Origin: Bifidobacterium pseudocatenulatum DSM 20438 = JCM 1200 = LMG 10505
GTDB taxonomy: Bacteria; Actinomycetota; Actinomycetes; Actinomycetales; Bifidobacteriaceae
Reading direction: 5' to 3'
NCBI RefSeq assembly: GCF_001025215.1
Contig: NZ_AP012330.1
Span: forward strand, 496,001-560,000
Length of the DNA: 64,000 bases
Shown here: positions 1 through 64,000 of the stretch, in pieces
Layout: each line of letters begins with the position of its first letter
How positions within the stretch are numbered: the first letter of the stretch is position 1
The notes under the pieces: model-generated
Database searches by the model: none
Told to the model about the DNA's origin: nothing
The model's input: the letters and a program-made list of their open reading frames with translations, nothing else
Translations under genes and position numbers: made by a program

Positions 1-475
1 ACGCCAAACGCCACGACAGCATTTCCGAAAGCAATGTGCCCGCAGGCACACCCAACATATTGGCCACCGTCTGACCCGTCACCATCATTGACACGGACTG
101 CGCTTCCTTGCCCTTATCGGCCAACGTCTTGGCAATCAGCGTGGCCGTACCGAAAAACGCGCCATGCGGCAAGCCCGAGATGAAACGAGCAGCCAACAAC
201 ATGGGGGAATTGAACGAAACCGCGCTCAACGTGTTGCCGACCAGTGCGATGATCATGAACAGAATAATGAGATTCTTCGGCGGTACCTTACGGCCGAACA
301 CCAGAATCAGCGTGCCCACGCACACGCCTATCGCATATGCGGAAATATAATGGCCTGCCGCAGGAATGCTGACCTGCATGGCGGCGGCTGTCTGAGGCAA
401 AATGCCCATCATCACGAATTCGGCGGCACCAAGAATAAAGGCGCCGGAAGCCAAAGCCAGAATGCTTCTTTTCAC
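1..475 (-). CDS. MFS efflux-type transporter, N-terminal part (cut by window edge)
   Basis: This is the first 158 residues of a major facilitator superfamily membrane transporter; the rest lies beyond the left edge. Several hydrophobic helices are visible, beginning with one carrying GAAEFVMMGILP, a start typical of the drug/sugar-efflux branch of MFS (AraJ-like). A later segment, RFISGLPHGAFFG, matches the helix 4 region of that branch. I chose the GTG at 475 because GGAGGAG lies 5 nt upstream (481-487), and no ATG in frame precedes the first helix. The family assignment is secure, but substrate and direction are not shown by the sequence. The next gene upstream is a tRNA on the same strand with its own terminator, so this gene is probably transcribed alone. 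Confidence 0.8.
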   Translation of the reverse strand, partial: MKRSILALASGAFILGAAEFVMMGILPQTAAAMQVSIPAAGHYISAYAIGVCVGTLILVFGRKVPPKNLIILFMIIALVGNTLSAVSFNSPMLLAARFISGLPHGAFFGTATLIAKTLADKGKEAQSVSMMVTGQTVANMLGVPAGTLLSEMLSWRLA

Positions 476-604
476 AGTCTCTCCTCCATGAATGTGAAGC
501 GTGTTGGTGTGCGCGCTTGTTTACGCGCTTGTGTATTACGTGTTTTTTGATTTTTCAGGTGGTTGCGTCTCGCATATGCTGTTTTGCACCGCTGATGCGC
601 TGGA

Positions 605-635
605 AATAAAAAAGGCGGAACCGAAGTTCCGCCTT
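605..635 (-). terminator. Rho-independent terminator of tRNA-Pro
   Basis: A perfect 10-bp stem (AAGGCGGAAC, 612-621, with 626-635) has a 4-nt loop and is followed on the minus strand by a T-rich tract. It lies just downstream of the tRNA-Pro gene. Confidence 0.85.
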
Positions 636-641
636 GAGTTG

Positions 642-715
<74 letters not shown>

Positions 716-796
716 TTTGGCAACAGTTGGAAATATTACACGATTGCTTAGGTAATGCAAATACGGCGTGTCGCGTGTGGTGTAGTGGCTTCTCGG

Positions 797-802
797 TACA
801 CT
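797..802 (+). promoter_or_regulatory. -10 element of lysS (leaderless start)
   Basis: TACACT ends 8 nt before the ATG at 811, and no Shine-Dalgarno sequence lies between. Transcription starting 6-8 nt after the hexamer would begin at or next to the start codon, giving a leaderless mRNA. No clear -35 hexamer is visible. Confidence 0.5.
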
Positions 803-810
803 GTGGGCTT

Positions 811-2487
811 ATGAGTGAGACCATCGAATCGCAAGAAAATCAGAATGAAGAGGCTGCCGTTCCCGCTATGACTACGGTGGAGCGCGCCGAAATGCTGCTG
901 CAGCAGGATGCGGCTATCTACGCCAAGATCAATGACGGCGCCACCCTGGATGAGGCCGTCGATCCGGGCAATAAGGAATTCGGCCCGCTGGCGCATCCGG
1001 AACAGGTGCAGATGCGTGTGGCCAAGCGTGCCATGATGCTTAAGGACGGCATTCAGCCGTACCCGGTGACCTTGGACGTCACCGCCACCATTGAAGAGGT
1101 TCGCGCCAAGTATGACGGCAAGCTTGAAGCAGGAGATGAAACCGAAGACGTGGTCGGCATCGCCGGTCGCGTGCTCTTCCTGCGTAACGCCGGTGGCTTG
1201 TGCTTCGTGCAGCTTTCCGCTGGCGACGGCACCAAGATCCAGGGCATGATTTCCAAGAAGGAGATTGGCGCCGATTCCTTGAAGCAGTTCAAGCAGCTGG
1301 TTGACTTGGGTGATCACCTGTTCATCAAGGGTCGTGTGATTGCCTCCAAGACCGGCGAACTGTCCGTGTTCGCCACCGAATGGGCCATTGCAGCCAAGGC
1401 GCTTCAGCCGCTGCCGGCCCTGCACAAGGACCTGAACGAGGATACCCGCACCCGCAAGCCGTACATCGGCATGATCGCCGACGAGAAGATGCGCAACATG
1501 GTGCGTAACCGCTCCAAGGCCGTTGCTTCCCTGCGCAAGACCTTCGCCGATCATGACTTCCTCGAGGTCGAGACTCCGATGTTGCAGACCGTGCACGGCG
1601 GTGCTGCGGCCCGTCCGTTCACCACGCACATGAACGCGTTCGACCTTGACCTGTATCTGCGTATCGCGCCGGAACTGTTCCTCAAGCGTTGCCTGGTCGG
1701 CGGCATCGACCGCGTGTTCGAGATCAACCGTGACTTCCGTAACGAAGGCGTTGACGCCACCCATGCTCCGGAATTTACCATGGTTGAGGCCTATCAGGCT
1801 TACGGCAACTACGACACCATCGGCGCGCTCGTCAAGCAGCTCGTGCAAGACACTGCCATGGACGTGTTCGGCACCCACAAGGTGACCCTGCTGGACGGTT
1901 CCGAATACGATTTCGGCGGCGAATGGAAGACCATCAGCATGTATGATTCCCTTTCCGAAGCGCTCGGCGAGGAAATCGTGCCGAATGGCGGCCCGGACAA
2001 TCCGGGTACTTCCGTGGAACATCTCGGTGCCATTGCCGACAAGCTCGGTGTGGAACGCGACGATGTGGAGAACCACGGCAAGCTCGTCGAACACCTGTGG
2101 GAGCACTTCTACGAAGACAAGCTGTTCGAGCCGACCTTCGTGCGTGACTTCCCGGTCGAAACCTCCCCGCTGGTCAAGGGCCACCGTTCCAAGCCCGGTG
2201 TGGTCGAGAAGTGGGATCTGTATGTGCGCGGCTTCGAGCTGGCCACCGGCTACTCCGAATTGAACGATCCGGTTGTGCAGCGTGAACGTTTCGTGGCTCA
2301 GGCCAAGGATGCGCTCGCGGGCGACGAAGAAGCCTGCGATATTGATGAGGACTTCCTTGAGGCTCTCGGCGTGGGCATGCCTCCGGCAGGCGGCATGGGC
2401 ATGGGTATCGACCGACTGCTGATCGCCCTGACCGGCGCCACCATCCGCGAAACCATCACCTTCCCGCTAGTGAAGCCGCTGAATTAA
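811..2487 (+). CDS. lysS: Lysyl-tRNA synthetase, class II
   Basis: LysS charges tRNA-Lys with lysine in the cytoplasm. The 558-residue protein has an N-terminal OB-fold anticodon-binding region (about residues 95-210) and a class II catalytic core. Motif 2 is visible as FRNEGVDATHAPEFTM and motif 3 as GGMGMGIDRLLIALTG near the C-terminus. It is somewhat longer than the usual 500 or so residues because of an acidic N-terminal extension of about 60 residues. I chose the ATG at 811 because a -10 hexamer sits 8 nt before it; an in-frame TTG lies at 727 but has no support. The stop codon lies inside a palindromic repeat that is duplicated about 107 bp downstream. Confidence 0.95.
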   Translation: MSETIESQENQNEEAAVPAMTTVERAEMLLQQDAAIYAKINDGATLDEAVDPGNKEFGPLAHPEQVQMRVAKRAMMLKDGIQPYPVTLDVTATIEEVRAKYDGKLEAGDETEDVVGIAGRVLFLRNAGGLCFVQLSAGDGTKIQGMISKKEIGADSLKQFKQLVDLGDHLFIKGRVIASKTGELSVFATEWAIAAKALQPLPALHKDLNEDTRTRKPYIGMIADEKMRNMVRNRSKAVASLRKTFADHDFLEVETPMLQTVHGGAAARPFTTHMNAFDLDLYLRIAPELFLKRCLVGGIDRVFEINRDFRNEGVDATHAPEFTMVEAYQAYGNYDTIGALVKQLVQDTAMDVFGTHKVTLLDGSEYDFGGEWKTISMYDSLSEALGEEIVPNGGPDNPGTSVEHLGAIADKLGVERDDVENHGKLVEHLWEHFYEDKLFEPTFVRDFPVETSPLVKGHRSKPGVVEKWDLYVRGFELATGYSELNDPVVQRERFVAQAKDALAGDEEACDIDEDFLEALGVGMPPAGGMGMGIDRLLIALTGATIRETITFPLVKPLN

Positions 2488-2517
2488 GGCAAAGCCTTAA
2501 TTCAATATCGGCTTCAC
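2475..2517. repeat. 43-bp palindromic repeat, copy 1 (overlaps lysS stop)
   Basis: This 43-bp element recurs exactly at 2582-2624. Its core is a perfect hairpin, GAATTAAGGC-aaa-GCCTTAATTC. In this copy the palindrome extends outward, GTGAAGCCG (from the lysS 3' end) pairing with CGGCTTCAC, so the last lysS codons and the stop form one arm. Confidence 0.9.
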
Positions 2518-2530
2518 GCGAGGCGGAAAA

Positions 2531-2555
2531 GCTGACGGCCCAGTGGGCCGTCAGC
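2531..2555. repeat. 11-bp stem inverted repeat between the two 43-bp copies
   Basis: GCTGACGGCCC pairs perfectly with GGGCCGTCAGC around a 3-nt loop. No T run follows, so it is not a standard terminator. It may stabilise the lysS mRNA 3' end. Confidence 0.7.
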
Positions 2556-2581
2556 CCGCCGGAGCCATCCTTATAAAAATT

Positions 2582-2624
2582 GCCGCTGAATTAAGGCAAA
2601 GCCTTAATTCAATATCGGCTTCAC
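2582..2624. repeat. 43-bp palindromic repeat, copy 2
   Basis: This is an exact copy of 2475-2517, with similarity running a few bases further (TTGAGGC against GCGAGGC). It lies between lysS and the convergent lacI-family gene. Confidence 0.9.
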
Positions 2625-2628
2625 TTGA

Positions 2629-2665
2629 GGCTGCTTGGGTACAACCAGGCAGCCCCGCGTCTTTT
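2629..2665 (+). terminator. Probable lysS terminator
   Basis: An imperfect stem (GGCTGCTTGGGT with ACCAGGCAGCC) is followed by GCGTCTTTT. It is the only hairpin here with a trailing T run on the plus strand. Confidence 0.5.
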
Positions 2666-2681
2666 AATCCCCAATTCTGTT

Positions 2682-3731
2682 TTATTCCCTAATTTCTGGC
2701 GCTGGTCCTGTGCTTTCGCGCACGACAAGCGTTGGTGGAAACAATAGCGTGCGCTGCGCGTCTTCGGACTGATGTTTGGATAGTAATGTGGCAAGTGTTG
2801 CTCGGGTCATTTCCGCCAGTGGCTGCCGCATGGTGGTCAATGGCGGTCCGAGATGCCGTGCGCTGTTGATGTCGTCGAATCCGGTGACGGACAGATCTTC
2901 GGGAATCGACAGTCCCAACTGATGTGCCGCGTCATATATGCCGAATGCCTGCGTATCGCTACAGGCAAATACTGCAGTTGGACGATTCTTTTGCTGCAGT
3001 AGATCAAGCGCGTGCAAGCGTGCATTTTCCGACCAGTAGTCGCCTTCGCGCACTTGAGTGTCATTGAGAACGATGTCATGCTGTGCTAGTGCCGCACGAA
3101 ATCCAGCCAATCTGGCGGGGTAGCAGGTGGTGGACATTGGGCCGGTAATTGCCGCGAATTGGCGGTGTCCTAAGTTAATAAGATGGCTGCCGATTTCGAA
3201 TCCGCCTGTCCAATTGTCGATGCGCACGTCCATGCAATCTTTGCATGGTGTTCCGGATGGGTCGACTACCGCATATCGAGCTCCAAGTTCTTGGCAAAGC
3301 GTTCGATCTCGCATTGGCACGTAGGCGTTGTCGAAAATCACTGCTTTGGGTCTGGCTCGGCGGATTGCTTGCCGGTAGGTGTCGTTGAGGATGCCATCGG
3401 AGGCGTTTTTCGCGCAGATGGTCACGGTCATGCTTCGTTTGACGGCGGTGTCGGTGGCTCCTTGCATGATGTCGAGCACCCATGGGTTGTCCATGGATTC
3501 GAGCACCAACATGATGGTTGTGGACAGCGCGTGTTTGACTGGCGGTTTGCTGTATTCCATGTCTTTGAGCAGCGCTTCAATGCGTTGCCGTGTTTCGTCG
3601 GAGACTCCGGAACGTCCATTGATGACTTTGGAGACGGTGGATGGCGTGGTGTTCGCAAGTTTGGCGATGTGCGACAGCTTCGGTCGTTGACTGGCGGTAC
3701 GCATATTGGTTTGCGATGAAGACAGTGTCAT
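2682..3731 (-). CDS. LacI-family transcriptional regulator
   Basis: This is a 349-residue DNA-binding repressor of the LacI/GalR family. The N-terminal helix-turn-helix is clear (LSHIAKLANTTPSTVSKVIN, about residues 19-38), followed by a periplasmic-binding-protein-like ligand domain containing ACSDTQAFGIYDAA and the typical LSVTGFDDI near the C-terminus. It diverges from a GPH-type sugar symporter and an esterase, and LacI-family proteins usually control the adjacent transport genes, so that pair is the likely target. The ATG at 3731 is preceded by TATACT with a 6-nt gap and no Shine-Dalgarno site, suggesting a leaderless mRNA. The inducing sugar cannot be read from sequence. Confidence 0.9.
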   Translation of the reverse strand: MTLSSSQTNMRTASQRPKLSHIAKLANTTPSTVSKVINGRSGVSDETRQRIEALLKDMEYSKPPVKHALSTTIMLVLESMDNPWVLDIMQGATDTAVKRSMTVTICAKNASDGILNDTYRQAIRRARPKAVIFDNAYVPMRDRTLCQELGARYAVVDPSGTPCKDCMDVRIDNWTGGFEIGSHLINLGHRQFAAITGPMSTTCYPARLAGFRAALAQHDIVLNDTQVREGDYWSENARLHALDLLQQKNRPTAVFACSDTQAFGIYDAAHQLGLSIPEDLSVTGFDDINSARHLGPPLTTMRQPLAEMTRATLATLLSKHQSEDAQRTLLFPPTLVVRESTGPAPEIRE

Positions 3732-3737
3732 GATAGC

Positions 3738-3743
3738 AGTATA
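3738..3743 (-). promoter_or_regulatory. -10 element of the lacI-family gene
   Basis: On the minus strand, TATACT is followed by 6 nt and the ATG at 3731, a leaderless arrangement. The palindrome at 3748-3757 lies directly upstream, where a repressor could autoregulate the gene. Confidence 0.5.
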
Positions 3744-3747
3744 GTAG

Positions 3748-3757
3748 AGAAATTTCT
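3748..3757. promoter_or_regulatory. Candidate operator 1 (AGAAATTTCT)
   Basis: This perfect 10-bp palindrome in the 308-bp divergent region shares the core GAAATTTC with a second site 95 bp away. It adjoins the -10 of the regulator gene. The central AATT is not the usual LacI-type CG centre, so the assignment is tentative. Confidence 0.35.
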
Positions 3758-3843
3758 TCTAATGATTGCTATGCAGTGTAATCATTGTGTTGGAGTGCAT
3801 GATAATTGCTGTTTATCTGCTGTATATTGACATTTGCAAGAAA

Positions 3844-3851
3844 GAAATTTC
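3844..3851. promoter_or_regulatory. Candidate operator 2 (GAAATTTC)
   Basis: This is the second copy of the GAAATTTC core, flanked by AAA and CTT, between the lacI-family gene and the symporter. Two such sites 95 bp apart could support looping by a tetrameric repressor. Confidence 0.3.
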
Positions 3852-4039
3852 CTTATCATCTCAAGAATTTGCATTTCATTTTCTCTACTCTGACATCAGA
3901 CGGCGAAAATGCAATATACGCAATGAGCGCAGGTGCGAATCGGCCGTCAGGGATAAGAAGCATTGTCATCGCGTTGCTGCGAATGGCATGATGGCTCGTA
4001 TTGCACGGGCTGTTCGGGATTCTCGACAAAGGAGTTGTT

Positions 4040-5395
4040 GTGGACAACGCGAACGTTAAGCTCTCCCTTAAGGAGAAGCTCAGCTATGGAGCGTCGGATT
4101 GCGCGTACAATCTGGTGTTCAACGTGGTCACCACGTACATGATGTTCTATTACACCGACGTGGCCGGCATTAGCCTGCTGTCTGTCGGTACGCTGTTCCT
4201 GGTGGTGCGTGTGCTTGACGCGATTGCAGGTCCGGTGGTGGGTGCGCTTATTGATAAAACGCATACCAAGTGGGGCAAGGTGCGTCCATGGTTCCTATGG
4301 TTCGGTGCGCCATTTGCCATCATAGGTGTCATGGCGTTTTCGGTGCCGAACTTCGGCGGCGTAATCAAGATGATTTATGTGTACGTAACGTACATCATGA
4401 TGAATTTCCTCGCCGTCACGGTGACCACGCCGTGCACCGCGCTGCTGCCGAACCTCACCACCAACGCCCAGGAACGTGTCAATGCAAATGCTTTCCGTAA
4501 TGTCGGCGGTCAGATCGGCGTGATTGCCTCTGGTATGCTTACTCTGCCGTTGGTCAACCTGATCGGTGGTGGCAATCAGCAGTTGGGCTTTACCGTCACC
4601 ATGATCATCTATGGCGTGATCTGCGTGGGTCTGTTGCTGCTGACTTTTGCCAATACGCGTGAACGTGTGTTTACCCCTAAGGAGAAGGAGCCGCCGTTCA
4701 TCAAGAGTTTCGTGGCCATGCTGCACAATGGGCCATGGTGGATTCTTGTCACCCTCAACCTTGTCATGTTCATTGGTGTGGTAACCAAGGCCTCGTCCAT
4801 CGTGTACTTCTTCAAGTACAACGTCGGCAACGAAACTCTTTCCTCTTTGGCTAATGGCATCAATTCGGCTGGCATGATTGCCGGTATGATTCTTGCTCCG
4901 TTCTTCGCCAAGAAGATGAAGAACCGCAATATCGCCATCATGTTCTTCGGATTCGGCATTATTGGTCTGCTTGGTCTGTACGTTGGTGCCAAGATCATGT
5001 CCATTCCGCTGATCTTCGTATCCATGGCGGTTTCGGCATTGTTCCAGACTGGTCAAAGCATGGGCTTCGTGATGTTGGCCGATGTGGTTGACTATGGCGA
5101 ATGGAAGACCGGTGTGCGTAGCCAGGGCTTGATTACTTCCTGCGCGGCCATCGGTGTTACCTGTGGTGCGGGCATCGCCGGCTGGCTCTCCAGTTTTGTG
5201 CTGGAAATCAACGGTTTTGTGCCTAATCAAGAGCAGACGGCGCAAGCTCTGAACGCCATCAACATCAACTTCGTGTGGATTCCGATCGCCTGCTGCGCTA
5301 TCGGCACTGTGCTGATGCTGCTGTACAAGGTCGATGATCAGATCGGCACTATTCGTGAGGAACTCGCAGTCCGTAATCAGGTCGTTGCTGAGTAA
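4040..5395 (+). CDS. GPH-family sugar:cation symporter
   Basis: This is a 451-residue, 12-helix membrane symporter of the glycoside-pentoside-hexuronide family, which imports sugars with a cation. The family signature after helix 2 is visible as GALIDKTHTKWGKVRPW, and the second-half region DVVDYGEWKTGVRSQG is also characteristic. I chose the GTG at 4040 because AAAGGAG lies about 5 nt upstream. An alpha/beta hydrolase follows 106 nt downstream on the same strand and a LacI-family gene diverges upstream. The context suggests uptake of a glycoside or esterified oligosaccharide, with the esterase acting in the cytoplasm. The substrate is inference; pentosides or plant-cell-wall fragments are plausible. 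Confidence 0.88.
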   Translation: MDNANVKLSLKEKLSYGASDCAYNLVFNVVTTYMMFYYTDVAGISLLSVGTLFLVVRVLDAIAGPVVGALIDKTHTKWGKVRPWFLWFGAPFAIIGVMAFSVPNFGGVIKMIYVYVTYIMMNFLAVTVTTPCTALLPNLTTNAQERVNANAFRNVGGQIGVIASGMLTLPLVNLIGGGNQQLGFTVTMIIYGVICVGLLLLTFANTRERVFTPKEKEPPFIKSFVAMLHNGPWWILVTLNLVMFIGVVTKASSIVYFFKYNVGNETLSSLANGINSAGMIAGMILAPFFAKKMKNRNIAIMFFGFGIIGLLGLYVGAKIMSIPLIFVSMAVSALFQTGQSMGFVMLADVVDYGEWKTGVRSQGLITSCAAIGVTCGAGIAGWLSSFVLEINGFVPNQEQTAQALNAININFVWIPIACCAIGTVLMLLYKVDDQIGTIREELAVRNQVVAE

Positions 5396-5501
5396 ACGCA
5401 CCCTGCGTATCGCGCTTCGGGCTTCGAAACGGTTTGATCCCAATTCCCTTTTCCGTTCGAAGCCCGGAACATTCGTTTTACAAACCAATAAGGAAATCAT
5501 C

Positions 5502-6302
5502 ATGAGTGTTATGGAACCTGCTGTTTTCACAGTGGAACGTGCCGACGGTACTTCTTTGACGTTACGAGGTACCCGTTATCTGCCGGAAGGTTTTTCGGAA
5601 GACGGACATTCGCCGGTGGCGGTGCTTTTTCATGGCTTCGGGGGCAATCGCATCGACTTTTCCGGATTTGTCGTGCAAATGGCGCGAGAACTTGCTTCTC
5701 GTGGTCTCGTGGTCGTTACTTACGATCGTGCTGGTCATGGCGAAAGTGATGGTACTTTCTTCGATACCACCGTTAGTGGCGATGTCGAAGACGCCTTGCA
5801 GGTAGTGGAGCAGGCTCGTCATATGAGCGGCTGCGATCCGGATAATCTGCATTTCGCTGGACTGAGCCTTGGCGCGGTGATTTGCACGCTGTTGGCACCG
5901 AAGGTGCCTGGGCAGCCCAAGTCGATCGCTCTGTGTTCTACGGCCACTTCGTATGTTGATGAGATTGCCGGTGGGCATATTCAGGGTAAGCCTCTGTCTG
6001 CCATCGAAGAGCAAGGCTATCTTGACTTTATGGGTGTTGCCATGGGACCGGCCATGGTGGAGGATGCGGGTCGTACCGATCCTTACGGCATGGCTTGCGG
6101 ATATCGCGGTAAGGTGCTTGCCATCCATGGCACCAAGGATTTCATTCCTGTTGACTATATTCGTCGGTACGAGGATGTGTATGGCGAAAATATGCAGCTC
6201 AAGGTCATCGAGGATGGCGACCATGGTTTCGGCAATGTGAAGCATCGCGAAATGGTTATGCCGGCTCTCGGTGATTTTGTGGCAGAGCAGGCAGGTCTGT
6301 AA
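5502..6302 (+). CDS. Alpha/beta hydrolase, cinnamoyl-esterase-like
   Basis: This is a 266-residue serine hydrolase. The oxyanion-loop motif LFHGFGGNRID, the nucleophile elbow AGLSLGAV (Ser in G-L-S-L-G), the Asp in HGTKDFIP and the His in EDGDHGFG make a complete catalytic triad. Length and motifs fit the intracellular cinnamoyl/feruloyl esterases of lactobacilli and bifidobacteria, which release ferulic or caffeic acid from esters. I chose the ATG at 5502 because AAGGA lies about 7 nt upstream. It is probably co-transcribed with the GPH symporter and ends at a terminator. There is no signal peptide. Another small acyl ester could be the true substrate. Confidence 0.82.
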   Translation: MSVMEPAVFTVERADGTSLTLRGTRYLPEGFSEDGHSPVAVLFHGFGGNRIDFSGFVVQMARELASRGLVVVTYDRAGHGESDGTFFDTTVSGDVEDALQVVEQARHMSGCDPDNLHFAGLSLGAVICTLLAPKVPGQPKSIALCSTATSYVDEIAGGHIQGKPLSAIEEQGYLDFMGVAMGPAMVEDAGRTDPYGMACGYRGKVLAIHGTKDFIPVDYIRRYEDVYGENMQLKVIEDGDHGFGNVKHREMVMPALGDFVAEQAGL

Positions 6303-6354
6303 GGCCGGAAGGCTTTGCGCCGTATCGGACTTCTTGTCAGTGCACGGCAAGAAT

Positions 6355-6421
6355 AATCTGCGACCTGTAGTGTTGTGACCTGGTCGCAGATTTGGGGCAT
6401 TCGTTCGCGAATGCCCTTTTT
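6355..6421 (+). terminator. Double hairpin ending the symporter-esterase unit
   Basis: The first stem-loop, AATCTGCGACC / GGTCGCAGATT, spans 6355-6392. The second, GGGCATTCG-ttcg-CGAATGCCC at 6395-6416, is followed by TTTTT and is a classic Rho-independent terminator. The rest of the gap to 6685 (about 260 bp) shows no further gene or clear signal. Confidence 0.85.
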
Positions 6422-6685
6422 CCCGTATCCCTTTCGTACCACCCAGCTTGCCTACCGCAGAATACATGGGCGTGAGGATGCTGAATCGCAGGGTGCGATT
6501 GAAGCTCTCCATGTTTTCAAAAAAGAAATCCCACGGGTTTCATGATATTTCGCATGAGTGACGTTCTGGGGCATTCTCCGGTATTGTGTCGATTTCTGGA
6601 AACAGACGAAATATCAATGAGTATGGTCAGGTTGTGAATCTGGAATGCGGGTAGGCGGTTGGAAGGCGAATCGTGAGTGTGATTC

Positions 6686-6691
6686 TAGAAT
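6686..6691 (+). promoter_or_regulatory. -10 element of the menA-like gene
   Basis: TAGAAT is followed by 7 nt and the ATG at 6699. This supports a leaderless start at 6699 rather than the ATG at 6690, which overlaps the hexamer. Confidence 0.4.
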
Positions 6692-6698
6692 GGCGTTC

Positions 6699-7799
6699 AT
6701 GGGAATGACGATTTGGATTCGTGGCGCTCGCCCTCAAACGCTGCCGCTGGGTCTTGCCCCGGTTCTGGTCGGCGTTGCCGCCAGTTGGCGGTGGGAGGCT
6801 TTGGGTGGCCTGCGGTCGTGCCCAGCTTTTCCGGGAAGATTGCTGGAAGAGCATGATGCTGGTGATGTGCTGGGGTATTGTGCGTTTTCTCGGCCGTGGT
6901 TTGCGGTCGTTGCGATGTTGTGCGCCGTGGTGGCGGTCGGTCTGCAGATTGCTGTGAATTATCTCAACGATTATGCCGATGGTGTACGCGGCACGGACGC
7001 CCGACGAGGCAGTGACGCCGCGGGACCTCGGCGGTTGGTCGCTTCCGGAGTGGATCCCAGTCACGTGTTGCTGGCTGCCGCGGTCGCTGCTTTAGCCGCC
7101 TGTGCCGCCGGACTGGTCGCTGTCGTCATAACTGGTCGCTGGTGGCTGATAGCGCTTGGCGCAACCTGTCTGGTGGCGGCCTGGGGATATACCAACGGTC
7201 GGCATCCTTACGGATATCGGGGTCTGGGCGAACTTGCGGCATTCGTATTCTTCGGGTTGGTTCCAGCCCTCGGCACGCAGTATGCGCTAAGCGGGTCGAT
7301 CACCGTGACGGGGGTGGCCGGTTCGGTGATCTGCGGCCTGCTGTCCGTCAGCGTCATGATGGTGAATAACCTGCGCGATCTCGAAGATGACGCCGCGCAC
7401 GGCAAGCGCACGCTGATGGTGCGCATCGGCAGTGGGAAGGGCAAATGCTGGTGCATGCGTGCGCTGGGATGGGCTGCTGGTCTGACGGTGGTTTTCGCCA
7501 TGCCATTATCGGTGTATGCCAAACTTCTGGATCTGCTCATAAAGCTGCCTGCGGAGGTGGATCGCGACCGTTCATGCACGGAATATGGCATATGCGGTGA
7601 CTGGTCGTGGGGAAACGCCGATTGGATGAGCCTTGCGGCGTTCGTATCCATCGCAGGGTGTGTGGCGATTGCTACTCGTGCCGTCGCGGCCGTCCGGCAT
7701 GACCAGTGGCGTCGGGCGTTGCCATTGTGCTCGATGACCTCGTTGGTCGCAGCCGGCGCGTTCGTGCTCAATGCCTGTCAGGCCGGTTTCATGGCGTAG
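6699..7799 (+). CDS. menA: MenA-like UbiA-family prenyltransferase
   Basis: The 366-residue polytopic membrane protein belongs to the UbiA superfamily; MenA attaches a prenyl chain to 1,4-dihydroxy-2-naphthoate in menaquinone synthesis. The first Asp-rich motif is seen in NYLNDYADGVRGTDARR and the second in NNLRDLEDDAAHGKRT, both as in MenA. The N-terminus IRGARPQTLPLGLAPVLVG also matches. No other men gene lies in the window, and bifidobacteria are not known to respire with menaquinone, so the acceptor is uncertain. Loops are longer than usual around residues 30-55 and 260-290. I chose the start at 6699 from the -10 spacing. Confidence 0.8.
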   Translation: MGMTIWIRGARPQTLPLGLAPVLVGVAASWRWEALGGLRSCPAFPGRLLEEHDAGDVLGYCAFSRPWFAVVAMLCAVVAVGLQIAVNYLNDYADGVRGTDARRGSDAAGPRRLVASGVDPSHVLLAAAVAALAACAAGLVAVVITGRWWLIALGATCLVAAWGYTNGRHPYGYRGLGELAAFVFFGLVPALGTQYALSGSITVTGVAGSVICGLLSVSVMMVNNLRDLEDDAAHGKRTLMVRIGSGKGKCWCMRALGWAAGLTVVFAMPLSVYAKLLDLLIKLPAEVDRDRSCTEYGICGDWSWGNADWMSLAAFVSIAGCVAIATRAVAAVRHDQWRRALPLCSMTSLVAAGAFVLNACQAGFMA

Positions 7800-7860
7800 C
7801 TGCATCCTGCATTTACGATTTCGTCATTGAGCACCGGCGATTGCCTGATGATGCAAACGG

Positions 7861-7888
7861 CATGCAACAGAATGAAAATTGTTGCATG
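7861..7888. repeat. Perfect 9-bp inverted repeat upstream of gpmA
   Basis: CATGCAACA and TGTTGCATG are separated by 10 nt. It lies about 30 bp upstream of the gpmA -35 region and 60 bp after menA. With no T run it is more likely an operator than a terminator. Confidence 0.6.
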
Positions 7889-7916
7889 AACGTAACCAAA
7901 TAATCGTCATCGACGG

Positions 7917-7944
7917 TTGTGTTGGGCGTGCTAGGCGGTAGACT
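7917..7944 (+). promoter_or_regulatory. Promoter of gpmA (leaderless)
   Basis: TTGTGT (-35, 7917-7922), a 16-bp spacer, and TAGACT (-10, 7939-7944) lie 7 nt before the ATG. No ribosome-binding site is present. Confidence 0.55.
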
Positions 7945-7951
7945 GGCAGGT

Positions 7952-8692
7952 ATGACTTACAAACTAGTACTGCTCCGTCATGGACAGAGCGCATGGAATA
8001 AAACCAATCAGTTCACCGGCTGGGTCGACGTCCCGCTGACCGAGCAGGGTGTCGAGGAAGCCAAGAACGGCGGCCGCCTGCTCAAGGAGAAGAACGTCCT
8101 TCCGGATATCGTTTTCACCTCGATGCTGCGTCGTGCCATCAACACCGCCAACGTGGCTCTGGATGAGGCAGATCGTCTGTGGATTCCGGTCAAGCGCAGC
8201 TGGCGTCTGAACGAGCGTCACTACGGCGCTCTGCAGGGCAAGAACAAGACCGAGATCCGTCAGGAGTACGGTGACGAGAAGTTCATGCTGTGGCGCCGTT
8301 CCTACGCCACTCCGCCGCCGGAGATCGATCCGAACGACGAGTACGCGCAGAACAATGATCCGCGCTACACCGGCGATCCGGTTCCGGAAGCCGAATGCCT
8401 GGCCGACGTGGTCAAGCGCGTTGAGCCGTACTTCAAGTCCGACATCGAGCCGGAGCTGAAGGCTGGCAAGACCGTTCTGATCGCCGCTCACGGCAACTCC
8501 CTGCGCGCCATCGTGAAGATGCTCGACAACCTCTCCGAAGAGGAGATCGCCAAGGTCAACATCCCGACCGCAATGCCGCTGCTGTACGAGCTGGACGAGA
8601 ACTTCAAGCCGATCAAGCCGCGTGGCGAGTATCTGGATCCGGAAGCCGCCGCTGCTGGTGCCGCCGCTGTCGCCGCCCAGGGCCAGAAGTGA
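7952..8692 (+). CDS. gpmA: 2,3-bisphosphoglycerate-dependent phosphoglycerate mutase
   Basis: GpmA interconverts 3- and 2-phosphoglycerate in glycolysis. The 246-residue protein shows the phosphohistidine motif LRHGQSAWN near the N-terminus, the ERHYGALQG segment, and [12 protein letters not shown] with the second catalytic His, in the family order. The ATG at 7952 follows a -10 hexamer by 7 nt, so translation is probably leaderless. The C-terminus ends in an Ala-rich tail. In other actinobacteria gpm adjoins senX3-regX3; here a PhoU gene and a SenX3-like protein lie 3 kb downstream, so that neighbourhood is partly kept. Confidence 0.96.
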
Positions 8693-8745
8693 GTTTGTTG
8701 CGATTGATACGCAGGTAATCGCGTTCAATCGTACGGAACGTATAT

Positions 8746-8786
8746 GAAAAGGTGGAAATCCACAGTATGTGGGTTTCCACCTTTTT
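8746..8786 (+). terminator. gpmA terminator
   Basis: GAAAAGGTGGAAA pairs with TTTCCACCTTTTT around a 15-nt loop. The A and T flanks make it able to work in both directions. Confidence 0.85.
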
Positions 8787-8812
8787 GCGTCCGGTATCTT
8801 TGTTGGGTTATT

Positions 8813-8865
8813 ACGTCCGTCTGCCGGATGAAATACGGAACATGAGATGTGCGGCAGACGGACGT
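8813..8865 (-). terminator. Long hairpin after oleate hydratase
   Basis: A perfect 14-bp inverted repeat, ACGTCCGTCTGCCG with CGGCAGACGGACGT, has a 25-nt loop and lies 15 nt past the stop of the minus-strand oleate hydratase gene. The minus strand has no T run here, so it may act as a 3'-end stabiliser or processing site, with 8746-8786 as the real terminator. Confidence 0.5.
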
Positions 8866-8879
8866 CAATCGCAATCGGC

Positions 8880-10739
8880 TCAGATCACGCCGTATTCCTT
8901 AAGTAACATCGGAATATCGGTGGAATCGAGCTTCTTCAGAATCTGCTTCAACACGGTCTTTTCAATGGGGTTGAGTTTCATGTCGGTAATCGGCTTGCCG
9001 TCACGCAGCATCACTGTGGCGTTGAGCAGGTTGCGTACGTCGTAGACCGAACCCCACACTTCCGGCACGCCACGGTCCACATCGCACAGCGTGTACACCG
9101 CTTCCATGCCGGTGCGCATCGAATACTCGGTGGTGAAGATCGTGTCGCGCGGGGTTTCGGCGAACTGGCCGAGGAATGCGAAATTCACGGCACCATCAGG
9201 CACCACATCAGGGCGGTCGCCGGCGGAACGAGGCATGAAGAACGCGTCGATGTATGGCATCATCACCGGAACGGTGTTCGCATGGTTCGTGGCGAGTTCC
9301 TTGATCTTGTCGGTCGGCACGCCCATATGGTAGAGCCATTCCTCGCAGATTTCCTCGCCAGTGCATTCCTGCATCGGCTTCTTCACATAGTTGCCGGGCT
9401 TGTCGGGGAACAGACCGTACACCCACACGCACAGCTGGTCTTTCGGCTGGTCGCGGAACTGCTGTTGACGGTTCAACGTCCAGCTCATCAGCCAGTTGGA
9501 ATCCTCAACGGTTACGATGCCGCCGGTCACCACATGGCCGGTGAACGGGTCACGCTTACAGATCTTCTGAATATACGGCGGAATCTCCATGTCAAGCGTG
9601 GTCACGGTGGCGCTCATCCACTTCGAATGCTCCGGATCGCCGCAGAACACGTCCGGGTGACCGAAACTCGGGTCTTGCTTGGCAATGCGACGCCACATGT
9701 CCCAGCCGCCGCCGGGCTTGATTTCCGGAGCCCATGCGGCCGCTTCGGTTTGCGAGCCCATGGTCGAGTTTTCCACGCAGCCACCATTGGTGATGAACAC
9801 CAAGTCGTTTTCGCCCAAATCAATGCTTCGCGCGGTGCCATCCGCTTCGGTCAGGTCGATGCGCGTAGCCATTTTCTTGGTTGGCGAACTGTACGGATTG
9901 CGTACGAACACGCCGGATTCAGCCTGCTTCTTCAAAATCGTGTCTTGACCGGTGCCGGTATGCGAACGTACCGGTCCCATGCCTCCGCCAATCTTGAAAT
10001 CGACATTCTCCACTTTCGCGTTGTAGTGGAACTGCACGCCGAATCCTTCCAAATACTTGATCATCGGCAGAATCATCGACTCATACTGGTTGTAACGGGT
10101 GAAACGCAACGCACTGAAGTCCGGCAATCCGCCAATATGATGAATATATCGACGGATATACAGCTTCATTTCCAACGCACTATGGGTGCGCCAGTACATC
10201 CAGAAATTCGAATTGAAAACCTCATCGTCGAAATAATCAGAAATTTTCTTGCCGTACAGTTCCTCATTCGGCGTGAAGAACAATTGCATGATCTCCATCG
10301 AGGCTTTGTCTGACAGATTGAATTTGCCGTTCGTGCCTGCGTCAACGCCGCGCGCTTTCGTGGAGCGGCAGAGTGAGAAGTTGGGATCTTCCTTGTTCAG
10401 CCAGTAATACTCGTCAAGTACGGAAACGCCTTCCGTTTCGATGGATGGAATGGAACGGAACATGTCCCACATCACTTCGAAATGGTTGTCCATTTCACGG
10501 CCGCCGCGCATCACATAGCCAACGCCGGGAATATTTGCGCCATCGCAGGCGCCTCCCGGAACCGCGTCCTTTTCGAATACGTGAATGTGGCTGCCCGGCA
10601 GTTGCGCATCTCGCACCAGGTAACAGGCTGCGGTGAGTGCGGCCAAGCCGGTGCCGATGATGTACGCGTTCTTGCTGTCCATGCCTTCGGGTTTCTTCGG
10701 TCGGGCGAATGCTTCGTAATTGCCGTTGGAATAATACAT
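8880..10739 (-). CDS. ohyA: Oleate hydratase (myosin-cross-reactive antigen family)
   Basis: This FAD enzyme adds water to the cis-9 double bond of oleic and linoleic acid, giving 10-hydroxy fatty acids; in gut bacteria it detoxifies unsaturated fatty acids. The 619-residue protein has the FAD-binding YIIGTGLAALTAACYL near residue 26, then FEKDAVPGGACDG and the GGREMDNHFEVMWD segment characteristic of MCRA proteins. Its length fits the family. The ATG at 10739 has the strong site AAAGGAGG 6 nt upstream. The gene stands alone, without the TetR-type regulator often seen beside it. A small palindrome lies 24 bp upstream of the start codon. Confidence 0.93.
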   Translation of the reverse strand: MYYSNGNYEAFARPKKPEGMDSKNAYIIGTGLAALTAACYLVRDAQLPGSHIHVFEKDAVPGGACDGANIPGVGYVMRGGREMDNHFEVMWDMFRSIPSIETEGVSVLDEYYWLNKEDPNFSLCRSTKARGVDAGTNGKFNLSDKASMEIMQLFFTPNEELYGKKISDYFDDEVFNSNFWMYWRTHSALEMKLYIRRYIHHIGGLPDFSALRFTRYNQYESMILPMIKYLEGFGVQFHYNAKVENVDFKIGGGMGPVRSHTGTGQDTILKKQAESGVFVRNPYSSPTKKMATRIDLTEADGTARSIDLGENDLVFITNGGCVENSTMGSQTEAAAWAPEIKPGGGWDMWRRIAKQDPSFGHPDVFCGDPEHSKWMSATVTTLDMEIPPYIQKICKRDPFTGHVVTGGIVTVEDSNWLMSWTLNRQQQFRDQPKDQLCVWVYGLFPDKPGNYVKKPMQECTGEEICEEWLYHMGVPTDKIKELATNHANTVPVMMPYIDAFFMPRSAGDRPDVVPDGAVNFAFLGQFAETPRDTIFTTEYSMRTGMEAVYTLCDVDRGVPEVWGSVYDVRNLLNATVMLRDGKPITDMKLNPIEKTVLKQILKKLDSTDIPMLLKEYGVI

Positions 10740-10762
10740 GACTGCCTCCTTTGGATGTCACT

Positions 10763-10775
10763 GCACATATTGTGC
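10763..10775. promoter_or_regulatory. Candidate operator upstream of oleate hydratase
   Basis: GCACA-tat-TGTGC is a 13-bp palindrome in the 5' leader region of the gene. It is a possible repressor site, and no regulator is encoded nearby. Confidence 0.3.
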
Positions 10776-10892
10776 CGCGACATTGCGTAAAAGTATATGG
10801 GCAAAAAATAGACAGATTGTTTAATTTTTCTTACGGCTTGACGAAAGTGAAATAATGCGGGAGATAGTGCTTGACGATTCGTGCTGAAAGAT

Positions 10893-10943
10893 TGCAAAAA
10901 CAAAACAAGAAGGCGGCTTCAGTGGGGAACGGAAGCCGCCTTC
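10893..10943 (-). terminator. phoU terminator
   Basis: A 12-bp perfect stem, GAAGGCGGCTTC with GAAGCCGCCTTC, is followed on the minus strand by TTGTTTTGTTTTTGC. Confidence 0.85.
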
Positions 10944-10981
10944 TCAAAAAGAAGATGAAAAAGAAGATCGCAAGAAAAAAA

Positions 10982-11662
10982 TCAGGCGATGTCGGTGTCT
11001 TCGTCGCGGGTCGGCTCCTTGGACGGGTCGAAACCGGAGACGATGTACACCACGCGGCGAGCCGCGGACACGGCGTGATCGCCAAGACGCTCCATGAAGC
11101 GGCCGATCAGCACCACGTCGATGAGCTGCTGGTTGGTGCCGGACCAATCCGCGGACTGAGCCAGTTCAAAGGTCTTCTTGTGCAGTTCGTCGAGCTTGTC
11201 GTCGTTGATGATGATCTGTTCGGCGGTCTTGGTGTCGCGGTCAGACAGCATGGCCACGGTCTGGTCGGCGACGTCGTTCAGGAACGCCTGCATTTCGGCG
11301 AACAGCGGTTGGGCTTCGGCCGGCAGCGGGGAAGCCGGGTAGGTGCGGCGGGCGGCTTCGGCGATGTGACGGGCCAGATCGCCCATACGTTCGAAGGTGG
11401 TGGCCAAACGCATGGTGGAAACAACCACGCGCAGATCGGTGGCAACCGGGTTCTGCTTGGCCAGCAGCTTCACGCACTGGTCGACAACGCTGGCTTCGAG
11501 GGCATCGATTTCGATGTCGCCGTCGATAACGGCCTGGGCGGCTTCAAGATTCTGGTTCAGCAGCGCGTCGCCGGCACCGTTGATCGCCTTGCGCACGCCT
11601 TTGACCATGTGGTCGAGATCATCGGCAACAGCCTTGAGCTCCTCGTTGAAAATAACGCGCAT
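10982..11662 (-). CDS. phoU: Phosphate-signalling protein PhoU
   Basis: PhoU links the Pst phosphate transporter to a two-component sensor and damps phosphate-starvation signalling. The 226-residue all-helical protein has two three-helix repeats, each with the metal-binding E/DxxxD-type motif: TFERMGDLARHIAE in the first repeat and FMERLGDHAVSAAR in the second. The ATG at 11662 follows GAAAGG with suitable spacing. It diverges from a SenX3-like kinase gene across a region with Pho-box-like repeats, a logical arrangement for phosphate control. The pst genes and a response regulator are not in the window. Confidence 0.93.
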   Translation of the reverse strand: MRVIFNEELKAVADDLDHMVKGVRKAINGAGDALLNQNLEAAQAVIDGDIEIDALEASVVDQCVKLLAKQNPVATDLRVVVSTMRLATTFERMGDLARHIAEAARRTYPASPLPAEAQPLFAEMQAFLNDVADQTVAMLSDRDTKTAEQIIINDDKLDELHKKTFELAQSADWSGTNQQLIDVVLIGRFMERLGDHAVSAARRVVYIVSGFDPSKEPTRDEDTDIA

Positions 11663-11716
11663 GTGACTTGCCTTTCAATGCTTCATATATATCTGGGTTC
11701 GATATAACCTCTCACA

Positions 11717-11745
11717 AGTCTATTAGACAAACGCCATATTCGTAA
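11717..11745 (-). promoter_or_regulatory. Probable phoU promoter
   Basis: On the minus strand, TTACGA (-35), a 17-bp spacer and TAGACT (-10) precede phoU by about 55 nt. The GTTCAC repeats lie just upstream of this -35, where an activator would bind. Confidence 0.5.
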
Positions 11746-11759
11746 CCACTGCTCGTGTT

Positions 11760-11804
11760 GTTCCGTCAAAGTTCACCAACGCGTTCACCTTGTGTTCACG
11801 AACG
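11760..11804 (+). promoter_or_regulatory. Pho-box-like array of GTTCAC direct repeats
   Basis: GTTCCG at 11760 and GTTCAC at 11771, 11783 and 11794 are spaced 11, 12 and 11 bp apart, about one helical turn. Streptomyces PhoP binds direct repeats of GTTCACC-type 11-mers, so this array between phoU and the kinase-like gene is a good candidate operator for a PhoP/RegX3-type regulator. Confidence 0.6.
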
Positions 11805-11821
11805 AGCGGTGGTGTCGCGAG

Positions 11822-11849
11822 TTGGGGAGCCTCAAGAGTGTGCAACAAT
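11822..11849 (+). promoter_or_regulatory. Possible promoter of the kinase-like gene
   Basis: TTGGGG (-35), a 16-bp spacer and AACAAT (-10) end 6 nt before the ATG at 11856. No Shine-Dalgarno site is present. Confidence 0.35.
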
Positions 11850-11855
11850 GAAACC

Positions 11856-13037
11856 ATGGTTGAATCTTTGGGTTCGTGGTGGCGTTCGCTGACGCACCGC
11901 AACGACGATGATGAGCATGATGCCGATGACGACACATTGGATGATGCCACCAACGCGTTGCTTTCCATGCTGCCGTTGGCTTCCGTCGTAGTTGACGAGC
12001 ATGACGAAGTGATTCGCGCGCACCCGTCGGCGTATGCGCTTGGCGTGGTGCGCGATGATGCCATCGCGGAAGAGACCGTGCTTCGCGCAGTGCATGAGGT
12101 GCGTTCCTGTGGCGGCAACAAACAATTTGATTTGACCACCACCACCCAATATGTCGCCCAGCAAGTGCCGAAGGCAGGCAAACCAACCACACGTGAAATC
12201 GCGCGCCAGGCACTGATAGGGCAGTCAAACCCCAATACTTCCGGCGCAACCGTTTCCCGACCCAACTGGCTGAAAATCATCGTCGGCAAACTCAATGAGA
12301 ATCTCATGGTTGTGCTCATCAGCGATGTGAGCGAAAGCGTACGATTCTCGCAGGTGCGCGATTCGTTCATCACCAACGTTTCCGAACAATTGCTTGAGCC
12401 GACGCAATCATTGGAACAGCTGGCGGACATTGTGGAACGGGGCGGTGCCAGCCAACAGGACGTCGAACGCAACGCCACGCAGCTGCGTCAATCCTGTTCC
12501 CGTCTTGAGCATATGATTTCCGATCTGCTGCTGCTGATCAAAGCGCAGGAGCCAATCCTGCCGACCGCCGACAATCGCATCAACGTGATGGAACAGGTAC
12601 AAGCCGTGGTGCAGGCGCATCTCGATATGGCTGCGCAACGCGGCATCACCATCGAGACCGGCGGTGACGAATCGCTATGCATCAATGGCGAAGCCGATCA
12701 GATTCAGGCGGCGCTCGCAAAATTGATTGAAAACGCGATTACGTATTCAAAAGACGGTTCTACGGTGAATGTCGTCGCCAAAGCCAATGAGGAGCATACG
12801 GAAGCGGTAATCAGTGTTCTCGATCGAGGCAAAGGCATCGCCATCGGCGAACAGAACCGTATTTTTGAACGGTTCTATCGCGGCAGCAATCAGAATGAGC
12901 ATTCCGGTGACGGCATTGGCTTGGGACTTGCGATTGTCAAGCATGTTGCGTTGACTCACCATGGTTCCGCGTCGGTGTGGAGCAGCCCGGGGCAGGGAAG
13001 CACGTTCGCCTTGGTGCTGCCGTTGGGCGGGGAATGA
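11856..13037 (+). CDS. SenX3-like histidine kinase homologue lacking the phosphoacceptor His
   Basis: The 393-residue protein has a PAS-like region (about residues 30-160), a HisKA-like dimerisation region (165-235) and a HATPase domain with an N-box (LIENAITYS), a G1 box (DRGKGIAIG) and a G2 box (GDGIGLGLAIVKH). The H-box, normally N-V-S-H-E-L-R-T-P, reads NVSEQLLEP here, so Glu177 replaces the phosphoacceptor His. There is no membrane helix, whereas SenX3 has two, and no response regulator adjoins it. It is therefore unlikely to autophosphorylate in the usual way; it could act as an ATP-binding partner or phosphatase for another two-component pair. Position beside phoU suggests a phosphate role. 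Confidence 0.85.
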   Translation: MVESLGSWWRSLTHRNDDDEHDADDDTLDDATNALLSMLPLASVVVDEHDEVIRAHPSAYALGVVRDDAIAEETVLRAVHEVRSCGGNKQFDLTTTTQYVAQQVPKAGKPTTREIARQALIGQSNPNTSGATVSRPNWLKIIVGKLNENLMVVLISDVSESVRFSQVRDSFITNVSEQLLEPTQSLEQLADIVERGGASQQDVERNATQLRQSCSRLEHMISDLLLLIKAQEPILPTADNRINVMEQVQAVVQAHLDMAAQRGITIETGGDESLCINGEADQIQAALAKLIENAITYSKDGSTVNVVAKANEEHTEAVISVLDRGKGIAIGEQNRIFERFYRGSNQNEHSGDGIGLGLAIVKHVALTHHGSASVWSSPGQGSTFALVLPLGGE

Positions 13038-13085
13038 TGTAAGACATTCGGCAGATGTTGCAAATATCTCAAATGGAGATAATGC

Positions 13086-13133
13086 GATGCCCGTCTCGCT
13101 TTCGATAAGGCAAGACGGGCATCATATTTTTTT
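13086..13133 (+). terminator. Terminator of the kinase-like gene
   Basis: GATGCCCGTCT and AGACGGGCATC form an 11-bp perfect stem, followed by ATATTTTTTT. Confidence 0.9.
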
Positions 13134-13160
13134 GAGGATTTTTCGGGGGTATATTGCCGA

Positions 13161-13415
13161 TTACTCGCCAAGACGGCGATAATCCCAACGGTCGAAATGC
13201 TCCCAAACCAGCATGAGCACGCCGATGACCGTACCCGCTTCGCAGACGGTTTGCGCGCGTTCCGCGTCGATGCCGAATGCGATAAGTACGATGCAGACCA
13301 CCAAAGCGATGGCCCATAGCGCGGTGCCAAACATGAATACCTTGCGTAGGTCGACGCGCACCGGTTTCGGCGAAGGTTTCCTCACGCTGGGATCAATAAT
13401 CGGAGCAATCTTCAT
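13161..13415 (-). CDS. DUF2530 small membrane protein
   Basis: This 84-residue protein has two predicted membrane helices (about residues 27-48 and 58-72) after a proline-rich, basic N-terminus. The pattern FGTALWAIALVVCIVLIAFG followed by a WEHFDRWDYRR tail fits the actinobacterial DUF2530 family, whose function is unknown. It lies 21 nt downstream of serC on the same strand and is probably co-transcribed with it. Its stop codon faces the kinase-like gene. Confidence 0.75.
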   Translation of the reverse strand: MKIAPIIDPSVRKPSPKPVRVDLRKVFMFGTALWAIALVVCIVLIAFGIDAERAQTVCEAGTVIGVLMLVWEHFDRWDYRRLGE

Positions 13416-13436
13416 ATCGCCACACCTTACCTTGCA

Positions 13437-14579
13437 TCAGAGATGTTCCACCACGTAGTCGATACAGCGGGTGAGCGCATCCACATCGCTGGGTTCCACG
13501 GACGGGAACACGCCGATGCGAAGCTGGTTTCGGCCGAGCTTACGGTATCCGTTGGTGTCCACAATGCCGTTTTCGCGCAATGCCGCCACCACTTGGGATG
13601 CATTGATGCCATCGTTGATATCGATGGTGACCACGGCGTTGGAGCGCGCGTTCCTGTCGTTTACGAACGGGGAGGCGTAATCGGACTTCTCCGCCCACTG
13701 GTACAGCAGGGACGCAGACCTTGCGCAGCGGGCCGAAGCCCAGGCGAGCCCACCGTTGTCGTTGAGCCAACGAACCTGGTTTTCCAGCATGATCAGCGTT
13801 GCCACTGCCGGCGTGTTGAGCGTCTGATCCTTGCGGGAATTCTCGATGGCCGAAGTCAGGGAAAGGAACGGAGGAATCCAGCGGCGTGCGCCCGGAAGAT
13901 CCACGCTTTTGGCGATGCCGTAGGCGCGTTCGATTGCAGCGGGGGAGAGTACGGCAATCCATAGTCCGCCATCGGATCCGAAAGCTTTTTGCGGCGAGAA
14001 ATAGTAGGCGTCGGTCTGGCTGATGTCGACCGGCAGCGCGCCGGCGCCACTGGTGGCGTCGATCAGCGTGAGCGCACCCTGCTCCTTGGTGCCTGCGATG
14101 CGTTTGATCGGTGCGGCAACGCCGGTGGAAGTCTCATTGTGGGCCCAGCAATAAGTGTCCACGTATTCCGTGAGCTCAGGCAGGCGATATGTTCCCGGCT
14201 CTCCTGCGAAAATCTCCGGCTCCTCAAGGAACGGTGCGGATTGCGCTGACTTGGCGAACTTCGAGCTGAATGAGCCGTACGTGCCGAATGCGGCCTTGCG
14301 GGTGATCAGCGAGGCGCAGGCGATATCCCAGAACGCGCTGGCTCCGCCGTTGCCCAGCACCACTTCGTAGCCATCGGGAATCTGGAAGAATTCGGACAGT
14401 CCTTCGCGGATTGAGCCGACCACCTGCTTGATGGGGGTCTGTCGATGGGAGGTTCCCAGAAGATTACGGGCTCCCTTATCGAGCGCTTGGATTTGCTCCG
14501 GGCGGATTTTGGTCGGCCCTGAGCCGAAACGTCCGTCTTCCGGAAGCACGTTGGAAGGAATGGTCACAGTGTTCGTCAT
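13437..14579 (-). CDS. serC: Phosphoserine aminotransferase
   Basis: SerC transfers an amino group from glutamate to 3-phosphohydroxypyruvate in serine synthesis, using pyridoxal phosphate. The 380-residue protein begins with the typical substrate-binding GRFGSGPTKIR, carries the PLP-binding lysine in FSPQKAFGSDGG, and ends with RIGVFPSVEPSDVDALT. Features match the actinobacterial SerC type rather than the E. coli one. The ATG at 14579 is preceded by TACCCT with an 8-nt gap and no ribosome-binding site. It is the first gene of a two-gene unit with DUF2530. Confidence 0.95.
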   Translation of the reverse strand: MTNTVTIPSNVLPEDGRFGSGPTKIRPEQIQALDKGARNLLGTSHRQTPIKQVVGSIREGLSEFFQIPDGYEVVLGNGGASAFWDIACASLITRKAAFGTYGSFSSKFAKSAQSAPFLEEPEIFAGEPGTYRLPELTEYVDTYCWAHNETSTGVAAPIKRIAGTKEQGALTLIDATSGAGALPVDISQTDAYYFSPQKAFGSDGGLWIAVLSPAAIERAYGIAKSVDLPGARRWIPPFLSLTSAIENSRKDQTLNTPAVATLIMLENQVRWLNDNGGLAWASARCARSASLLYQWAEKSDYASPFVNDRNARSNAVVTIDINDGINASQVVAALRENGIVDTNGYRKLGRNQLRIGVFPSVEPSDVDALTRCIDYVVEHL

Positions 14580-14587
14580 GACAACCT

Positions 14588-14593
14588 AGGGTA
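14588..14593 (-). promoter_or_regulatory. -10 element of serC
   Basis: On the minus strand TACCCT is followed by 8 nt and the start codon of serC, another leaderless arrangement. The -35 is not clear. Confidence 0.35.
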
Positions 14594-14761
14594 GTCAGAT
14601 GGTCGGATTGTGCGTGGTGATGACCGCTTTTCGGAACCATGACGTGGCGATGATGACTGCGATATCCCGGTGTCGGTGTAGCCTGAGCTTCCGTGACGGT
14701 TCTGTAACCACGCGGTCATAAGCCTGCTGTGGTTGAAGTAATCCGCAAGGAGTGTTGATAT

Positions 14762-15703
14762 ATGAGGCATGCGGCGCATAAAGCTGCCAAGGTTTCGAAT
14801 GAGCGTTTCAGCGTTGCCAAGGCGCTGTTCACCTCGAGCCGCGGTTCCCACACCGCCAAGGCCGTTCGTATGGTCCAGCTGGCAAATGGTGGGGGTGCCG
14901 TTGTAGGTCTTGAGCCTGCGGTTGCCGAAAAGCTGAATGAAGTGGCTCCGATGAGCCGCCGCGCCATGCGTGAAGCCGCTCGTGCGGCCGGTCGTCGCTC
15001 CGCATTCATGGCTTCCGCATCGCTGGCTGCGTTGGTTGGCACCGCGGCCACTGCCATGGCGGTCGGCCAGCAGAATGCGTCTGAAATGACTTTTGCCGAC
15101 AATGCCACCACTACCACGCAGATGAAGCGTGTCTCCGACGATGCGGCATCCCGTTCCGAGTCCCGTAGCGATCTAGACGCTCTGGCCTCCACCAGCAATA
15201 GCGGTGATTGGCAGCTTGGCGAAACCAGTTCCTCCATGGACACGAATCTTCTGTCAAAGTCCATTGCCGACAATCCCAATGTCGCCGTTCTCATGGATCA
15301 GGACGCCGGTCTTCTTCCTTCGGGCTTCAATCCGAACCACGGCACCGGTGATACCGGCAATGACTATCCATACGGTCAGTGCACATGGTGGGCGTATACC
15401 CGTCGTGCACAGCTTGGCCTGCCTGCCGGAAGCCATTTTGGTGATGCGCGGAGTTGGGGTGATTCCGCTCGCGCTCTCGGCTATTGGGTTGACAATACGG
15501 CACGTCACGTTGGCGATATTGTGGTATTCGCTCCAGGCCAAATGGGCGCGGACAGCTATTACGGGCATGTCGCGATTGTCGAAGGAGTGAATGCCGACGG
15601 TTCGATTAAGATTTCGGAATCCAACGTCAGGGGTCTTGGCGTGATTTCCGATCGTACGTTCACTGCGCAGGAAGCTTCGCAGTTGACATATATCCATTAC
15701 TGA
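14762..15703 (+). CDS. Secreted CHAP-domain peptidoglycan hydrolase
   Basis: The 313-residue protein carries a C-terminal CHAP domain, which cleaves peptidoglycan amide bonds with a Cys-His pair. The catalytic Cys is in YPYGQCTWWAY (about residue 206) and the His in YYGHVAIVEG (about 262). A hydrophobic segment at about residues 81-100 (FMASASLAALVGTAATAMAV), after a long basic N-terminus, probably acts as a signal or anchor. A Ser/Thr-rich linker follows. The ATG at 14762 has AAGGAG 9 nt upstream. An NlpC/P60 hydrolase gene follows about 140 bp downstream, so both may serve cell separation. Confidence 0.9.
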   Translation: MRHAAHKAAKVSNERFSVAKALFTSSRGSHTAKAVRMVQLANGGGAVVGLEPAVAEKLNEVAPMSRRAMREAARAAGRRSAFMASASLAALVGTAATAMAVGQQNASEMTFADNATTTTQMKRVSDDAASRSESRSDLDALASTSNSGDWQLGETSSSMDTNLLSKSIADNPNVAVLMDQDAGLLPSGFNPNHGTGDTGNDYPYGQCTWWAYTRRAQLGLPAGSHFGDARSWGDSARALGYWVDNTARHVGDIVVFAPGQMGADSYYGHVAIVEGVNADGSIKISESNVRGLGVISDRTFTAQEASQLTYIHY

Positions 15704-15842
15704 TTTCTCTGTTTTCGTTAATCTGCGCTTGCCGCACTTTTTTGGCGTAGCGTGATTGCGTCGGCGTGTCGCGTGATATGACACTGTTCTGGTTATCTTG
15801 CTGTTCTGCTGCGGGGGAACGTGTATGGTAGCTTCAGACACG

Positions 15843-16580
15843 ATGAATATTGCTAAACGTTTCACGAGTATCTTCGCCGTTGTTGCTGTATCTGCCTTGT
15901 TGGGTGCGGCGGTTCCCGCCGCAAGCGCAGGCGGTGCTATGGCTGATACCACGGTAACCGCTACACGTTCTTTCCCGAAGACCACCGCGGCCAAGCGTGA
16001 TTTTCTCGCCGAGCACACATCCACGGATGTTGAATCTAACGCCGATTGGGGTGGCATCGAAAGCTTGGATGTTCCCCAGACCGAGTCTCAGGCGGAAAAG
16101 GACCAGAAGGCTCAGGAGCAGGCTGAGGCCGAAGCTCAAGCACAGGCGGCCCAAGCTCAGGCACAGGCTGAATCTCAGGCTGCCAGTCGTTCTTCCGATC
16201 GTGCTTCCATCAGCGTTCCTACGGCTCCCGCGAGTGCCACTGGGCAGGCTCTGGCCGACTACGCTCTGCAGTTCCAAGGTTATCCTTACGTGGCCGGAGG
16301 CAATACTCCGTCCGGCTGGGATTGCTCTGGTTTCGTACAGTGGGTGTTCGCCCAGTTCGGGGTAAGCCTGCCGCATTATTCTGGCGCCCAGATGAGCGTT
16401 GGAACGGCAGTTGGAAGCATTGCCGAAGCAGCTCCTGGGGATATCATCGTCAATACTCAGCATGCCGCGATCTATATTGGCAACGGCATGGTGATCAACG
16501 CGCTGAATCCGGCTCAGGGAACGCAGGTCACTTCGCTGGCCGTGTTCTCAGGTGGCTATGCGATTCGTCGTGTGCTCTGA
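15843..16580 (+). CDS. Secreted NlpC/P60-family peptidoglycan endopeptidase
   Basis: The 245-residue protein has an N-terminal signal peptide (NIAKRFTSIFAVVAVSALLG, cleavage likely after the ASA near residue 29), an Ala/Gln/Glu-rich coiled-coil linker (about 80-120) and a C-terminal NlpC/P60 domain. The catalytic Cys is in WDCSGFVQWVF and the His in NTQHAAIYIG. Such enzymes cut D-Glu-diaminoacid bonds in peptidoglycan stems and help daughter cells separate. I chose the ATG at 15843 because it gives a compact signal peptide; an in-frame ATG at 15825 adds six residues and cannot be excluded. A terminator follows. Confidence 0.9.
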   Translation: MNIAKRFTSIFAVVAVSALLGAAVPAASAGGAMADTTVTATRSFPKTTAAKRDFLAEHTSTDVESNADWGGIESLDVPQTESQAEKDQKAQEQAEAEAQAQAAQAQAQAESQAASRSSDRASISVPTAPASATGQALADYALQFQGYPYVAGGNTPSGWDCSGFVQWVFAQFGVSLPHYSGAQMSVGTAVGSIAEAAPGDIIVNTQHAAIYIGNGMVINALNPAQGTQVTSLAVFSGGYAIRRVL

Positions 16581-16604
16581 GTGAACATACGGTTTGATTT
16601 TTTT

Positions 16605-16635
16605 AAGGCGTATCCTTTCGGGGATACGCCTTTTT
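16605..16635 (+). terminator. Terminator after the NlpC/P60 gene
   Basis: AAGGCGTATCC pairs with GGATACGCCTT, followed by TTT. It is a strong Rho-independent terminator. Confidence 0.9.
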
Positions 16636-16658
16636 GTATGGAAAAGACCGAGTCGTTA

Positions 16659-16688
16659 CTGACAAAACCGCATGTCGCGCGGTATGGT
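16659..16688 (+). promoter_or_regulatory. Promoter of the uspA-like gene
   Basis: CTGACA (-35, 16659-16664), an 18-bp spacer and TATGGT (-10, 16683-16688) precede a leader of about 50 nt with a strong ribosome-binding site. Confidence 0.55.
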
Positions 16689-16743
16689 GGAGCCTAGAGG
16701 CGACGCATGGTCGCGTTGCCGAGGTGATTCAAGGAGGTCGTCC

Positions 16744-17778
16744 ATGATTAACGACAAGGCAATCCTCGTTGGTGTTGATGGATCCCACGCCAGCTATAAG
16801 GCCACTTGGTGGGCTGCGAACTATGCGAAGCATGCGGGACTGACGCTGCAGATCGTATGCGCATACTCGTTGCCGAGCTATGCCGCTGTCTCCTTCGACG
16901 CGACATACACCGCCATGGGGGATGACAATGCGGCCCATAGCGACGCGCAGGAGATTCTTTCGAAGGCCAAGGCCATCGCCGACGAGCAGGGTGTTGAGGC
17001 TACCACGCTTATTGTTACGGGCGATCCGGCTTCCGTATTCGTGGAACTGTCTCGTAACTACAATCTCATCGTCATCGGCAATCGCGGCAAAGGCGGTCTG
17101 GCGGAACGTCTGCTGGGCACGACCAGCTCCAGTCTGCCGGCGTATGCATACTGCCCGATCGTAGTGGTGCCGTACACTGACGATGACGGCAATCTGATGC
17201 ACTTGAACAACACCATCACCAAGGTGGCCGTCGGCTCCGACGAATCCAAGTGGGGTTTGAAGGCGCTGGAGATCGCGGCGAATTTCGCCGCCGCATGGGA
17301 TGCCGAGCTGGATGTTATTTCCGCGGTGCCGAACATGAAGGGTTCCGACGACGAAGGTGTGATGGCCTCGTTCAAGGATGATCTGGAAGTGCGTATCAAG
17401 CCGCTTGAGGAAGCCCATCCGGATTTGAAGATCAACAAGCAGATCGTGCCTGGCCCGGCGGTTGGCGCGCTGACCAAGGCCAGCTATGATCACGACGTCG
17501 TCGTGGTCGGTTCCCGTGGTCGCGGCGGCTTCACTGGCCTGCTGCTCGGCTCCACCAGCCAGGGCTTGCTGCAGCACGCGGTCGGCCCGGTGTATGTGGT
17601 GCCCCGCAAGTATGTCGAGGCTGCGGAAACCCGTCTTGACACGGTTCCGAGCTCGCCGGCGGAAGTCAAGCCGAAGGCTCTTGACGATATCAAGGGTGTC
17701 GAGGAGGTGCCGGTTTCCAAGGCCGAGCCGGATGTGGTCGAAGCCATCGAAACCAAGATCGATCCCGATCGTCAGTAA
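16744..17778 (+). CDS. Tandem-domain universal stress protein (UspA family)
   Basis: The 344-residue cytoplasmic protein has two Usp domains, about residues 3-143 and 157-288. Both hold the ATP-binding G-x2-G-x9-G-S/T motif: GNRGKGGLAERLLGTTSSS and GSRGRGGFTGLLLGSTSQG. Tandem ATP-binding Usp proteins in actinobacteria respond to hypoxia, acid or nutrient stress. A charged tail of about 55 residues follows the second domain. The ATG at 16744 has AAGGAGG about 6 nt upstream. The gene has its own promoter and shares a bidirectional terminator with the convergent osmC-like gene. Confidence 0.93.
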   Translation: MINDKAILVGVDGSHASYKATWWAANYAKHAGLTLQIVCAYSLPSYAAVSFDATYTAMGDDNAAHSDAQEILSKAKAIADEQGVEATTLIVTGDPASVFVELSRNYNLIVIGNRGKGGLAERLLGTTSSSLPAYAYCPIVVVPYTDDDGNLMHLNNTITKVAVGSDESKWGLKALEIAANFAAAWDAELDVISAVPNMKGSDDEGVMASFKDDLEVRIKPLEEAHPDLKINKQIVPGPAVGALTKASYDHDVVVVGSRGRGGFTGLLLGSTSQGLLQHAVGPVYVVPRKYVEAAETRLDTVPSSPAEVKPKALDDIKGVEEVPVSKAEPDVVEAIETKIDPDRQ

Positions 17779-17795
17779 ATTCAACAGGTACATAT

Positions 17796-17844
17796 AAAAA
17801 GGCGATTGCAACACTGCGAAAGCGTTGCAATCGCCTTTTTTTTT
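17796..17844. terminator. Bidirectional terminator between uspA-like and osmC-like genes
   Basis: AAAAAGGCGATTGCAAC pairs with GTTGCAATCGCCTTTTT around a short loop, with A and T runs on both sides serving the two convergent genes. Confidence 0.92.
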
Positions 17845-17858
17845 AAAAAAAGAAAACG

Positions 17859-18272
17859 TCAGTGCTTGATGATGACGTCCATGCGGACCGGAGTCTTCTC
17901 CACGTACGTATGCTTCACCGTGCAGCCCTTGTCGATATGACGAGTGACGCGTTCCTTAAGCTTTGCCGCATCCTCATCGCTCAGACCGGCGTCGGTGGCG
18001 TCGATGACCACCTGTTCGTCGAAACCGATGTATGCGTCATTGTCGGCGTCATAGGTGCCGTCCACAACGATTTTCGCGCCCTTGCCCTCGCCCAGCGTAT
18101 GCTCGATGGCGAACTGGCTTGACAGTGCGGCGCAACCGGCCAGCGCGATCTTCATCAGGTCGCCCGGCGTGAACTGTCCACGACCCTTGCCGAACTTGAT
18201 ATGCGCGCCATCCTCGCCGAAAGCATCCCAAGAACCGTCTTTGTTACGCTCGACCCACAGTCTTTTGCCCAT
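17859..18272 (-). CDS. OsmC/Ohr-family protein
   Basis: The 137-residue protein belongs to the OsmC/Ohr family, thiol peroxidases that reduce organic hydroperoxides. The two reactive cysteines are in ALAGCAALSS (about residue 47) and DKGCTVKHTY (about 118), both at the family positions. It is more like the general OsmC-like group than classical Ohr. The ATG at 18272 has GAGGAG about 6 nt upstream. It is a single gene convergent with the uspA-like gene. Oxidative-stress defence is the expected role in this aerotolerant anaerobe, though the substrate is unproven. Confidence 0.88.
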   Translation of the reverse strand: MGKRLWVERNKDGSWDAFGEDGAHIKFGKGRGQFTPGDLMKIALAGCAALSSQFAIEHTLGEGKGAKIVVDGTYDADNDAYIGFDEQVVIDATDAGLSDEDAAKLKERVTRHIDKGCTVKHTYVEKTPVRMDVIIKH

Positions 18273-18403
18273 GGTGAACTCCTCATCGTCTTGCCGGGAG
18301 CGCCGTTCGCTCCTCGCCTACATACCTAATGTAATCCATTGATGCCTGTTCGCTAGGAGGCATTCCGAAAAGCGTAAACAATCAACGCGCGGGTGGCATA
18401 TGC

Positions 18404-18431
18404 TTGACCTGCCGTTCTGTACTGTTAAGCT
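18404..18431 (+). promoter_or_regulatory. thyA promoter (leaderless)
   Basis: TTGACC (-35), a 16-bp spacer and TAAGCT (-10) end 7 nt before the ATG at 18439. This is the clearest two-hexamer case of a leaderless start in the window. Confidence 0.65.
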
Positions 18432-18438
18432 TGCAACC

Positions 18439-19311
18439 ATGGCTTTGACACCTGAACAACTTGCAGATATCCGTACCCGTATTCCGGCACGCCCGGAAAC
18501 CGACATTCCCATGCCATATGAAGACCTTGTGCGCAAGATCCTGACGGAAGGCACGTTGAAGTCCGATCGTACGGGCACTGGTACCGTCAGCCTGTTCGGC
18601 CAGCAGATGCGATTCGACCTGAGCGAGTATTTTCCGCTGCTCACGACGAAGACGGTGTTTTTCAAGGGACTTGCCTATGAGCTGCTGTGGTTCCTGAAAG
18701 GTTCCACGAACGTGCGTTGGCTGCAGGAGCGCAATGTGCATATTTGGGACGAATGGGCCGATGAGAACGGCGATTTGGGTCCCGTATACGGCGCGCAGTG
18801 GCGTAGCTGGCCGGCGCCCACGCCCGATGATCCGAACCGTACCATCGATCAGATCAGCAATGTGCTTGATCTTGTCGAGAATCACCCGGATTCTCGTCGT
18901 ATGGTCGTGTCCGCTTGGAATCCTGCCGAAGTGGAGAATATGGCGTTGCCGCCATGCCACGCGCTCTTCCAGTTCTACGTGGCGGATGGCAAACTTTCGT
19001 GCCAGCTATATCAGCGTTCCTGCGACATGTTCCTCGGCGTACCGTTCAATATCGCATCCTATTCGCTGTTGACGTTGATGATCGCTCAGCAGGCGGGACT
19101 GCAGCCGGGGGAGTTCGTGTGGACGGGTGGCGACTGCCACGTGTACGACAATCACATCGACCAGGTGTTGGAGCAGTTGAGCCGCGATCCATACCCGTAT
19201 CCGCAGATCCGTATTAACAAAGCCGATTCGCTGTTCGATTACGATTACAGTGATTTTGAAATCGTCGGCTACCAGCACCATCCAACCATCAAGGCGCCGG
19301 TGGCGGTCTGA
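18439..19311 (+). CDS. thyA: Thymidylate synthase
   Basis: ThyA methylates dUMP to dTMP with methylenetetrahydrofolate, producing dihydrofolate. The 290-residue protein shows [13 protein letters not shown] near the N-terminus, the active-site Cys in [11 protein letters not shown] (about residue 175) and the dUMP-binding [16 protein letters not shown]. Length is standard. The dihydrofolate reductase gene follows 57 nt downstream, coupling regeneration of tetrahydrofolate to its consumption. The start at 18439 is set by the promoter spacing, and there is no ribosome-binding site. Confidence 0.96.
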
Positions 19312-19368
19312 GAGTCGTCGCCAGACGTTAGACTACTGACCCTAGTTCGACTGCAAGGAGTGAGTGAA

Positions 19369-20034
19369 ATGGAGCATGACAGTAGCCGCAGTGGCTATCA
19401 CGAACCCGAGCCCGGACTTGCCGGGCTTGAGGACGAGGAGGATTGGGGCGATGATTTCCCCAAGACGTTCTCGGTGAATCTGATTTGGGCGCAGGCCTGT
19501 GACAAGGAAGGTCATGACGGCGCCATCGGATTCGAGGGTGGCATGCCATGGCATCTGCCCGAGGATATGAGGCGTTTCAAGGAGCTTACCGTCTCGCATC
19601 CGGTCATTATGGGGCGTAAGACGTGGGAGTCCCTGAGCCCGAAGTATCGTCCGCTGCCGAATCGCGACAATATCGTGGTTTCGCGTGATCCGGCTTACAC
19701 TGCGCCGGGAGCGACCGTGGTCGACAGTCTGGATGATGCGCTTGATCTGGCACGACAGGAAGCCATTCCGGATGACGGTCTTGACCGCAGCGAAATCTGG
19801 ATTATCGGTGGCGGCCAGCTGTTCCGTGAGGCCATGCCATTTGCGGACAAGGCGTATGTGACGCAGATCAGCATGCATGCCGATGCCGATACCTACGCGC
19901 CCGACGTGAAGTCGCTGGTGGAATCCGGCGCTTGGAAGGTGCTTGAAGAGGGCGTGTGGCAGAACACGCGGAAGGGTTCCGGAGATATCGCCGGATTCCG
20001 TTTCATGACGTATGCGAAGAATCGCGAGGAGTAA
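19369..20034 (+). CDS. folA: Dihydrofolate reductase with N-terminal extension
   Basis: This NADPH enzyme reduces dihydrofolate to tetrahydrofolate. The core is clear: GFEGGMPWHLPEDMRRFKEL holds the substrate-binding segment, VIMGRKTWESL the NADPH site, and WIIGGGQLFREAM the second glycine motif. The 221-residue protein carries an acidic extension of about 33 residues before the core, which is unusual; typical enzymes have about 160 residues. I chose the ATG at 19369 because AAGGAG lies 8 nt upstream; an in-frame GTG at 19360 overlaps that site. TAGACT at 19329 may be an extra promoter. It is linked with thyA and a phosphatase gene. Confidence 0.93.
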   Translation: MEHDSSRSGYHEPEPGLAGLEDEEDWGDDFPKTFSVNLIWAQACDKEGHDGAIGFEGGMPWHLPEDMRRFKELTVSHPVIMGRKTWESLSPKYRPLPNRDNIVVSRDPAYTAPGATVVDSLDDALDLARQEAIPDDGLDRSEIWIIGGGQLFREAMPFADKAYVTQISMHADADTYAPDVKSLVESGAWKVLEEGVWQNTRKGSGDIAGFRFMTYAKNREE

Positions 20035-20038
20035 CCGT

Positions 20039-20536
20039 ATGTATACCGTGATGACCGTGTGTACCGGTAATATCTGCCGTTCTCCCATGGCCGAAATCAT
20101 TCTGCGCACTGAATTCGAGCGTCGTGGCCTTGCCGACAAGGTCAACGTCGAGTCCAGTGGCGTGAGCGACGAAGAGTATGGCAATCCGATCGATCGTCGT
20201 GCCGTCAAGGTGCTCCGTGAGCGTGGATATGAGCTGCCGGCACATCATTTCGCCCATCGCATCACCCGCGATGAGATCGAGCGTACCGACCTGTTTCTGC
20301 CGATGACCGCTTCGCATATGCGTGCGCTACTGCGTCAGCTGCCGCAGGCCAAGCGTGAGAACGTGCATATGTACCGTAGTTTCGATCCGAATCTTGCCAA
20401 GCCTGTCGCAGGCTACGAAAGTGAGATTGATTTGGTCGATCCTTGGTATGGCGGCGCCCGCGAATTCGAAGTGGCGATTGACCAGATTGAGGAAGTGGCC
20501 CCGTTCATCGTTGATTGGGTTGAGCGGCAGCTCTGA
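20039..20536 (+). CDS. Low-molecular-weight protein-tyrosine phosphatase
   Basis: The 165-residue protein has the P-loop CTGNICRSP near the N-terminus (nucleophilic Cys and catalytic Arg) and the general-acid Asp in DLVDPWYGG near residue 136, so all catalytic residues of the LMW-PTP family are present. Such enzymes dephosphorylate tyrosine kinases or sugar-synthesis enzymes, or act as arsenate reductases. The ATG at 20039 lies 4 nt after the dfr stop, with GAGGAG overlapping that stop, so it is translationally coupled to the thyA-dfr unit. Its substrate is unknown; exopolysaccharide control is possible but there is no direct link here. Confidence 0.9.
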   Translation: MYTVMTVCTGNICRSPMAEIILRTEFERRGLADKVNVESSGVSDEEYGNPIDRRAVKVLRERGYELPAHHFAHRITRDEIERTDLFLPMTASHMRALLRQLPQAKRENVHMYRSFDPNLAKPVAGYESEIDLVDPWYGGAREFEVAIDQIEEVAPFIVDWVERQL

Positions 20537-20561
20537 CGATTGCATACGATTTTTCCGTCGA

Positions 20562-20592
20562 AAAGCCCGGTTCGCAAGAGCCGGGCTTTCTT
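20562..20592 (+). terminator. Terminator of thyA-dfr-phosphatase unit
   Basis: AAAGCCCGG pairs with CCGGGCTTT around a 10-nt loop and ends in CTT. Confidence 0.75.
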
Positions 20593-20707
20593 GTATCCGT
20601 ATGATTTCAATGATTTCGAAAGATCTTAAGAAATCGCAAGAGATTGCAAAAGTAATATTGCGCAATTGATGTAAATCAGAGAAAAATAGAAATGAAAAAT
20701 AAAAAAG

Positions 20708-20781
20708 CGACCCCGGCCGGACTTGAACCGGTGACCTCCGCCGTGACAGGGCGGCGCTCTAACCAACTGAGCTACGGGGCC
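20708..20781 (-). tRNA. tRNA-Asp (GTC), copy 1
   Basis: This 74-nt cloverleaf has acceptor stem GGCCCCG / CGGGGTC, anticodon loop CTGTCAC (anticodon GTC) and a T loop with GGTTCAAGTCC. It is identical base for base to the plus-strand tRNA-Asp at 23374-23447. A T-rich stretch follows on the minus strand. Confidence 0.94.
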
Positions 20782-20921
20782 GTTGTTTCAGCCTTGCGAC
20801 TGGCAACAGATAGATATATTACGGCAAAGTCGCTATCGTGCAAATTTCGGCGTGTCATCGATGAATATTCGTATGAATTGCTGAAAGAAAGTATTTGCTT
20901 AAACTGCGGCAGTAGTAGGGA

Positions 20922-20979
20922 AGAAAAGCAACGGCCGGTCGCATATGAGGGGAAAACTTCTCATATGCGACCGGCCGTT
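20922..20979 (-). terminator. galE terminator with 20-bp stem
   Basis: A perfect 20-bp stem (20930-20949 with 20960-20979, arm beginning AACGGCCGGTCGCATATGAG) has a 10-nt loop and is followed on the minus strand by CTTTTCTTCC. About 140 bp between this and tRNA-Asp holds no further feature that I can see. Confidence 0.88.
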
Positions 20980-21030
20980 ACCGTTGCGGTGCCGTGTTGT
21001 CGCTCACGACACTACGAATTGCTGGTGGAA

Positions 21031-22041
21031 TCAGTCGGTCTGTTTCCAGGTCTCGACGTCGATGTGGTGTTCCGGATTGGCCTGCCATGCATCCCAAGCG
21101 GACTTCACGATGTCTTCGACGTTGTACTGTGCGTGCCAGCCCATCTCTTCGTTGATGCGCTTCGGGGAGCCGATCAGGTGCGGCGGATCGCCTGCGCGAC
21201 GGGCCATGACGGTCTCTTCGAACGGCAGGCCGGTGACCTTCTTGACCTCATCGACGATCTGACGCACGGAGGTGCCTTCGCCGGTGCCGACGTTGAAGGC
21301 GTCGTACTTGCGTTCATCGCGGTCCAGATACTTCAGGGCGGCGATGTGGGCGTCGGCCAGATCGGAGACGTGGATGTAGTCGCGCACGCAGGTGCCATCC
21401 GGAGTCGGGTAGTCGTCGCCGAAGATCGCAGGGGCCTTGCCCTTCTTCAGACGGTCGAACAGCATCGGGATGAGGTTCAGGATTGCCGGATCCTCAAGCT
21501 CGACCGGGCCGCAGCCGGCCACGTTGAAATAGCGCAGGCCGCAGAAGCGAATGCCGTACGGCTCTTCGCAGGCGCGTGCCATCCACTCGCCGAACAGCTT
21601 GGTCTGGCCGTACGGGTTGATCGGCAGCATCGGAACGACGTCTTCCGGAACCACGTCGACCGGCGGAACGCCGTAGGTGGCTGCGGAAGAGGAGAAGACG
21701 AGCTTCTTGGCGCCGGAGTCGCGCATGCCGATGAGCACGTTGAGCATGCCGTTGATGTTCTGCTGGTAGTACCACAGCGGCTTCTCAACGGATTCGCCGA
21801 CCTGCTTGCGGGCTGCGAAGTGGATGACGGATTCGACGCCTTCGGCCTTCATGATTTCGGCGAGGCGTTCGCCGGCACCCGGTGCGGCGATATCCATGCC
21901 GTACAGGCGGGAGCCTTCGATGCGGGTTGGCTTGCCGTAGCTCAGATCGTCAACGACGACGACCTGTTCGCCGGCCTGGTGAAGAGCGTGGACGACGTGA
22001 GCGCCGATGTAGCCGCACCCACCAGTGACGAGAACTGTCAT
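21031..22041 (-). CDS. galE: UDP-glucose 4-epimerase
   Basis: GalE interconverts UDP-glucose and UDP-galactose with tightly bound NAD. In bifidobacteria it serves galactose entry by the Leloir and lacto-N-biose pathways and supplies sugar nucleotides for polysaccharide. The 336-residue protein has the Rossmann motif VTGGCGYIGAHV, the catalytic Ser-Tyr-Lys set in FSSSAATYG and NPYGQTK, and the C-terminal NVGTGEGTSVRQ. The ATG at 22041 is preceded by GGAGGAAAGGA. Two palindromes lie in its long 5' leader, suggesting repressor control. Confidence 0.95.
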   Translation of the reverse strand: MTVLVTGGCGYIGAHVVHALHQAGEQVVVVDDLSYGKPTRIEGSRLYGMDIAAPGAGERLAEIMKAEGVESVIHFAARKQVGESVEKPLWYYQQNINGMLNVLIGMRDSGAKKLVFSSSAATYGVPPVDVVPEDVVPMLPINPYGQTKLFGEWMARACEEPYGIRFCGLRYFNVAGCGPVELEDPAILNLIPMLFDRLKKGKAPAIFGDDYPTPDGTCVRDYIHVSDLADAHIAALKYLDRDERKYDAFNVGTGEGTSVRQIVDEVKKVTGLPFEETVMARRAGDPPHLIGSPKRINEEMGWHAQYNVEDIVKSAWDAWQANPEHHIDVETWKQTD

Positions 22042-22070
22042 GTTCTGTCCTTTCCTCCAAAATGAGCGTT

Positions 22071-22110
22071 AAAGCGCTTTGTTCGAAAAACAAACGTCCA
22101 ACGAACGTTG
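22071..22110 (-). promoter_or_regulatory. Candidate operators in the galE leader
   Basis: AAAGCGCTTT (22071-22080) is a CG-centred palindrome of LacI-family type, and CAACG-aa-CGTTG (22099-22110) is a second inverted repeat. A minus-strand -10 candidate, TATACT, lies about 40 bp upstream, so both sites would fall in the transcribed leader. Confidence 0.4.
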
Positions 22111-22202
22111 TTCACTTTTGCTCTAGTTTGTTACCTTTTGAACAATTTGAGTATAACACATGAACAGGAACGCACATAATCGACCCTTTCCTGCGTTTCC
22201 TC

Positions 22203-22208
22203 TATAAA
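22203..22208 (+). promoter_or_regulatory. -10 element of trmB (leaderless)
   Basis: TATAAA is followed by 7 nt and the ATG at 22216, without a ribosome-binding site. Confidence 0.5.
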
Positions 22209-22215
22209 TTAGGGT

Positions 22216-23109
22216 ATGCAAGAAGATGTGAACACGCCGACTGAAAATCAAGTTAACGGCGAAAACGAACAAAGCATGTCAAAAACGCAAGATGAACAAC
22301 GGGCTGATGCTGGCCAGCGTCCTGCCTTGTATGGGCGCAAGGTGTTGTCCTTCGTGCGTCGTTCCGCCAGGCTCGACGCACGCTTGCAGCGTGCATGGGA
22401 TGCCTATGCAGATACGTATCTGCTGAAAATCAACGCGGGCGAGGGGTCGCTTGATGTGCGAGGCGATCTGGTGTTCGATCGGGCGTATATCGCGGATGTG
22501 TGGGGCAATGTCAATCCTCTGATTGTGGAAATCGGTACCGGCCAGGGGGAAAACGTTGTTGCGGCCGCTGCTGAACACCCCGATATGAACTTCCTGGCGC
22601 TTGAGGTCTATGATCCGGGCGTGGCGCATACCATGCTGCTCGCAGGCAAGCAGGGCCTGACCAATCTGCGCATCGCGCAGGTCAACGCTCCTGAGCTCTT
22701 CAAAGCCGCGGCGGATGGATCGATCGCTGAAGTATGGACCTTCTTCCCTGATCCGTGGCCCAAGATGCGCCACCACAAGCGTCGTATCGTGCAGCCGGAG
22801 CTTGCCGGCGAGATTCATCGCACGTTGCGGGATGGGGGAGTGTGGCGTATCGCCACCGACATCGAAGACTATGCATTGCATGTGCATGAGGTGATGGATG
22901 GTCTTGAAGGATTCCATAATGACGGCATGCTTACGGTGAGTTTGCCGGTCGAGCATGTTGGCAAGGGAAATGCCGACGAAGCGGCCGGTCTGCGACACGC
23001 CGATTTCACCGAATCCGAGCGTTTTTCCGGACGAATTCTCACGAATTTTGAGAAAAAAGGACTTGCTGCCGGTCGTGTGATTCATGACCTCACCTATCGC
23101 TGCGTATAG
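22216..23109 (+). CDS. trmB: tRNA (guanine-N7)-methyltransferase
   Basis: TrmB methylates G46 in tRNA variable loops using S-adenosylmethionine. The 297-residue protein has the SAM-binding motif [12 protein letters not shown] (about residue 100) and the family signature [15 protein letters not shown] (about 176). An N-terminal extension of about 40 polar residues precedes the core. The ATG at 22216 follows TATAAA by 7 nt; an in-frame ATG at 22276 is possible if the extension is not real. The gene lies between two tRNA clusters, which fits its role but may be chance. An imperfect hairpin at 23130-23169 may end the transcript. Confidence 0.93.
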
Positions 23110-23276
23110 TGCCGGTTGGTCTGTTGTTGAAGTGCTGAAATGGCTTGATTTCAACGATTTTCAGCACTTTGGCAACGGGTTGATGGCGATTTTGCGACGC
23201 TGCGACACGCCGAGATTTGCATGTTCTGAGGATTCGCGTATAGTTAAGCGAGTTGTCACGCGGAAACGCTGAAAGC

Positions 23277-23348
23277 GCCCCCTTCGTCTAACGGTTAGGA
23301 CACCAGACTTTCAATCTGACAACGAGAGTTCGACTCTCTCAGGGGGTA
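23277..23348 (+). tRNA. tRNA-Glu (TTC)
   Basis: This 72-nt cloverleaf has acceptor stem GCCCCCT / AGGGGGT, an anticodon loop with TTC in CTTTCAA, and T-arm GAGAGTTCGACTCTC. It is the first of three tRNAs on the plus strand. Confidence 0.92.
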
Positions 23349-23373
23349 CTTACCTTGGTAACAAGGTGGCAAT

Positions 23374-23447
23374 GGCCCCGTAGCTCAGTTGGTTAGAGCG
23401 CCGCCCTGTCACGGCGGAGGTCACCGGTTCAAGTCCGGCCGGGGTCG
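23374..23447 (+). tRNA. tRNA-Asp (GTC), copy 2
   Basis: This 74-nt cloverleaf with anticodon GTC is identical to the minus-strand copy at 20708-20781. It lies 25 nt after tRNA-Glu. Confidence 0.94.
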
Positions 23448-23468
23448 CTCGAACAGATTCCTGTTCAT

Positions 23469-23541
23469 GGCTCTGTAGCTCAGTTGGTAGAGCGAACGAC
23501 TGAAAATCGTTAGGTCAGCGGATCGATGCCGCTCGGAGCCA
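23469..23541 (+). tRNA. tRNA-Phe (GAA)
   Basis: This 73-nt cloverleaf has acceptor stem GGCTCTG / CGGAGCC and anticodon loop CTGAAAA (anticodon GAA). It is the last tRNA of the cluster and is followed by a terminator. Confidence 0.93.
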
Positions 23542-23552
23542 CCATGGCTTTG

Positions 23553-23585
23553 AAACCTCGGAAACATCCGAGGTTTCTTTGTTTT
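23553..23585 (+). terminator. Terminator of the tRNA cluster
   Basis: AAACCTCGG pairs with CCGAGGTTT around a 6-nt loop and is followed by CTTTGTTTTT. Confidence 0.88.
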
Positions 23586-23693
23586 TGCCCACACGTATGA
23601 CGATTGCGGCCGTATGTCTAGCGCCAAGCCACTGATGCCGGCTGTTGGTTGAATACGCGCTCGCATTGCGGGTAATCCCCCTAAAATGGTCGA

Positions 23694-23837
23694 CGCAAGT
23701 CATGTTGACTTGCGAGTTACTGAGAAATGACTAAGAAAACCTCCGTTAGAGGGGGAGTCTGTCTGCTGTTTGGCTACACTGGAACACCGTAAGGCAGTAA
23801 CAATGGGGGTTTGTGGGCAGAGTTATGCCGTAACCCC
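23694..23837 (+). promoter_or_regulatory. Structured leader region of the Pel-like operon
   Basis: Between the tRNA terminator and the first pel-like gene (about 280 bp) lie a perfect 9-bp hairpin, CGCAAGTCA-tgt-TGACTTGCG (23694-23714), and a second hairpin, GGGGTT...GGCA...TGCC..AACCCC (23806-23837). Weak promoter candidates are TTGACT at 23705 and TACACT at 23774. I do not recognise a known riboswitch, including the two c-di-GMP classes, but I cannot run a covariance search. Confidence 0.4.
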
Positions 23838-23866
23838 GTTAAGGGAGTATTCGCTGGGGTGGCGGC

Positions 23867-26023
23867 ATGGAAGTGCTTCTGGTCGGCAACACCGACTTCA
23901 TTACCAAGCAGTGGATTCAGCATTCCTTTCCCCGAGACCATGTGGTGATAGCGGAACGAGAAGGCACCGTAGACGGCAATGACCGTCTCAGAATCGTCAA
24001 CATGTCTGACGCCAACACCCTTGCCGAAACTCTTACCACATACGAATTCGATCGCATCGTATTCTTTTCCGAAGGCCTCACCCCGCGAAGTGAGCGTGAC
24101 GGCGATCTCGGATATCTTCGCAGATTGCTGCACGCCATACGTAACAGATCCACGCAAATGCTGATGGTATGCGGACCGGAATCCGAATTCACCTATCCGG
24201 AAAACGCCGACGTACGTGATACCAGCAAAAGTCTGATGTCTCGAGCGTCGGAAGAACTCTGCCTGTATTACGCGCGCACCTACCGTCTGGAAGCGAAAAT
24301 CATTCGCTGTCCATACTTGTATGCACCCGAGCGCAATGGAGCAACCGCATATTTCGGCAGACTGTTCGAACAGGCATCGGCAGGGTCGATCTCATTCTGC
24401 GAACGCAAACAGCAACAGACATGCTTTCTCTGCGCCGACGATCTTGCCGAACTGATCTACCGCATGTTCGACGATTGGACCGCCGAAAGCGAAATCTTCC
24501 ATGTGCCCAACGTGTTCGACTTCACATACGGTGATTTGGCTGATGCGATCAGCGCGGCATTTCCCGGATTATCGGTGACTTTTGGCAAAGACAGACCCCA
24601 ACATTACCCAGCAGACGATCATGTGCTGCGATTGCGCTATGGCTGGTCGCCGCGATATTCGCTCAAACAGGATCTTCCCCCTGTGCTTCAGCGCTGGAAA
24701 GAAGCGCGTGCTCAGGAACAATCCAAGAAGCACCCGGTCTGGGATTTTCTACGCAACCATTCAAAACCATGGATCGCAATCGAAATCTTCATCGCGTTCA
24801 TATTGGAAGAACTGCTTCGCACCGCGGTACAAGGCAACAGCCAGTTGGGAACCGTGGATTTGCGCCTGTTTTTCGTGGTGATCGTCGGCACGATGCACGG
24901 ACTGAACGCAGGCGTGTTCGCGGCCGCGCTCGCATGTGTCGGCATGGCGTTGTCGTATGCATCGAAGGGCGCTTCATTCGCTCCGCTGTTTTACGACACG
25001 TCGAACTGGCTTGCGTTTGTGGTGTATTTCGTTGCCGGCGCAGTATGCGGGTATGTGCAGCTGCGTAATCGCGAAAACCTGCGATTCATGCGTGACGAAA
25101 ACAGTTTGCTGCGTGAACGACTTGCGTTCCTGCGTGACCTGTACCACGATGTGCTCGATGATCGTCGTATGCTGCGCGGGCAGATTATCGGCAGGCGTGA
25201 CAGTTTCGGCAAAATGTATGCGATGACACGTGAATTGGACGAAGTGCAGCCGCAAAAGCTGTATCACACGACCATTCGCATTATGCAAGACACATTGGGC
25301 GGCGATAGTTTCGGTGTTTACCGCATTGACAGCGGCGGTCGATTCGCGCGTTTGATGGCTGCGAGTCCGCAAACCGAATCCCTGTTCAGCAAGTCGGCGC
25401 TGCTTGAGAATTATGCCAACATTATTACAGCTTTGGATCATGGTGGATTGTGGGTGAACCGCAATTTCGAACCGGACCTTCCGATGTATGCGGCAGGCGT
25501 GCATGCCGATGGCAAGCTGGCCGTGGTGATTGTGCTTGCCAAAGCGCAGCCCGACCAAATGAATCTGTACTTCCAGAACCTGTTCACCATCATGTGCGGC
25601 TTGGTGGAATCCGCGATGGTGCGTGCGTTCGACTATGAGAATGTGGCGCGTCAGGCGATGCTGGTGCCGGGCACCGAATTCCTGAACACTCGGGCGTTCC
25701 TGCCCAAAGTGCTTGCCGCCAACGAACTCAAGCACGACCATATGGGCGATCACCTGCTGCTGCGTGTGGATGATGCTTGGCAAGACAATGGCAGCCGTCT
25801 CATGGGGGCCATTCGTCAGACGGACGAGGCGGGTGTACTGCAAGACGGCAACGTGTATGTGTTGATGAACCAGGCCGGCAAGCATGAGCTGCCTATCATC
25901 AACAAGCGTTTGGCCCAAGCTGGATTGCATGTGACACGCGTTTCCGGGCAAGAGGAAGACGCGCTGCTGGATGAGGCTTCGGAACAAGTGGCCGCCGAAT
26001 CGCACGAAGGCGGCACGGCATGA
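23867..26023 (+). CDS. pelD: PelD-like c-di-GMP receptor with N-terminal SDR domain
   Basis: This 718-residue membrane protein has four parts. Residues 1-285 are an SDR/epimerase-like fold in which the usual GxxGxxG and Tyr-xxx-Lys are not recognisable (VLLVGNTDFITK; SLMSRASEE). Residues 300-400 hold membrane helices, about 455-600 a GAF domain, and about 605-700 a degenerate GGDEF domain. The last keeps an RxxD inhibitory site (RQTD, 650-653) exactly five residues before the vestigial signature (QDGNV). That helices-GAF-degenerate GGDEF order with an intact RxxD is the plan of Pseudomonas PelD, which binds c-di-GMP to switch on Pel synthesis. Gram-positive PelD proteins are known with a fused SDR. 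The stop overlaps the next start (ATGA). Confidence 0.82.
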   Translation: MEVLLVGNTDFITKQWIQHSFPRDHVVIAEREGTVDGNDRLRIVNMSDANTLAETLTTYEFDRIVFFSEGLTPRSERDGDLGYLRRLLHAIRNRSTQMLMVCGPESEFTYPENADVRDTSKSLMSRASEELCLYYARTYRLEAKIIRCPYLYAPERNGATAYFGRLFEQASAGSISFCERKQQQTCFLCADDLAELIYRMFDDWTAESEIFHVPNVFDFTYGDLADAISAAFPGLSVTFGKDRPQHYPADDHVLRLRYGWSPRYSLKQDLPPVLQRWKEARAQEQSKKHPVWDFLRNHSKPWIAIEIFIAFILEELLRTAVQGNSQLGTVDLRLFFVVIVGTMHGLNAGVFAAALACVGMALSYASKGASFAPLFYDTSNWLAFVVYFVAGAVCGYVQLRNRENLRFMRDENSLLRERLAFLRDLYHDVLDDRRMLRGQIIGRRDSFGKMYAMTRELDEVQPQKLYHTTIRIMQDTLGGDSFGVYRIDSGGRFARLMAASPQTESLFSKSALLENYANIITALDHGGLWVNRNFEPDLPMYAAGVHADGKLAVVIVLAKAQPDQMNLYFQNLFTIMCGLVESAMVRAFDYENVARQAMLVPGTEFLNTRAFLPKVLAANELKHDHMGDHLLLRVDDAWQDNGSRLMGAIRQTDEAGVLQDGNVYVLMNQAGKHELPIINKRLAQAGLHVTRVSGQEEDALLDEASEQVAAESHEGGTA

Positions 26024-26934
26024 ACACAACGGTAGTGACGATGCTGCTTATCGTCATACATGTGCTGGTATGCGTGCTGATGTGCGTATTGTCTCGTTTT
26101 GGCGTGCTTCGTGTGGAAGGGCGTCTGCTTCCTTTTATGCTGTTGGTGCCGCTGTGGGGGCCGTTATGCGTGCTCTTGCTGCATGTGCGTACGCTGATTC
26201 GTGCGGGCGAGCATACGGCTCCAGATCTCGAACAGATGCGCGTGGACGATGAGGAACGTCGAAGCATTCTCGTTGAGGAACGAGCCGATTTCGCCAATAC
26301 CGTGCCGCTGGAAGAGGCGTTGATCGTCAACGATTCGAGTCAGCGTCGCAGTCTGGTGATGTCCATTCTCAACGACAATCCCAGCCATTATATCGATGTG
26401 CTGTCGCAGGCCCGACTGAATGAGGATGTGGAGGTCGTGCATTACGCGGCTACCGCCATGGCACAGATCAGTGCCAAGGAAGATCTTGCATTGCAGCGCT
26501 GCCGCAACGATTATCTGCAGCATCGAAATTCCGAAACGATGTTGGAACGCTATTGCGATGCGCTGGAACGATATATCAATTCCGGTATTGCGCAAGGATA
26601 CGCATTGCAGTTGCAGAAGCAGCGATATGCCGAAGTATTGCAGGAACGACTTCGCCAACATGGCGATTATTACGTTGCGTGCCGTCTTGCGCAAATGCAA
26701 ATCGATCTTGGACTCTTTGATGATGCCGCGCACACCATTGACGGCGCTATGGAACAGTGGCCGGATCAAGGCGATGTATGGCTGATGCGTCTACGACTCG
26801 ATGCCGCACGCAATGATGGCGATGCGTTGCGCCACACTGTTCAGCAGATCGAAAGCAAGCATATTTATCTCGGTGGCCAAGGAAGACGTGTGCTGCGGTT
26901 CTGGACCGGAACCAAGGAGGCTGAACGCGCATGA
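26020..26934 (+). CDS. pelE: PelE-like membrane protein with TPR-like helices
   Basis: The 304-residue protein begins with two membrane helices (about residues 4-25 and 36-58) and continues as a soluble, all-helical domain resembling tetratricopeptide repeats (for example ACRLAQMQIDLGLFDDAAHT). Size and layout match PelE, the inner-membrane partner of PelD. Sequence alone would not identify it; the call rests on position directly after the PelD-like gene and before pelA- and pelF-like genes. Its start overlaps the preceding stop and its stop overlaps the next start (ATGA at both ends), indicating translational coupling. Confidence 0.7.
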   Translation: MNTTVVTMLLIVIHVLVCVLMCVLSRFGVLRVEGRLLPFMLLVPLWGPLCVLLLHVRTLIRAGEHTAPDLEQMRVDDEERRSILVEERADFANTVPLEEALIVNDSSQRRSLVMSILNDNPSHYIDVLSQARLNEDVEVVHYAATAMAQISAKEDLALQRCRNDYLQHRNSETMLERYCDALERYINSGIAQGYALQLQKQRYAEVLQERLRQHGDYYVACRLAQMQIDLGLFDDAAHTIDGAMEQWPDQGDVWLMRLRLDAARNDGDALRHTVQQIESKHIYLGGQGRRVLRFWTGTKEAERA

Positions 26935-28811
26935 TCAGAGGATTCCTGTCAGACGTGTTGGCCAAGTGGAAACGATTCCGCTGGCAAGGTTTGGTCAAAG
27001 TGTGGGCCGTGTTCATGGCCATCGCATTGGTGTTGCTGGTGGAAAGCTTGGGCGTGCATTACGGTGTCACGCGGTTCGACATCACGTATTTGGATCGAAA
27101 CAAAGCCATTCCTGCAGCCAATGCCATCGCTGGCGAAAAAGCTACGAATCTGTTGGTGGTCGACAGTTCGCAGGAGGGCGTCAGCGATGCCGAAGCCATG
27201 CTCGACCAGATTCTGCTTGATATGAAAGTCCCCACCACTACGGTTGACGTGGCTGACGAAAACGCTGAATTTCCAGCGTTGACTCACTACAGCACCATAG
27301 TGGTGGCCATGCCTAATCTCGACCGTCTGGGCGAGCATGTGCTGCAAATCATGCAATGGGCCAAAAAAGGCGGAGGAGTCATGTTTGCCATGACTCCCGA
27401 AAAAACCGGCTATTTGGATGTGATCGGCCCGCAGATCGGCATTGAATCGTCCGCATACGAATATGTGCTGACTAAGGGCATTACACCCTCCAAGGATTTC
27501 ATGTTGGGCGGCGGCCAGACATACACGTTCAGCGATCCGTTTGAATCGTCGCTGAGTGTCGCATTGCATGATCGCGCACAGGTCAAGGCCGTCAGCAGTA
27601 ATGGGCGCACACCGTTGATTTGGAGCACGTTCGTGAATTCAGGTTCGGCGGTGGTGTGCAATATCGGTATTTACGGCAAGGTGCTTCGAGGATTTTACGC
27701 TTCGGCGTTCAGCCTGCTCGGTTCTGCCACGGCCTATCCGGTGATCAACAGCGCGGCGTTCTACTTGGATGATTTTCCCTCTCCGGTACCGTCAGGCAAT
27801 GGCAAATACATCAAACGTGACTACAACATGAGTATTGCTGAATTCTATTCTCAAGTATGGTGGCCGGATTTGGTGCGTCTTGCGGAACGGTACGGTATTC
27901 GTTTCACCGGTGTGATGATTGAGAATTACGGCGATGACACCAAGGATGATCCGGTACGGCAGACGGACGGCGCACAATTCGAGTATTACGGAGGATTGCT
28001 GCTGCGGCAAAACGGCGAAATCGGATATCACGGGTACAACCATCAGCCGTTGGTGTTGCCGAATACGGATTACGGTAAGGAATACGCGTATGTGCAGTGG
28101 CCGAATCGCAAAGCCATCGTCGATTCGTTGAACGAACTGATCGCATTCCAGAAAGACGTATTGCCTGCCGCAACATCGTCGGTATACGTGCCGCCGTCGA
28201 ATATCCTCTCCCAAGAAGGACGGAAGATCATAGGCGAGGATGTGTCGCAGATTCGCGCCATCGCCAGTACGTATATGCCTTCCGACAGTTCCTTGACGTA
28301 CGTGCAGGAGTTCGGTGTTGCGGCCGATGGCGTGGTGGAGGCTCCACGTATCGTGTCCGGCGGCATGGTGGGTGACATGTACATGCGTCTTGCCGCGGTT
28401 TCCGAACTGAACATGCACTATGTGAGCACGCACTTCATGCATCCCGACGATTTGCTTGATGAAGATCGTGGAGCGAAAGAAGGATGGAAGAAGTACTACC
28501 AGGGATTGGAAAACTATCTTGACTGGCTGGAATCGTCGGCACCGTCCATTCGTATGCGGACAGGCACGGAATGTGCCGCAGCCATCCAACGTTTTTCGGG
28601 ATTGACCGTTTCGATGGAAACGTCCGACGATAGTTGGGATCTGAAACTTGGCAACCTCACCGATCAAGGGTGGCTCATGTTCCGTGCCAACAATGGCACG
28701 CCTGGCAGGGTTCGTGGCGGAAGCCTCACCAAGCTGACCGGCAACTTGTATCTGCTCAAAGCCACGAACGCCACGGTTCATATCGAACGCAAGACTGGGG
28801 GAGAGGCATGA
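26931..28811 (+). CDS. pelA: Membrane-anchored polysaccharide deacetylase (PelA deacetylase-type)
   Basis: This 626-residue protein has one N-terminal membrane helix (about residues 24-42) and an extracytoplasmic region. The middle resembles PelA and DUF2194 proteins, and a NodB-like deacetylase core is visible: AFYLDDFPSPVPSG with the Asp pair (D280, D281) and GYHGYNHQP with the metal-binding H367 and H371. In Pseudomonas, PelA partly deacetylates the N-acetylgalactosamine-rich polymer and also has a glycoside hydrolase domain. No hydrolase domain is apparent here, as expected for the Gram-positive PelA type. Overlaps of 4 bp join it to both neighbours. Deacetylation would give a cationic polymer. 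Confidence 0.82.
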   Translation: MIRGFLSDVLAKWKRFRWQGLVKVWAVFMAIALVLLVESLGVHYGVTRFDITYLDRNKAIPAANAIAGEKATNLLVVDSSQEGVSDAEAMLDQILLDMKVPTTTVDVADENAEFPALTHYSTIVVAMPNLDRLGEHVLQIMQWAKKGGGVMFAMTPEKTGYLDVIGPQIGIESSAYEYVLTKGITPSKDFMLGGGQTYTFSDPFESSLSVALHDRAQVKAVSSNGRTPLIWSTFVNSGSAVVCNIGIYGKVLRGFYASAFSLLGSATAYPVINSAAFYLDDFPSPVPSGNGKYIKRDYNMSIAEFYSQVWWPDLVRLAERYGIRFTGVMIENYGDDTKDDPVRQTDGAQFEYYGGLLLRQNGEIGYHGYNHQPLVLPNTDYGKEYAYVQWPNRKAIVDSLNELIAFQKDVLPAATSSVYVPPSNILSQEGRKIIGEDVSQIRAIASTYMPSDSSLTYVQEFGVAADGVVEAPRIVSGGMVGDMYMRLAAVSELNMHYVSTHFMHPDDLLDEDRGAKEGWKKYYQGLENYLDWLESSAPSIRMRTGTECAAAIQRFSGLTVSMETSDDSWDLKLGNLTDQGWLMFRANNGTPGRVRGGSLTKLTGNLYLLKATNATVHIERKTGGEA

Positions 28812-30244
28812 GAATCTGCCTGGTTTTGGAAGGATGCTACCCGTACGTGCATGGTGGCGTGTCCACGTGGATGCACAGTTATATCGAAGCGATGAAAGAG
28901 CACGAGTTCGTATTGTGGGTGATCGGCGCCAAAGCCGAAGACCGCGGCAAATTCGTATATGACCTGCCCGACAATGTGGTGGAAGTGCATGAGGTGTTCC
29001 TCGACGACGCCTTGCGTCTGAGCGGTGAACGCGCGCAAGTGTCGTTCACCGAAGAGGAATTGCGGTCATTGCGCGAACTGGTGAATCTTGGCAGCCCGGA
29101 TTGGGATGTGCTGTTCAACCTGTTCCACACCAGAGGCGTGCATCCGCTGTCGTTCCTGCAAAGCCGTGAATTCATCGACTTGTTTACGCAAATCTGCATG
29201 GAAGAATATCCGTATGTGGCCTATGCCGACGCTTTCCATACCGTGCGCTCCATGTTGCTGCCGGTGTTGTACTTGATGGGCTGCGAAGTGCCGGAAGCGC
29301 AGATCTACCATGCGATTTCCACTGGATATGGCGGATTGTTGGCTTGTTTTGGGGGGGGGGGTATCAACCATGCGCCGGTATTGCTTACGGAACATGGCAT
29401 TTATACGCGTGAACGCGAAGAGGAAATCATTTCCGCCGAATGGGTGTCGCCAGCGTTCCGGCCGCGTTGGATCCGCTTCTTCTACATGCTTTCGGAACAG
29501 ATCTACCATCGTGCGTGGCGCATCACCAGCTTGTTCGGTCGTGCCCGTCTTATCCAAATTGGCATGGGTGCGCCCGCCGATGCCTGCCAAGTGATTCCCA
29601 ATGGCATTCAATACGAACGTTTCTGCGATATTCCCCTGAAGCCCGACGACGGTTGGGTTGATATCGGCGCGGTGGTGCGCATGGCGCCCATCAAAGATGT
29701 GAAAACCCTGATTCACGCGTTCCATGAGCTTTCCTCTCGCGTTGACAATGTGCGCTTGCATATTCTCGGCGGTGTTGACGATCAGGAGTATGCCGACGAA
29801 TGCTATGAGCTTGTGGAACAGTTGGGTGTGCGCAATCTTGAGTTCACCGGCCGTGTGAACGTGGTCGAATACATGCGCAAGCTTGATTTCACCGTGTTGA
29901 CCAGCATTTCCGAAGGCCAGCCGCTGTCGGTGCTGGAATCGTTCGCAGCCGCACGCCCCTGCGTGACCACTGACGTCGGCTGCTGCCGTGAGCTTTTGGA
30001 AGGCGAGGAAGGCGACGATTTCGGCACGGCAGGCTTCTACGTGCCCCCGATGTACCGCGAGGGCCTGAGCCGAGCCATGGAACGCATGTGTTCCAGTCGC
30101 ACGCTGCGTGAGACCATGGGGCAGATTGGCCGTAACCGTGTGAACGCCTATTACCGGCATGAGCGCATGCTTGACGATTATCGCAAGCTGTATAGCGATA
30201 CCGCGGATCAGTTCGGATTGAATCAGTTCGGATTGGAGCGCTGA
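28808..30244 (+). CDS. pelF: PelF-type family 4 glycosyltransferase
   Basis: PelF is the cytoplasmic polymerase of Pel polysaccharide, using UDP-N-acetylhexosamine. The 478-residue protein begins with LVLEGCYPYVHGGVSTWMH, the family hallmark, and has LLTEHGIYTREREEE in the centre and a GT4 C-terminal domain with SISEGQPLSVLESFAAARP. The 11-G run at 29351-29361 encodes Gly182-Gly185, right before the LLTEHGIY motif. Losing one G leads to a stop at 29592-29594, and gaining one to a stop at 29410-29412, so the gene is in the on state here. Its start overlaps the pelA stop (ATGA) and pelG begins 1 nt after its stop. Confidence 0.92.
   Translation: MRICLVLEGCYPYVHGGVSTWMHSYIEAMKEHEFVLWVIGAKAEDRGKFVYDLPDNVVEVHEVFLDDALRLSGERAQVSFTEEELRSLRELVNLGSPDWDVLFNLFHTRGVHPLSFLQSREFIDLFTQICMEEYPYVAYADAFHTVRSMLLPVLYLMGCEVPEAQIYHAISTGYGGLLACFGGGGINHAPVLLTEHGIYTREREEEIISAEWVSPAFRPRWIRFFYMLSEQIYHRAWRITSLFGRARLIQIGMGAPADACQVIPNGIQYERFCDIPLKPDDGWVDIGAVVRMAPIKDVKTLIHAFHELSSRVDNVRLHILGGVDDQEYADECYELVEQLGVRNLEFTGRVNVVEYMRKLDFTVLTSISEGQPLSVLESFAAARPCVTTDVGCCRELLEGEEGDDFGTAGFYVPPMYREGLSRAMERMCSSRTLRETMGQIGRNRVNAYYRHERMLDDYRKLYSDTADQFGLNQFGLER
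29351..29361 (+). repeat. Homopolymer of 11 G inside pelF
   Basis: Eleven consecutive G residues lie in frame in pelF. Tracts of this length are prone to slipped-strand mispairing. Changes of plus or minus one base would shift the frame and truncate the glycosyltransferase. Confidence 0.95.
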
Positions 30245-30245
30245 T

Positions 30246-31790
30246 ATGGCCGGTATTGGATTTGAACTGAAGAAACTGTTCCACCGTAGAGGCTTGATGG
30301 CGATGCTGCGAGCCTACGGCTATGCCGGCGTGATTTGCGCTGGTCCGATGCTGTTGGGTGTACTCCTGCAGTTCGGCGTGCTGATCGTGAGCAGCTGGTG
30401 GCAGGTGGGCCGCCCCGACCGCGATCTGCTCGTATGCATGATCACCTACACGCTGCTTGCCTCGTTGGTGTTGACGAGTTTTCTGTCGATGCCGGTCACC
30501 CGTTTTCTGGCGGATATGTTGTTTGATCACGATGAGAAGATGATTCTGCCGTCGTTCTGGGGTTCTACTGGCATCATGCTGGTGGTGGGCGCGGTGTTGT
30601 ACACGGTTTTCCTGCTGTTTTCCGGTGCCACGTTGATGCAGGGCGCGTTGTGTTTGTGGCTGTTTCTTGAAATGATCGTCAACTGGAATGCGATGAGCTA
30701 TTTGACGGCCATCAAGGATTACAAAAGCATTCTGTATTCTTTCGTGGCTGCGGTGTTGGTGGCGTTCGTTACGTCATGCGTGTTGCTTGCGTTGGCCTGC
30801 CCTCCTGTGGAGTCGCTGTTGTTCGCAGTGGTGCTTGGCTATGGTGTGATGCTGGTGTGGGATGTGCTCTTGTTGCATCGTTATTTTCCGCAAAGTCGTA
30901 AGCATCCGTGGCTGTTTTTGCAGTGGGTCGATCAGTTTCTGCCGTTGGCGTTGACCGGATTGCTGACCACCATCGGCCTGTTCGCCCATTTGGTGATCAC
31001 ATGGTGCGGTCCGCTCGGCATCAAGGTGAAGGGCCTGTTTTATGGCGCGCCATATTACGATGTGCCCGCCATGCTGGCGTTTTTGACGATTCTGATCACC
31101 ACGGTGAATTTTGTGGTGTCGGTGGAGGTCAATTTCTACCCAACATATCGGTCGTATTACAGTCTGTTGAATGATGGAGGCACGGTCAAAGACATTACCG
31201 TTGCCGAAAACGAAATGTTGGCTGTGCTCAATCGAGAATTGCATTACACGGCGTTGAAGCAATTGTTGGTGACCGCTGCCGTGATTTCATTGGAAAAAAC
31301 AGTGCTGAACGCGCTTCCTTTAGGATTCAGCGATGTGATGCACGGATATTTCCGTGTGCTCTGCGTGGGGTATGCCCTTTATGCGGTCGGCAACACCGTG
31401 ATGCTGATTCTGCTGTATTTTACCGATTATTCCGGTGCATTGACGGCGTCGGCATTGTTTGCGGGTTCGACGGTTGTGTTCACAGTAATCGGACAGTTCT
31501 TCACTACGTCGCTGTTCGGTTTCGGTTTTCTGATGGGGGCATCGCTGTTCGCCATATATGCGACATTCCGGCTCGCCTCATACACCGACAATCTGCCATA
31601 CCGAGTGCTGGGGCAGCAGCCGATTGTGGCGCAAACGAAACGTGGACGTTTCACCGAACTGGGCATACTGCTTGAACATGGCGAACAGCGGGTCGACCAA
31701 TCATTGCATCGCTCAGGGCATGCACGGTCTTCTGACAAGGCGAATATTGCAGAAACGGATGTCATAATCGGGAGGAATCGTAAATCATGA
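30246..31790 (+). CDS. pelG: PelG-type polysaccharide transporter
   Basis: This 514-residue membrane protein has about 12 hydrophobic helices and begins AGIGFELKKLFHRRG, the characteristic start of PelG. PelG belongs to the MOP superfamily near Wzx flippases and is thought to pass the growing Pel chain across the membrane. The start lies 1 nt after the pelF stop and the stop overlaps the cotH-like gene by 4 bp. A hydrophilic tail of about 55 residues (from about 460) is longer than I expect for the family. With PelD, PelE and PelF it would form the membrane synthase complex. Confidence 0.88.
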   Translation: MAGIGFELKKLFHRRGLMAMLRAYGYAGVICAGPMLLGVLLQFGVLIVSSWWQVGRPDRDLLVCMITYTLLASLVLTSFLSMPVTRFLADMLFDHDEKMILPSFWGSTGIMLVVGAVLYTVFLLFSGATLMQGALCLWLFLEMIVNWNAMSYLTAIKDYKSILYSFVAAVLVAFVTSCVLLALACPPVESLLFAVVLGYGVMLVWDVLLLHRYFPQSRKHPWLFLQWVDQFLPLALTGLLTTIGLFAHLVITWCGPLGIKVKGLFYGAPYYDVPAMLAFLTILITTVNFVVSVEVNFYPTYRSYYSLLNDGGTVKDITVAENEMLAVLNRELHYTALKQLLVTAAVISLEKTVLNALPLGFSDVMHGYFRVLCVGYALYAVGNTVMLILLYFTDYSGALTASALFAGSTVVFTVIGQFFTTSLFGFGFLMGASLFAIYATFRLASYTDNLPYRVLGQQPIVAQTKRGRFTELGILLEHGEQRVDQSLHRSGHARSSDKANIAETDVIIGRNRKS

Positions 31791-33601
31791 CATGGTGGAA
31801 CCGACGCAACACAAAAGCCATTACCATGCTTGTCAAGCAAATAGCGGCATTGACGGCAATGCTGACGGTGCTTTCCTGCGCCGGATGTGCGACTTCGTCA
31901 CCCAACGATAATGAACAATCGCAATCATCGGATTCGTCACAGACGCATGAGCAAGTCAAGAAAAGCGCTGAACAAAGCATCGACGGCGCACACTTGCGCG
32001 ACAACGAATCGTTATACAAGGTGTATGACGACAGCGGTGTCGAAACCATGTATTTGACGGTATCGCGCGGTAATTCGTCGGAAGGCACCGACCATAGCTG
32101 GAGCGAAATCAACCAGTATTCCGTTGATGACTATGCGGCCATGGGCGTTGACCGCTACAAGGTCAATGGTTTGCTGCAGGTCGGCGACGAACAAGGACCG
32201 GTTTCCGGGGAGCTTGGTTTTGGTGAAAGCGCGCCGAACGCCACCGTGCAGATACGTGGCCAGTCATCGAGTAAAAACGAGCAGAAGAACTACAAGATCG
32301 AGTTGAAAAGCGGCAAAGGCAAGTGGCGTGGGCAGCGTACCATCGCATTGAACAAGCATATGGGCGAAGGTCTGCGTTTCCGTAACAAAATGGCGTACGA
32401 TCTCATCAAAGGCATCGACCAGATGATGGGACTGCGCACGCAATTCGTGCACTTGTACGTGAAAGACGAGACCAGCGGATCGGATTCCTTCGACGATTAC
32501 GGTCTGTACACGCAAGTCGAACAGCTCAACAAAACCGCATTGCAGGTGCACGGACTCGATAAAAACGGACAGCTGTACAAAGTCAATTATTTCGAATTCT
32601 ATCGAGACGAAGACGTGATCAAACTCGCCGATGATCCTGACTACGATCAAGCGAAATTCGAAGAAAAACTGGAAATCAAAGGCGACAACGACCATACCAA
32701 ACTGATCGCCATGCTGAACGATCTCAATGATTATTCAGTGCCGATGGGCGAAATCCTCGGCAAATATTTCGATACCGAAAATCTCGCATATTGGATGGCA
32801 TTCCAATTGCTGACCGGCAATATCGATACGCAAAGCCGCAATATGTACCTGTATAGTCCCACGAATTCGGATACGTTTTACCTGCTCGACTGGGATAACG
32901 ATGGTATGCTCATGCGCAAGGAATACGAGATCAGGCAACGTTCCGAGGGCCAAAGCTGGGAGAACGGTGTCAGCAACTATTGGGGCAACATACTGTTCCG
33001 ACGTTGTCTGCAAACCAAGTCGTTCCGAACCGCGCTCGGCAAGGCCGTGAAAGACGAATACAAGTATATGAGCGCCGATCGCATCAATTCCATGGTGCGG
33101 CGGTACCGTTCCATCGTTGAACCATACGTGCGGAAGATGCCCGACTGCATGCATGAGCCTCTGACGTCAAGCCAATACGACACGGTGGCAAACCAATTGC
33201 ATAGCGAAATCGAACAGAACTACCAGACGTACCGAACCGGGTTCAATAAGCCCATGCCGTTCTATATCGGCAAGCCGACTCCTACCAACGGCAAGCTCAA
33301 ACTCAGCTGGGATGTCTCCTATGATTTCAACGATGAGGATCTGCGCTATAGCGTTACCGTGGCCAAGGATTACGAAGGCAAAGACGTGGTGTTCACACAG
33401 AGCGACCTCGTATTGCCGGAAGCCGTGATGGATATGCCTGGTGAAGGCCAGTACTTCATCAAGGTGAGCGTGCGCAATGCATCAGGCGAGACGCAGGACG
33501 CGTTTGACTACTACGTCACCGACGGCAACAAGGTCTACGGCACCAAGTGTTTCTATGTGAAAGCCGACGGCAGCATTGTGGAGGATGCCAATGTGCAGTG
33601 A
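31787..33601 (+). CDS. CotH-like lipoprotein
   Basis: The 604-residue protein has an N-terminal lipoprotein signal (LTVLSCAGCATS, two possible lipobox cysteines), a Ser-rich linker, and a CotH-kinase-like domain. Family features visible are NATVQIRGQSSSKNEQKNY, YGLYTQVEQLNK and the acidic FYLLDWDNDG. Bacillus CotH is an atypical kinase that phosphorylates spore-coat proteins. Secreted CotH proteins near polysaccharide and VTC/DUF4956 genes have no settled role. A C-terminal fibronectin-like stretch (about 490-590) follows. Being extracellular, it could modify or anchor the polymer. The start overlaps pelG by 4 bp. Confidence 0.85.
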   Translation: MTWWNRRNTKAITMLVKQIAALTAMLTVLSCAGCATSSPNDNEQSQSSDSSQTHEQVKKSAEQSIDGAHLRDNESLYKVYDDSGVETMYLTVSRGNSSEGTDHSWSEINQYSVDDYAAMGVDRYKVNGLLQVGDEQGPVSGELGFGESAPNATVQIRGQSSSKNEQKNYKIELKSGKGKWRGQRTIALNKHMGEGLRFRNKMAYDLIKGIDQMMGLRTQFVHLYVKDETSGSDSFDDYGLYTQVEQLNKTALQVHGLDKNGQLYKVNYFEFYRDEDVIKLADDPDYDQAKFEEKLEIKGDNDHTKLIAMLNDLNDYSVPMGEILGKYFDTENLAYWMAFQLLTGNIDTQSRNMYLYSPTNSDTFYLLDWDNDGMLMRKEYEIRQRSEGQSWENGVSNYWGNILFRRCLQTKSFRTALGKAVKDEYKYMSADRINSMVRRYRSIVEPYVRKMPDCMHEPLTSSQYDTVANQLHSEIEQNYQTYRTGFNKPMPFYIGKPTPTNGKLKLSWDVSYDFNDEDLRYSVTVAKDYEGKDVVFTQSDLVLPEAVMDMPGEGQYFIKVSVRNASGETQDAFDYYVTDGNKVYGTKCFYVKADGSIVEDANVQ

Positions 33602-34415
33602 TGGTGGCAATCGCGGAACGTCGCTGCTGCAACGTATCAAACATCGCGTCGGCGAGGAATTATCCGTTCCACCGCGCACAGCCAAGGAACGGTTCCGTCA
33701 TGAGCTCAAATATCTGATCTCATACGCGCAAAAAGCCGACTTGAACGTGCGTATGGCGCCGCTGCTTGGCCTCGACAAGCATGCGAAAAACGGCGGCTAT
33801 ATGATTCGCAGCCTGTATTTCGACGATTATTGGAACACCGCATATCAGGAAAAAGTCGACGGTGTGCTGCTGCGTAGGAAATACCGTATTCGCATCTACG
33901 ATTACAGCGATCGTGTGATCAAACTGGAACGCAAACGCAAAAGCGACAGTTGGATCTACAAGGAGGATGCACCGCTCACGCACGAGCAGTTCGACCGTAT
34001 TCTTGCCGGCGATTATGAATTTCTGCGTGACAGCGAGTATCAGTTGTGCCGCGAGTTTTATGTGGAATGCATGTGCAATGTGATGCGCCCTCGCGTGATC
34101 GTCGATTATGAGCGCGAACCGTGGATTCTTGACGCCGGTACCGTGCGCGTCACCTTCGATATGAACGTGCGTGCGGCGGTTGGAGGATTCGATGTTTTCG
34201 ACTCCACACTGCCGGTACTGCCCGTGCTTGAGCCGGGAAAACTGGTGATGGAGGTCAAATTCACCGAATTCCTGCCGCAAGTGGTGCGTGATCTGCTGCC
34301 CGGCAAGGCGCAGGAGTTGACATCGGCTTCGAAATACGTGCTCTGTTATGACAAAGCCTCGTATTTGCGGGGATTCGGCTACTGGCAGGAAGGTTGGAGC
34401 GTGCCGAGCCTGTAA
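33591..34415 (+). CDS. VTC-domain protein (polyphosphate polymerase-like)
   Basis: The 274-residue cytoplasmic protein has the VTC domain, a triphosphate-tunnel fold that in yeast Vtc4 makes polyphosphate. Visible features are FRHELKYLIS at the N-terminus, SLYFDDYWNTAY, RRKYRIRIYDYSDRVIKLER lining the tunnel with basic residues, and VMEVKFTEFLP at the end. I chose the ATG at 33591 because GGAGG lies 6 nt upstream; ATG 33585 is an alternative. It overlaps the cotH-like gene by 11 bp. VTC, DUF4956 and CotH genes commonly travel together in bacteria, with unknown joint function. Confidence 0.85.
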   Translation: MCSDGGNRGTSLLQRIKHRVGEELSVPPRTAKERFRHELKYLISYAQKADLNVRMAPLLGLDKHAKNGGYMIRSLYFDDYWNTAYQEKVDGVLLRRKYRIRIYDYSDRVIKLERKRKSDSWIYKEDAPLTHEQFDRILAGDYEFLRDSEYQLCREFYVECMCNVMRPRVIVDYEREPWILDAGTVRVTFDMNVRAAVGGFDVFDSTLPVLPVLEPGKLVMEVKFTEFLPQVVRDLLPGKAQELTSASKYVLCYDKASYLRGFGYWQEGWSVPSL

Positions 34416-34504
34416 AGCCAAGTCTGTAACCAGCTGGCATGTTGACTGGCATTCCAGCAAAAACAAACGTTACGAATCAAGGAAGCAGGAGAGAAAGAAA
34501 CCAT

Positions 34505-35170
34505 ATGAGTGTCAATGACATGATCAAAAAGTCGGTGCTGAAATCCTTCGGCCAATACAATGTGCCCAAAATGGCGCTGGCGTTGCTGGTGGCGTTGATC
34601 GTCGGCATCGTCATTTACTGCGTGTACCGCCGTTTCTACACGGGTGTGGTGTATTCGCGCAGTTTTGCCGTTACGTTGGTGGGCATGTGCGTGCTCACCT
34701 GCATGGTCACGCTGGCCATCAGTACGAATATTGTGATTTCGCTTGGTATGGTCGGTGCATTATCGATTGTGCGCTACCGTACCGCGGTCAAGGATCCGAT
34801 GGATCTGTTGTATTTGTTCTGGGCGATCACGTCTGGTATTGCGGCGGGCGCCGGCATGTATGTGCTGGTGATTGTTGCCGGATTGGTGATGATCGGCATG
34901 TTGGCGCTGTTCTACTCGCGTCAAGACAAGGGGCGCGTGTACATTGCGGTGATCCACTATGTGGGCGATGTAGTGGGAGATGAGATCACGCGCGCGTTCG
35001 GACGCACCAAATTCTTCGTCAAATCCAAAACCATGCGTGGCGAACGCACGGAAATGGCGGTTGAAGTATTCTGTGATGATAAGGACATGACGTTCGCGGA
35101 ACGCGTTCGCGCCATTGAGGGTGTCGAAGACGTGACGCTGATACAGTACAACGGTGAGTATCATGGGTAA
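34505..35170 (+). CDS. DUF4956 membrane protein
   Basis: The 221-residue protein has four or so membrane helices in its first 140 residues (ALALLVALIVGIVIYCVY, then FAVTLVGMCVLTCMVTLAI and others) and a cytoplasmic C-terminal domain of about 80 residues. The segment ISLGMVGALSIVRYRTAVKD is characteristic of DUF4956, a family usually encoded next to VTC-domain proteins. I chose the ATG at 34505 because AGGAG lies upstream, although the gap of about 13 nt is long. The 89-nt gap from the VTC gene is the only clear break within the operon and holds no obvious promoter or terminator. Confidence 0.82.
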   Translation: MSVNDMIKKSVLKSFGQYNVPKMALALLVALIVGIVIYCVYRRFYTGVVYSRSFAVTLVGMCVLTCMVTLAISTNIVISLGMVGALSIVRYRTAVKDPMDLLYLFWAITSGIAAGAGMYVLVIVAGLVMIGMLALFYSRQDKGRVYIAVIHYVGDVVGDEITRAFGRTKFFVKSKTMRGERTEMAVEVFCDDKDMTFAERVRAIEGVEDVTLIQYNGEYHG

Positions 35171-37400
35171 TCAATTCGATGTTGCCGCAGGCGCGCGGCT
35201 GGAATCCACGGGCAGGGCGCCCAGCAACGACGAAATCGTACCCAGATTCTCTCTTGACGACATCAACCAGGCGTTTGACAACAACGAATTCTGCTTCTAC
35301 CTGCAACCCAAATGCAATGCTGAAACCGGCGCAATCGTGGGTGCGGAGGCGTTGGTGCGTTGGAATCATCCGGAATATGGCTTGGTGTCTCCCGGCGAAT
35401 TCATTCCTCTGCTTGAACGTGAGTCAATGGTCACGCGGTTCGATTTGTTCATCTGGCGTTCCGTGTGTGAAATGCTGTCGCGTTGGGATGGGGAGGGGCG
35501 CAATCTGGTGCCGGTGTCCGTCAACGTGTCGATGACGGATATCGAGGCGATCGATGTGGCGCGAGTGCTTGGCGACCTGCTCGATCGGTTCAGCATCGAT
35601 GCTCGCCTGCTGCAGGTGGAGATCACAGAAAGTGCGATCGCACATAACATGGATGTGGTCGAAGAGACCATTCGGGACCTGCATGCGCGAGGCATTGCCG
35701 TGCTGATGGACGATTTTGGGTCGGCGTATTCGTCACTCAACATGTTGAAGGACATCAACGTCGATGCCATCAAACTCGACATGAAATTCGTTGACCTGAA
35801 TGCTGACAATGCGGCGAAAGGTTTGAAAATCATCGAATCCGTGATCGACATGGCCTACCAGCTGAGACTGTCGATCATTGCGGAGGGTGCGCAGACCGCC
35901 GAACAGGTGAGCAAGCTGCGTGAGCTGGGATGCATGTACATCCAAGGATATTATTTCTACCGTCCGCTCACTGTGGGAAAGATGGAGGATTTGCTGGAAC
36001 ACCGCCCGGATGACCAGCATTTCTGGAATATCTCCAAAGATCTGATGCATCGCGACTACCGCATGTCGACGAACGGCCGCAGCATGCTCGAATCGTCGTC
36101 ATTGTCGGCGCATATTTTTGAAATCCTTAACAAGGGCGTTGCGGAACTGTCCCGACTGAATCTCATCACGGGAGAATATCGCACCATCAAACGCGATCCG
36201 AAACTTCCGGACGTGTATGCGGATGATTTTCATGATTTCTGCCATGCATTGGTTTCAAAACGGATCATTCATCCAGATGATGCCGGAGAATTCCTGAAAC
36301 ACACGCGATTGTCTGATTTGCGCGACCAACTATTCAGTAAGAAAAAATCGGAATTCACGTATTTTAGAAGCGAGGTCGAGGCGAAAACCAGCGTGATCGC
36401 ATTCGGTATGCTGGTACCCCCTGATTGCAGCGAGGCCAATCCGTGGGCCGTGGTGCTGATCGGATTCGACCTGTCGCTCGACCTAATCGCCAAGAACATG
36501 AAGGAAATCTATCGGCAGGACTCCTTGACGGGATTGCTCAACCGCAATGCATACGACAGCGATGTGGAGCAGCTGCGGAGCGCCGACATCGGGGCGGTGG
36601 TGTGCGTGTATGCGGATATGATCGGCCTGCACGAGGTGAACAACCATCTCGGGCATAAGCAGGGCAACCGCATGTTGTGTGAGTTCGCGGACGCGGCGCG
36701 CGCGTTCTTCGGCGATGACCGGTTGTATCGCATCGGCGGCGACGAATTCGTGATAATCAGTTCCGCGCATACGGAAGCGCAGACACGCAAGCAGCTGAAC
36801 TACATGCGTGAGCGCTTGCATACGCAAGGCTGCGAGATATCAGTGGGCGTAGCGTCGAGCGAGTCGACTTCCGATCTGCCGAAAATCGTCGAACAGGCCG
36901 AAAACGAGATGCGCCGCGAAAAGAAGGAATACTACGTGCGAGGCGGCAGCAAACGCCAGCTGCGCGGGCTCAACAAAAAACTTGAGGACATTCTGGTGCG
37001 TAATCAGGATATGGAATCGTTGCTGCGGCATTTGAACGGACGCTATTCAATCGCATGCATGGTGAATCTGCGTACTGACTCACAGCGTGCGATCATGGTG
37101 CCCGACTATTTCCAGAAGATGCTTGACGCGCATGACGGTTCGTTCAAAAGCGCGCTGCATGACTATTGCGAACGATTGGTGGCGCCGTTCTGCAAAGACA
37201 GTTTCTCCCTGCTTATGGATTACGACTTCATTCATGCCCGCGTCGAGTCGGTCGGCGTGTTGCAGTACGGGTACACGCGAAACGACGGAGAGAAGTTCCT
37301 GCTTACGATTTTCGCCGATCGACGTTCCAAAGACGAGACCATGTGGGTGTTCTCCAAGGATGATCTGCCGCAGGTCGAGCTGGAATTATTCGAGTCATAA
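35163..37400 (+). CDS. EAL-GGDEF cyclic-di-GMP enzyme
   Basis: The 745-residue cytoplasmic protein has an N-terminal EAL phosphodiesterase domain (about 30-280), a PAS-like middle, a GGDEF diguanylate cyclase domain (about 450-570) and an unassigned C-terminal domain. This is the reverse of the common GGDEF-EAL order. All EAL catalytic residues seem present: E62 (EALVRW), N121, E153, D183/D184 (DDFG), K204, E241 and Q261. The cyclase signature GGDEF (525-529) is intact, but the inhibitory RxxD site is missing (FGDD at 516-519). It overlaps DUF4956 by 8 bp and ends the operon, so it probably sets the c-di-GMP level read by the PelD-like protein. Direction of net activity is unknown. Confidence 0.92.
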   Translation: MGNQFDVAAGARLESTGRAPSNDEIVPRFSLDDINQAFDNNEFCFYLQPKCNAETGAIVGAEALVRWNHPEYGLVSPGEFIPLLERESMVTRFDLFIWRSVCEMLSRWDGEGRNLVPVSVNVSMTDIEAIDVARVLGDLLDRFSIDARLLQVEITESAIAHNMDVVEETIRDLHARGIAVLMDDFGSAYSSLNMLKDINVDAIKLDMKFVDLNADNAAKGLKIIESVIDMAYQLRLSIIAEGAQTAEQVSKLRELGCMYIQGYYFYRPLTVGKMEDLLEHRPDDQHFWNISKDLMHRDYRMSTNGRSMLESSSLSAHIFEILNKGVAELSRLNLITGEYRTIKRDPKLPDVYADDFHDFCHALVSKRIIHPDDAGEFLKHTRLSDLRDQLFSKKKSEFTYFRSEVEAKTSVIAFGMLVPPDCSEANPWAVVLIGFDLSLDLIAKNMKEIYRQDSLTGLLNRNAYDSDVEQLRSADIGAVVCVYADMIGLHEVNNHLGHKQGNRMLCEFADAARAFFGDDRLYRIGGDEFVIISSAHTEAQTRKQLNYMRERLHTQGCEISVGVASSESTSDLPKIVEQAENEMRREKKEYYVRGGSKRQLRGLNKKLEDILVRNQDMESLLRHLNGRYSIACMVNLRTDSQRAIMVPDYFQKMLDAHDGSFKSALHDYCERLVAPFCKDSFSLLMDYDFIHARVESVGVLQYGYTRNDGEKFLLTIFADRRSKDETMWVFSKDDLPQVELELFES

Positions 37401-37450
37401 GGCCGTATTGTCTGGTTTTATGCGTTTTTGTGTGATGCGTTCGCATATTT

Positions 37451-37466
37451 TGTGAGAACGCTCACA
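37451..37466. promoter_or_regulatory. LacI-type operator upstream of fucO
   Basis: TGTGAG-aacg-CTCACA is a 16-bp near-perfect palindrome 120 bp upstream of the fucO start. It resembles sites of bifidobacterial LacI-family regulators of sugar and fermentation genes. No regulator gene lies nearby, so a global regulator is likely. Confidence 0.5.
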
Positions 37467-37585
37467 GAAAAGGTTGTGTCGATTTCCAGCCGAATCGCAA
37501 CATGGGGTCTATGATGAGAATCGTTGGTCATGGCAACGGTTGCTATGACACGGCGAACAAGCACAGTCGCTTAAAGGAGACATCT

Positions 37586-38737
37586 ATGGTCTATCGCATG
37601 ATTTTCAACCAGACTGCATACTTCGGTCGCGGCGCCATCAAGGAGATCCCGGGCGTTGCCAAGTCCCATGGCTTCACCAAGGCGTTCATCGTCACCGATC
37701 CGGTACTGCTGGAAACCGGCACCGTCAAGAAGGTCACCGATGTGCTTGATGAGGCAGGCATGCCGTACGAGGTCTTCGACAATGTCAAGCCGAACCCGCC
37801 GGTCGAATGCATTCAGGATGGCGTTGCCAAGTTCGCCGCATCCGGTGCTGATTTCCTGATCGGTCTGGGCGGCGGCTCCCCGCAAGACACCTGCAAGGGC
37901 ATCGGCATCATCACCGCCAACCCGGAGTTTGCCGATGTGCTCTCCCTGGAAGGCGTTGCCGACACCAAGAACCCGTCCGTGCCGATCTTCGGCGTGCCGA
38001 CCACCGCAGGCACCGCTTCGGAAACCACCATCAACTATGTGGTCACCGATACCGCCAACAAGCGTAAGTTCGTGGCCGTCGACCCGCACGACATTCCGAT
38101 CGTCGCCTTCGTCGATCCTGATCTGACCGACTCCATGCCGCGCGGCCTCAAGGTCGCCACCGGTCTTGACGCCCTGACCCACGCCATTGAAGGCTACATC
38201 ACTCCGGGCGCCTGGAGCCTGTCCGACTGCCTGAGCATGCAGACCATCCGCATGATTGCCAAGAACCTTGCCAAGAGCGCTGACGGCGACGTTCCTGCAG
38301 GCGAGCAGATGGCCTACGCCTCCTACATCACCGGCATGGCCTACTCCAACGTCGGCCTCGGTCTGGTGCATGGCATGGCCCACCCGCTGGGCGGCCGCCT
38401 CGGCGTTGCCCACGGCGTTGCCAACGGCATTCTGCTGGCACCGGTCATGGAATACAACAAGGACTTCACCGGCGAGAAGTATCGTGACATCGCCGACGCC
38501 TTCGGTGTCGAAGATGCCTACACCGGCGATCTCGAGACGGTTCGCGAAGAAGCCGTCCAGGCCGTGCACAAGCTCACCGTCGACCTGAAGAACCCGACCA
38601 CCATCTCCGAAGTCGGCGCAACCGAAGCCGATCTGGAAGCACTGGCCCACGACGCCTTCAACGACGTGTGCACCCCGGGCAACCCGCGTCAGGCCACCGA
38701 AGAAGACATCCTCGCCATCTACAAGAGCCTGATGTAA
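37586..38737 (+). CDS. fucO: Iron-dependent lactaldehyde reductase (1,2-propanediol oxidoreductase)
   Basis: FucO reduces L-lactaldehyde, formed from fucose or rhamnose breakdown, to 1,2-propanediol with NADH. The 383-residue group III alcohol dehydrogenase shows the NAD-binding IGLGGGSPQDTCKGI, the GVPTTAGTASETT loop, and metal ligands in ATGLDALTHAIEGY and VHGMAHPLGGRLGVAHG. I chose the ATG at 37586 because AAAGGAG lies 6 nt upstream. It is a single gene with strong codon bias, a LacI-type operator and a strong terminator. A broader alcohol dehydrogenase role in fermentation is possible. Confidence 0.9.
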   Translation: MVYRMIFNQTAYFGRGAIKEIPGVAKSHGFTKAFIVTDPVLLETGTVKKVTDVLDEAGMPYEVFDNVKPNPPVECIQDGVAKFAASGADFLIGLGGGSPQDTCKGIGIITANPEFADVLSLEGVADTKNPSVPIFGVPTTAGTASETTINYVVTDTANKRKFVAVDPHDIPIVAFVDPDLTDSMPRGLKVATGLDALTHAIEGYITPGAWSLSDCLSMQTIRMIAKNLAKSADGDVPAGEQMAYASYITGMAYSNVGLGLVHGMAHPLGGRLGVAHGVANGILLAPVMEYNKDFTGEKYRDIADAFGVEDAYTGDLETVREEAVQAVHKLTVDLKNPTTISEVGATEADLEALAHDAFNDVCTPGNPRQATEEDILAIYKSLM

Positions 38738-38820
38738 TGCGAAAACTCTCACGAATCGGCAATCGCATGCAGCGAATCTGCAGTGAAACCCGATTGTGAG
38801 AGAACATCGCTGAAAGCATT

Positions 38821-38867
38821 AAAAATCGTGGTGCGAAACTTCACAAAGCATTCGCACCACGATTTTT
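38821..38867 (+). terminator. fucO terminator
   Basis: A perfect 17-bp stem, AAAAATCGTGGTGCGAA with TTCGCACCACGATTTTT, has a 13-nt loop. A weaker hairpin (CTCTCACGAATCGG with CCGATTGTGAGAG) lies just before it at 38746-38802. Confidence 0.92.
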
Positions 38868-38943
38868 ATATCTGCACATAAATTACGGATTAATCGAAAT
38901 AATGTAAACAATAATCCGTGATTATCAATCGCAAGTATTGGAA

Positions 38944-39867
38944 TTACTCGTGCTTTTCGCTCCACTCCTCATCGGTGGGAGTGTCATCGTACCATTCGCG
39001 GCCTTCCTGCTCGGCCAATTCCATCTGCTCGTTGATCCACGCCGCCTCCGCAGGATTGATATCGGCGGTGTCAAGCACCTTCTGCCATACCGGATACAGC
39101 AGATGCATCACCGGATATAGCGCGGTGAGCAGAATCTCCGGCTTATGCTTGCGCGAATGCTGTGGATGCGCGTCGAACGTGTTCTTGAAACGACGCATGT
39201 AATTGTTGAACGACGTGAGCGACGTGTCCATACGGCGGGCGCTGATGCCGGCGATCATACGCGGGCAGTACACGGTTTTCAGATCCTTGCCCAGCAGATG
39301 CAGCGAAATATCGATATCCTCATGCATCACATCGGCCTTGTCTCGGCACACTTCGTCAGAAATTTCGCGCCAAGCTGAAGCGCGGACCGCCATATTCGAG
39401 CCAAACAGCAACGGCTGGCCGCCATCGGCCTTGTAAATACGCTTGCGTGTGGAATTATCCCCACGCAAACCAAAATGGCGGCTCGGCAGATCGTAATACA
39501 TCACCGGACCAGTGGCACCCATGGCCTCCGGGTCCTCAGTGAAAATGCCGGACACCACTTCGACCCAATCCGGGCGAATCATGCAATCGGCGTCGAAACG
39601 GCCCAGAATGTCGCCGGTGGCGTGGTTCAAACCATAATCGCGCGTCGGAATCAGCCCCTGCTCCTCATCCTGATGCAGCAGACGGATGGGTGCTTCCGGG
39701 TGGTCTTTGATGAACTGCTCCACCATGGCCACCGTCGAATCGGTGGAACGATTGTCGACAACGATCACTTCATGGGGCATCACGGTCTGCCTAGTGGCAT
39801 TCAACAGGCAATCGTTGATACGCTCCTCTTCATTCCAAGCGGGGATGACAATTGAAACGTTCAGCAT
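38944..39867 (-). CDS. Family 2 glycosyltransferase
   Basis: The 307-residue enzyme has a GT-A fold with VSIVIPAWNEEERI at the N-terminus, VVDNRSTDSTV, and the metal-binding FDADCM (DxD). A hydrophobic stretch near residues 245-265 may touch the membrane, but there are no clear transmembrane helices. The closest groups transfer sugars to lipids or polysaccharides; the acceptor is unknown. I chose the ATG at 39867 because the minus-strand -10 TATTGT lies 7 nt before it; a GTG three codons earlier is the alternative. It shares a short bidirectional promoter region with the AI-2E-family gene. Confidence 0.85.
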   Translation of the reverse strand: MLNVSIVIPAWNEEERINDCLLNATRQTVMPHEVIVVDNRSTDSTVAMVEQFIKDHPEAPIRLLHQDEEQGLIPTRDYGLNHATGDILGRFDADCMIRPDWVEVVSGIFTEDPEAMGATGPVMYYDLPSRHFGLRGDNSTRKRIYKADGGQPLLFGSNMAVRASAWREISDEVCRDKADVMHEDIDISLHLLGKDLKTVYCPRMIAGISARRMDTSLTSFNNYMRRFKNTFDAHPQHSRKHKPEILLTALYPVMHLLYPVWQKVLDTADINPAEAAWINEQMELAEQEGREWYDDTPTDEEWSEKHE

Positions 39868-39921
39868 AACTACCACAATAGCTCAGCCTGTACACGACGC
39901 CTATCGCTACAATAGGGAGCC
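39868..39921. promoter_or_regulatory. Divergent promoter between glycosyltransferase and AI-2E-family genes
   Basis: This 54-bp gap holds two outward-facing -10 hexamers: TATTGT (minus strand, 39875-39880) 7 nt before the glycosyltransferase ATG, and TACAAT (plus strand, 39908-39913) 8 nt before the other ATG. Both genes appear leaderless. Confidence 0.5.
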
Positions 39922-41460
39922 ATGAGCGACAGCGAACAGCGAATGAACAATACGCAGAGCGAAAACGGTGCGAACACCAGCGAACAGCGATGGGACCTCG
40001 GCACCCTGTTTCCAGCCAAAGGAGATCCCCGAAAACCACCGGAATGGCTGGGACGTGCGCTGCTATACATCGCCATAGCCATTGTGGGGTTTACTTTCTG
40101 CTGGCGCAGCTGGGGCAAAATCGAATACCTGGTGATCGACATCATCGTCTCGCTGTTCATCGCGCTCGCGGTGGAGCCGGTGGTGGTGCCGCTGGTCAAG
40201 CATGGCTGGAAACGTTCGTTCGCGTCGCTGTTCTCGCTGCTGATGCTGGCCGTGATGCTCGGCGTGCTGTTCACACTGTTCGGCAACCTGTTCGTGCAGC
40301 AGATGATCGCCTTGGTGAACGGTCTGCCCGACCTGTATGAGCAGATGTGCCAGTTCGCCAGTCAGTACGCGAATTTCCAGCTTCCTGAGATCAATAATCT
40401 CGGCAATGAGATTCTGAAGAACATTCAGACGTCGTGGGTCACTGATTTCGCGGGTACCGCGCTGAATACGGTGTCGGGATTGTTTTCGTTCCTGATTAAC
40501 CTCATGACGATAATCATGACCACGTATTACATTTCAGCGGCTGGTCCGAAACTGCGTCGTGCCGCATGCCAGTGGATGGCTCCGGCGGCTCAGCGGCGAT
40601 TCCTGTTCGTATGGACGGTGAGCCAGAGCCAGATCTCGTCGTTCCTGTTCTCCCGCGCCATTCTCGCGTTGCTGAACGCGTTCTTCACAGGAATCTGTCT
40701 GATGCTGCTGCACGTGCCCTATTGGCTACCGTTGGCGCTGTTCTGCGGTGTGGTTTCGCAGTTCATTCCTATGTTGGGTACGTATATCGGCGGCGCGTTG
40801 CCAGTGCTGTTCGCATGGGGTAGCTGCGGATTGTGGCAGGCCGTGGCGGTGCTGGTGTTTATCTGCGTGTATCAGCAGATCGAGAATCTGATTTTCGCGC
40901 CGAAGATCTCCCAGCGCACCATGGATGTGAACGATGCCGTGGCGTTCCTCGCGGTGCTGGCGTTCACCTCGCTGTTCGGCGCGTTGGGCGCGTTCCTCGC
41001 ATTGCCGGTGGTCGCATCCGTGCAGACGATCTTCCGCACCTATACAAAGCGGTACGAGCTGGTCGATTCCCCGCTGATGGACGATCCGGTGCCTGAAAAG
41101 AAGTCGAAGCTGGTGGAAGGTGCCGAAGTACTCAGCGAGCATCTGCACAATATGCCTCGCGCGGTGCAGGGATCCAGTGCGCATGTGCCTATTCCCGACG
41201 AAGTGCGGCAGTTGCAGGAGCAGGCGTACAATATCACCCGTTCCGAGGAATCGCTGGAATCGGACGAAACCGTCGCCATCCCGAAGCACGTGTTGGACAA
41301 AACGGAACGCAAGCCATTGCAGGGTCTTGAGAGTGAAAACACATCTCAGGAATCCAACGAAAATCCGGAATCCGGCAATGAACGGAAGAACGGCGAGTCG
41401 CGGGAAGCTGAAGGAAGTACGAAAAACGCGGATGACAATCCAAGAAGTAGGTGGCGTTAA
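39922..41460 (+). CDS. AI-2E family (PerM/UPF0118) membrane transporter
   Basis: The 512-residue membrane protein has about eight helices in residues 45-370 and the conserved central region LFCGVVSQFIPMLGTYIGGA, typical of the AI-2E/PerM family. Members have been linked to export of the autoinducer AI-2 or to Na+/H+ antiport, but most are uncharacterised. Both termini are long, hydrophilic and charged; the C-terminal tail of about 135 residues is Glu/Ser/Asn rich and probably disordered. The stop shares one base with the next start (TAATG), so it is coupled to the glycosyltransferase gene. Confidence 0.88.
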   Translation: MSDSEQRMNNTQSENGANTSEQRWDLGTLFPAKGDPRKPPEWLGRALLYIAIAIVGFTFCWRSWGKIEYLVIDIIVSLFIALAVEPVVVPLVKHGWKRSFASLFSLLMLAVMLGVLFTLFGNLFVQQMIALVNGLPDLYEQMCQFASQYANFQLPEINNLGNEILKNIQTSWVTDFAGTALNTVSGLFSFLINLMTIIMTTYYISAAGPKLRRAACQWMAPAAQRRFLFVWTVSQSQISSFLFSRAILALLNAFFTGICLMLLHVPYWLPLALFCGVVSQFIPMLGTYIGGALPVLFAWGSCGLWQAVAVLVFICVYQQIENLIFAPKISQRTMDVNDAVAFLAVLAFTSLFGALGAFLALPVVASVQTIFRTYTKRYELVDSPLMDDPVPEKKSKLVEGAEVLSEHLHNMPRAVQGSSAHVPIPDEVRQLQEQAYNITRSEESLESDETVAIPKHVLDKTERKPLQGLESENTSQESNENPESGNERKNGESREAEGSTKNADDNPRSRWR

Positions 41461-42683
41461 TGGTACTGCTGAGCGTACTTGACATTCTGCTGGTCATCGT
41501 CGGTGGCGCAGGGGTGGTCTATCAGGCGGTGTGCATTCTCATCTCCCTGTTCACCAAGCCGATCAAATTTCCCGACGCGCCGATGGACAAGCGTTACGCG
41601 GTGCTGATTTCCGCACGAAACGAGGCGAACGTCATCGGCAACCTCATTACCTGCATCCAAACGCAGACCTACCCGACCGAACTGGTCGACATTTGGCTTG
41701 TCGCCGACAATTGCACCGACAATACCGCCGAAGTGGCGCGCAATATGGGCTGCCATGTGATCGAACGCTTCAACAAGGAGCTTGTGGGCAAAGGCTACGC
41801 GCTGACGTATCTGCTCGATCAGATGAACGATTCCGGTGCATCCGACCCGTACGATGCGTTCTTCGTGTTCGACGCCGACAACAAGCTCGACAAGCATTAC
41901 GTCGAAGAGATGAACAAGGCGTTCCAGTCGGGATTCAAGATTCTCACCAGCTACCGCAATTCCGTGAATTTGTCTGACAATTGGGTCTCTTCCGGTTCTG
42001 CATTGTGGTTCATTCGTGAATCTCGATTCCTGTCGGCCTCGCGCATGTGGCTCGGCAACAGCTGCCATGTAGGGGGTACTGGCTTCATGTTCTCGCGGGA
42101 GATCATGCGTCGCAATAATGGTTGGAAATTCCATTTGCTGACTGAGGATTTGGAATTCACCATGGATTCCTTGCTGCACGGTGACCGCATCGGCTACTGC
42201 GGTACTGCGGTTCTGTATGACGAGCAGCCTGTCACCTTCGCGCAGAGCTGGCGTCAGCGTTTGCGTTGGAGCAAGGGCTTCCTGCAAGTGTTCCGTTATT
42301 ACGGGCCGGCTTTGATCAAACGTGCCATCAGGGAACGTGATTTCTCCGCCGTTGATTTCACGCTGTTGTTGTGTCCGTTCACGGTGATCGGTATTGTGCG
42401 CATTCTACTTGGTTTGCTGTTTGCCGCATGCGGATTCGTTACATGGCAGAGCCAGTTGAGCTCGTTGGCCGGTTGGACGTCCGGCATTGTGACGTCGGTG
42501 ATCGGCATGATGGCGTTGGCCGCGTTGACGATCATTGTGGAACGCGATCAGATTGGTGCCACCAACAAGGAGCTGTTCGCGTACGTGCTGAGCTTCCCGA
42601 TCTACATGTTCAGCTATGTGCCGATCTCGTTCCAGGCGATGTTCGCCAAGTCAGAATGGAAGCCAATCGAGCATAAAGGATGA
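41460..42683 (+). CDS. Membrane-bound processive family 2 glycosyltransferase
   Basis: The 407-residue protein has an N-terminal helix, a cytoplasmic GT-A domain and about three C-terminal helices, the plan of processive synthases such as cellulose, hyaluronan or poly-N-acetylglucosamine synthases. Catalytic motifs are seen: ADNCTDNT, the DxD in FVFDADNKL, the general-base TEDLEFTMD, and the product-binding QxxRW as QRLRWSKG. There is no PilZ domain, so no direct c-di-GMP control. The ATG at 41460 overlaps the upstream stop, with AGGTGG before it. It may make a wall polysaccharide or glycolipid. Confidence 0.88.
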   Translation: MVLLSVLDILLVIVGGAGVVYQAVCILISLFTKPIKFPDAPMDKRYAVLISARNEANVIGNLITCIQTQTYPTELVDIWLVADNCTDNTAEVARNMGCHVIERFNKELVGKGYALTYLLDQMNDSGASDPYDAFFVFDADNKLDKHYVEEMNKAFQSGFKILTSYRNSVNLSDNWVSSGSALWFIRESRFLSASRMWLGNSCHVGGTGFMFSREIMRRNNGWKFHLLTEDLEFTMDSLLHGDRIGYCGTAVLYDEQPVTFAQSWRQRLRWSKGFLQVFRYYGPALIKRAIRERDFSAVDFTLLLCPFTVIGIVRILLGLLFAACGFVTWQSQLSSLAGWTSGIVTSVIGMMALAALTIIVERDQIGATNKELFAYVLSFPIYMFSYVPISFQAMFAKSEWKPIEHKG

Positions 42684-42763
42684 CGTTCTTTCGCTGGCTT
42701 TCGCGTTTCCTGCTTTTTCGTTTTCATTTCGATTTCTGCTTATGACTGGAGTGTTGCTGTTCC

Positions 42764-44209
42764 ATGGATGATTCGGCTGAATACCGGCATGTGAAACGTC
42801 GTCGATACATCACGGTGGCGCTTTCCGTGGCGCTCACTACGGTATTGTGCGTTGGTTATGTCGTGGCCGACATTTTCGACAAGCTGCCGGGTGTTCTTAC
42901 CCTGCAGGAGGTCGAACACATCACCGCCAAGACGCCGGGCAACGCCGTTCCTGCGGCAACGGTGATCGGAGGGCTTGACGCTTCAAAGACCGTGGACGCA
43001 GCTGCGGCGAAGGCGCTGATCAGCCAATTCGAAACGGCCGCCTCCGACTTCGGTGACGAATATGCCATCGCCATCGCCGATGCGGCCGGCAATGTGGTCG
43101 CCGAGCATGCTCTCGACAAGTCGTATACGCCGGCATCCACCATGAAAACGTTGACGGCATATGCGGTGGCGACCACGCTTGACATGGGCGAGACTCTGGA
43201 CACGCAAACCTATCTGGAACAGCGCGAGGACGGCACTTCGCGATTGGTGCTCAAAGGCAATGGCGACATGCTGCTCGGTGCCGGTGCGTCCGATTCGTCG
43301 CATATCAATGGGCGTGCTGGATTGGGAACGCTTGCCGCGAACACGGCCCAAGCGTTACGTCAGCGGGGCATCACTTCCGTGACGCTTGTCTACGATGATT
43401 CCCTGTTCGGTAACGACCGTTGGCCAAGCGGCATCGCCGAACTCGATTCAAACCACGTGTACTACGCGCCGACCTCGTCCATGGCGGTGGACGGCGGGCG
43501 CAATTGGAACGGTGCCGATCCCGCCGATCCCGATATGTTCAGCACATATCCAGCTTTGAGCACGCAGCCAGCCCGCGAGGCCGCACAGGTGTTCGCGCAA
43601 CGCTTGGCTGAACACGGCATTGCCGTGAACTCTTCCGTGGAACAGGGAACGGTCCCCGAGGGCACCAGTCCCATCGCGGCCGTGCGTTCCGCATCGCTGA
43701 ATGAGATCATGGCGTTCATGCTTCGGCATTCCGACAATTCCTTGGCTGAGGAATTCGGCAGACTGCTGGCTTTGCATCTCGGCGCCGACAATTCGCCGAC
43801 CGGGGCTGTGCGGTCAGTCGAACAGGTGCTGGTTCAGCAGGGAATCTCCACCGAAGGTCTCATCATGCTCAACTGTTCGGGTCTGTCCGAGGAGTCCAAA
43901 CTCACCGCGCGTACCCTGCTTGAAGTGCAGCAACGCAACCTAACGAGCGGTGCCGGAGCTGCCGCTGCCGAAGGACTGTCGGTCGTGGGGTTCGTGGGCA
44001 CTGCCGCGAATCGTTTGAACGATGACAACGAGGCTGGTCTCATCCGTGTCAAAACCGGCAGTTTGGGAGATGTGACCTCCATGACCGGCAATGTGTCGCG
44101 TCACAACGGAGGCGCGTTGAGCTTTGCCGTGATTGTCAATAATCCCGATGATTTCGAGGCCGCGAAATCCGCTATCGACACTTTTGTGGCCGCGCTGCCG
44201 AAGCTGTGA
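42764..44209 (+). CDS. dacB: D-alanyl-D-alanine carboxypeptidase/endopeptidase (PBP4 type)
   Basis: This low-molecular-mass penicillin-binding protein trims peptidoglycan stem peptides. The 481-residue protein has an N-terminal membrane anchor (about residues 15-36) and the three active-site motifs in order: SxxK as STMK in YTPASTMKTLTAY, SxN as SDN in MLRHSDNSLAEE, and KTG in IRVKTGSLGD. This is peptidase family S13. The start at 42764 lacks a strong ribosome-binding site. tilS begins 4 nt after the stop, so the two are probably one transcript. Confidence 0.93.
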   Translation: MDDSAEYRHVKRRRYITVALSVALTTVLCVGYVVADIFDKLPGVLTLQEVEHITAKTPGNAVPAATVIGGLDASKTVDAAAAKALISQFETAASDFGDEYAIAIADAAGNVVAEHALDKSYTPASTMKTLTAYAVATTLDMGETLDTQTYLEQREDGTSRLVLKGNGDMLLGAGASDSSHINGRAGLGTLAANTAQALRQRGITSVTLVYDDSLFGNDRWPSGIAELDSNHVYYAPTSSMAVDGGRNWNGADPADPDMFSTYPALSTQPAREAAQVFAQRLAEHGIAVNSSVEQGTVPEGTSPIAAVRSASLNEIMAFMLRHSDNSLAEEFGRLLALHLGADNSPTGAVRSVEQVLVQQGISTEGLIMLNCSGLSEESKLTARTLLEVQQRNLTSGAGAAAAEGLSVVGFVGTAANRLNDDNEAGLIRVKTGSLGDVTSMTGNVSRHNGGALSFAVIVNNPDDFEAAKSAIDTFVAALPKL

Positions 44210-44213
44210 TGCC

Positions 44214-45308
44214 ATGGTGTATTCGTCTCGTTTGCGTAAGGGTGTCGGTGAGTTGCGGGCCGCGCTGAAATCGGCCGGATTTGGATTGCAGGATGCCCGA
44301 TTCGCCCGCCATGGCGAGCACACGCCCGATGCGGACGCTCCTCTGATTATGGTGGCCTGTTCCGGTGGCCGCGATTCGATGGCGTTGGCTGCGGTTGCTG
44401 CGAAAACATGCGCTTCATTGGGATTGCGATGCGGGACGATTATCATCGACCATCAGTTGCAGCAAGGCTCTGCCGGGGTCGCGCAAACAACCGCCGATCG
44501 TTGTGTTGCGTTGGGTCTTGACCCAGTTCGTGTTCGTGCGATTGACGTACCCGACTCCCGCGGCATCGGTGTTGAGGCAGCGGCGCGTGAAGCACGCTAC
44601 CATGCGATTGTCGACGCATGTTCCGACGCTTCGGCCGTGCTGCTGGCTCATACGAAAAACGATCAGGCGGAAACCGTGATCATCGGTTTGTTGCGTTCCT
44701 CGGGCCTCGATGCGGTTTGCGGTATGAACGGTTCCTTCATACGAGACGGGGTGCGTTTTCTACGCCCGTGGCTGAATATGACCCGCGAAGAAACCACCGG
44801 CATCTGCGAGGATCTGCGGCTTGCCTGGTGGGACGATCCCACAAATGGGCCGGATGTGGGGAATTCGGGCGGAAACGAGCCTCTTCCCGCGAACTATCCG
44901 CTGCGATCCCGAATACGGCACGATCTCATGCCATATCTTGAATCATTTGCGGGAAGCGACGTTGTGTCGAAACTTGCGCTTGGAGCGAGGCTTGCCGAAG
45001 ACGATCGCGCATATCTTGACGGTGTGGCGCAACGCGTGTGCGAACAGGGCGTAACCGTGAACAACGGCGAGATAATCATCGACGCGCGTGCGTTGCAATC
45101 GCAAGACATTGCCATCAGAAGACGGGTGATTGTACGCTCGCTTGCAGAAGCAGGCATTTCGTGCATGGCACGGCAGGTTGAAGGAATCGACAGGCTGATC
45201 TGCGACTGGCACGGCCAGAAAGGTGTGAATCTTCCCAGCGGATATTCAGCATATCGCCAGAAACACGTCATTCGCGTGTGCCAAGATGGTGGGCATGCGA
45301 ATCGCTGA
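44214..45308 (+). CDS. tilS: tRNA(Ile)-lysidine synthetase
   Basis: TilS converts C34 of the CAT-anticodon isoleucine tRNA to lysidine, an essential step for reading AUA codons. The 364-residue protein has the PP-loop ATP motif VACSGGRDSMAL (about residue 52) and HTKNDQAETVIIGLLR. I chose the ATG at 44214, just after the dacB stop, as it leaves a sensible N-terminus; longer in-frame extensions would overlap dacB. The hpt start lies inside its last codons. The order tilS-hpt-ftsH is conserved across many Gram-positive bacteria. Confidence 0.92.
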   Translation: MVYSSRLRKGVGELRAALKSAGFGLQDARFARHGEHTPDADAPLIMVACSGGRDSMALAAVAAKTCASLGLRCGTIIIDHQLQQGSAGVAQTTADRCVALGLDPVRVRAIDVPDSRGIGVEAAAREARYHAIVDACSDASAVLLAHTKNDQAETVIIGLLRSSGLDAVCGMNGSFIRDGVRFLRPWLNMTREETTGICEDLRLAWWDDPTNGPDVGNSGGNEPLPANYPLRSRIRHDLMPYLESFAGSDVVSKLALGARLAEDDRAYLDGVAQRVCEQGVTVNNGEIIIDARALQSQDIAIRRRVIVRSLAEAGISCMARQVEGIDRLICDWHGQKGVNLPSGYSAYRQKHVIRVCQDGGHANR

Positions 45309-45854
45309 CGTACAAGAAGATATTGATCACGAGCTGATCAGCAAAGAAGAGATTGCCGACATCATCAACCATGCTGCTGCTCAGGCCAGTGAAGACTACC
45401 GTGGCAAGAACCCGCTGCTGGTTTGCGTGCTCAAGGGTGCAGTGAACACGCTTGCGGCGTTCTCACAGGCCATGAGCATCCAGGCGGAGATGGATTTCAT
45501 GAGCTTGTCGAGCTACGGTTCCGGCACTCAATCGAGCGGCAAGATCACCGTGCGGCAGGATCTGTCCACCGATGTTCGCGGTCGTCACGTGCTTATTGTG
45601 GAAGACATTATCGATTCGGGCGTCACGTTGGCGTGGCTCGTCGATGAACTCAAGAGCCGCGGTGCCGCTTCCGTGGAGATTTTTGCGCTGTTGGAAAAGC
45701 CGGCGCGCCGTAAGGTGGATGTTCCTGTGAAATATAAGGGACGTGAGATTCCCGATGAATTCGTGGTCGGTTTCGGCTTGGATTATGACGAGCGATACCG
45801 CAACCTTGATTCGATCGCGGTGCTGAAGCCGGAAGTGTATGAAGGAGGTCAGGC

Positions 45855-45858
<4 letters not shown>
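45295..45858 (+). CDS. hpt: Hypoxanthine phosphoribosyltransferase
   Basis: Hpt salvages hypoxanthine (and usually guanine) to the nucleotide using PRPP. The 187-residue protein shows the PRPP-binding motif [14 protein letters not shown] and the flexible-loop region [15 protein letters not shown] prefer the ATG at 45295, with GGTGGG just upstream; the in-frame ATG at 45286 would add three residues. The gene overlaps the end of tilS and, at its own end, the ftsH start (ATGA). Confidence 0.93.
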
Positions 45859-47956
<2,098 letters not shown>

Positions 47957-47957
<1 letters not shown>

Positions 47958-48595
47958 TGAGTGATACCGAAGCATTCGATACCCTCTTCGATGACAAGGC
48001 CCGTGCCGCCCATACGGCCGGGCCTGTCGGCTATGACGAGGAAGGCGTGCGCCAGGCGGTACGTCTGTTTTTAAAATCCATTGGCGAAGATCCGGACCGT
48101 GAAGGCCTGCTCGACACCCCAGACCGTATCGGGCGTGCTTGCAAGGAGCTGTTCGCAGGCCTTGGCCACGGCCCCGAGGAAGTGCTCAAAACCAAGTTCA
48201 AAGTCGATACTGACGAAATGGTGCTGGTACGCGATATTGAACTCTTCTCGGTATGCGAACACCACCTGCTGCCGTTCCATGGCGTGGCCCATGTCGGCTA
48301 TATTCCGTCAAACGGCCAAGTGGCGGGCTTAAGCAAGCTTGCCCGACTGGTGGAACTGTATGCCCGACGTCCGCAAGTGCAGGAACGCCTCACCCAACAG
48401 GTGGCCGACGCGCTGATGGAAGGCATCGAAGCACGTGGCGTGATCGTGGTCACCGAATGCGACCACATGTGCATGGCCATGCGTGGCGTAAAGAAGGCGC
48501 AATCGCGCACGGTCACGTCGGCGGTGCGCGGCTGCATGCGAGACGCGACGACGCGAGCCGAAGCCATGAGCCTGATCCTGTCGCAGCATTCGTGA
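47957..48595 (+). CDS. folE: GTP cyclohydrolase I
   Basis: FolE turns GTP into dihydroneopterin triphosphate, the first step of folate synthesis. The 212-residue protein has the zinc-binding and active-site motif [20 protein letters not shown] and the conserved [15 protein letters not shown] near the C-terminus. The ATG overlaps the ftsH stop (TGATG). It starts a folate block folE-folP-folBK, and a hypothetical DUF3180 gene follows. Confidence 0.95.
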
Positions 48596-48658
48596 TCGAC
48601 GCGGCCGCAGCAAGTCGAATCGTAAATAACAATAACCGGATATAGGAGGGGAAACCGG

Positions 48659-49537
48659 ATGACCATTGATATGAAAGCGATTCATGATAGTGACCGTACT
48701 CTGGTGATGGGCGTGCTCAACATTACGGAGGATTCGTTCTCCGATGGAGGGCTGTGGCTCGATCCCGCGAATGCGAAAGCGCACGGCGAGGCGATGATGA
48801 AGGATGGGGCTGACATCATCGACATCGGTGCCGAATCCACTCGCCCCGGAGCCAAACGCGTCAGTGAGGAAGATGAGCAAACCCGCGTGCTAGGTGCCGT
48901 GGATACGTTGATTCCGGAAGGTACGGTGCTGTCAATCGACACCACACGCGCATCGGTGGCTCGCATGGCGTTGGAGCATGGTGCGCAAATCATCAACGAT
49001 GTGTCCGGCGGTCGGCTGGACCGCGAAGTGCCCCATGTGGTGGCCGAGCATTCGGAAAGCCTTTACATTGTGCAGCATTGGCGCGGCTGGCTTGCCGGCT
49101 CCGCAGGCGACGTGCCTGACGCTGATACGTCCGTGTACGCCAATGGCGTGGTGGATGACGTGTATGACGAACTCATGAAGCAGGTCGACGACGTGCTTCA
49201 GGCAGGCGTCTCACCGTCACAAATCATCATCGATCCGGGTCTTGGATTCTCCAAACCGAGCGTCGAGCATAACTTCCCGCTGATGACGGCATTGGAGAGG
49301 TTCAATACTACCGGGTATCCGGTGCTGATTGGAGCCTCGCGCAAACGATTCGTCGGCGCGGCGCTTGCCGATGCTGGTATTGACAAGCCAAACATGGATA
49401 GCAAAGACAATGCGACCGCCGCCATCAGCGCCCTATGTGCCGAACATGGAGCGTGGGCCGTGCGCGTGCATGACGTGAAGAAAAGCCGCGATGCGGTGGC
49501 GATCGGCAACGCGTGGCGTGCCTTCGCTAACGACTGA
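48659..49537 (+). CDS. folP: Dihydropteroate synthase
   Basis: FolP joins 6-hydroxymethyl-dihydropterin pyrophosphate with p-aminobenzoate. The 292-residue TIM-barrel protein starts with VMGVLNITEDSFSDGG, followed by IDIGAESTRPGA and IDPGLGFSKPSVEHN, all signature segments. The ATG at 48659 has TAGGAGGGG about 7 nt upstream. It is the sulfonamide target. The 63-nt gap from folE holds no terminator. Confidence 0.94.
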   Translation: MTIDMKAIHDSDRTLVMGVLNITEDSFSDGGLWLDPANAKAHGEAMMKDGADIIDIGAESTRPGAKRVSEEDEQTRVLGAVDTLIPEGTVLSIDTTRASVARMALEHGAQIINDVSGGRLDREVPHVVAEHSESLYIVQHWRGWLAGSAGDVPDADTSVYANGVVDDVYDELMKQVDDVLQAGVSPSQIIIDPGLGFSKPSVEHNFPLMTALERFNTTGYPVLIGASRKRFVGAALADAGIDKPNMDSKDNATAAISALCAEHGAWAVRVHDVKKSRDAVAIGNAWRAFAND

Positions 49538-49632
49538 TGCACGGTGCTCGCATACGTCGTGCGTTCCCGACAGCGTAGGTGCGGCAACGCATTTCCACCA
49601 TTAAACCTTGAGATATGCAAAGAAAGGCTGGC

Positions 49633-51156
49633 ATGGATCAGATTCGATTGACTGGCGTTCGCGCGGTCGGCAAACACGGAGTGCTTGATTTCGAACATGA
49701 GCGTGCGCAAACGTTCGTTGTCGACGCCACGTTGTTTCTTGATCTTGCGCCAGCCGGGTATTCCGACGACCTGCGGGACACCGTCGATTACGGTGCCATC
49801 GCCAAAGGAATAGTCGCCATCATCGAAGGCGAACATGTCGATCTCATTGAAAAACTCGCTGATCGCATCGCCAGCATGATTCTTGAATATCCTGCCGTGG
49901 CACAGACGCAGGTGACCGTGCACAAGCCGAGCGCGCCAATCGTCGTACCATTCGACGACGTGAGCGTAACCGTGGAACGTTCCCGTGAAACAACTTCGGC
50001 TGCATCGCAAGTGCATCATGCCATTATTGCCATGGGTGGTAACCAAGGCGATGTGGCGGCCACCTTGCGTGACGCGGTGCGTTCGATCGACGGACTGGCA
50101 TCCACTCAGGTTACGGGCGTTTCGCCGCTGTACCGTACTGATGCGTGGGGTATGCCCGATGGTACCCCCGATTTTTACAATGCGGTTGTTTCTGTGACCA
50201 CTAAACTGTCGGCAATGGAACTGCTGCGAGGACTGCAGCGCATCGAAGTCGAACATGGTCGAGTGCGTACTGACCATTGGACTTCGCGCACACTTGATCT
50301 GGATATCATCGATTTTGACGGGCAGAGCAACGATGATCCGGATCTGACGCTGCCTCACCCCCGTGCATGGCAGCGTGCGTTTGTGCTGGGGCCGTGGCTG
50401 GCACTCGAGCCGGACGCTGAATTGTCGGGTGAACATGCCGGTTCCGTGGCCCAGCTATTGCACGAGGCATCCGACCGCGACCATATCGACGAAATCGCTG
50501 ATGATTGGATGGTGGGAAGCCCGACCGGCTACGGTATCGACGACCTTGCCTGCGATGCCAATAATGCGGGCGATGCGGATGATATGGACGAAGCGTATGG
50601 TGCGATCGATTCCAGCGATCTGCCGGAAGGAACCGCCGCAGCCAAAGCGGCGGCACTTGCTTCTGCACAGCTAGAACCCGCATCGAAACGTGCGGTGATC
50701 TCACTCGATAGCCCAGCAACCGATGCCGAACAGCAGTTCCGCATGGCCATCGTCACGTTGGACGGCATTCCCGGCAACCAAGTCGAGGGCATCTCACCCC
50801 TCTACCATGTGAGCCAACTCGACGGACTCCCCGACAAAATGGCTGCGGTAATCCAGATTTCCACGCGCATGGGCGCCCATGATCTGATCGAAGCATTAGG
50901 CAATGTGGAAGCCTCCATTGGCGAAGACCTTGATCTCGACCTGATCGACATGGAAGGCGTGGAATGCGACGAACCCGACTGCAAGGTGCCGTGGCCCACC
51001 GCACGCAATCATGCCGCAGTGCTTGCGCCATGGCTCGACATGGATCCCGATGCACGACTGGGTAAGGATCCGGTATCATTCCTGCTAGCCATGGCCCCCG
51101 ATGCCGCGCAGGTGGGACTGCTGACCGACAATTGGATTATCGGAGGTACGCTATGA
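49633..51156 (+). CDS. folBK: FolB-FolK fusion with a third, degenerate FolK-like domain
   Basis: The 507-residue protein joins dihydroneopterin aldolase (FolB, about residues 1-119) to hydroxymethyl-dihydropterin pyrophosphokinase (FolK, about 128-297). FolK motifs include AIIAMGGNQGD, VSPLYRTDAWG and RTDHWTSRTLDLDIIDFDG. After an acidic linker a second FolK-like copy follows (about 353-507): GNQVEGISPLYHVS matches the first copy's TQVTGVSPLYRTD, and LLTDNWIIGG matches IADDWMVGS. The second copy lacks the Arg-rich catalytic segment and keeps only GEDLDLDLIDMEG, so it is probably inactive. The ATG at 49633 has AAAGG 5-6 nt upstream. Confidence 0.92.
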   Translation: MDQIRLTGVRAVGKHGVLDFEHERAQTFVVDATLFLDLAPAGYSDDLRDTVDYGAIAKGIVAIIEGEHVDLIEKLADRIASMILEYPAVAQTQVTVHKPSAPIVVPFDDVSVTVERSRETTSAASQVHHAIIAMGGNQGDVAATLRDAVRSIDGLASTQVTGVSPLYRTDAWGMPDGTPDFYNAVVSVTTKLSAMELLRGLQRIEVEHGRVRTDHWTSRTLDLDIIDFDGQSNDDPDLTLPHPRAWQRAFVLGPWLALEPDAELSGEHAGSVAQLLHEASDRDHIDEIADDWMVGSPTGYGIDDLACDANNAGDADDMDEAYGAIDSSDLPEGTAAAKAAALASAQLEPASKRAVISLDSPATDAEQQFRMAIVTLDGIPGNQVEGISPLYHVSQLDGLPDKMAAVIQISTRMGAHDLIEALGNVEASIGEDLDLDLIDMEGVECDEPDCKVPWPTARNHAAVLAPWLDMDPDARLGKDPVSFLLAMAPDAAQVGLLTDNWIIGGTL

Positions 51157-51704
51157 AAGCGCGCAGAACCCCTTGGTGGTGCTACGTTCTCGCTGCCGCA
51201 TTAGGATTGCTTGCCGGAATAGGATTGGCGAAATATGGCGAGATTTCAGGTTTTCCATTGGTCGGCGCTCCATGGATTGTGCCCGTGGTGTTGGCGATTC
51301 TGGGATTCGTCGTGCTTTATATGGCATTGCAGATCCACAAATACACCACCACAGATCCCGAAAAACGCGCGCAGCTGAAACCTTTGGACCCGCAGAAGGC
51401 GTTCGCCACACTGGTGTCGTGCAAAGCGTTGGGCGTGGCAGGAGCGTCGTTAGCCGGCTGGTATGGTGGGCAGCTCATCATGAGCCTGCCGCATGGTGAG
51501 GCAGCGTTCTACAGCCAAGCCATCCTCGAATGCGCGATCGCGGCAATCGTATGCATAATCGATATGATCATTGGCATTGTGGGGGAGTGGCTGTGCCAAA
51601 TCCCACCAATCGACGGCCCGGAAAGTCCGAAAATGAAAACGGCCACGCAACGCAATCGTTACGCGGCCGCGGCTACCAAATCAGCGACACAATCGAAAGT
51701 CTGA
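51153..51704 (+). CDS. DUF3180 membrane protein
   Basis: The 183-residue protein has four predicted membrane helices (first one WWCYVLAAALGLLAGIGLA), with pairs separated by a charged loop containing EKRAQLKPLDPQKAFATLV. It matches the actinobacterial DUF3180 family, nearly always encoded after folK and of unknown function. The start overlaps the folBK stop (ATGA), with GGAGG 6 nt upstream. It ends 5 nt from the convergent tesB gene. Confidence 0.82.
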   Translation: MKARRTPWWCYVLAAALGLLAGIGLAKYGEISGFPLVGAPWIVPVVLAILGFVVLYMALQIHKYTTTDPEKRAQLKPLDPQKAFATLVSCKALGVAGASLAGWYGGQLIMSLPHGEAAFYSQAILECAIAAIVCIIDMIIGIVGEWLCQIPPIDGPESPKMKTATQRNRYAAAATKSATQSKV

Positions 51705-51709
51705 TTACC

Positions 51710-52624
51710 TCACTTCTTCAGATCCTCTTCGGGAACGCGAAGCATCACCTCCTGTGTCATGCAGGCAACAAGCTCACCATCCTGCGTATACACCTTCGCC
51801 TGACCCAAGCCACGGCCGTGAGCTGCAGTAGGCGTATCCTGCACATACAAATGCCACTGAGTGATATCAATATCGCGATACCACCACATCGAATGATCGA
51901 TCGAAGCGAACGAAATACCAGGCGTGGCAATACTCAACCCAGCGCGACGTAACACCGGCTCCAACATCACCTGATCGCAGCCCATCGCCAACATCGCACG
52001 ATGCATAACCTGCGGAACATCAACCGTGCCGTCAGCCTTCATCCACACCATCTGTTTACCGGAATCATTGCTGGCGCTCTTCTTATCGGCACCCAACATA
52101 ATCGTGCGCGTCACATGACGAATGTCGAACGGCGACTTTTCCGCATAATATTTGGCAAACGAAGACTTCTCGGCAAATGGTTCCATAAGCTGCTTCGCGC
52201 TGGTCAACGCTTCCGGCTCCGGCACACCCTCCGGCATCGGATCAGCGAACTCAACACCCTCCTGACCCTGCTCCTGAAAACTGGCGATGGCGGTAAGAAT
52301 CGAACCCTGAGCCTGCGTGACATTTACACGACGAGCTGAAAACGAGCGGCCATCACGCAGATTCTCCACATCAAACAGCAAATCCTGACGAATATCACCG
52401 GCAGAAATGAAATAGCCATGAATCGAATTCGGCAGGCGAGACGGCGACACCGTTTTGGATGCGGCCATCATAGCCTGCGCAATCACCTGACCGCCATACA
52501 CGCGGCCAGTGGGGAAATACAGGCTTTCACCATTCACATACATATGATTGCGGTACATGGACGGCGTGCCCAGTTGAAGCACCTTTGCTAACCGTTGCAA
52601 TGGTGTGATTGCCGTTTCTGTCAT
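51710..52624 (-). CDS. tesB: Acyl-CoA thioesterase II
   Basis: TesB hydrolyses medium- and long-chain acyl-CoA. The 304-residue protein has the double hot-dog fold, with YGGQVIAQAMMAA and SIHGYFISAGD in the first half and SFASIDHSMWWYRD with the conserved Asp-His in the second. I chose the ATG at 52624 because GAGGAG lies 5 nt upstream; the frame stays open further but without a credible start. Why a bifidobacterium needs it is unclear; it may recycle CoA. Confidence 0.9.
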   Translation of the reverse strand: MTETAITPLQRLAKVLQLGTPSMYRNHMYVNGESLYFPTGRVYGGQVIAQAMMAASKTVSPSRLPNSIHGYFISAGDIRQDLLFDVENLRDGRSFSARRVNVTQAQGSILTAIASFQEQGQEGVEFADPMPEGVPEPEALTSAKQLMEPFAEKSSFAKYYAEKSPFDIRHVTRTIMLGADKKSASNDSGKQMVWMKADGTVDVPQVMHRAMLAMGCDQVMLEPVLRRAGLSIATPGISFASIDHSMWWYRDIDITQWHLYVQDTPTAAHGRGLGQAKVYTQDGELVACMTQEVMLRVPEEDLKK

Positions 52625-52772
52625 GACACTCCTCGATTCTTTTGAGTCGTATAGGTAACGCTTCGTTCCGGATTCGAGTCTACGCAAGGGCGGTAAATTT
52701 CGCCGGATTGTTTTGTAACGAATGCGTGAGAAGCGTGAACGGCAGGTAATCGTCAAACGATTCGCATACGGC

Positions 52773-52807
52773 AAAGCGCCGCACTTCGTAACGAAGCACG
52801 GCGCTTT
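52773..52807. repeat. Hairpin between tesB and the tandem repeats
   Basis: AAAGCGCCG pairs with CGGCGCTTT around an inner 6-bp stem (CTTCGT-a-ACGAAG). No T run follows on either strand. It may be an RNA 3' end for the ettA transcript, whose stop lies about 250 bp away. Confidence 0.55.
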
Positions 52808-52827
52808 ACTGAAATATGGGGTTAACC

Positions 52828-52946
52828 GGCCCTGCAATTATGGCCTTGCTTTGCAAGGCTCATTGTTACCCTCGTTCGGTTCTCGCCTCACTCAGGTTGA
52901 CCCTACGAACAGTCCACTGGACTGTTCGCTTAACAGGTCAGCCTGT
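52828..52946. repeat. Tandem intergenic repeat, unit 1 (119 bp)
   Basis: This unit starts with GGCCCTGCAATTA and contains TTGCAAGGCTCATTGTT, TCGCCTCACTCAG and the palindrome GAACAGTCC-act-GGACTGTTC. Unit 2 follows with a period of 119 bp and strong similarity. No ORF of note lies inside. Confidence 0.9.
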
Positions 52947-53060
52947 GGCCCTGCAATTACGGTCTTGCTTCGCAAGGCTCATTGTTGCCTTCGTTCGGCT
53001 GTCGCCTCACTCAGACTAAGCCTACAGACAGTCCATAGGACTGTCTGCTTAACGGCTTAG
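52947..53060. repeat. Tandem intergenic repeat, unit 2
   Basis: This second copy begins GGCCCTGCAATTA and runs to the ettA stop codon. Its palindrome, AGACAGTCC-ata-GGACTGTCT, differs from that of unit 1 by paired changes in both arms, so the hairpin is kept while the sequence varies. Confidence 0.9.
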
Positions 53061-54733
53061 CGGGTCAGCTTGCGATGGAGACGGTGGGGGCGAGCCGCGT
53101 CTTCGCCAAGACGAGCGATACGGTTCTCCTGATAGGCCTGGAAGTTGCCTTCGAACCAGTACCACTTGGCCGGATTCTCATCATCGCCTTCCCACGCGAG
53201 AATATGCGTGGCCACACGGTCGAGGAACCAACGGTCGTGAGAGATCACCACAGCGCAGCCCGGGAAGCCGAGCAGTGCGTTTTCAAGCGATTCAAGGGTT
53301 TCAACATCAAGATCGTTGGTCGGTTCGTCGAGCAGCAGCAGGTTGCCGCCCTGCTTCAGAGTCAAAGCAAGATTCAGACGATTGCGTTCACCACCGGACA
53401 GCACGCCGGTGAGCTTCTGCTGGTCGGAACCCTTGAAACCGAAGGACGCCACATACGCGCGGGTCGGCACTTCAACGCCGGCAACCTCGATGAAGTCAAG
53501 ACCGTCAGACACGGCCTCCCACAGGTTTTTATTCGGGTCAAGACCAGCACGATTCTGATCGACATAGCTGATCTGCACGGTCTCACCGATCTTCAGTGAG
53601 CCAGACGTCAACGGTTCAAGGCCGACAATGGTCTTGAACAGGGTGGACTTACCCACGCCGTTCGGGCCGATCACGCCGACAATGCCGTTACGCGGCAGCG
53701 TGAAGCTCAAATCGTCGATGAGCACGCGGTCGCCGAACGCCTTGTGAATATGCTCGGCTTCCAGCACAGTAGAGCCCAGACGCGGACCAGCCGGAATCTG
53801 AATCTCGGAGAAGTCAAGCTTCTTATTGTTACGAGCCTCCTGCTCCATCTGGTCGTAACGTTCCAGACGAGCCTTGTTCTTAGCCTGACGGGCCTTCGGC
53901 GAAGAACGCACCCAATCAAGTTCGCTCTTCAAGCGCTTGGCGAGCTTGGCGTCCTTGGCGCCCTGGATCTCCATACGCTTGGCCTTCGTCTCCAAGTACG
54001 TGGTGTAGTTGCCCTTATACGGGTACAGCTGACCACGGTCGACCTCGCAGATCCACTCAGCCACGTTATCCATGAAGTAACGATCGTGGGTAACGGCGAT
54101 GACGGCACCCTTGTACTGGTGCAGGAACTGCTCCAACCACAGAATCGACTCGGCATCAAGATGGTTGGTAGGCTCGTCAAGCAGCAGCAGATCAGGAGCT
54201 TCCAGCAGCAGCTTGCACAATGCCACACGACGGCGTTCGCCACCGGAGCACACCGTCACCGGAGTATCCGGATCCGGGCACTGCAGAGCATCCATAGCCT
54301 GCTCAAGCTGAGAATCAAGATCCCAACCGTTTGCGGCATCGATATCGTTCTGCAGCTTGCCCATCTCATCCATCAAAGCATCGAAATCGGCATCCGGATT
54401 GGCCATCTCTTCGCCAATCTGATTGAAACGAGCCACCTTTTCAGCGATCTCACCGAACGCCATCTTGATGTTCTCGCCAACAGTCTTGGTGTCATCCAGC
54501 GGCGGTTCCTGCTGCAGAATGCCGACGGTATAACCCGGAGTCAAAGAAGCTTCGCCATTAGACACGGTGTCGAGTCCGGCCATGATCTTCAGCAGCGTGG
54601 ACTTACCCATGCCGTTCGGGCCAACAACGCCAATCTTCGCGCCTGGCAGGAAGCTCAAAGTCACGTCATCGAGAATCACACGGTCGCCGAAGGCCTTGCG
54701 GGCCTTGATCATCTGGTAAATGAATTCAGCCAA
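53057..54733 (-). CDS. ettA: ABC-F protein EttA (energy-dependent translational throttle)
   Basis: EttA binds the ribosomal E site and gates the first elongation step according to the ATP/ADP ratio. The 558-residue protein has two ABC domains without membrane segments: Walker A GPNGMGKST and GPNGVGKST, signatures CSGGERRRVAL and LSGGERNRLNL, and the ABC-F linker between them. The N-terminus AEFIYQMIKARKAFGD fits EttA of actinobacteria and requires the unusual TTG start at 54733, with AAGGA 12 nt upstream; no ATG is in frame there. The stop codon adjoins a tandem repeat. Confidence 0.94.
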   Translation of the reverse strand: MAEFIYQMIKARKAFGDRVILDDVTLSFLPGAKIGVVGPNGMGKSTLLKIMAGLDTVSNGEASLTPGYTVGILQQEPPLDDTKTVGENIKMAFGEIAEKVARFNQIGEEMANPDADFDALMDEMGKLQNDIDAANGWDLDSQLEQAMDALQCPDPDTPVTVCSGGERRRVALCKLLLEAPDLLLLDEPTNHLDAESILWLEQFLHQYKGAVIAVTHDRYFMDNVAEWICEVDRGQLYPYKGNYTTYLETKAKRMEIQGAKDAKLAKRLKSELDWVRSSPKARQAKNKARLERYDQMEQEARNNKKLDFSEIQIPAGPRLGSTVLEAEHIHKAFGDRVLIDDLSFTLPRNGIVGVIGPNGVGKSTLFKTIVGLEPLTSGSLKIGETVQISYVDQNRAGLDPNKNLWEAVSDGLDFIEVAGVEVPTRAYVASFGFKGSDQQKLTGVLSGGERNRLNLALTLKQGGNLLLLDEPTNDLDVETLESLENALLGFPGCAVVISHDRWFLDRVATHILAWEGDDENPAKWYWFEGNFQAYQENRIARLGEDAARPHRLHRKLTR

Positions 54734-54891
54734 TGTTGTGTTCCATCCTTAAGAAACGTTGGAATTCCAGCGTGTTGCATGAGCGGTCAACGGAAACTCA
54801 ATCAAGGATTCCGGAACGCAACCCACGCACAATACCGTGCATAATTATCCCATACCCCATCTACACGGCGGTATGGGCGAAAGTCGTGCGC

Positions 54892-55815
54892 TCAGGCAGT
54901 AAGCGGAAGCAGCAGATGCTCATGCAAAGCAGGACGAACGATATTGTCGAAATCGCCAGATTCCGGGCATTGAATCGCAACAACCAAACCCTGCTTCGGC
55001 AAAACCGTAGTGATCTGACCGTACGCACCATCCGCACGATATGCCTCCTCATAAGGCGACATCCAGAACTGATAGCCATAACCGCACGTCCAAATATTGC
55101 TGTACGGAGTGTCGATCTGCTTGCCGGAAGCCTGCTTGACCCACGATTCGCTGACAATGCGCGTGCCATGCCAAGTGCCATCATTCAAATAGACCTGGCC
55201 AAGTTTCAACATATTTGCAAGCGACATGTAGATCCCGCCGCCTGCAATCGGATGACCTTGCGGGTCACATTCCCAAACAGGCCAACCCTGATCCAACTTG
55301 GAAAAAATCATGCCATACAAATACTCGCCAAGACGCATGCCGGCAGCCTGCTCCAACATGCGGCCCGCTAAATCAGAATCCGCAGACGAATAGCAGAACG
55401 TGCTGCCGGGCTCCGCCTCAACCCTGCGAGAGAACATGTACCGTAAATAATCAGGCGCACCAACACCACTGCGCCGGTCAGGGTTCATCAAATACGCATG
55501 ATTGAAACCGCTCGACATAGTCAGCAAGTGCCTCAGCGTGATCTGACCCAACTCCAGTTGCGCATCGGAGGGAACATACTCGGGGAACGAGTCGACCAAT
55601 CGCGAATCGAGCGACAGCAAGCCATCTTCAATCGCAATGCCGATAGCCGTCGAAACATAACTTTTCGTATGGGAATAAATATTACGATCCTGGTCGGGAA
55701 CGAAATGACGTTCCGCGATAATGGCGTCGCCATCCGCAATCGCAACGGCTTCGACGGGCAGGGACTCGCTTTCAATGAGTTTGACGAAATCGTTGAACAT
55801 ATTGATGGCACCCAT
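54892..55815 (-). CDS. Beta-lactamase-family serine hydrolase
   Basis: The 307-residue protein belongs to the class C beta-lactamase/esterase superfamily. The SxxK motif is in YSHTKSYVS, the Tyr motif in FCYSSADSDL, and a third motif may be DGAYGQITT in place of HxG/KTG. There is no signal peptide, so it acts in the cytoplasm, which makes a true beta-lactamase unlikely; an esterase or amidase is more probable. The ATG at 55815 has AAAGGAG about 6 nt upstream. It is a single gene between ettA and the deformylase gene. Confidence 0.85.
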   Translation of the reverse strand: MGAINMFNDFVKLIESESLPVEAVAIADGDAIIAERHFVPDQDRNIYSHTKSYVSTAIGIAIEDGLLSLDSRLVDSFPEYVPSDAQLELGQITLRHLLTMSSGFNHAYLMNPDRRSGVGAPDYLRYMFSRRVEAEPGSTFCYSSADSDLAGRMLEQAAGMRLGEYLYGMIFSKLDQGWPVWECDPQGHPIAGGGIYMSLANMLKLGQVYLNDGTWHGTRIVSESWVKQASGKQIDTPYSNIWTCGYGYQFWMSPYEEAYRADGAYGQITTVLPKQGLVVAIQCPESGDFDNIVRPALHEHLLLPLTA

Positions 55816-55964
55816 GAAATCTCCTTTGACACTGCCTTACGGTGCATTACGGAAACTGTAACGTAAGGCGGTTACGTACGATTGTTACATCAAACGATTT
55901 TTCCTAAGCCTGTCGCTAGATGGAGCGCCCGAAAAACCGCTAGGTGCCATGCCTGAAAAAGTCG

Positions 55965-56390
55965 TTAAATGATAATGCCTTCGCAATGATCGATCTCGTG
56001 CTGGATGATTTGCGCGGTGAAACCAGTGAATGTGGCATGACGCTCGCGGAACTTGCGATCCGCATACGAGACCTCAATGCGCTGGAAGCGGACCGTGCGG
56101 CGCTCGCCTTTGAGGGACAGACAGCCTTCGGAGGCGTCGTAGGCGCCGTCTTTCGCAGTGATCGTCGGGTTGAACATTACGAAGATGCGATCGCCGAAAT
56201 CCTCGTCCACGAATGCAATGATGCGCTTCGAGACGCCGATCATGTTTGCGGCCATGCCGACGCAGCCGTTGCGGTGTGCATCGAGAGTGTCTTTGAGATC
56301 CTGCGCGACGGCAAGATCCTCGGGCGTATTGAGCGCCTCCGCCGACGGCTGGCTCAAAAACGGAATGGACGTCATGATTTCGCGCTGCAT
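55965..56390 (-). CDS. def: Peptide deformylase-like protein with altered motif 1
   Basis: Deformylase removes the formyl group from new proteins using Fe2+. The 141-residue protein has the metal-ligand motifs EGCLSL and HEIDHCEG (H-E-x-x-H). Motif 1, normally GxGxAAxQ, reads CVGMAANM, so the conserved catalytic Gln is Met50. A deformylase-like subgroup in Firmicutes shares this GMAANMIG sequence, and its activity is less clear. It is shorter than typical deformylases of 165 or more residues. The ATG at 56390 has AGAGG upstream. The genome probably has another, standard def gene. Confidence 0.85.
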   Translation of the reverse strand: MQREIMTSIPFLSQPSAEALNTPEDLAVAQDLKDTLDAHRNGCVGMAANMIGVSKRIIAFVDEDFGDRIFVMFNPTITAKDGAYDASEGCLSLKGERRTVRFQRIEVSYADRKFRERHATFTGFTAQIIQHEIDHCEGIII

Positions 56391-56490
56391 GTGATGTTTC
56401 CTCTCGCTGGTTCCTTTGCTGGTCTGCCAACATTGTATGGCGTTATTGTGCGACGCCGTACGGCGATGGGACGGATGGCCGGTTCGCGCC

Positions 56491-56496
56491 TATCCT
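56491..56496 (+). promoter_or_regulatory. -10 element of the ribD-like gene
   Basis: TATCCT is followed by 8 nt and the ATG at 56505. This is again a leaderless arrangement, and it decides the start. Confidence 0.35.
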
Positions 56497-56504
56497 TTTA
56501 CGGA

Positions 56505-57041
56505 ATGTCTCGTGGCGATTTTGAAATGTGGGACCGCAATCGACGCAATATGCTTGGAACCATGGATGACATGCCTCAATATCGGAAATACATGACGCAG
56601 GCGCTGGAACTGGCCCATAAGGGAGCCGGTTGGGTGAATCCGAATCCGTTGGTCGGCACGGTGGTGGTCCGCGACGGCGAGATTCTCGCAGCCGGATACC
56701 ACGACCGCTACCGCGGACCGCATGCGGAACGCATGGCCTTCGACTACGCCGACGAGCATGGTGCCGACATGCATGGAGCCACGGTCATCGACACTCTCGA
56801 ACCTTGCTGCCATGTCGGATCGCAGCCGGCATGCACCGATCTAATTCTTTCGCACGGCATAACGCGCGTCGTGGTCGGTTCGATCGATCCGAATCCCATC
56901 GTGGCCGGCAAAGGACTTCGCATTCTTGAGGAAAACGGTGTGGAAGTGGTATATGACGTGATGCGGGCTGAATGCGACGCCATCAATCGCCATTTCTTCC
57001 ACTACATCACCACAGGAATGGGGGTGCGGACGAAATGTTGA
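56505..57041 (+). CDS. Stand-alone RibD-type pyrimidine deaminase domain
   Basis: This 178-residue protein corresponds to the N-terminal deaminase half of RibD, which deaminates diaminohydroxyphosphoribosylaminopyrimidine in riboflavin synthesis. The zinc-site motifs are complete: GPHAERMAF (H-A-E) and EPCCHVGSQPACTDLIL (P-C and second Cys). It ends with ECDAINRHFFHYITTGMG and a stop just where the reductase domain of RibD would begin. Other rib genes are absent nearby. It could be a truncated remnant or a functional deaminase with another role. The start is inferred from the -10 position; ATG codons at 56526, 56550 and 56562 are alternatives. Confidence 0.78.
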   Translation: MSRGDFEMWDRNRRNMLGTMDDMPQYRKYMTQALELAHKGAGWVNPNPLVGTVVVRDGEILAAGYHDRYRGPHAERMAFDYADEHGADMHGATVIDTLEPCCHVGSQPACTDLILSHGITRVVVGSIDPNPIVAGKGLRILEENGVEVVYDVMRAECDAINRHFFHYITTGMGVRTKC

Positions 57042-57072
57042 TAAATCAACGTTTTTTAGACCCTTTTTCCTA

Positions 57073-57101
57073 TTTGACAAATGATTTAACTATAGCTATT
57101 A
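57073..57101 (+). promoter_or_regulatory. Strong promoter of the xylo-oligosaccharide operon
   Basis: TTGACA (57073-57078), a 17-bp spacer and TATTAT (57096-57101) are close to the sigma-70-type consensus. A short inverted repeat, CTTC-gtaaaca-GAAG, lies just after the -10 and may be an operator. The leader runs about 165 nt to the binding-protein start. Confidence 0.75.
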
Positions 57102-57140
57102 TGTGCTTCGTAAACAGAAGACATAAATTTCGAAAGGAGG

Positions 57141-57269
57141 ATGATTCGTCAAGTGCAGTGGTTCCGCAGGACGGAACCCAGGTTTTCTGTTTGTGGGCAA
57201 CAACGATGTGCCGTTTATTTCTCGCATCGGCATTCGTCGGTGCGGGAGTTCACCGATGAAAGGGAATGA
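57141..57269 (+). other. Possible 42-codon upstream ORF in the operon leader
   Basis: An ATG directly after AAAGGAGG opens a 42-codon frame (starting MIRQVQWFRRTEP, Arg-rich, two Cys) that stops 3 nt before the binding-protein ATG. The ribosome-binding site touches the ATG, which is too close for normal initiation; a GTG at codon 5 would be 12 nt away. A hairpin, GGTTCCG-cagga-CGGAACC, lies inside. It may be a leader peptide or chance. Confidence 0.3.
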
Positions 57270-57272
57270 TCA

Positions 57273-58580
57273 ATGAAGATGAAAAGATTCGTGGCCGCGG
57301 CCATTGCTGCAGTCTCGTGCCTGAGCTTTGCCGCATGTGGTTCTGACACCGCCAGCAAGGACGAGAATGTGATTCACATCATGTCCTCGGGCGATTCCTC
57401 CGCGAATATGGAGCGGGCGCTGGTCGACGAATACAACAAGACCGCCGATGTCAAGGCTGTCCTTGATCTGGTGACAAGCGCGGATTATCAGAACAAGCTG
57501 CAGACGGTCATGTCGAACCCGAAGTCCGATTCGGCTCCCGACATTTTCTTCAATTGGGCGGATGCTTTGATGATCCAGTACGCTCGCGCCGATGTGAGCG
57601 CCCCGCTTGATGAGTATATGGAGAAGGATCCGGAACTCAAGGACAACTTCCTGCCGTCCATTCTTGACGCCGCCAAGGTCGATGGCAAGTATTACGGCAT
57701 TCCGGTGCGCGGAGTCCAGCCCATTGTGTTGTTCTACAACAAGAAGGTGCTCTCTGACAACGGCATCGAAGCCCCGACCACCTTCGACGAGTTCTGCGAT
57801 GCATGCGAGAAGCTGAAGTCCGCAGGCCTGACGCCGATCGCGCTGGGCGGCGGCGACCAGTGGCCGACGCTGAACTGGTATTCGGTCATCTATCAGCAGG
57901 TGATGGGCAATGACGACGTCCAGAAGATGATGGACGGCGGCGTGGACGAGTGGAGCTCGCCCAAGAGCAAGAAGGCGCTGGAGATTATCCGCGACATGGT
58001 CGAAAAGGGATACTTCGGCACTACGTACGATTCGGTCAAGCACACCGATGGTGCCGCCCCGGCTCTGCTGGAGCAGGGGAAGGCCGGCTTCGAGCTGATG
58101 GGCTCGTTCGGCTATTCGGGCCACAAGGCCGCGGCCCCTGAATTCACCAATGATGATCTCGGCTATATGGTCTTCCCGCCCATCGATGGGGTGAAGGGCG
58201 ACGCCAAGGATCTCGTCGGCAACCCGTGCAACTACTTCAGCATGAACAAGTACACCAAGCATCCTGAAGCCTGCGTCGAGTTCCTCAAGATGCTGTATTC
58301 CGATAAGTGCGTGGAGGATCAGCTGAAGGCCGGCAACCTGCCCGCAACGACCAACGCCAGCGAGATGGTGGAGAAGGTCGTGGACAATGCCTCCGACGGG
58401 GCTTTCCTCGAGTGGGAGTCTCAGGCGCTGACCGATGCTCCTCACTTCATGATCACTTGGACTCCGAACCATGTGTCCTCGTCGTCTCAGCCGATGCTCG
58501 ACGGCATGCAGCAGTATTTCAATGGCTCCATCGACATGGGCACCTTCATCGACGAGATGAAGGCCCTGCCGACCGAGTGA
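57273..58580 (+). CDS. ABC transporter sugar-binding lipoprotein
   Basis: This is the extracellular substrate-binding component of a carbohydrate ABC importer (family 1). The 435-residue protein has a lipoprotein signal peptide ending SFAACGSD (lipid-modified Cys22) and the usual family segments NKLQTVMSNPKSDSAPDIFF and YYGIPVRGVQPIVLFYNK. AAAGGGA lies about 8 nt before the ATG. Two permease genes follow, then two xylosidase genes, so xylo-oligosaccharides are the likely ligand. The ATPase is not encoded here; bifidobacteria commonly share one MsmK-type ATPase among sugar importers. Confidence 0.93.
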   Translation: MKMKRFVAAAIAAVSCLSFAACGSDTASKDENVIHIMSSGDSSANMERALVDEYNKTADVKAVLDLVTSADYQNKLQTVMSNPKSDSAPDIFFNWADALMIQYARADVSAPLDEYMEKDPELKDNFLPSILDAAKVDGKYYGIPVRGVQPIVLFYNKKVLSDNGIEAPTTFDEFCDACEKLKSAGLTPIALGGGDQWPTLNWYSVIYQQVMGNDDVQKMMDGGVDEWSSPKSKKALEIIRDMVEKGYFGTTYDSVKHTDGAAPALLEQGKAGFELMGSFGYSGHKAAAPEFTNDDLGYMVFPPIDGVKGDAKDLVGNPCNYFSMNKYTKHPEACVEFLKMLYSDKCVEDQLKAGNLPATTNASEMVEKVVDNASDGAFLEWESQALTDAPHFMITWTPNHVSSSSQPMLDGMQQYFNGSIDMGTFIDEMKALPTE

Positions 58581-58599
58581 TTTCACGATAGGACAGACC

Positions 58600-59553
58600 A
58601 TGGCAAAGCGTAACTCATCTGAGATGCAGACGGGGAACGCCGAGGGTCAGGTTCGTCGCCCAAAGAAGGGCGCCTCCTTTGTCGGAGGCGCCCGGCCTTC
58701 GGGCCTCTGGGCCGTGCCTGCGGCGGTGTTCTTCTTTATCTTCGGCATCCTGCCGCTGTTTATTGTGGTGGGGTTGTCATTCTTCAAATGGAATGGCTTG
58801 GGCACGCCCCAGTTCGCTGGAGGGCAGTACTGGGCCCAGTTCATTCATGATCCCAAAGTCATGAAAAGCGTCGGCGTCACGCTTACGCTGACGATTCTGG
58901 GCATCGTGACGCAAACGCCGCTCTCACTGTTGCTTGGCGCCTGGGCGGCGGGCCGGCAGCGGTATCGTGCGGTGTATACCGCCATCTACTTCATTCCATA
59001 TCTGTTGTCCGGCACGGCCATTGCCGTTGCCTGGCGCGCCATGCTCGATCCGAACTTCGGCATGCCGTCGAAGATGCGTTGGCTGTTCGGGGACGGCAAT
59101 ATCTTCGGCAACGCCTCCTCGGCCATCGCGGTGCTGGTGTTCGTCAGCCTGTGGCAGTTCACTCCCTTCCATGCACTGCTGTATCAGGGGGCTGTCCGTG
59201 CCATTCCGAAGACTTTGTATGAGGCCGCTTCCATCGATGGCGCCGGTAGGATTCGTCAGTTCTTCTGTATCACCATCCCCCAAGTCAGGAACACGCTGAT
59301 TACCTCGCTGCTGTTCCAGGTCGTGGGCGGCTTGACCGCATTTGACGCGATTCTGGTGTTGACCAAGGGCGGTCCCGGCACTGATACGCAGAATACCGCG
59401 TATTACATGTATTCGACGGCGTTCAAGGCGTACAACTATGGCTATTCGAGTGTCATCGCCGTGGTGCTGATCGTGATAGCGACCATCCTGTCCCTGGTGA
59501 TGGTGAAGGTGTCCGGATATGACAAGATGCGTAGCGAATTGGAGGGTATCTGA
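58600..59553 (+). CDS. ABC transporter sugar permease 1 (MalF type)
   Basis: The 317-residue inner-membrane permease has six predicted helices after a basic N-terminal tail. The ATPase-docking EAA loop is visible as YEAASIDGAGRIRQFFCITI. The start lies 19 nt after the binding-protein stop. Its stop shares bases with the next start (TGATG), so the two permeases are translationally coupled. It forms the membrane channel with permease 2. Confidence 0.93.
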   Translation: MAKRNSSEMQTGNAEGQVRRPKKGASFVGGARPSGLWAVPAAVFFFIFGILPLFIVVGLSFFKWNGLGTPQFAGGQYWAQFIHDPKVMKSVGVTLTLTILGIVTQTPLSLLLGAWAAGRQRYRAVYTAIYFIPYLLSGTAIAVAWRAMLDPNFGMPSKMRWLFGDGNIFGNASSAIAVLVFVSLWQFTPFHALLYQGAVRAIPKTLYEAASIDGAGRIRQFFCITIPQVRNTLITSLLFQVVGGLTAFDAILVLTKGGPGTDTQNTAYYMYSTAFKAYNYGYSSVIAVVLIVIATILSLVMVKVSGYDKMRSELEGI

Positions 59554-60419
59554 TGGCCACGAAACATGAAACGGGCGCGGTGAAAATTCCGAAGCGCCGT
59601 TCGCTCGAACGTCCAAACTGGGCTGCCGGTGTTTTGTCAACCCTATGGCTGCTGGTGGTCGTCGTACCGCTGTACATCATGGTCAAGGCGTCGATTGAGG
59701 ACAAGCCTCATTATTCCGAAGAGGGGCCATTGTCGTTGCCGACGATGTTCACCTTAGACAACTACACCAATGCGTTGGATCAGGGATTCCTGCAGGCATT
59801 CATCAACACGGCGATCGTCACCGTTTCGGTTGTGGCCATCGTGCTGATCGTGGTGCCGCCGTTGGCCTTCGCCATCGTCCGCAGCCGAAGCAAATTCGTG
59901 AATGGCGTGTTCCAGATCATGCTGCTGGGCATTGCGATCCCCGTGCAGGCCATCATCGTTCCGCTGTTCTTTATGATTCGCTCCGTTGGCTTGTACGACA
60001 ACCTGATCAGCGTGATTGTGGCGTCTGCCGCATTCTCGATTCCGATGTGCACCATCGTTCTGACGGCGTCGATGCGTCAGATCACCAATGAGTTGTATGA
60101 GGCCATGTCGGTCGACGGCGCGTCGGTGGTGAGGATTTTCTTCCAGCTGACCCTTCCCATGTCGAAATCGGGACTGGCGACCGTGATCATCTACTCCGCG
60201 ATGGGCGCATGGAACAACTTCATGTTCCCGCTTATCTTGACGCAGTCCGATTCCAACCGCGTGCTGACGCTGAACCTGTACCAGTATCAGAGCCAGTTCG
60301 GTATCGACATCCCCGGCATGATGGCCGCGGTCATCCTGTCCGTGCTGCCGATCTTGGTGGTGTACTTCATCGGACGTCGCTCGCTCGTCGACGGCATGAT
60401 GGGCATGGGCGGCAAGTGA
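59553..60419 (+). CDS. ABC transporter sugar permease 2 (MalG type)
   Basis: The 288-residue permease has six helices and the EAA loop YEAMSVDGASVVRIFFQLTL, followed by the C-terminal FIGRRSLVDGMMGMGGK typical of MalG-type subunits. It overlaps permease 1 by 1 bp. About 110 nt separate it from the xylosidase gene, without a terminator that I can see. Confidence 0.93.
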   Translation: MATKHETGAVKIPKRRSLERPNWAAGVLSTLWLLVVVVPLYIMVKASIEDKPHYSEEGPLSLPTMFTLDNYTNALDQGFLQAFINTAIVTVSVVAIVLIVVPPLAFAIVRSRSKFVNGVFQIMLLGIAIPVQAIIVPLFFMIRSVGLYDNLISVIVASAAFSIPMCTIVLTASMRQITNELYEAMSVDGASVVRIFFQLTLPMSKSGLATVIIYSAMGAWNNFMFPLILTQSDSNRVLTLNLYQYQSQFGIDIPGMMAAVILSVLPILVVYFIGRRSLVDGMMGMGGK

Positions 60420-60532
60420 GTATGGTGCCGGGGACGCCATAATGAGGGGTGTCCCCGGCATCGTCTCCGTCCAAATCAACGTCTTCGATCCGCACATGGA
60501 GGTGCGGACGAATGGTGAAAGGGTAAATTGTA

Positions 60533-62527
60533 ATGCAGTACCATGTTTCTCCCGAAGGTTCTGATACCGCCCAGGGTGGGCCGGATAATCCGTTCCGGAC
60601 GATAGGGCATGCCGCGCAGGTCGCGATGCCCGGCGATATCGTCATCGTTCATGACGGCGTGTATCGGGAATGGGTCGATCCGAGACGCGGCGGGACCTGC
60701 GAGGCCGATAGAATCGTCTACCGCGCCGCCGACGGGGAAAAGCCCGTGATCAAGGGGTCCGAGATCATCTGCGGGTGGAGCCGATACAAGGATGACGTCT
60801 GGCGCGTGACGTTGGACGACGCCATGTTCGGCGATTACAATCCGTACAGGCAGCCGCTGTTCGGCGATTGGCTCGCGATGCCGTCGCGTGGCGAGGACCC
60901 CGACAAACATCCGGGCATGGTGTTCCTCAACGGCAGGGCGTTGTATGAGGTGACCTCGCTCGAGGATACTTTTGCGCCGCGGTACCGTGACCATGTCAAG
61001 GACTATGTCACGGATGTCGCATGTGCGATCGACGATCCCGAGATGACCCAATGCGTATGGTACGCCCGGGTCGAGGACGACCGTACGGTGCTGTACGCGA
61101 ATTTCCATGGCGCCGATCCCAATGAGGAATGCGTGGAAATTGCGGTGCGTCGGTCCTGTTTCTTCCCCAGACGCCATCACGTGAACTACATCACGGTCAG
61201 CGGGTTCGAACTGTGTCAGGCCGCCACGCAATGGGCGCCGCCCACCTCGCATCAGGTTGGCGCCATCGGACCGAACTGGGCCACCGGATGGATTATCGAG
61301 CGCAACCTCGTCCATGACGTCAAATGCTCGGGCATCAGCCTGGGCACCAGCGAGGAAACAGGCGACAACGAATGGTATCGGACCGAGCGCAAGACCGGTC
61401 ACCAGTACCAGCTCGAAGCGGTGTTCAAGGGGCTGCGTATCGGATGGAAGAAGGGATTCGTCGGCTCGCATATCGTGCGCGACAACGTGATTCATGATTG
61501 CGGGCAGAACGCGATCGTCGGCCATATGGGCGGAGCGTTCAGCACCATCGAACATAACCATATCTACCGCATTGGTGCCCGGCGCGAGTTCTTCGGCTGG
61601 GAGGTGGCCGGCATCAAGCTTCACGCGGCGCTCGACGCCCGCATCCTGGACAACTGCGTGCATGACTGTTCATTGGGGATGTGGCTTGACTGGCAGGCCC
61701 AAGGGGTGCGTATCAGCCGCAACGTGTTCTACGACAATGCCTGCGATCTGGAGATCGAGGTCACGCATGGTCCGTGTCTGATCGACAACAATGCGTTCTG
61801 TTCGGCGATGACATACGACAACTATGCTCAGGGGACGGCGTTCGTCAACAATCTGATCGGCGGCACCATCTCAAACAACAGCGTGTTGGATCGTTTCACT
61901 CCGTATCATTACCCGCATTCCACGGAGGTGGCCGGCAACGCATTCGTCTATGGTGGCGACGACCGATACGCGTCCAACATCTTCCTCGACGGCGCCGGGA
62001 CCTTCGGGTCCACGGGACTATCCGCATACCGCGGATACCCGTCCACGATGGCGGAGTATCTGCAAAGCGTCCACGACATCTTCGCGTCCGGGGTCACGAA
62101 TGGGCACGATCCGCAGCCCGTGCAGATGCTGTACAGCTGGGACAACGCCTACGTCGGCGAGGCCGAAGGCCCCGAAGGGGAGCAGGGGACCACGCATGTG
62201 GCGTCGCCCGTCAACGTCCGTTGCGAGTTCAAGGGGGATGACCTGTACCTGCTGTTCGATTGCCCGACGGAGCTTGCGGACAAGAAGGCGGCCGTCGTGG
62301 GCACGGCTGATCTGGGCGTGCCGCGCATCGTGGATGAACGGTATGAGGAGACGGATGGATCCGATATCGTGATCGACACCGACATCGTTGGGCGCCGGCG
62401 CGCGGAACTGAGTTCCGTGGGGCCATTCGCTGAGCTTCATCCGGGATCCAACCGTCAGCTGGCCTGGTGTGGCGCGGTCCGGACGACGCACGACGCCTGC
62501 CCCTCCTGCGGCGTCAAGGAATGGTGA
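60533..62527 (+). CDS. GH120 beta-xylosidase
   Basis: The 664-residue cytoplasmic enzyme starts with the repeat-entry motif MQYHVSPEGSDTAQGG of right-handed beta-helix proteins and fits glycoside hydrolase family 120, which removes xylose from short xylo-oligosaccharides. In the characterised Thermoanaerobacterium enzyme the nucleophile is Asp382 and the acid/base Glu405. The matching segments here are GMWLDWQAQG (Asp386) and DLEIEVTHGP (Glu409), with the same 23-residue spacing. Bifidobacterium adolescentis is known to have a GH120 xylosidase. There is no signal peptide, so it works on imported sugars. A sandwich-like tail follows the helix. Confidence 0.88.
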   Translation: MQYHVSPEGSDTAQGGPDNPFRTIGHAAQVAMPGDIVIVHDGVYREWVDPRRGGTCEADRIVYRAADGEKPVIKGSEIICGWSRYKDDVWRVTLDDAMFGDYNPYRQPLFGDWLAMPSRGEDPDKHPGMVFLNGRALYEVTSLEDTFAPRYRDHVKDYVTDVACAIDDPEMTQCVWYARVEDDRTVLYANFHGADPNEECVEIAVRRSCFFPRRHHVNYITVSGFELCQAATQWAPPTSHQVGAIGPNWATGWIIERNLVHDVKCSGISLGTSEETGDNEWYRTERKTGHQYQLEAVFKGLRIGWKKGFVGSHIVRDNVIHDCGQNAIVGHMGGAFSTIEHNHIYRIGARREFFGWEVAGIKLHAALDARILDNCVHDCSLGMWLDWQAQGVRISRNVFYDNACDLEIEVTHGPCLIDNNAFCSAMTYDNYAQGTAFVNNLIGGTISNNSVLDRFTPYHYPHSTEVAGNAFVYGGDDRYASNIFLDGAGTFGSTGLSAYRGYPSTMAEYLQSVHDIFASGVTNGHDPQPVQMLYSWDNAYVGEAEGPEGEQGTTHVASPVNVRCEFKGDDLYLLFDCPTELADKKAAVVGTADLGVPRIVDERYEETDGSDIVIDTDIVGRRRAELSSVGPFAELHPGSNRQLAWCGAVRTTHDACPSCGVKEW

Positions 62528-62531
62528 GACC

Positions 62532-64000
62532 ATGAAGATCACCAATCCGGTGCTCACCGGCTTCCATGCGGATCCTTCGATGATTCGCGTCAGAGACACC
62601 TATTACATCGCGAACTCCACATTCGAGTGGTTCCCCGGCATCCGCCTGCACGAGTCCAAAGACATGGTGCATTGGAACACGTTGCCGTACCCCTTGGGCG
62701 CCGAACAGCTTGACATGCGCGGCGATCCGGCGTCCGGCGGCGTATGGGCGCCCGACTTGTCCTATGCGGACGGAAGGTTCTGGATCGTCTATTCCGATGT
62801 TCATATCGTCAACGGCGCGTTCAAGGACGTCGTCAACTACCTGACGACCGCCGAGGACATCCGCGGGCCGTGGTCGAAGCCGCTTCGTCTGAACGGCGTC
62901 GGATTCGACGCCAGCCTGTTCCACGACGACGACGGCCGCAAATATCTGGTGCAGCAGACGTGGGACCATCGTGAATACAAGCATCAGTTCCACGGCATCA
63001 CGCTGACCGAGTTCGACACGGCGACGATGCGGCTGAAGCCGGAGACGGCCCGCACGATCTGGATGGGCGACGATGTCAAGCTCGTCGAGGGGCCGCATCT
63101 GTATAAGATCAACGGCTGGTACTATCTGTTCTGCGCCGAGGGCGGAACGGTATGGACTCATCAGGAATCCGTGGCCCGCTCCCGCACGCTCGACGAGCTG
63201 TCGTTCGAGGCCTCGCCCACGAACCCGTTCATCACGAACTTCGACATCCCAGGCAGCTACCTGCAGAAGCAGGGCCACGGCGCGCTGGTGGACACCCCGT
63301 CCGGCGAATGGTACTACGCGTCGCTGTGCGGCCGCCCGTGGCATCACGAGACAGAGTCGTTCACCGACCCGCGCGGCTGGTGCACGCTGGGTCGTGAGAC
63401 CTCAATCCAGAAGGTCGAGTGGGCTGAGGATGGTTGGCCGTACATCGTCGGCGGTCATGGCGGCGAACGTTATGTGGAGGCGCCGAAGGACGCGATCGAG
63501 ACAGTCGCGCCCGCAAGCCGCGATCAGCACGACGAGTTCGACGCCGACGTGCTCGGTCTCGACTGGAACACGTTGCGTGTGCCGTTCGACGAGAAGATGG
63601 GCTCGGTCGGCGGCGGCAGCCTGAAGCTGATCGGCCAGGGCTCGCTGTGCAACACGTTCGACCTGTCGCTGGTGGCCCGCCGCTGGCAGGCGTTCGATTT
63701 CGACGCCGAGACCTGCGTGGCGTTCGATCCGAAGACCTACCAGGCGATGGCCGGTCTGACGAACTACTACAACGACCAGCATTGGTCGTGGGCGTTTGTC
63801 ACGTACGACGAGGACCGCAAGTGCCGCGTGATCGAGGTGGCGCAGAACGACCGCAACAATTACACCTCGTTCTTGCGCGAGAACGCCGTAGTGGTGCCCG
63901 AGGGCGTCGATCGCGTATGGCTGCGTGCCAAGGTGCGCACCCAGTGGTACGCCTACGAATACTCGTTCGACGGTGAGACCTGGACCGAATTGCCGGTCAG
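62532..64000 (+). CDS. GH43 beta-xylosidase (cut by right edge)
   Basis: The first 489 residues are visible. The N-terminal five-bladed propeller has the GH43 catalytic trio: base Asp14 (GFHADPSM), pKa modulator Asp126 (GFDASLFHDD) and acid Glu186 (LVEGPHLYK), almost at the positions of well-studied GH43 xylosidases (14, 127-128, 186-187). The C-terminal beta-sandwich domain of this subfamily begins around residue 340. There is no signal peptide. It starts 4 nt after the GH120 stop and would complement it in breaking down xylo-oligosaccharides. Arabinofuranosidase side activity is possible. Confidence 0.92.
   Translation, partial: MKITNPVLTGFHADPSMIRVRDTYYIANSTFEWFPGIRLHESKDMVHWNTLPYPLGAEQLDMRGDPASGGVWAPDLSYADGRFWIVYSDVHIVNGAFKDVVNYLTTAEDIRGPWSKPLRLNGVGFDASLFHDDDGRKYLVQQTWDHREYKHQFHGITLTEFDTATMRLKPETARTIWMGDDVKLVEGPHLYKINGWYYLFCAEGGTVWTHQESVARSRTLDELSFEASPTNPFITNFDIPGSYLQKQGHGALVDTPSGEWYYASLCGRPWHHETESFTDPRGWCTLGRETSIQKVEWAEDGWPYIVGGHGGERYVEAPKDAIETVAPASRDQHDEFDADVLGLDWNTLRVPFDEKMGSVGGGSLKLIGQGSLCNTFDLSLVARRWQAFDFDAETCVAFDPKTYQAMAGLTNYYNDQHWSWAFVTYDEDRKCRVIEVAQNDRNNYTSFLRENAVVVPEGVDRVWLRAKVRTQWYAYEYSFDGETWTELPV

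Follow-up and report, generated by a model that had tools for sequence, protein, structure and literature searches.

In the window, by which we mean the whole 64,000-nucleotide stretch of DNA analyzed here, nine open reading frames lie in a row on the + strand between positions 23,867 and 37,400, and by their coordinates they mostly overlap: with the starts used, six of the eight junctions are overlaps and the remaining two are gaps of 1 and 23 bp. Sequence evidence gives their order as pelD-pelE-pelADA-pelF-pelG-cotH-VTC-DUF4956-EAL-GGDEF. This is the run of consecutive, mostly overlapping genes that the original prediction had described, and it is confirmed by the reading frames together with Pfam and NCBIfam models, the matches to DUF2194, DUF3492/PelF, PelG, CotH, VTC, DUF4956, EAL and GGDEF all exceeding curated cut-offs. 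Below, G000 denotes the genome holding the window, G001, G008 and other such numbers the further Bifidobacterium genomes compared, and L-numbers individual extracted loci.

The operon is preceded by a methyltransferase gene (trmB below) and by genes for tRNA-Glu, tRNA-Asp and tRNA-Phe; downstream of it comes a gene resembling lactaldehyde reductase, which we label fucO. A weak terminator-like hairpin on the + strand follows tRNA-Phe upstream of the operon (23,552-23,577), and another possible one, also weak and on the + strand, lies at the operon end (37,396-37,422); such sites are weak as a class, with 18 found against 15.4 expected by chance, and the promoter scan was uninformative (6 found against 11.5 expected). 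Between positions 22,000 and 39,000 only tRNAs reached the gathering score, with no c-di-GMP riboswitch upstream of the operon, and a search for the c-di-GMP-I riboswitch, run without a positive control, was negative in all seven genomes of a set comprising the six operon genomes and G019. Just past fucO, at 38,944-42,683, two GT2 glycosyltransferase genes flank an AI-2E family transporter gene. A galE-like gene on the minus strand (21,031-22,041; our name for a Pfam Epimerase match) was rejected as part of the operon and is not counted as pel-specific because the pel-less G011 has the same gene in the same neighborhood.

The Pel core and the accessory trio

PelD (23,867-26,023; 718 aa) has no family model of its own in Pfam or NCBIfam. 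Its N-terminus matches the Pfam Epimerase (SDR) model with 30 bits, DUF4118 is matched below threshold, and the protein can be described as a degenerate epimerase domain with a transmembrane region and putative GAF and degenerate GGDEF domains, the last two assigned by analogy with PelD proteins. In alignments of an analyst-chosen subset of the surveyed pel loci, the GxxGxxG and YxxxK motifs of an active SDR epimerase are missing from 31 of 32 PelD proteins, including that of the window; the domain is described as inactive in streptococci, clostridia and actinobacteria (PMC7112168). One PelD from a Clostridia MAG (L090:951-3182) has both the glycine motif and YxxxK, alone among the 32 aligned. 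At the other end of the protein, R650xxD653 and R681 are all present in 34 of 34 aligned C-termini, eight of these from PelD without an epimerase match, and in the full-length alignment R650 and D653 are found in 32 of 32 rows and R681 in 31 of 32. The equivalent B. cereus residues, R363, D366 and R395, are required for c-di-GMP binding and biofilm (PMC7112168). This conservation supports PelD as a predicted c-di-GMP receptor. A profile of the C-terminus searched against solved structures gave no match to P. aeruginosa PelD and only weak GGDEF ones (best E 0.005). PelD of four relatives (L026, L027, L029 and L030) is 735 aa long as against 718, with the extra residues near the C-terminus (window 25,970-26,023).

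PelE (26,020-26,934; 304 aa) likewise has no family model of its own in Pfam or NCBIfam, TPR_14 being matched only below threshold, and its profile finds TPR/HAT proteins. Its AlphaFold model (pLDDT 76, pTM 0.55) is helical throughout, with a confident stretch at about residues 150-290, and on reading the sequence the N-terminal helices look membrane-spanning. On this model, PelE looks like a set of N-terminal membrane-like helices joined to a TPR-like solenoid. The PelD and PelE assignments rest on the synteny of the five core genes, the c-di-GMP residues of PelD and the TPR-like PelE model. In G020, pelE aligns in two frames (L029:3477-4389), reflecting a frameshift or a sequencing error, and this copy may be broken.

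The remaining three core products fall in the Pel families to which the original prediction had assigned them. PelADA (26,931-28,811; 626 aa), a polysaccharide de-N-acetylase, matches DUF2194 (Pfam) with 627 bits, and a glycoside hydrolase domain was not found in it; it matches 9ZAU, named as the structure of B. cereus PelADA in PMC13254593, with E 1.2e-55. That paper names eight residues with catalytic, metal-binding or activating roles, and all eight are kept: by our mapping of the numbering, with a chain offset of 25, D280, D281, H367, H371, P422, R473, H504 and D507 correspond to D262, D263, H350, H354, P405, R458, H488 and D491 of B. cereus. PelF (28,808-30,244; 478 aa, with the ATG at 28,808 chosen over a longer TTG reading frame) is a GT4 glycosyltransferase scoring 323 bits against the NCBIfam PelF equivalog (cut-off 100) and 273 bits against DUF3492 (Pfam). 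PelG (30,246-31,790; 514 aa), a membrane transporter, scores 454 bits against PF16933 (Pfam). Among the features of a Gram-positive pel locus, the operon shows the five core genes in order, the CE residues without a hydrolase domain, a GT4 PelF and PF16933.

The next three genes encode a CotH-like kinase (31,787-33,601; 604 aa; PF08757 269 bits, 5jd9 CotH E 5.4e-8), whose N-terminus resembles a lipoprotein signal by eye; a polyphosphate-polymerase-like VTC-domain protein (33,576-34,415; 279 aa, start codon unsure; PF09359 112 bits), for which no solved relative was found by sequence; and a DUF4956 membrane protein (34,439-35,170; 243 aa; PF16316 41 bits, cut-off 30.6). We surveyed pel loci among the best 80 of 558 relatives, some of them cut by contig ends and only one of them from Bifidobacterium, the B. 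reuteri fragment L035. Among these 80, the five core genes occur in 69, the core with the trio in 54, an epimerase domain in 45, a GGDEF match in 8 and an EAL match in 4 (one weak, at the locus edge). The trio itself is complete at 57 of the 80 loci, Paenibacillus, Brevibacillus, Chloroflexi and Sphaerochaetaceae being among its bearers, and the nine genes do not include a DUF4832 gene. The earlier view of the operon as an unusually complete module has to be corrected accordingly. The DUF4832 gene occupies the position of EAL-GGDEF in streptococci and clostridia (PMC7112168), and the DUF4832 protein of S. intermedius has hydrolase activity and disperses aggregates that depend on Pel (PMC12345266). 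In the seven-genome set, DUF4832 was matched in none (the control genomes gave nothing, and a separate positive control gave 2 of 2), and Glyco_hydro_114 was matched in none, with positive controls.

c-di-GMP enzymes across Bifidobacterium

The last gene of the operon (35,154-37,400) encodes an EAL-linker-GGDEF enzyme of 748 aa from a GTG, or 745 aa from the ATG at 35,163, matching EAL with 210 bits and GGDEF with 62 bits (Pfam). EALVR, EITE, MDDFGS, AEG and GGDEF are kept in six of six operon enzymes; we take the EAL, DDFG, AEG and GGDEF motifs to be the metal and catalytic motifs of the phosphodiesterase and cyclase. The I-site RxxD before GGDEF, which mediates product inhibition and is common but not required, is absent from all six, with FGDD or FDDD at that place. 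The intact active-site motifs support the operon-borne protein as a predicted bifunctional enzyme.

The survey of the locus across bifidobacterial genomes that accompanied the original prediction as a proposal finds the whole operon in 6 of 112 (G000, G001, G015, G020, G038 and G041). Across these 112 genomes, PelG is matched in 8 at E<=0.001 (7 over the cut-off; the G102 match, at 18.8 bits, lies below it and was dropped), GGDEF in 13 and EAL in 11, and in a family-level search of 189 genomes from 16 genera PelG exceeds the cut-off in seven, all Bifidobacterium. An intact EAL motif is confined to the six operon enzymes, so that intact EAL occurs in 6 of 6 operon genomes and 0 of 106 others (Fisher p 4e-10, from a table entered by hand), an association that is partly trivial because the gene is itself an operon member and the genomes share ancestry. 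The six operon enzymes carry an intact GGDEF or GGDEY, as do an unlinked cyclase present in G000, G001, G020, G038, G041 and G019 and one G080 protein of the GGDEF-EAL type, whose EAL half is degenerate. The unlinked protein of G000 (L031:4703-5989; 428 aa) bears, by eye, RYGGDEF and an RxxD I-site, and is likely to be a dedicated cyclase. In the other GGDEF-EAL proteins (of G000, G008, G014, G020, G038, G041, G046 and G100, with a fragment in G006), the sites are degenerate in every case where the protein includes the region. This degenerate-site family, represented by L032:3548-6004 and L115-L123, also occurs in pel-less genomes, and is possibly a c-di-GMP receptor or a relic.

G015 has a single GGDEF and a single EAL match, both in the operon gene; lacking any other GGDEF match, any PelD ligand made in the cell would come from the operon enzyme. 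As for other components, PilZ receptors gave no match in the one genome searched and HD-GYP phosphodiesterases (PF13487) none in the seven-genome set, with positive controls in both cases.

Transfer, loss and a probably exchanged enzyme gene

The operon lies between trmB and fucO in G000, G001, G020, G038 and G041. We tentatively take G000 to be B. pseudocatenulatum, G001 B. adolescentis, G015 B. breve, G019 B. catenulatum and G020 B. kashiwanohense. The identity of G015 is probable, and it fits the pel locus tags Bbr_0044-0048 of B. breve UCC2003 (PMC10832533). In G015, trmB and fucO are close together with no pel between them, and the operon stands elsewhere, after a trxB-like gene and before two ATPase-like genes followed by a PEP-carboxylase-like gene (names from translations). 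Its pel genes share 93-99% DNA identity with those of G020, G038 and G041. The yardstick is two genes only, trmB at 70-71% and fucO at 87.5-88%. This argues for transfer rather than common descent, and the pattern reads as movement of the operon between G015 and the distant species group of G020, G038 and G041.

At the operon site of G019, the start of pelD is fused to the end of EAL-GGDEF (L149:1742-2516; G019:C1 at about 470,240-471,015), the stretches either side of this scar being 95.5-97.6% identical to G020, G038 and G041. The sequence reads as loss of the operon by a single deletion; G019 retains the unlinked cyclase. In G067 (B. reuteri), there is an operon fragment with no GGDEF or EAL match: a 3 kb segment of DSM 23975 contig 4 (L028:1021-4065) holding the end of pelF, pelG and the start of cotH, 98.3% identical to the window, with an ISL3-type transposase gene next to it where the contig ends. 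It reads as either a recent capture or an assembly chimera.

The EAL-GGDEF protein of the window is only 57% identical to the copies of G020, G038, G041 and G015, as against 87-97% for the other eight proteins, and the summed-branch tree distance between G000 and G038 is about 0.9 changes per site for EAL-GGDEF as against about 0.06 for PelA+F+G. The best reading of these sequences is that the enzyme gene alone has been exchanged in G000 by recombination. We consider it somewhat unlikely that the gene is instead native, has seen no exchange and has accelerated in a single lineage. The gene tree, which leaves the branching of G000 unsettled, weakly keeps its EAL-GGDEF with its relatives (support 53/22), as that explanation would have it. 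Against it, the divergence has edges at about 35.1 and 37.5 kb: compared with G038, DNA identity drops from about 90% through 79% to 56% around 35.08-35.24 kb and is back to 90% at 37.56 kb, so that flanks of about 90% identity on both sides enclose a gene of 57-73%. Moreover, in the other four close genomes EAL-GGDEF diverges about like pelD (91-98% vs 92-93%), and the motifs of the G000 enzyme are intact. The G019 scar holds an EAL-GGDEF end of the G038 type. As to a donor for the divergent gene, none was found among the best 120 of 7979 protein matches, those 120 all being 99-100% identical.

A probable Pel pathway under c-di-GMP and its known counterparts

Taken together, the window very probably holds a Gram-positive Pel operon whose products make Pel, gated by c-di-GMP through PelD, with the messenger set by the EAL-GGDEF enzyme; what is extrapolated here from B. 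cereus and S. intermedius is the polymer with its sugar, the gating and the direction in which the enzyme acts. PelF and PelG, with PelE, would polymerize UDP-GalNAc and pass the chain across the membrane, and PelADA would strip some acetyl groups outside to yield a cationic GalN/GalNAc polymer. PelD would act as a post-translational gate, with c-di-GMP at R650/D653/R681 of the degenerate GGDEF domain switching synthesis on. The bifunctional enzyme would set c-di-GMP for the operon, helped in G000 by the one unlinked cyclase, and CotH and the DUF4956 protein would adjust how much polymer is made and how the cells aggregate. Streptococci, S. intermedius among them, make Pel with a PelD that has no degenerate GGDEF domain, so c-di-GMP control does not follow from the core genes by themselves (PMC7112168; PMC12345266).

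Sequence does not reveal the substrate of PelF, and PMC7112168 questions whether some variant loci, including that of Roseburia, are truly Pel; the operon might accordingly reuse Pel genes with another sugar donor to make a different polymer, built on another hexosamine or resembling a teichoic acid. We regard this as very unlikely, given that PelF scores above the PelF equivalog cut-off, that PelADA retains the residues of an enzyme with demonstrated deacetylase activity on alpha-1,4-GalNAc oligomers (PMC13254593) and that the nine genes include no further sugar-pathway gene. A less improbable, but still unlikely, alternative is an intact operon with vestigial c-di-GMP control, in which EAL-GGDEF serves as a receptor or scaffold, or is limited to degrading c-di-GMP. 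The much stronger match to EAL than to GGDEF and the missing I-site point that way. However, the checked metal and catalytic motifs hold in every operon enzyme, the c-di-GMP residues of PelD are invariant in the aligned C-termini, and in G015 a ligand made in the cell would need the operon enzyme. Of the original prediction, the Gram-positive Pel operon with a predicted c-di-GMP receptor in PelD and an operon-borne EAL-GGDEF enzyme of intact motifs is supported; its standing as an unusual discovery does not, the architecture being in PMC7112168.

Bifidobacteria are major commensals of the infant gut and are used as probiotics, and their adhesion and community formation are poorly known. For the gut bifidobacteria, we tentatively propose a joint reading, which we hold as possible rather than probable: c-di-GMP signaling may for the most part belong to the Pel operon as its own accessory, with synthase, receptor and bifunctional enzyme moving and vanishing as one package; the enzyme gene might be swappable alone, so that the switch is re-tuned to a new signal and the synthase stays; a B. 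breve-like network might come down to a single enzyme with a single receptor; and the missing dispersal hydrolase might be replaced by control of synthesis. A G015-type genome with a single c-di-GMP enzyme would offer a simple setting for work on a minimal network. The transfer, the loss and the probable allele exchange imply that the trait varies between close species, making strain-by-strain typing advisable. The possible one-enzyme network, the transfer, the loss scar and the probably exchanged switch are the parts worth following.

The locus is of a known kind, and its gene layout is already published: the bifidobacterial pel operons of PMC7112168, found in 40 of 40 B. breve genomes, have the same pelDEADAFG with cotH, a polyphosphate polymerase, DUF4956, a DGC/PDE and an inactive PelD epimerase, the available text giving no architectural difference from the window. 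Allele exchange, transfer, the scar and a genus-wide c-di-GMP census are absent from that available text, and a search of openly licensed literature by titles and abstract openings found no paper that deals with bifidobacterial pel transfer, surveys c-di-GMP across the genus or describes the divergent enzyme gene. Computation adds here PelD residue conservation, that census, the transfer, the scar and the divergent enzyme allele; like the gene identities and the distribution, transfer and loss are read from sequence. The pel operon of B. breve UCC2003 is up-regulated when the megaplasmid is present (PMC10832533), and c-di-GMP has been measured in supernatants of B. breve-containing biofilms in a paper whose available text lacks the word pel (PMC12089032); in the openly licensed literature, we found no test of the Pel/c-di-GMP mechanism in Bifidobacterium.

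Beyond the genus, pelDEADAFG of Bacillus cereus ATCC 10987 shares the five core genes and the key residues of PelADA and PelD with the window. Most bacilli, unlike actinobacteria, have a P. aeruginosa-like PelD without an epimerase domain, and B. cereus pel is controlled by CdgF/CdgE from outside the pelDEADAFG genes (PMC7112168), whereas the window's enzyme is operon-borne. S. intermedius pel with SIR_1594-1591 shares the core, CotH, the polyphosphate polymerase, a gene at the DUF4956 position and an epimerase-PelD (L067); in contrast, the degenerate GGDEF domain is missing from streptococcal PelD, and a glycoside hydrolase takes the place of EAL-GGDEF as fourth accessory gene (PMC12345266). 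In S. intermedius, a GalNAc-rich polymer requires every gene of pelDEADAFG, and its amount changes in mutants of SIR_1594 (CotH) and of SIR_1592, the DUF4956 gene by position (a name not used in the available text) (PMC12345266). Among the best 80 of 558 relatives, the closest full locus outside the genus, in Faecalibacterium sp. I4-3-84 (L036; PelF 78%, PelG 66%), has the trio but, unlike the window, a DUF4832 gene after DUF4956 and no EAL or GGDEF match. In an Oscillospiraceae MAG (L079), c-di-GMP genes directly follow DUF4956 as they do in the window, but there EAL and GGDEF are separate reading frames.
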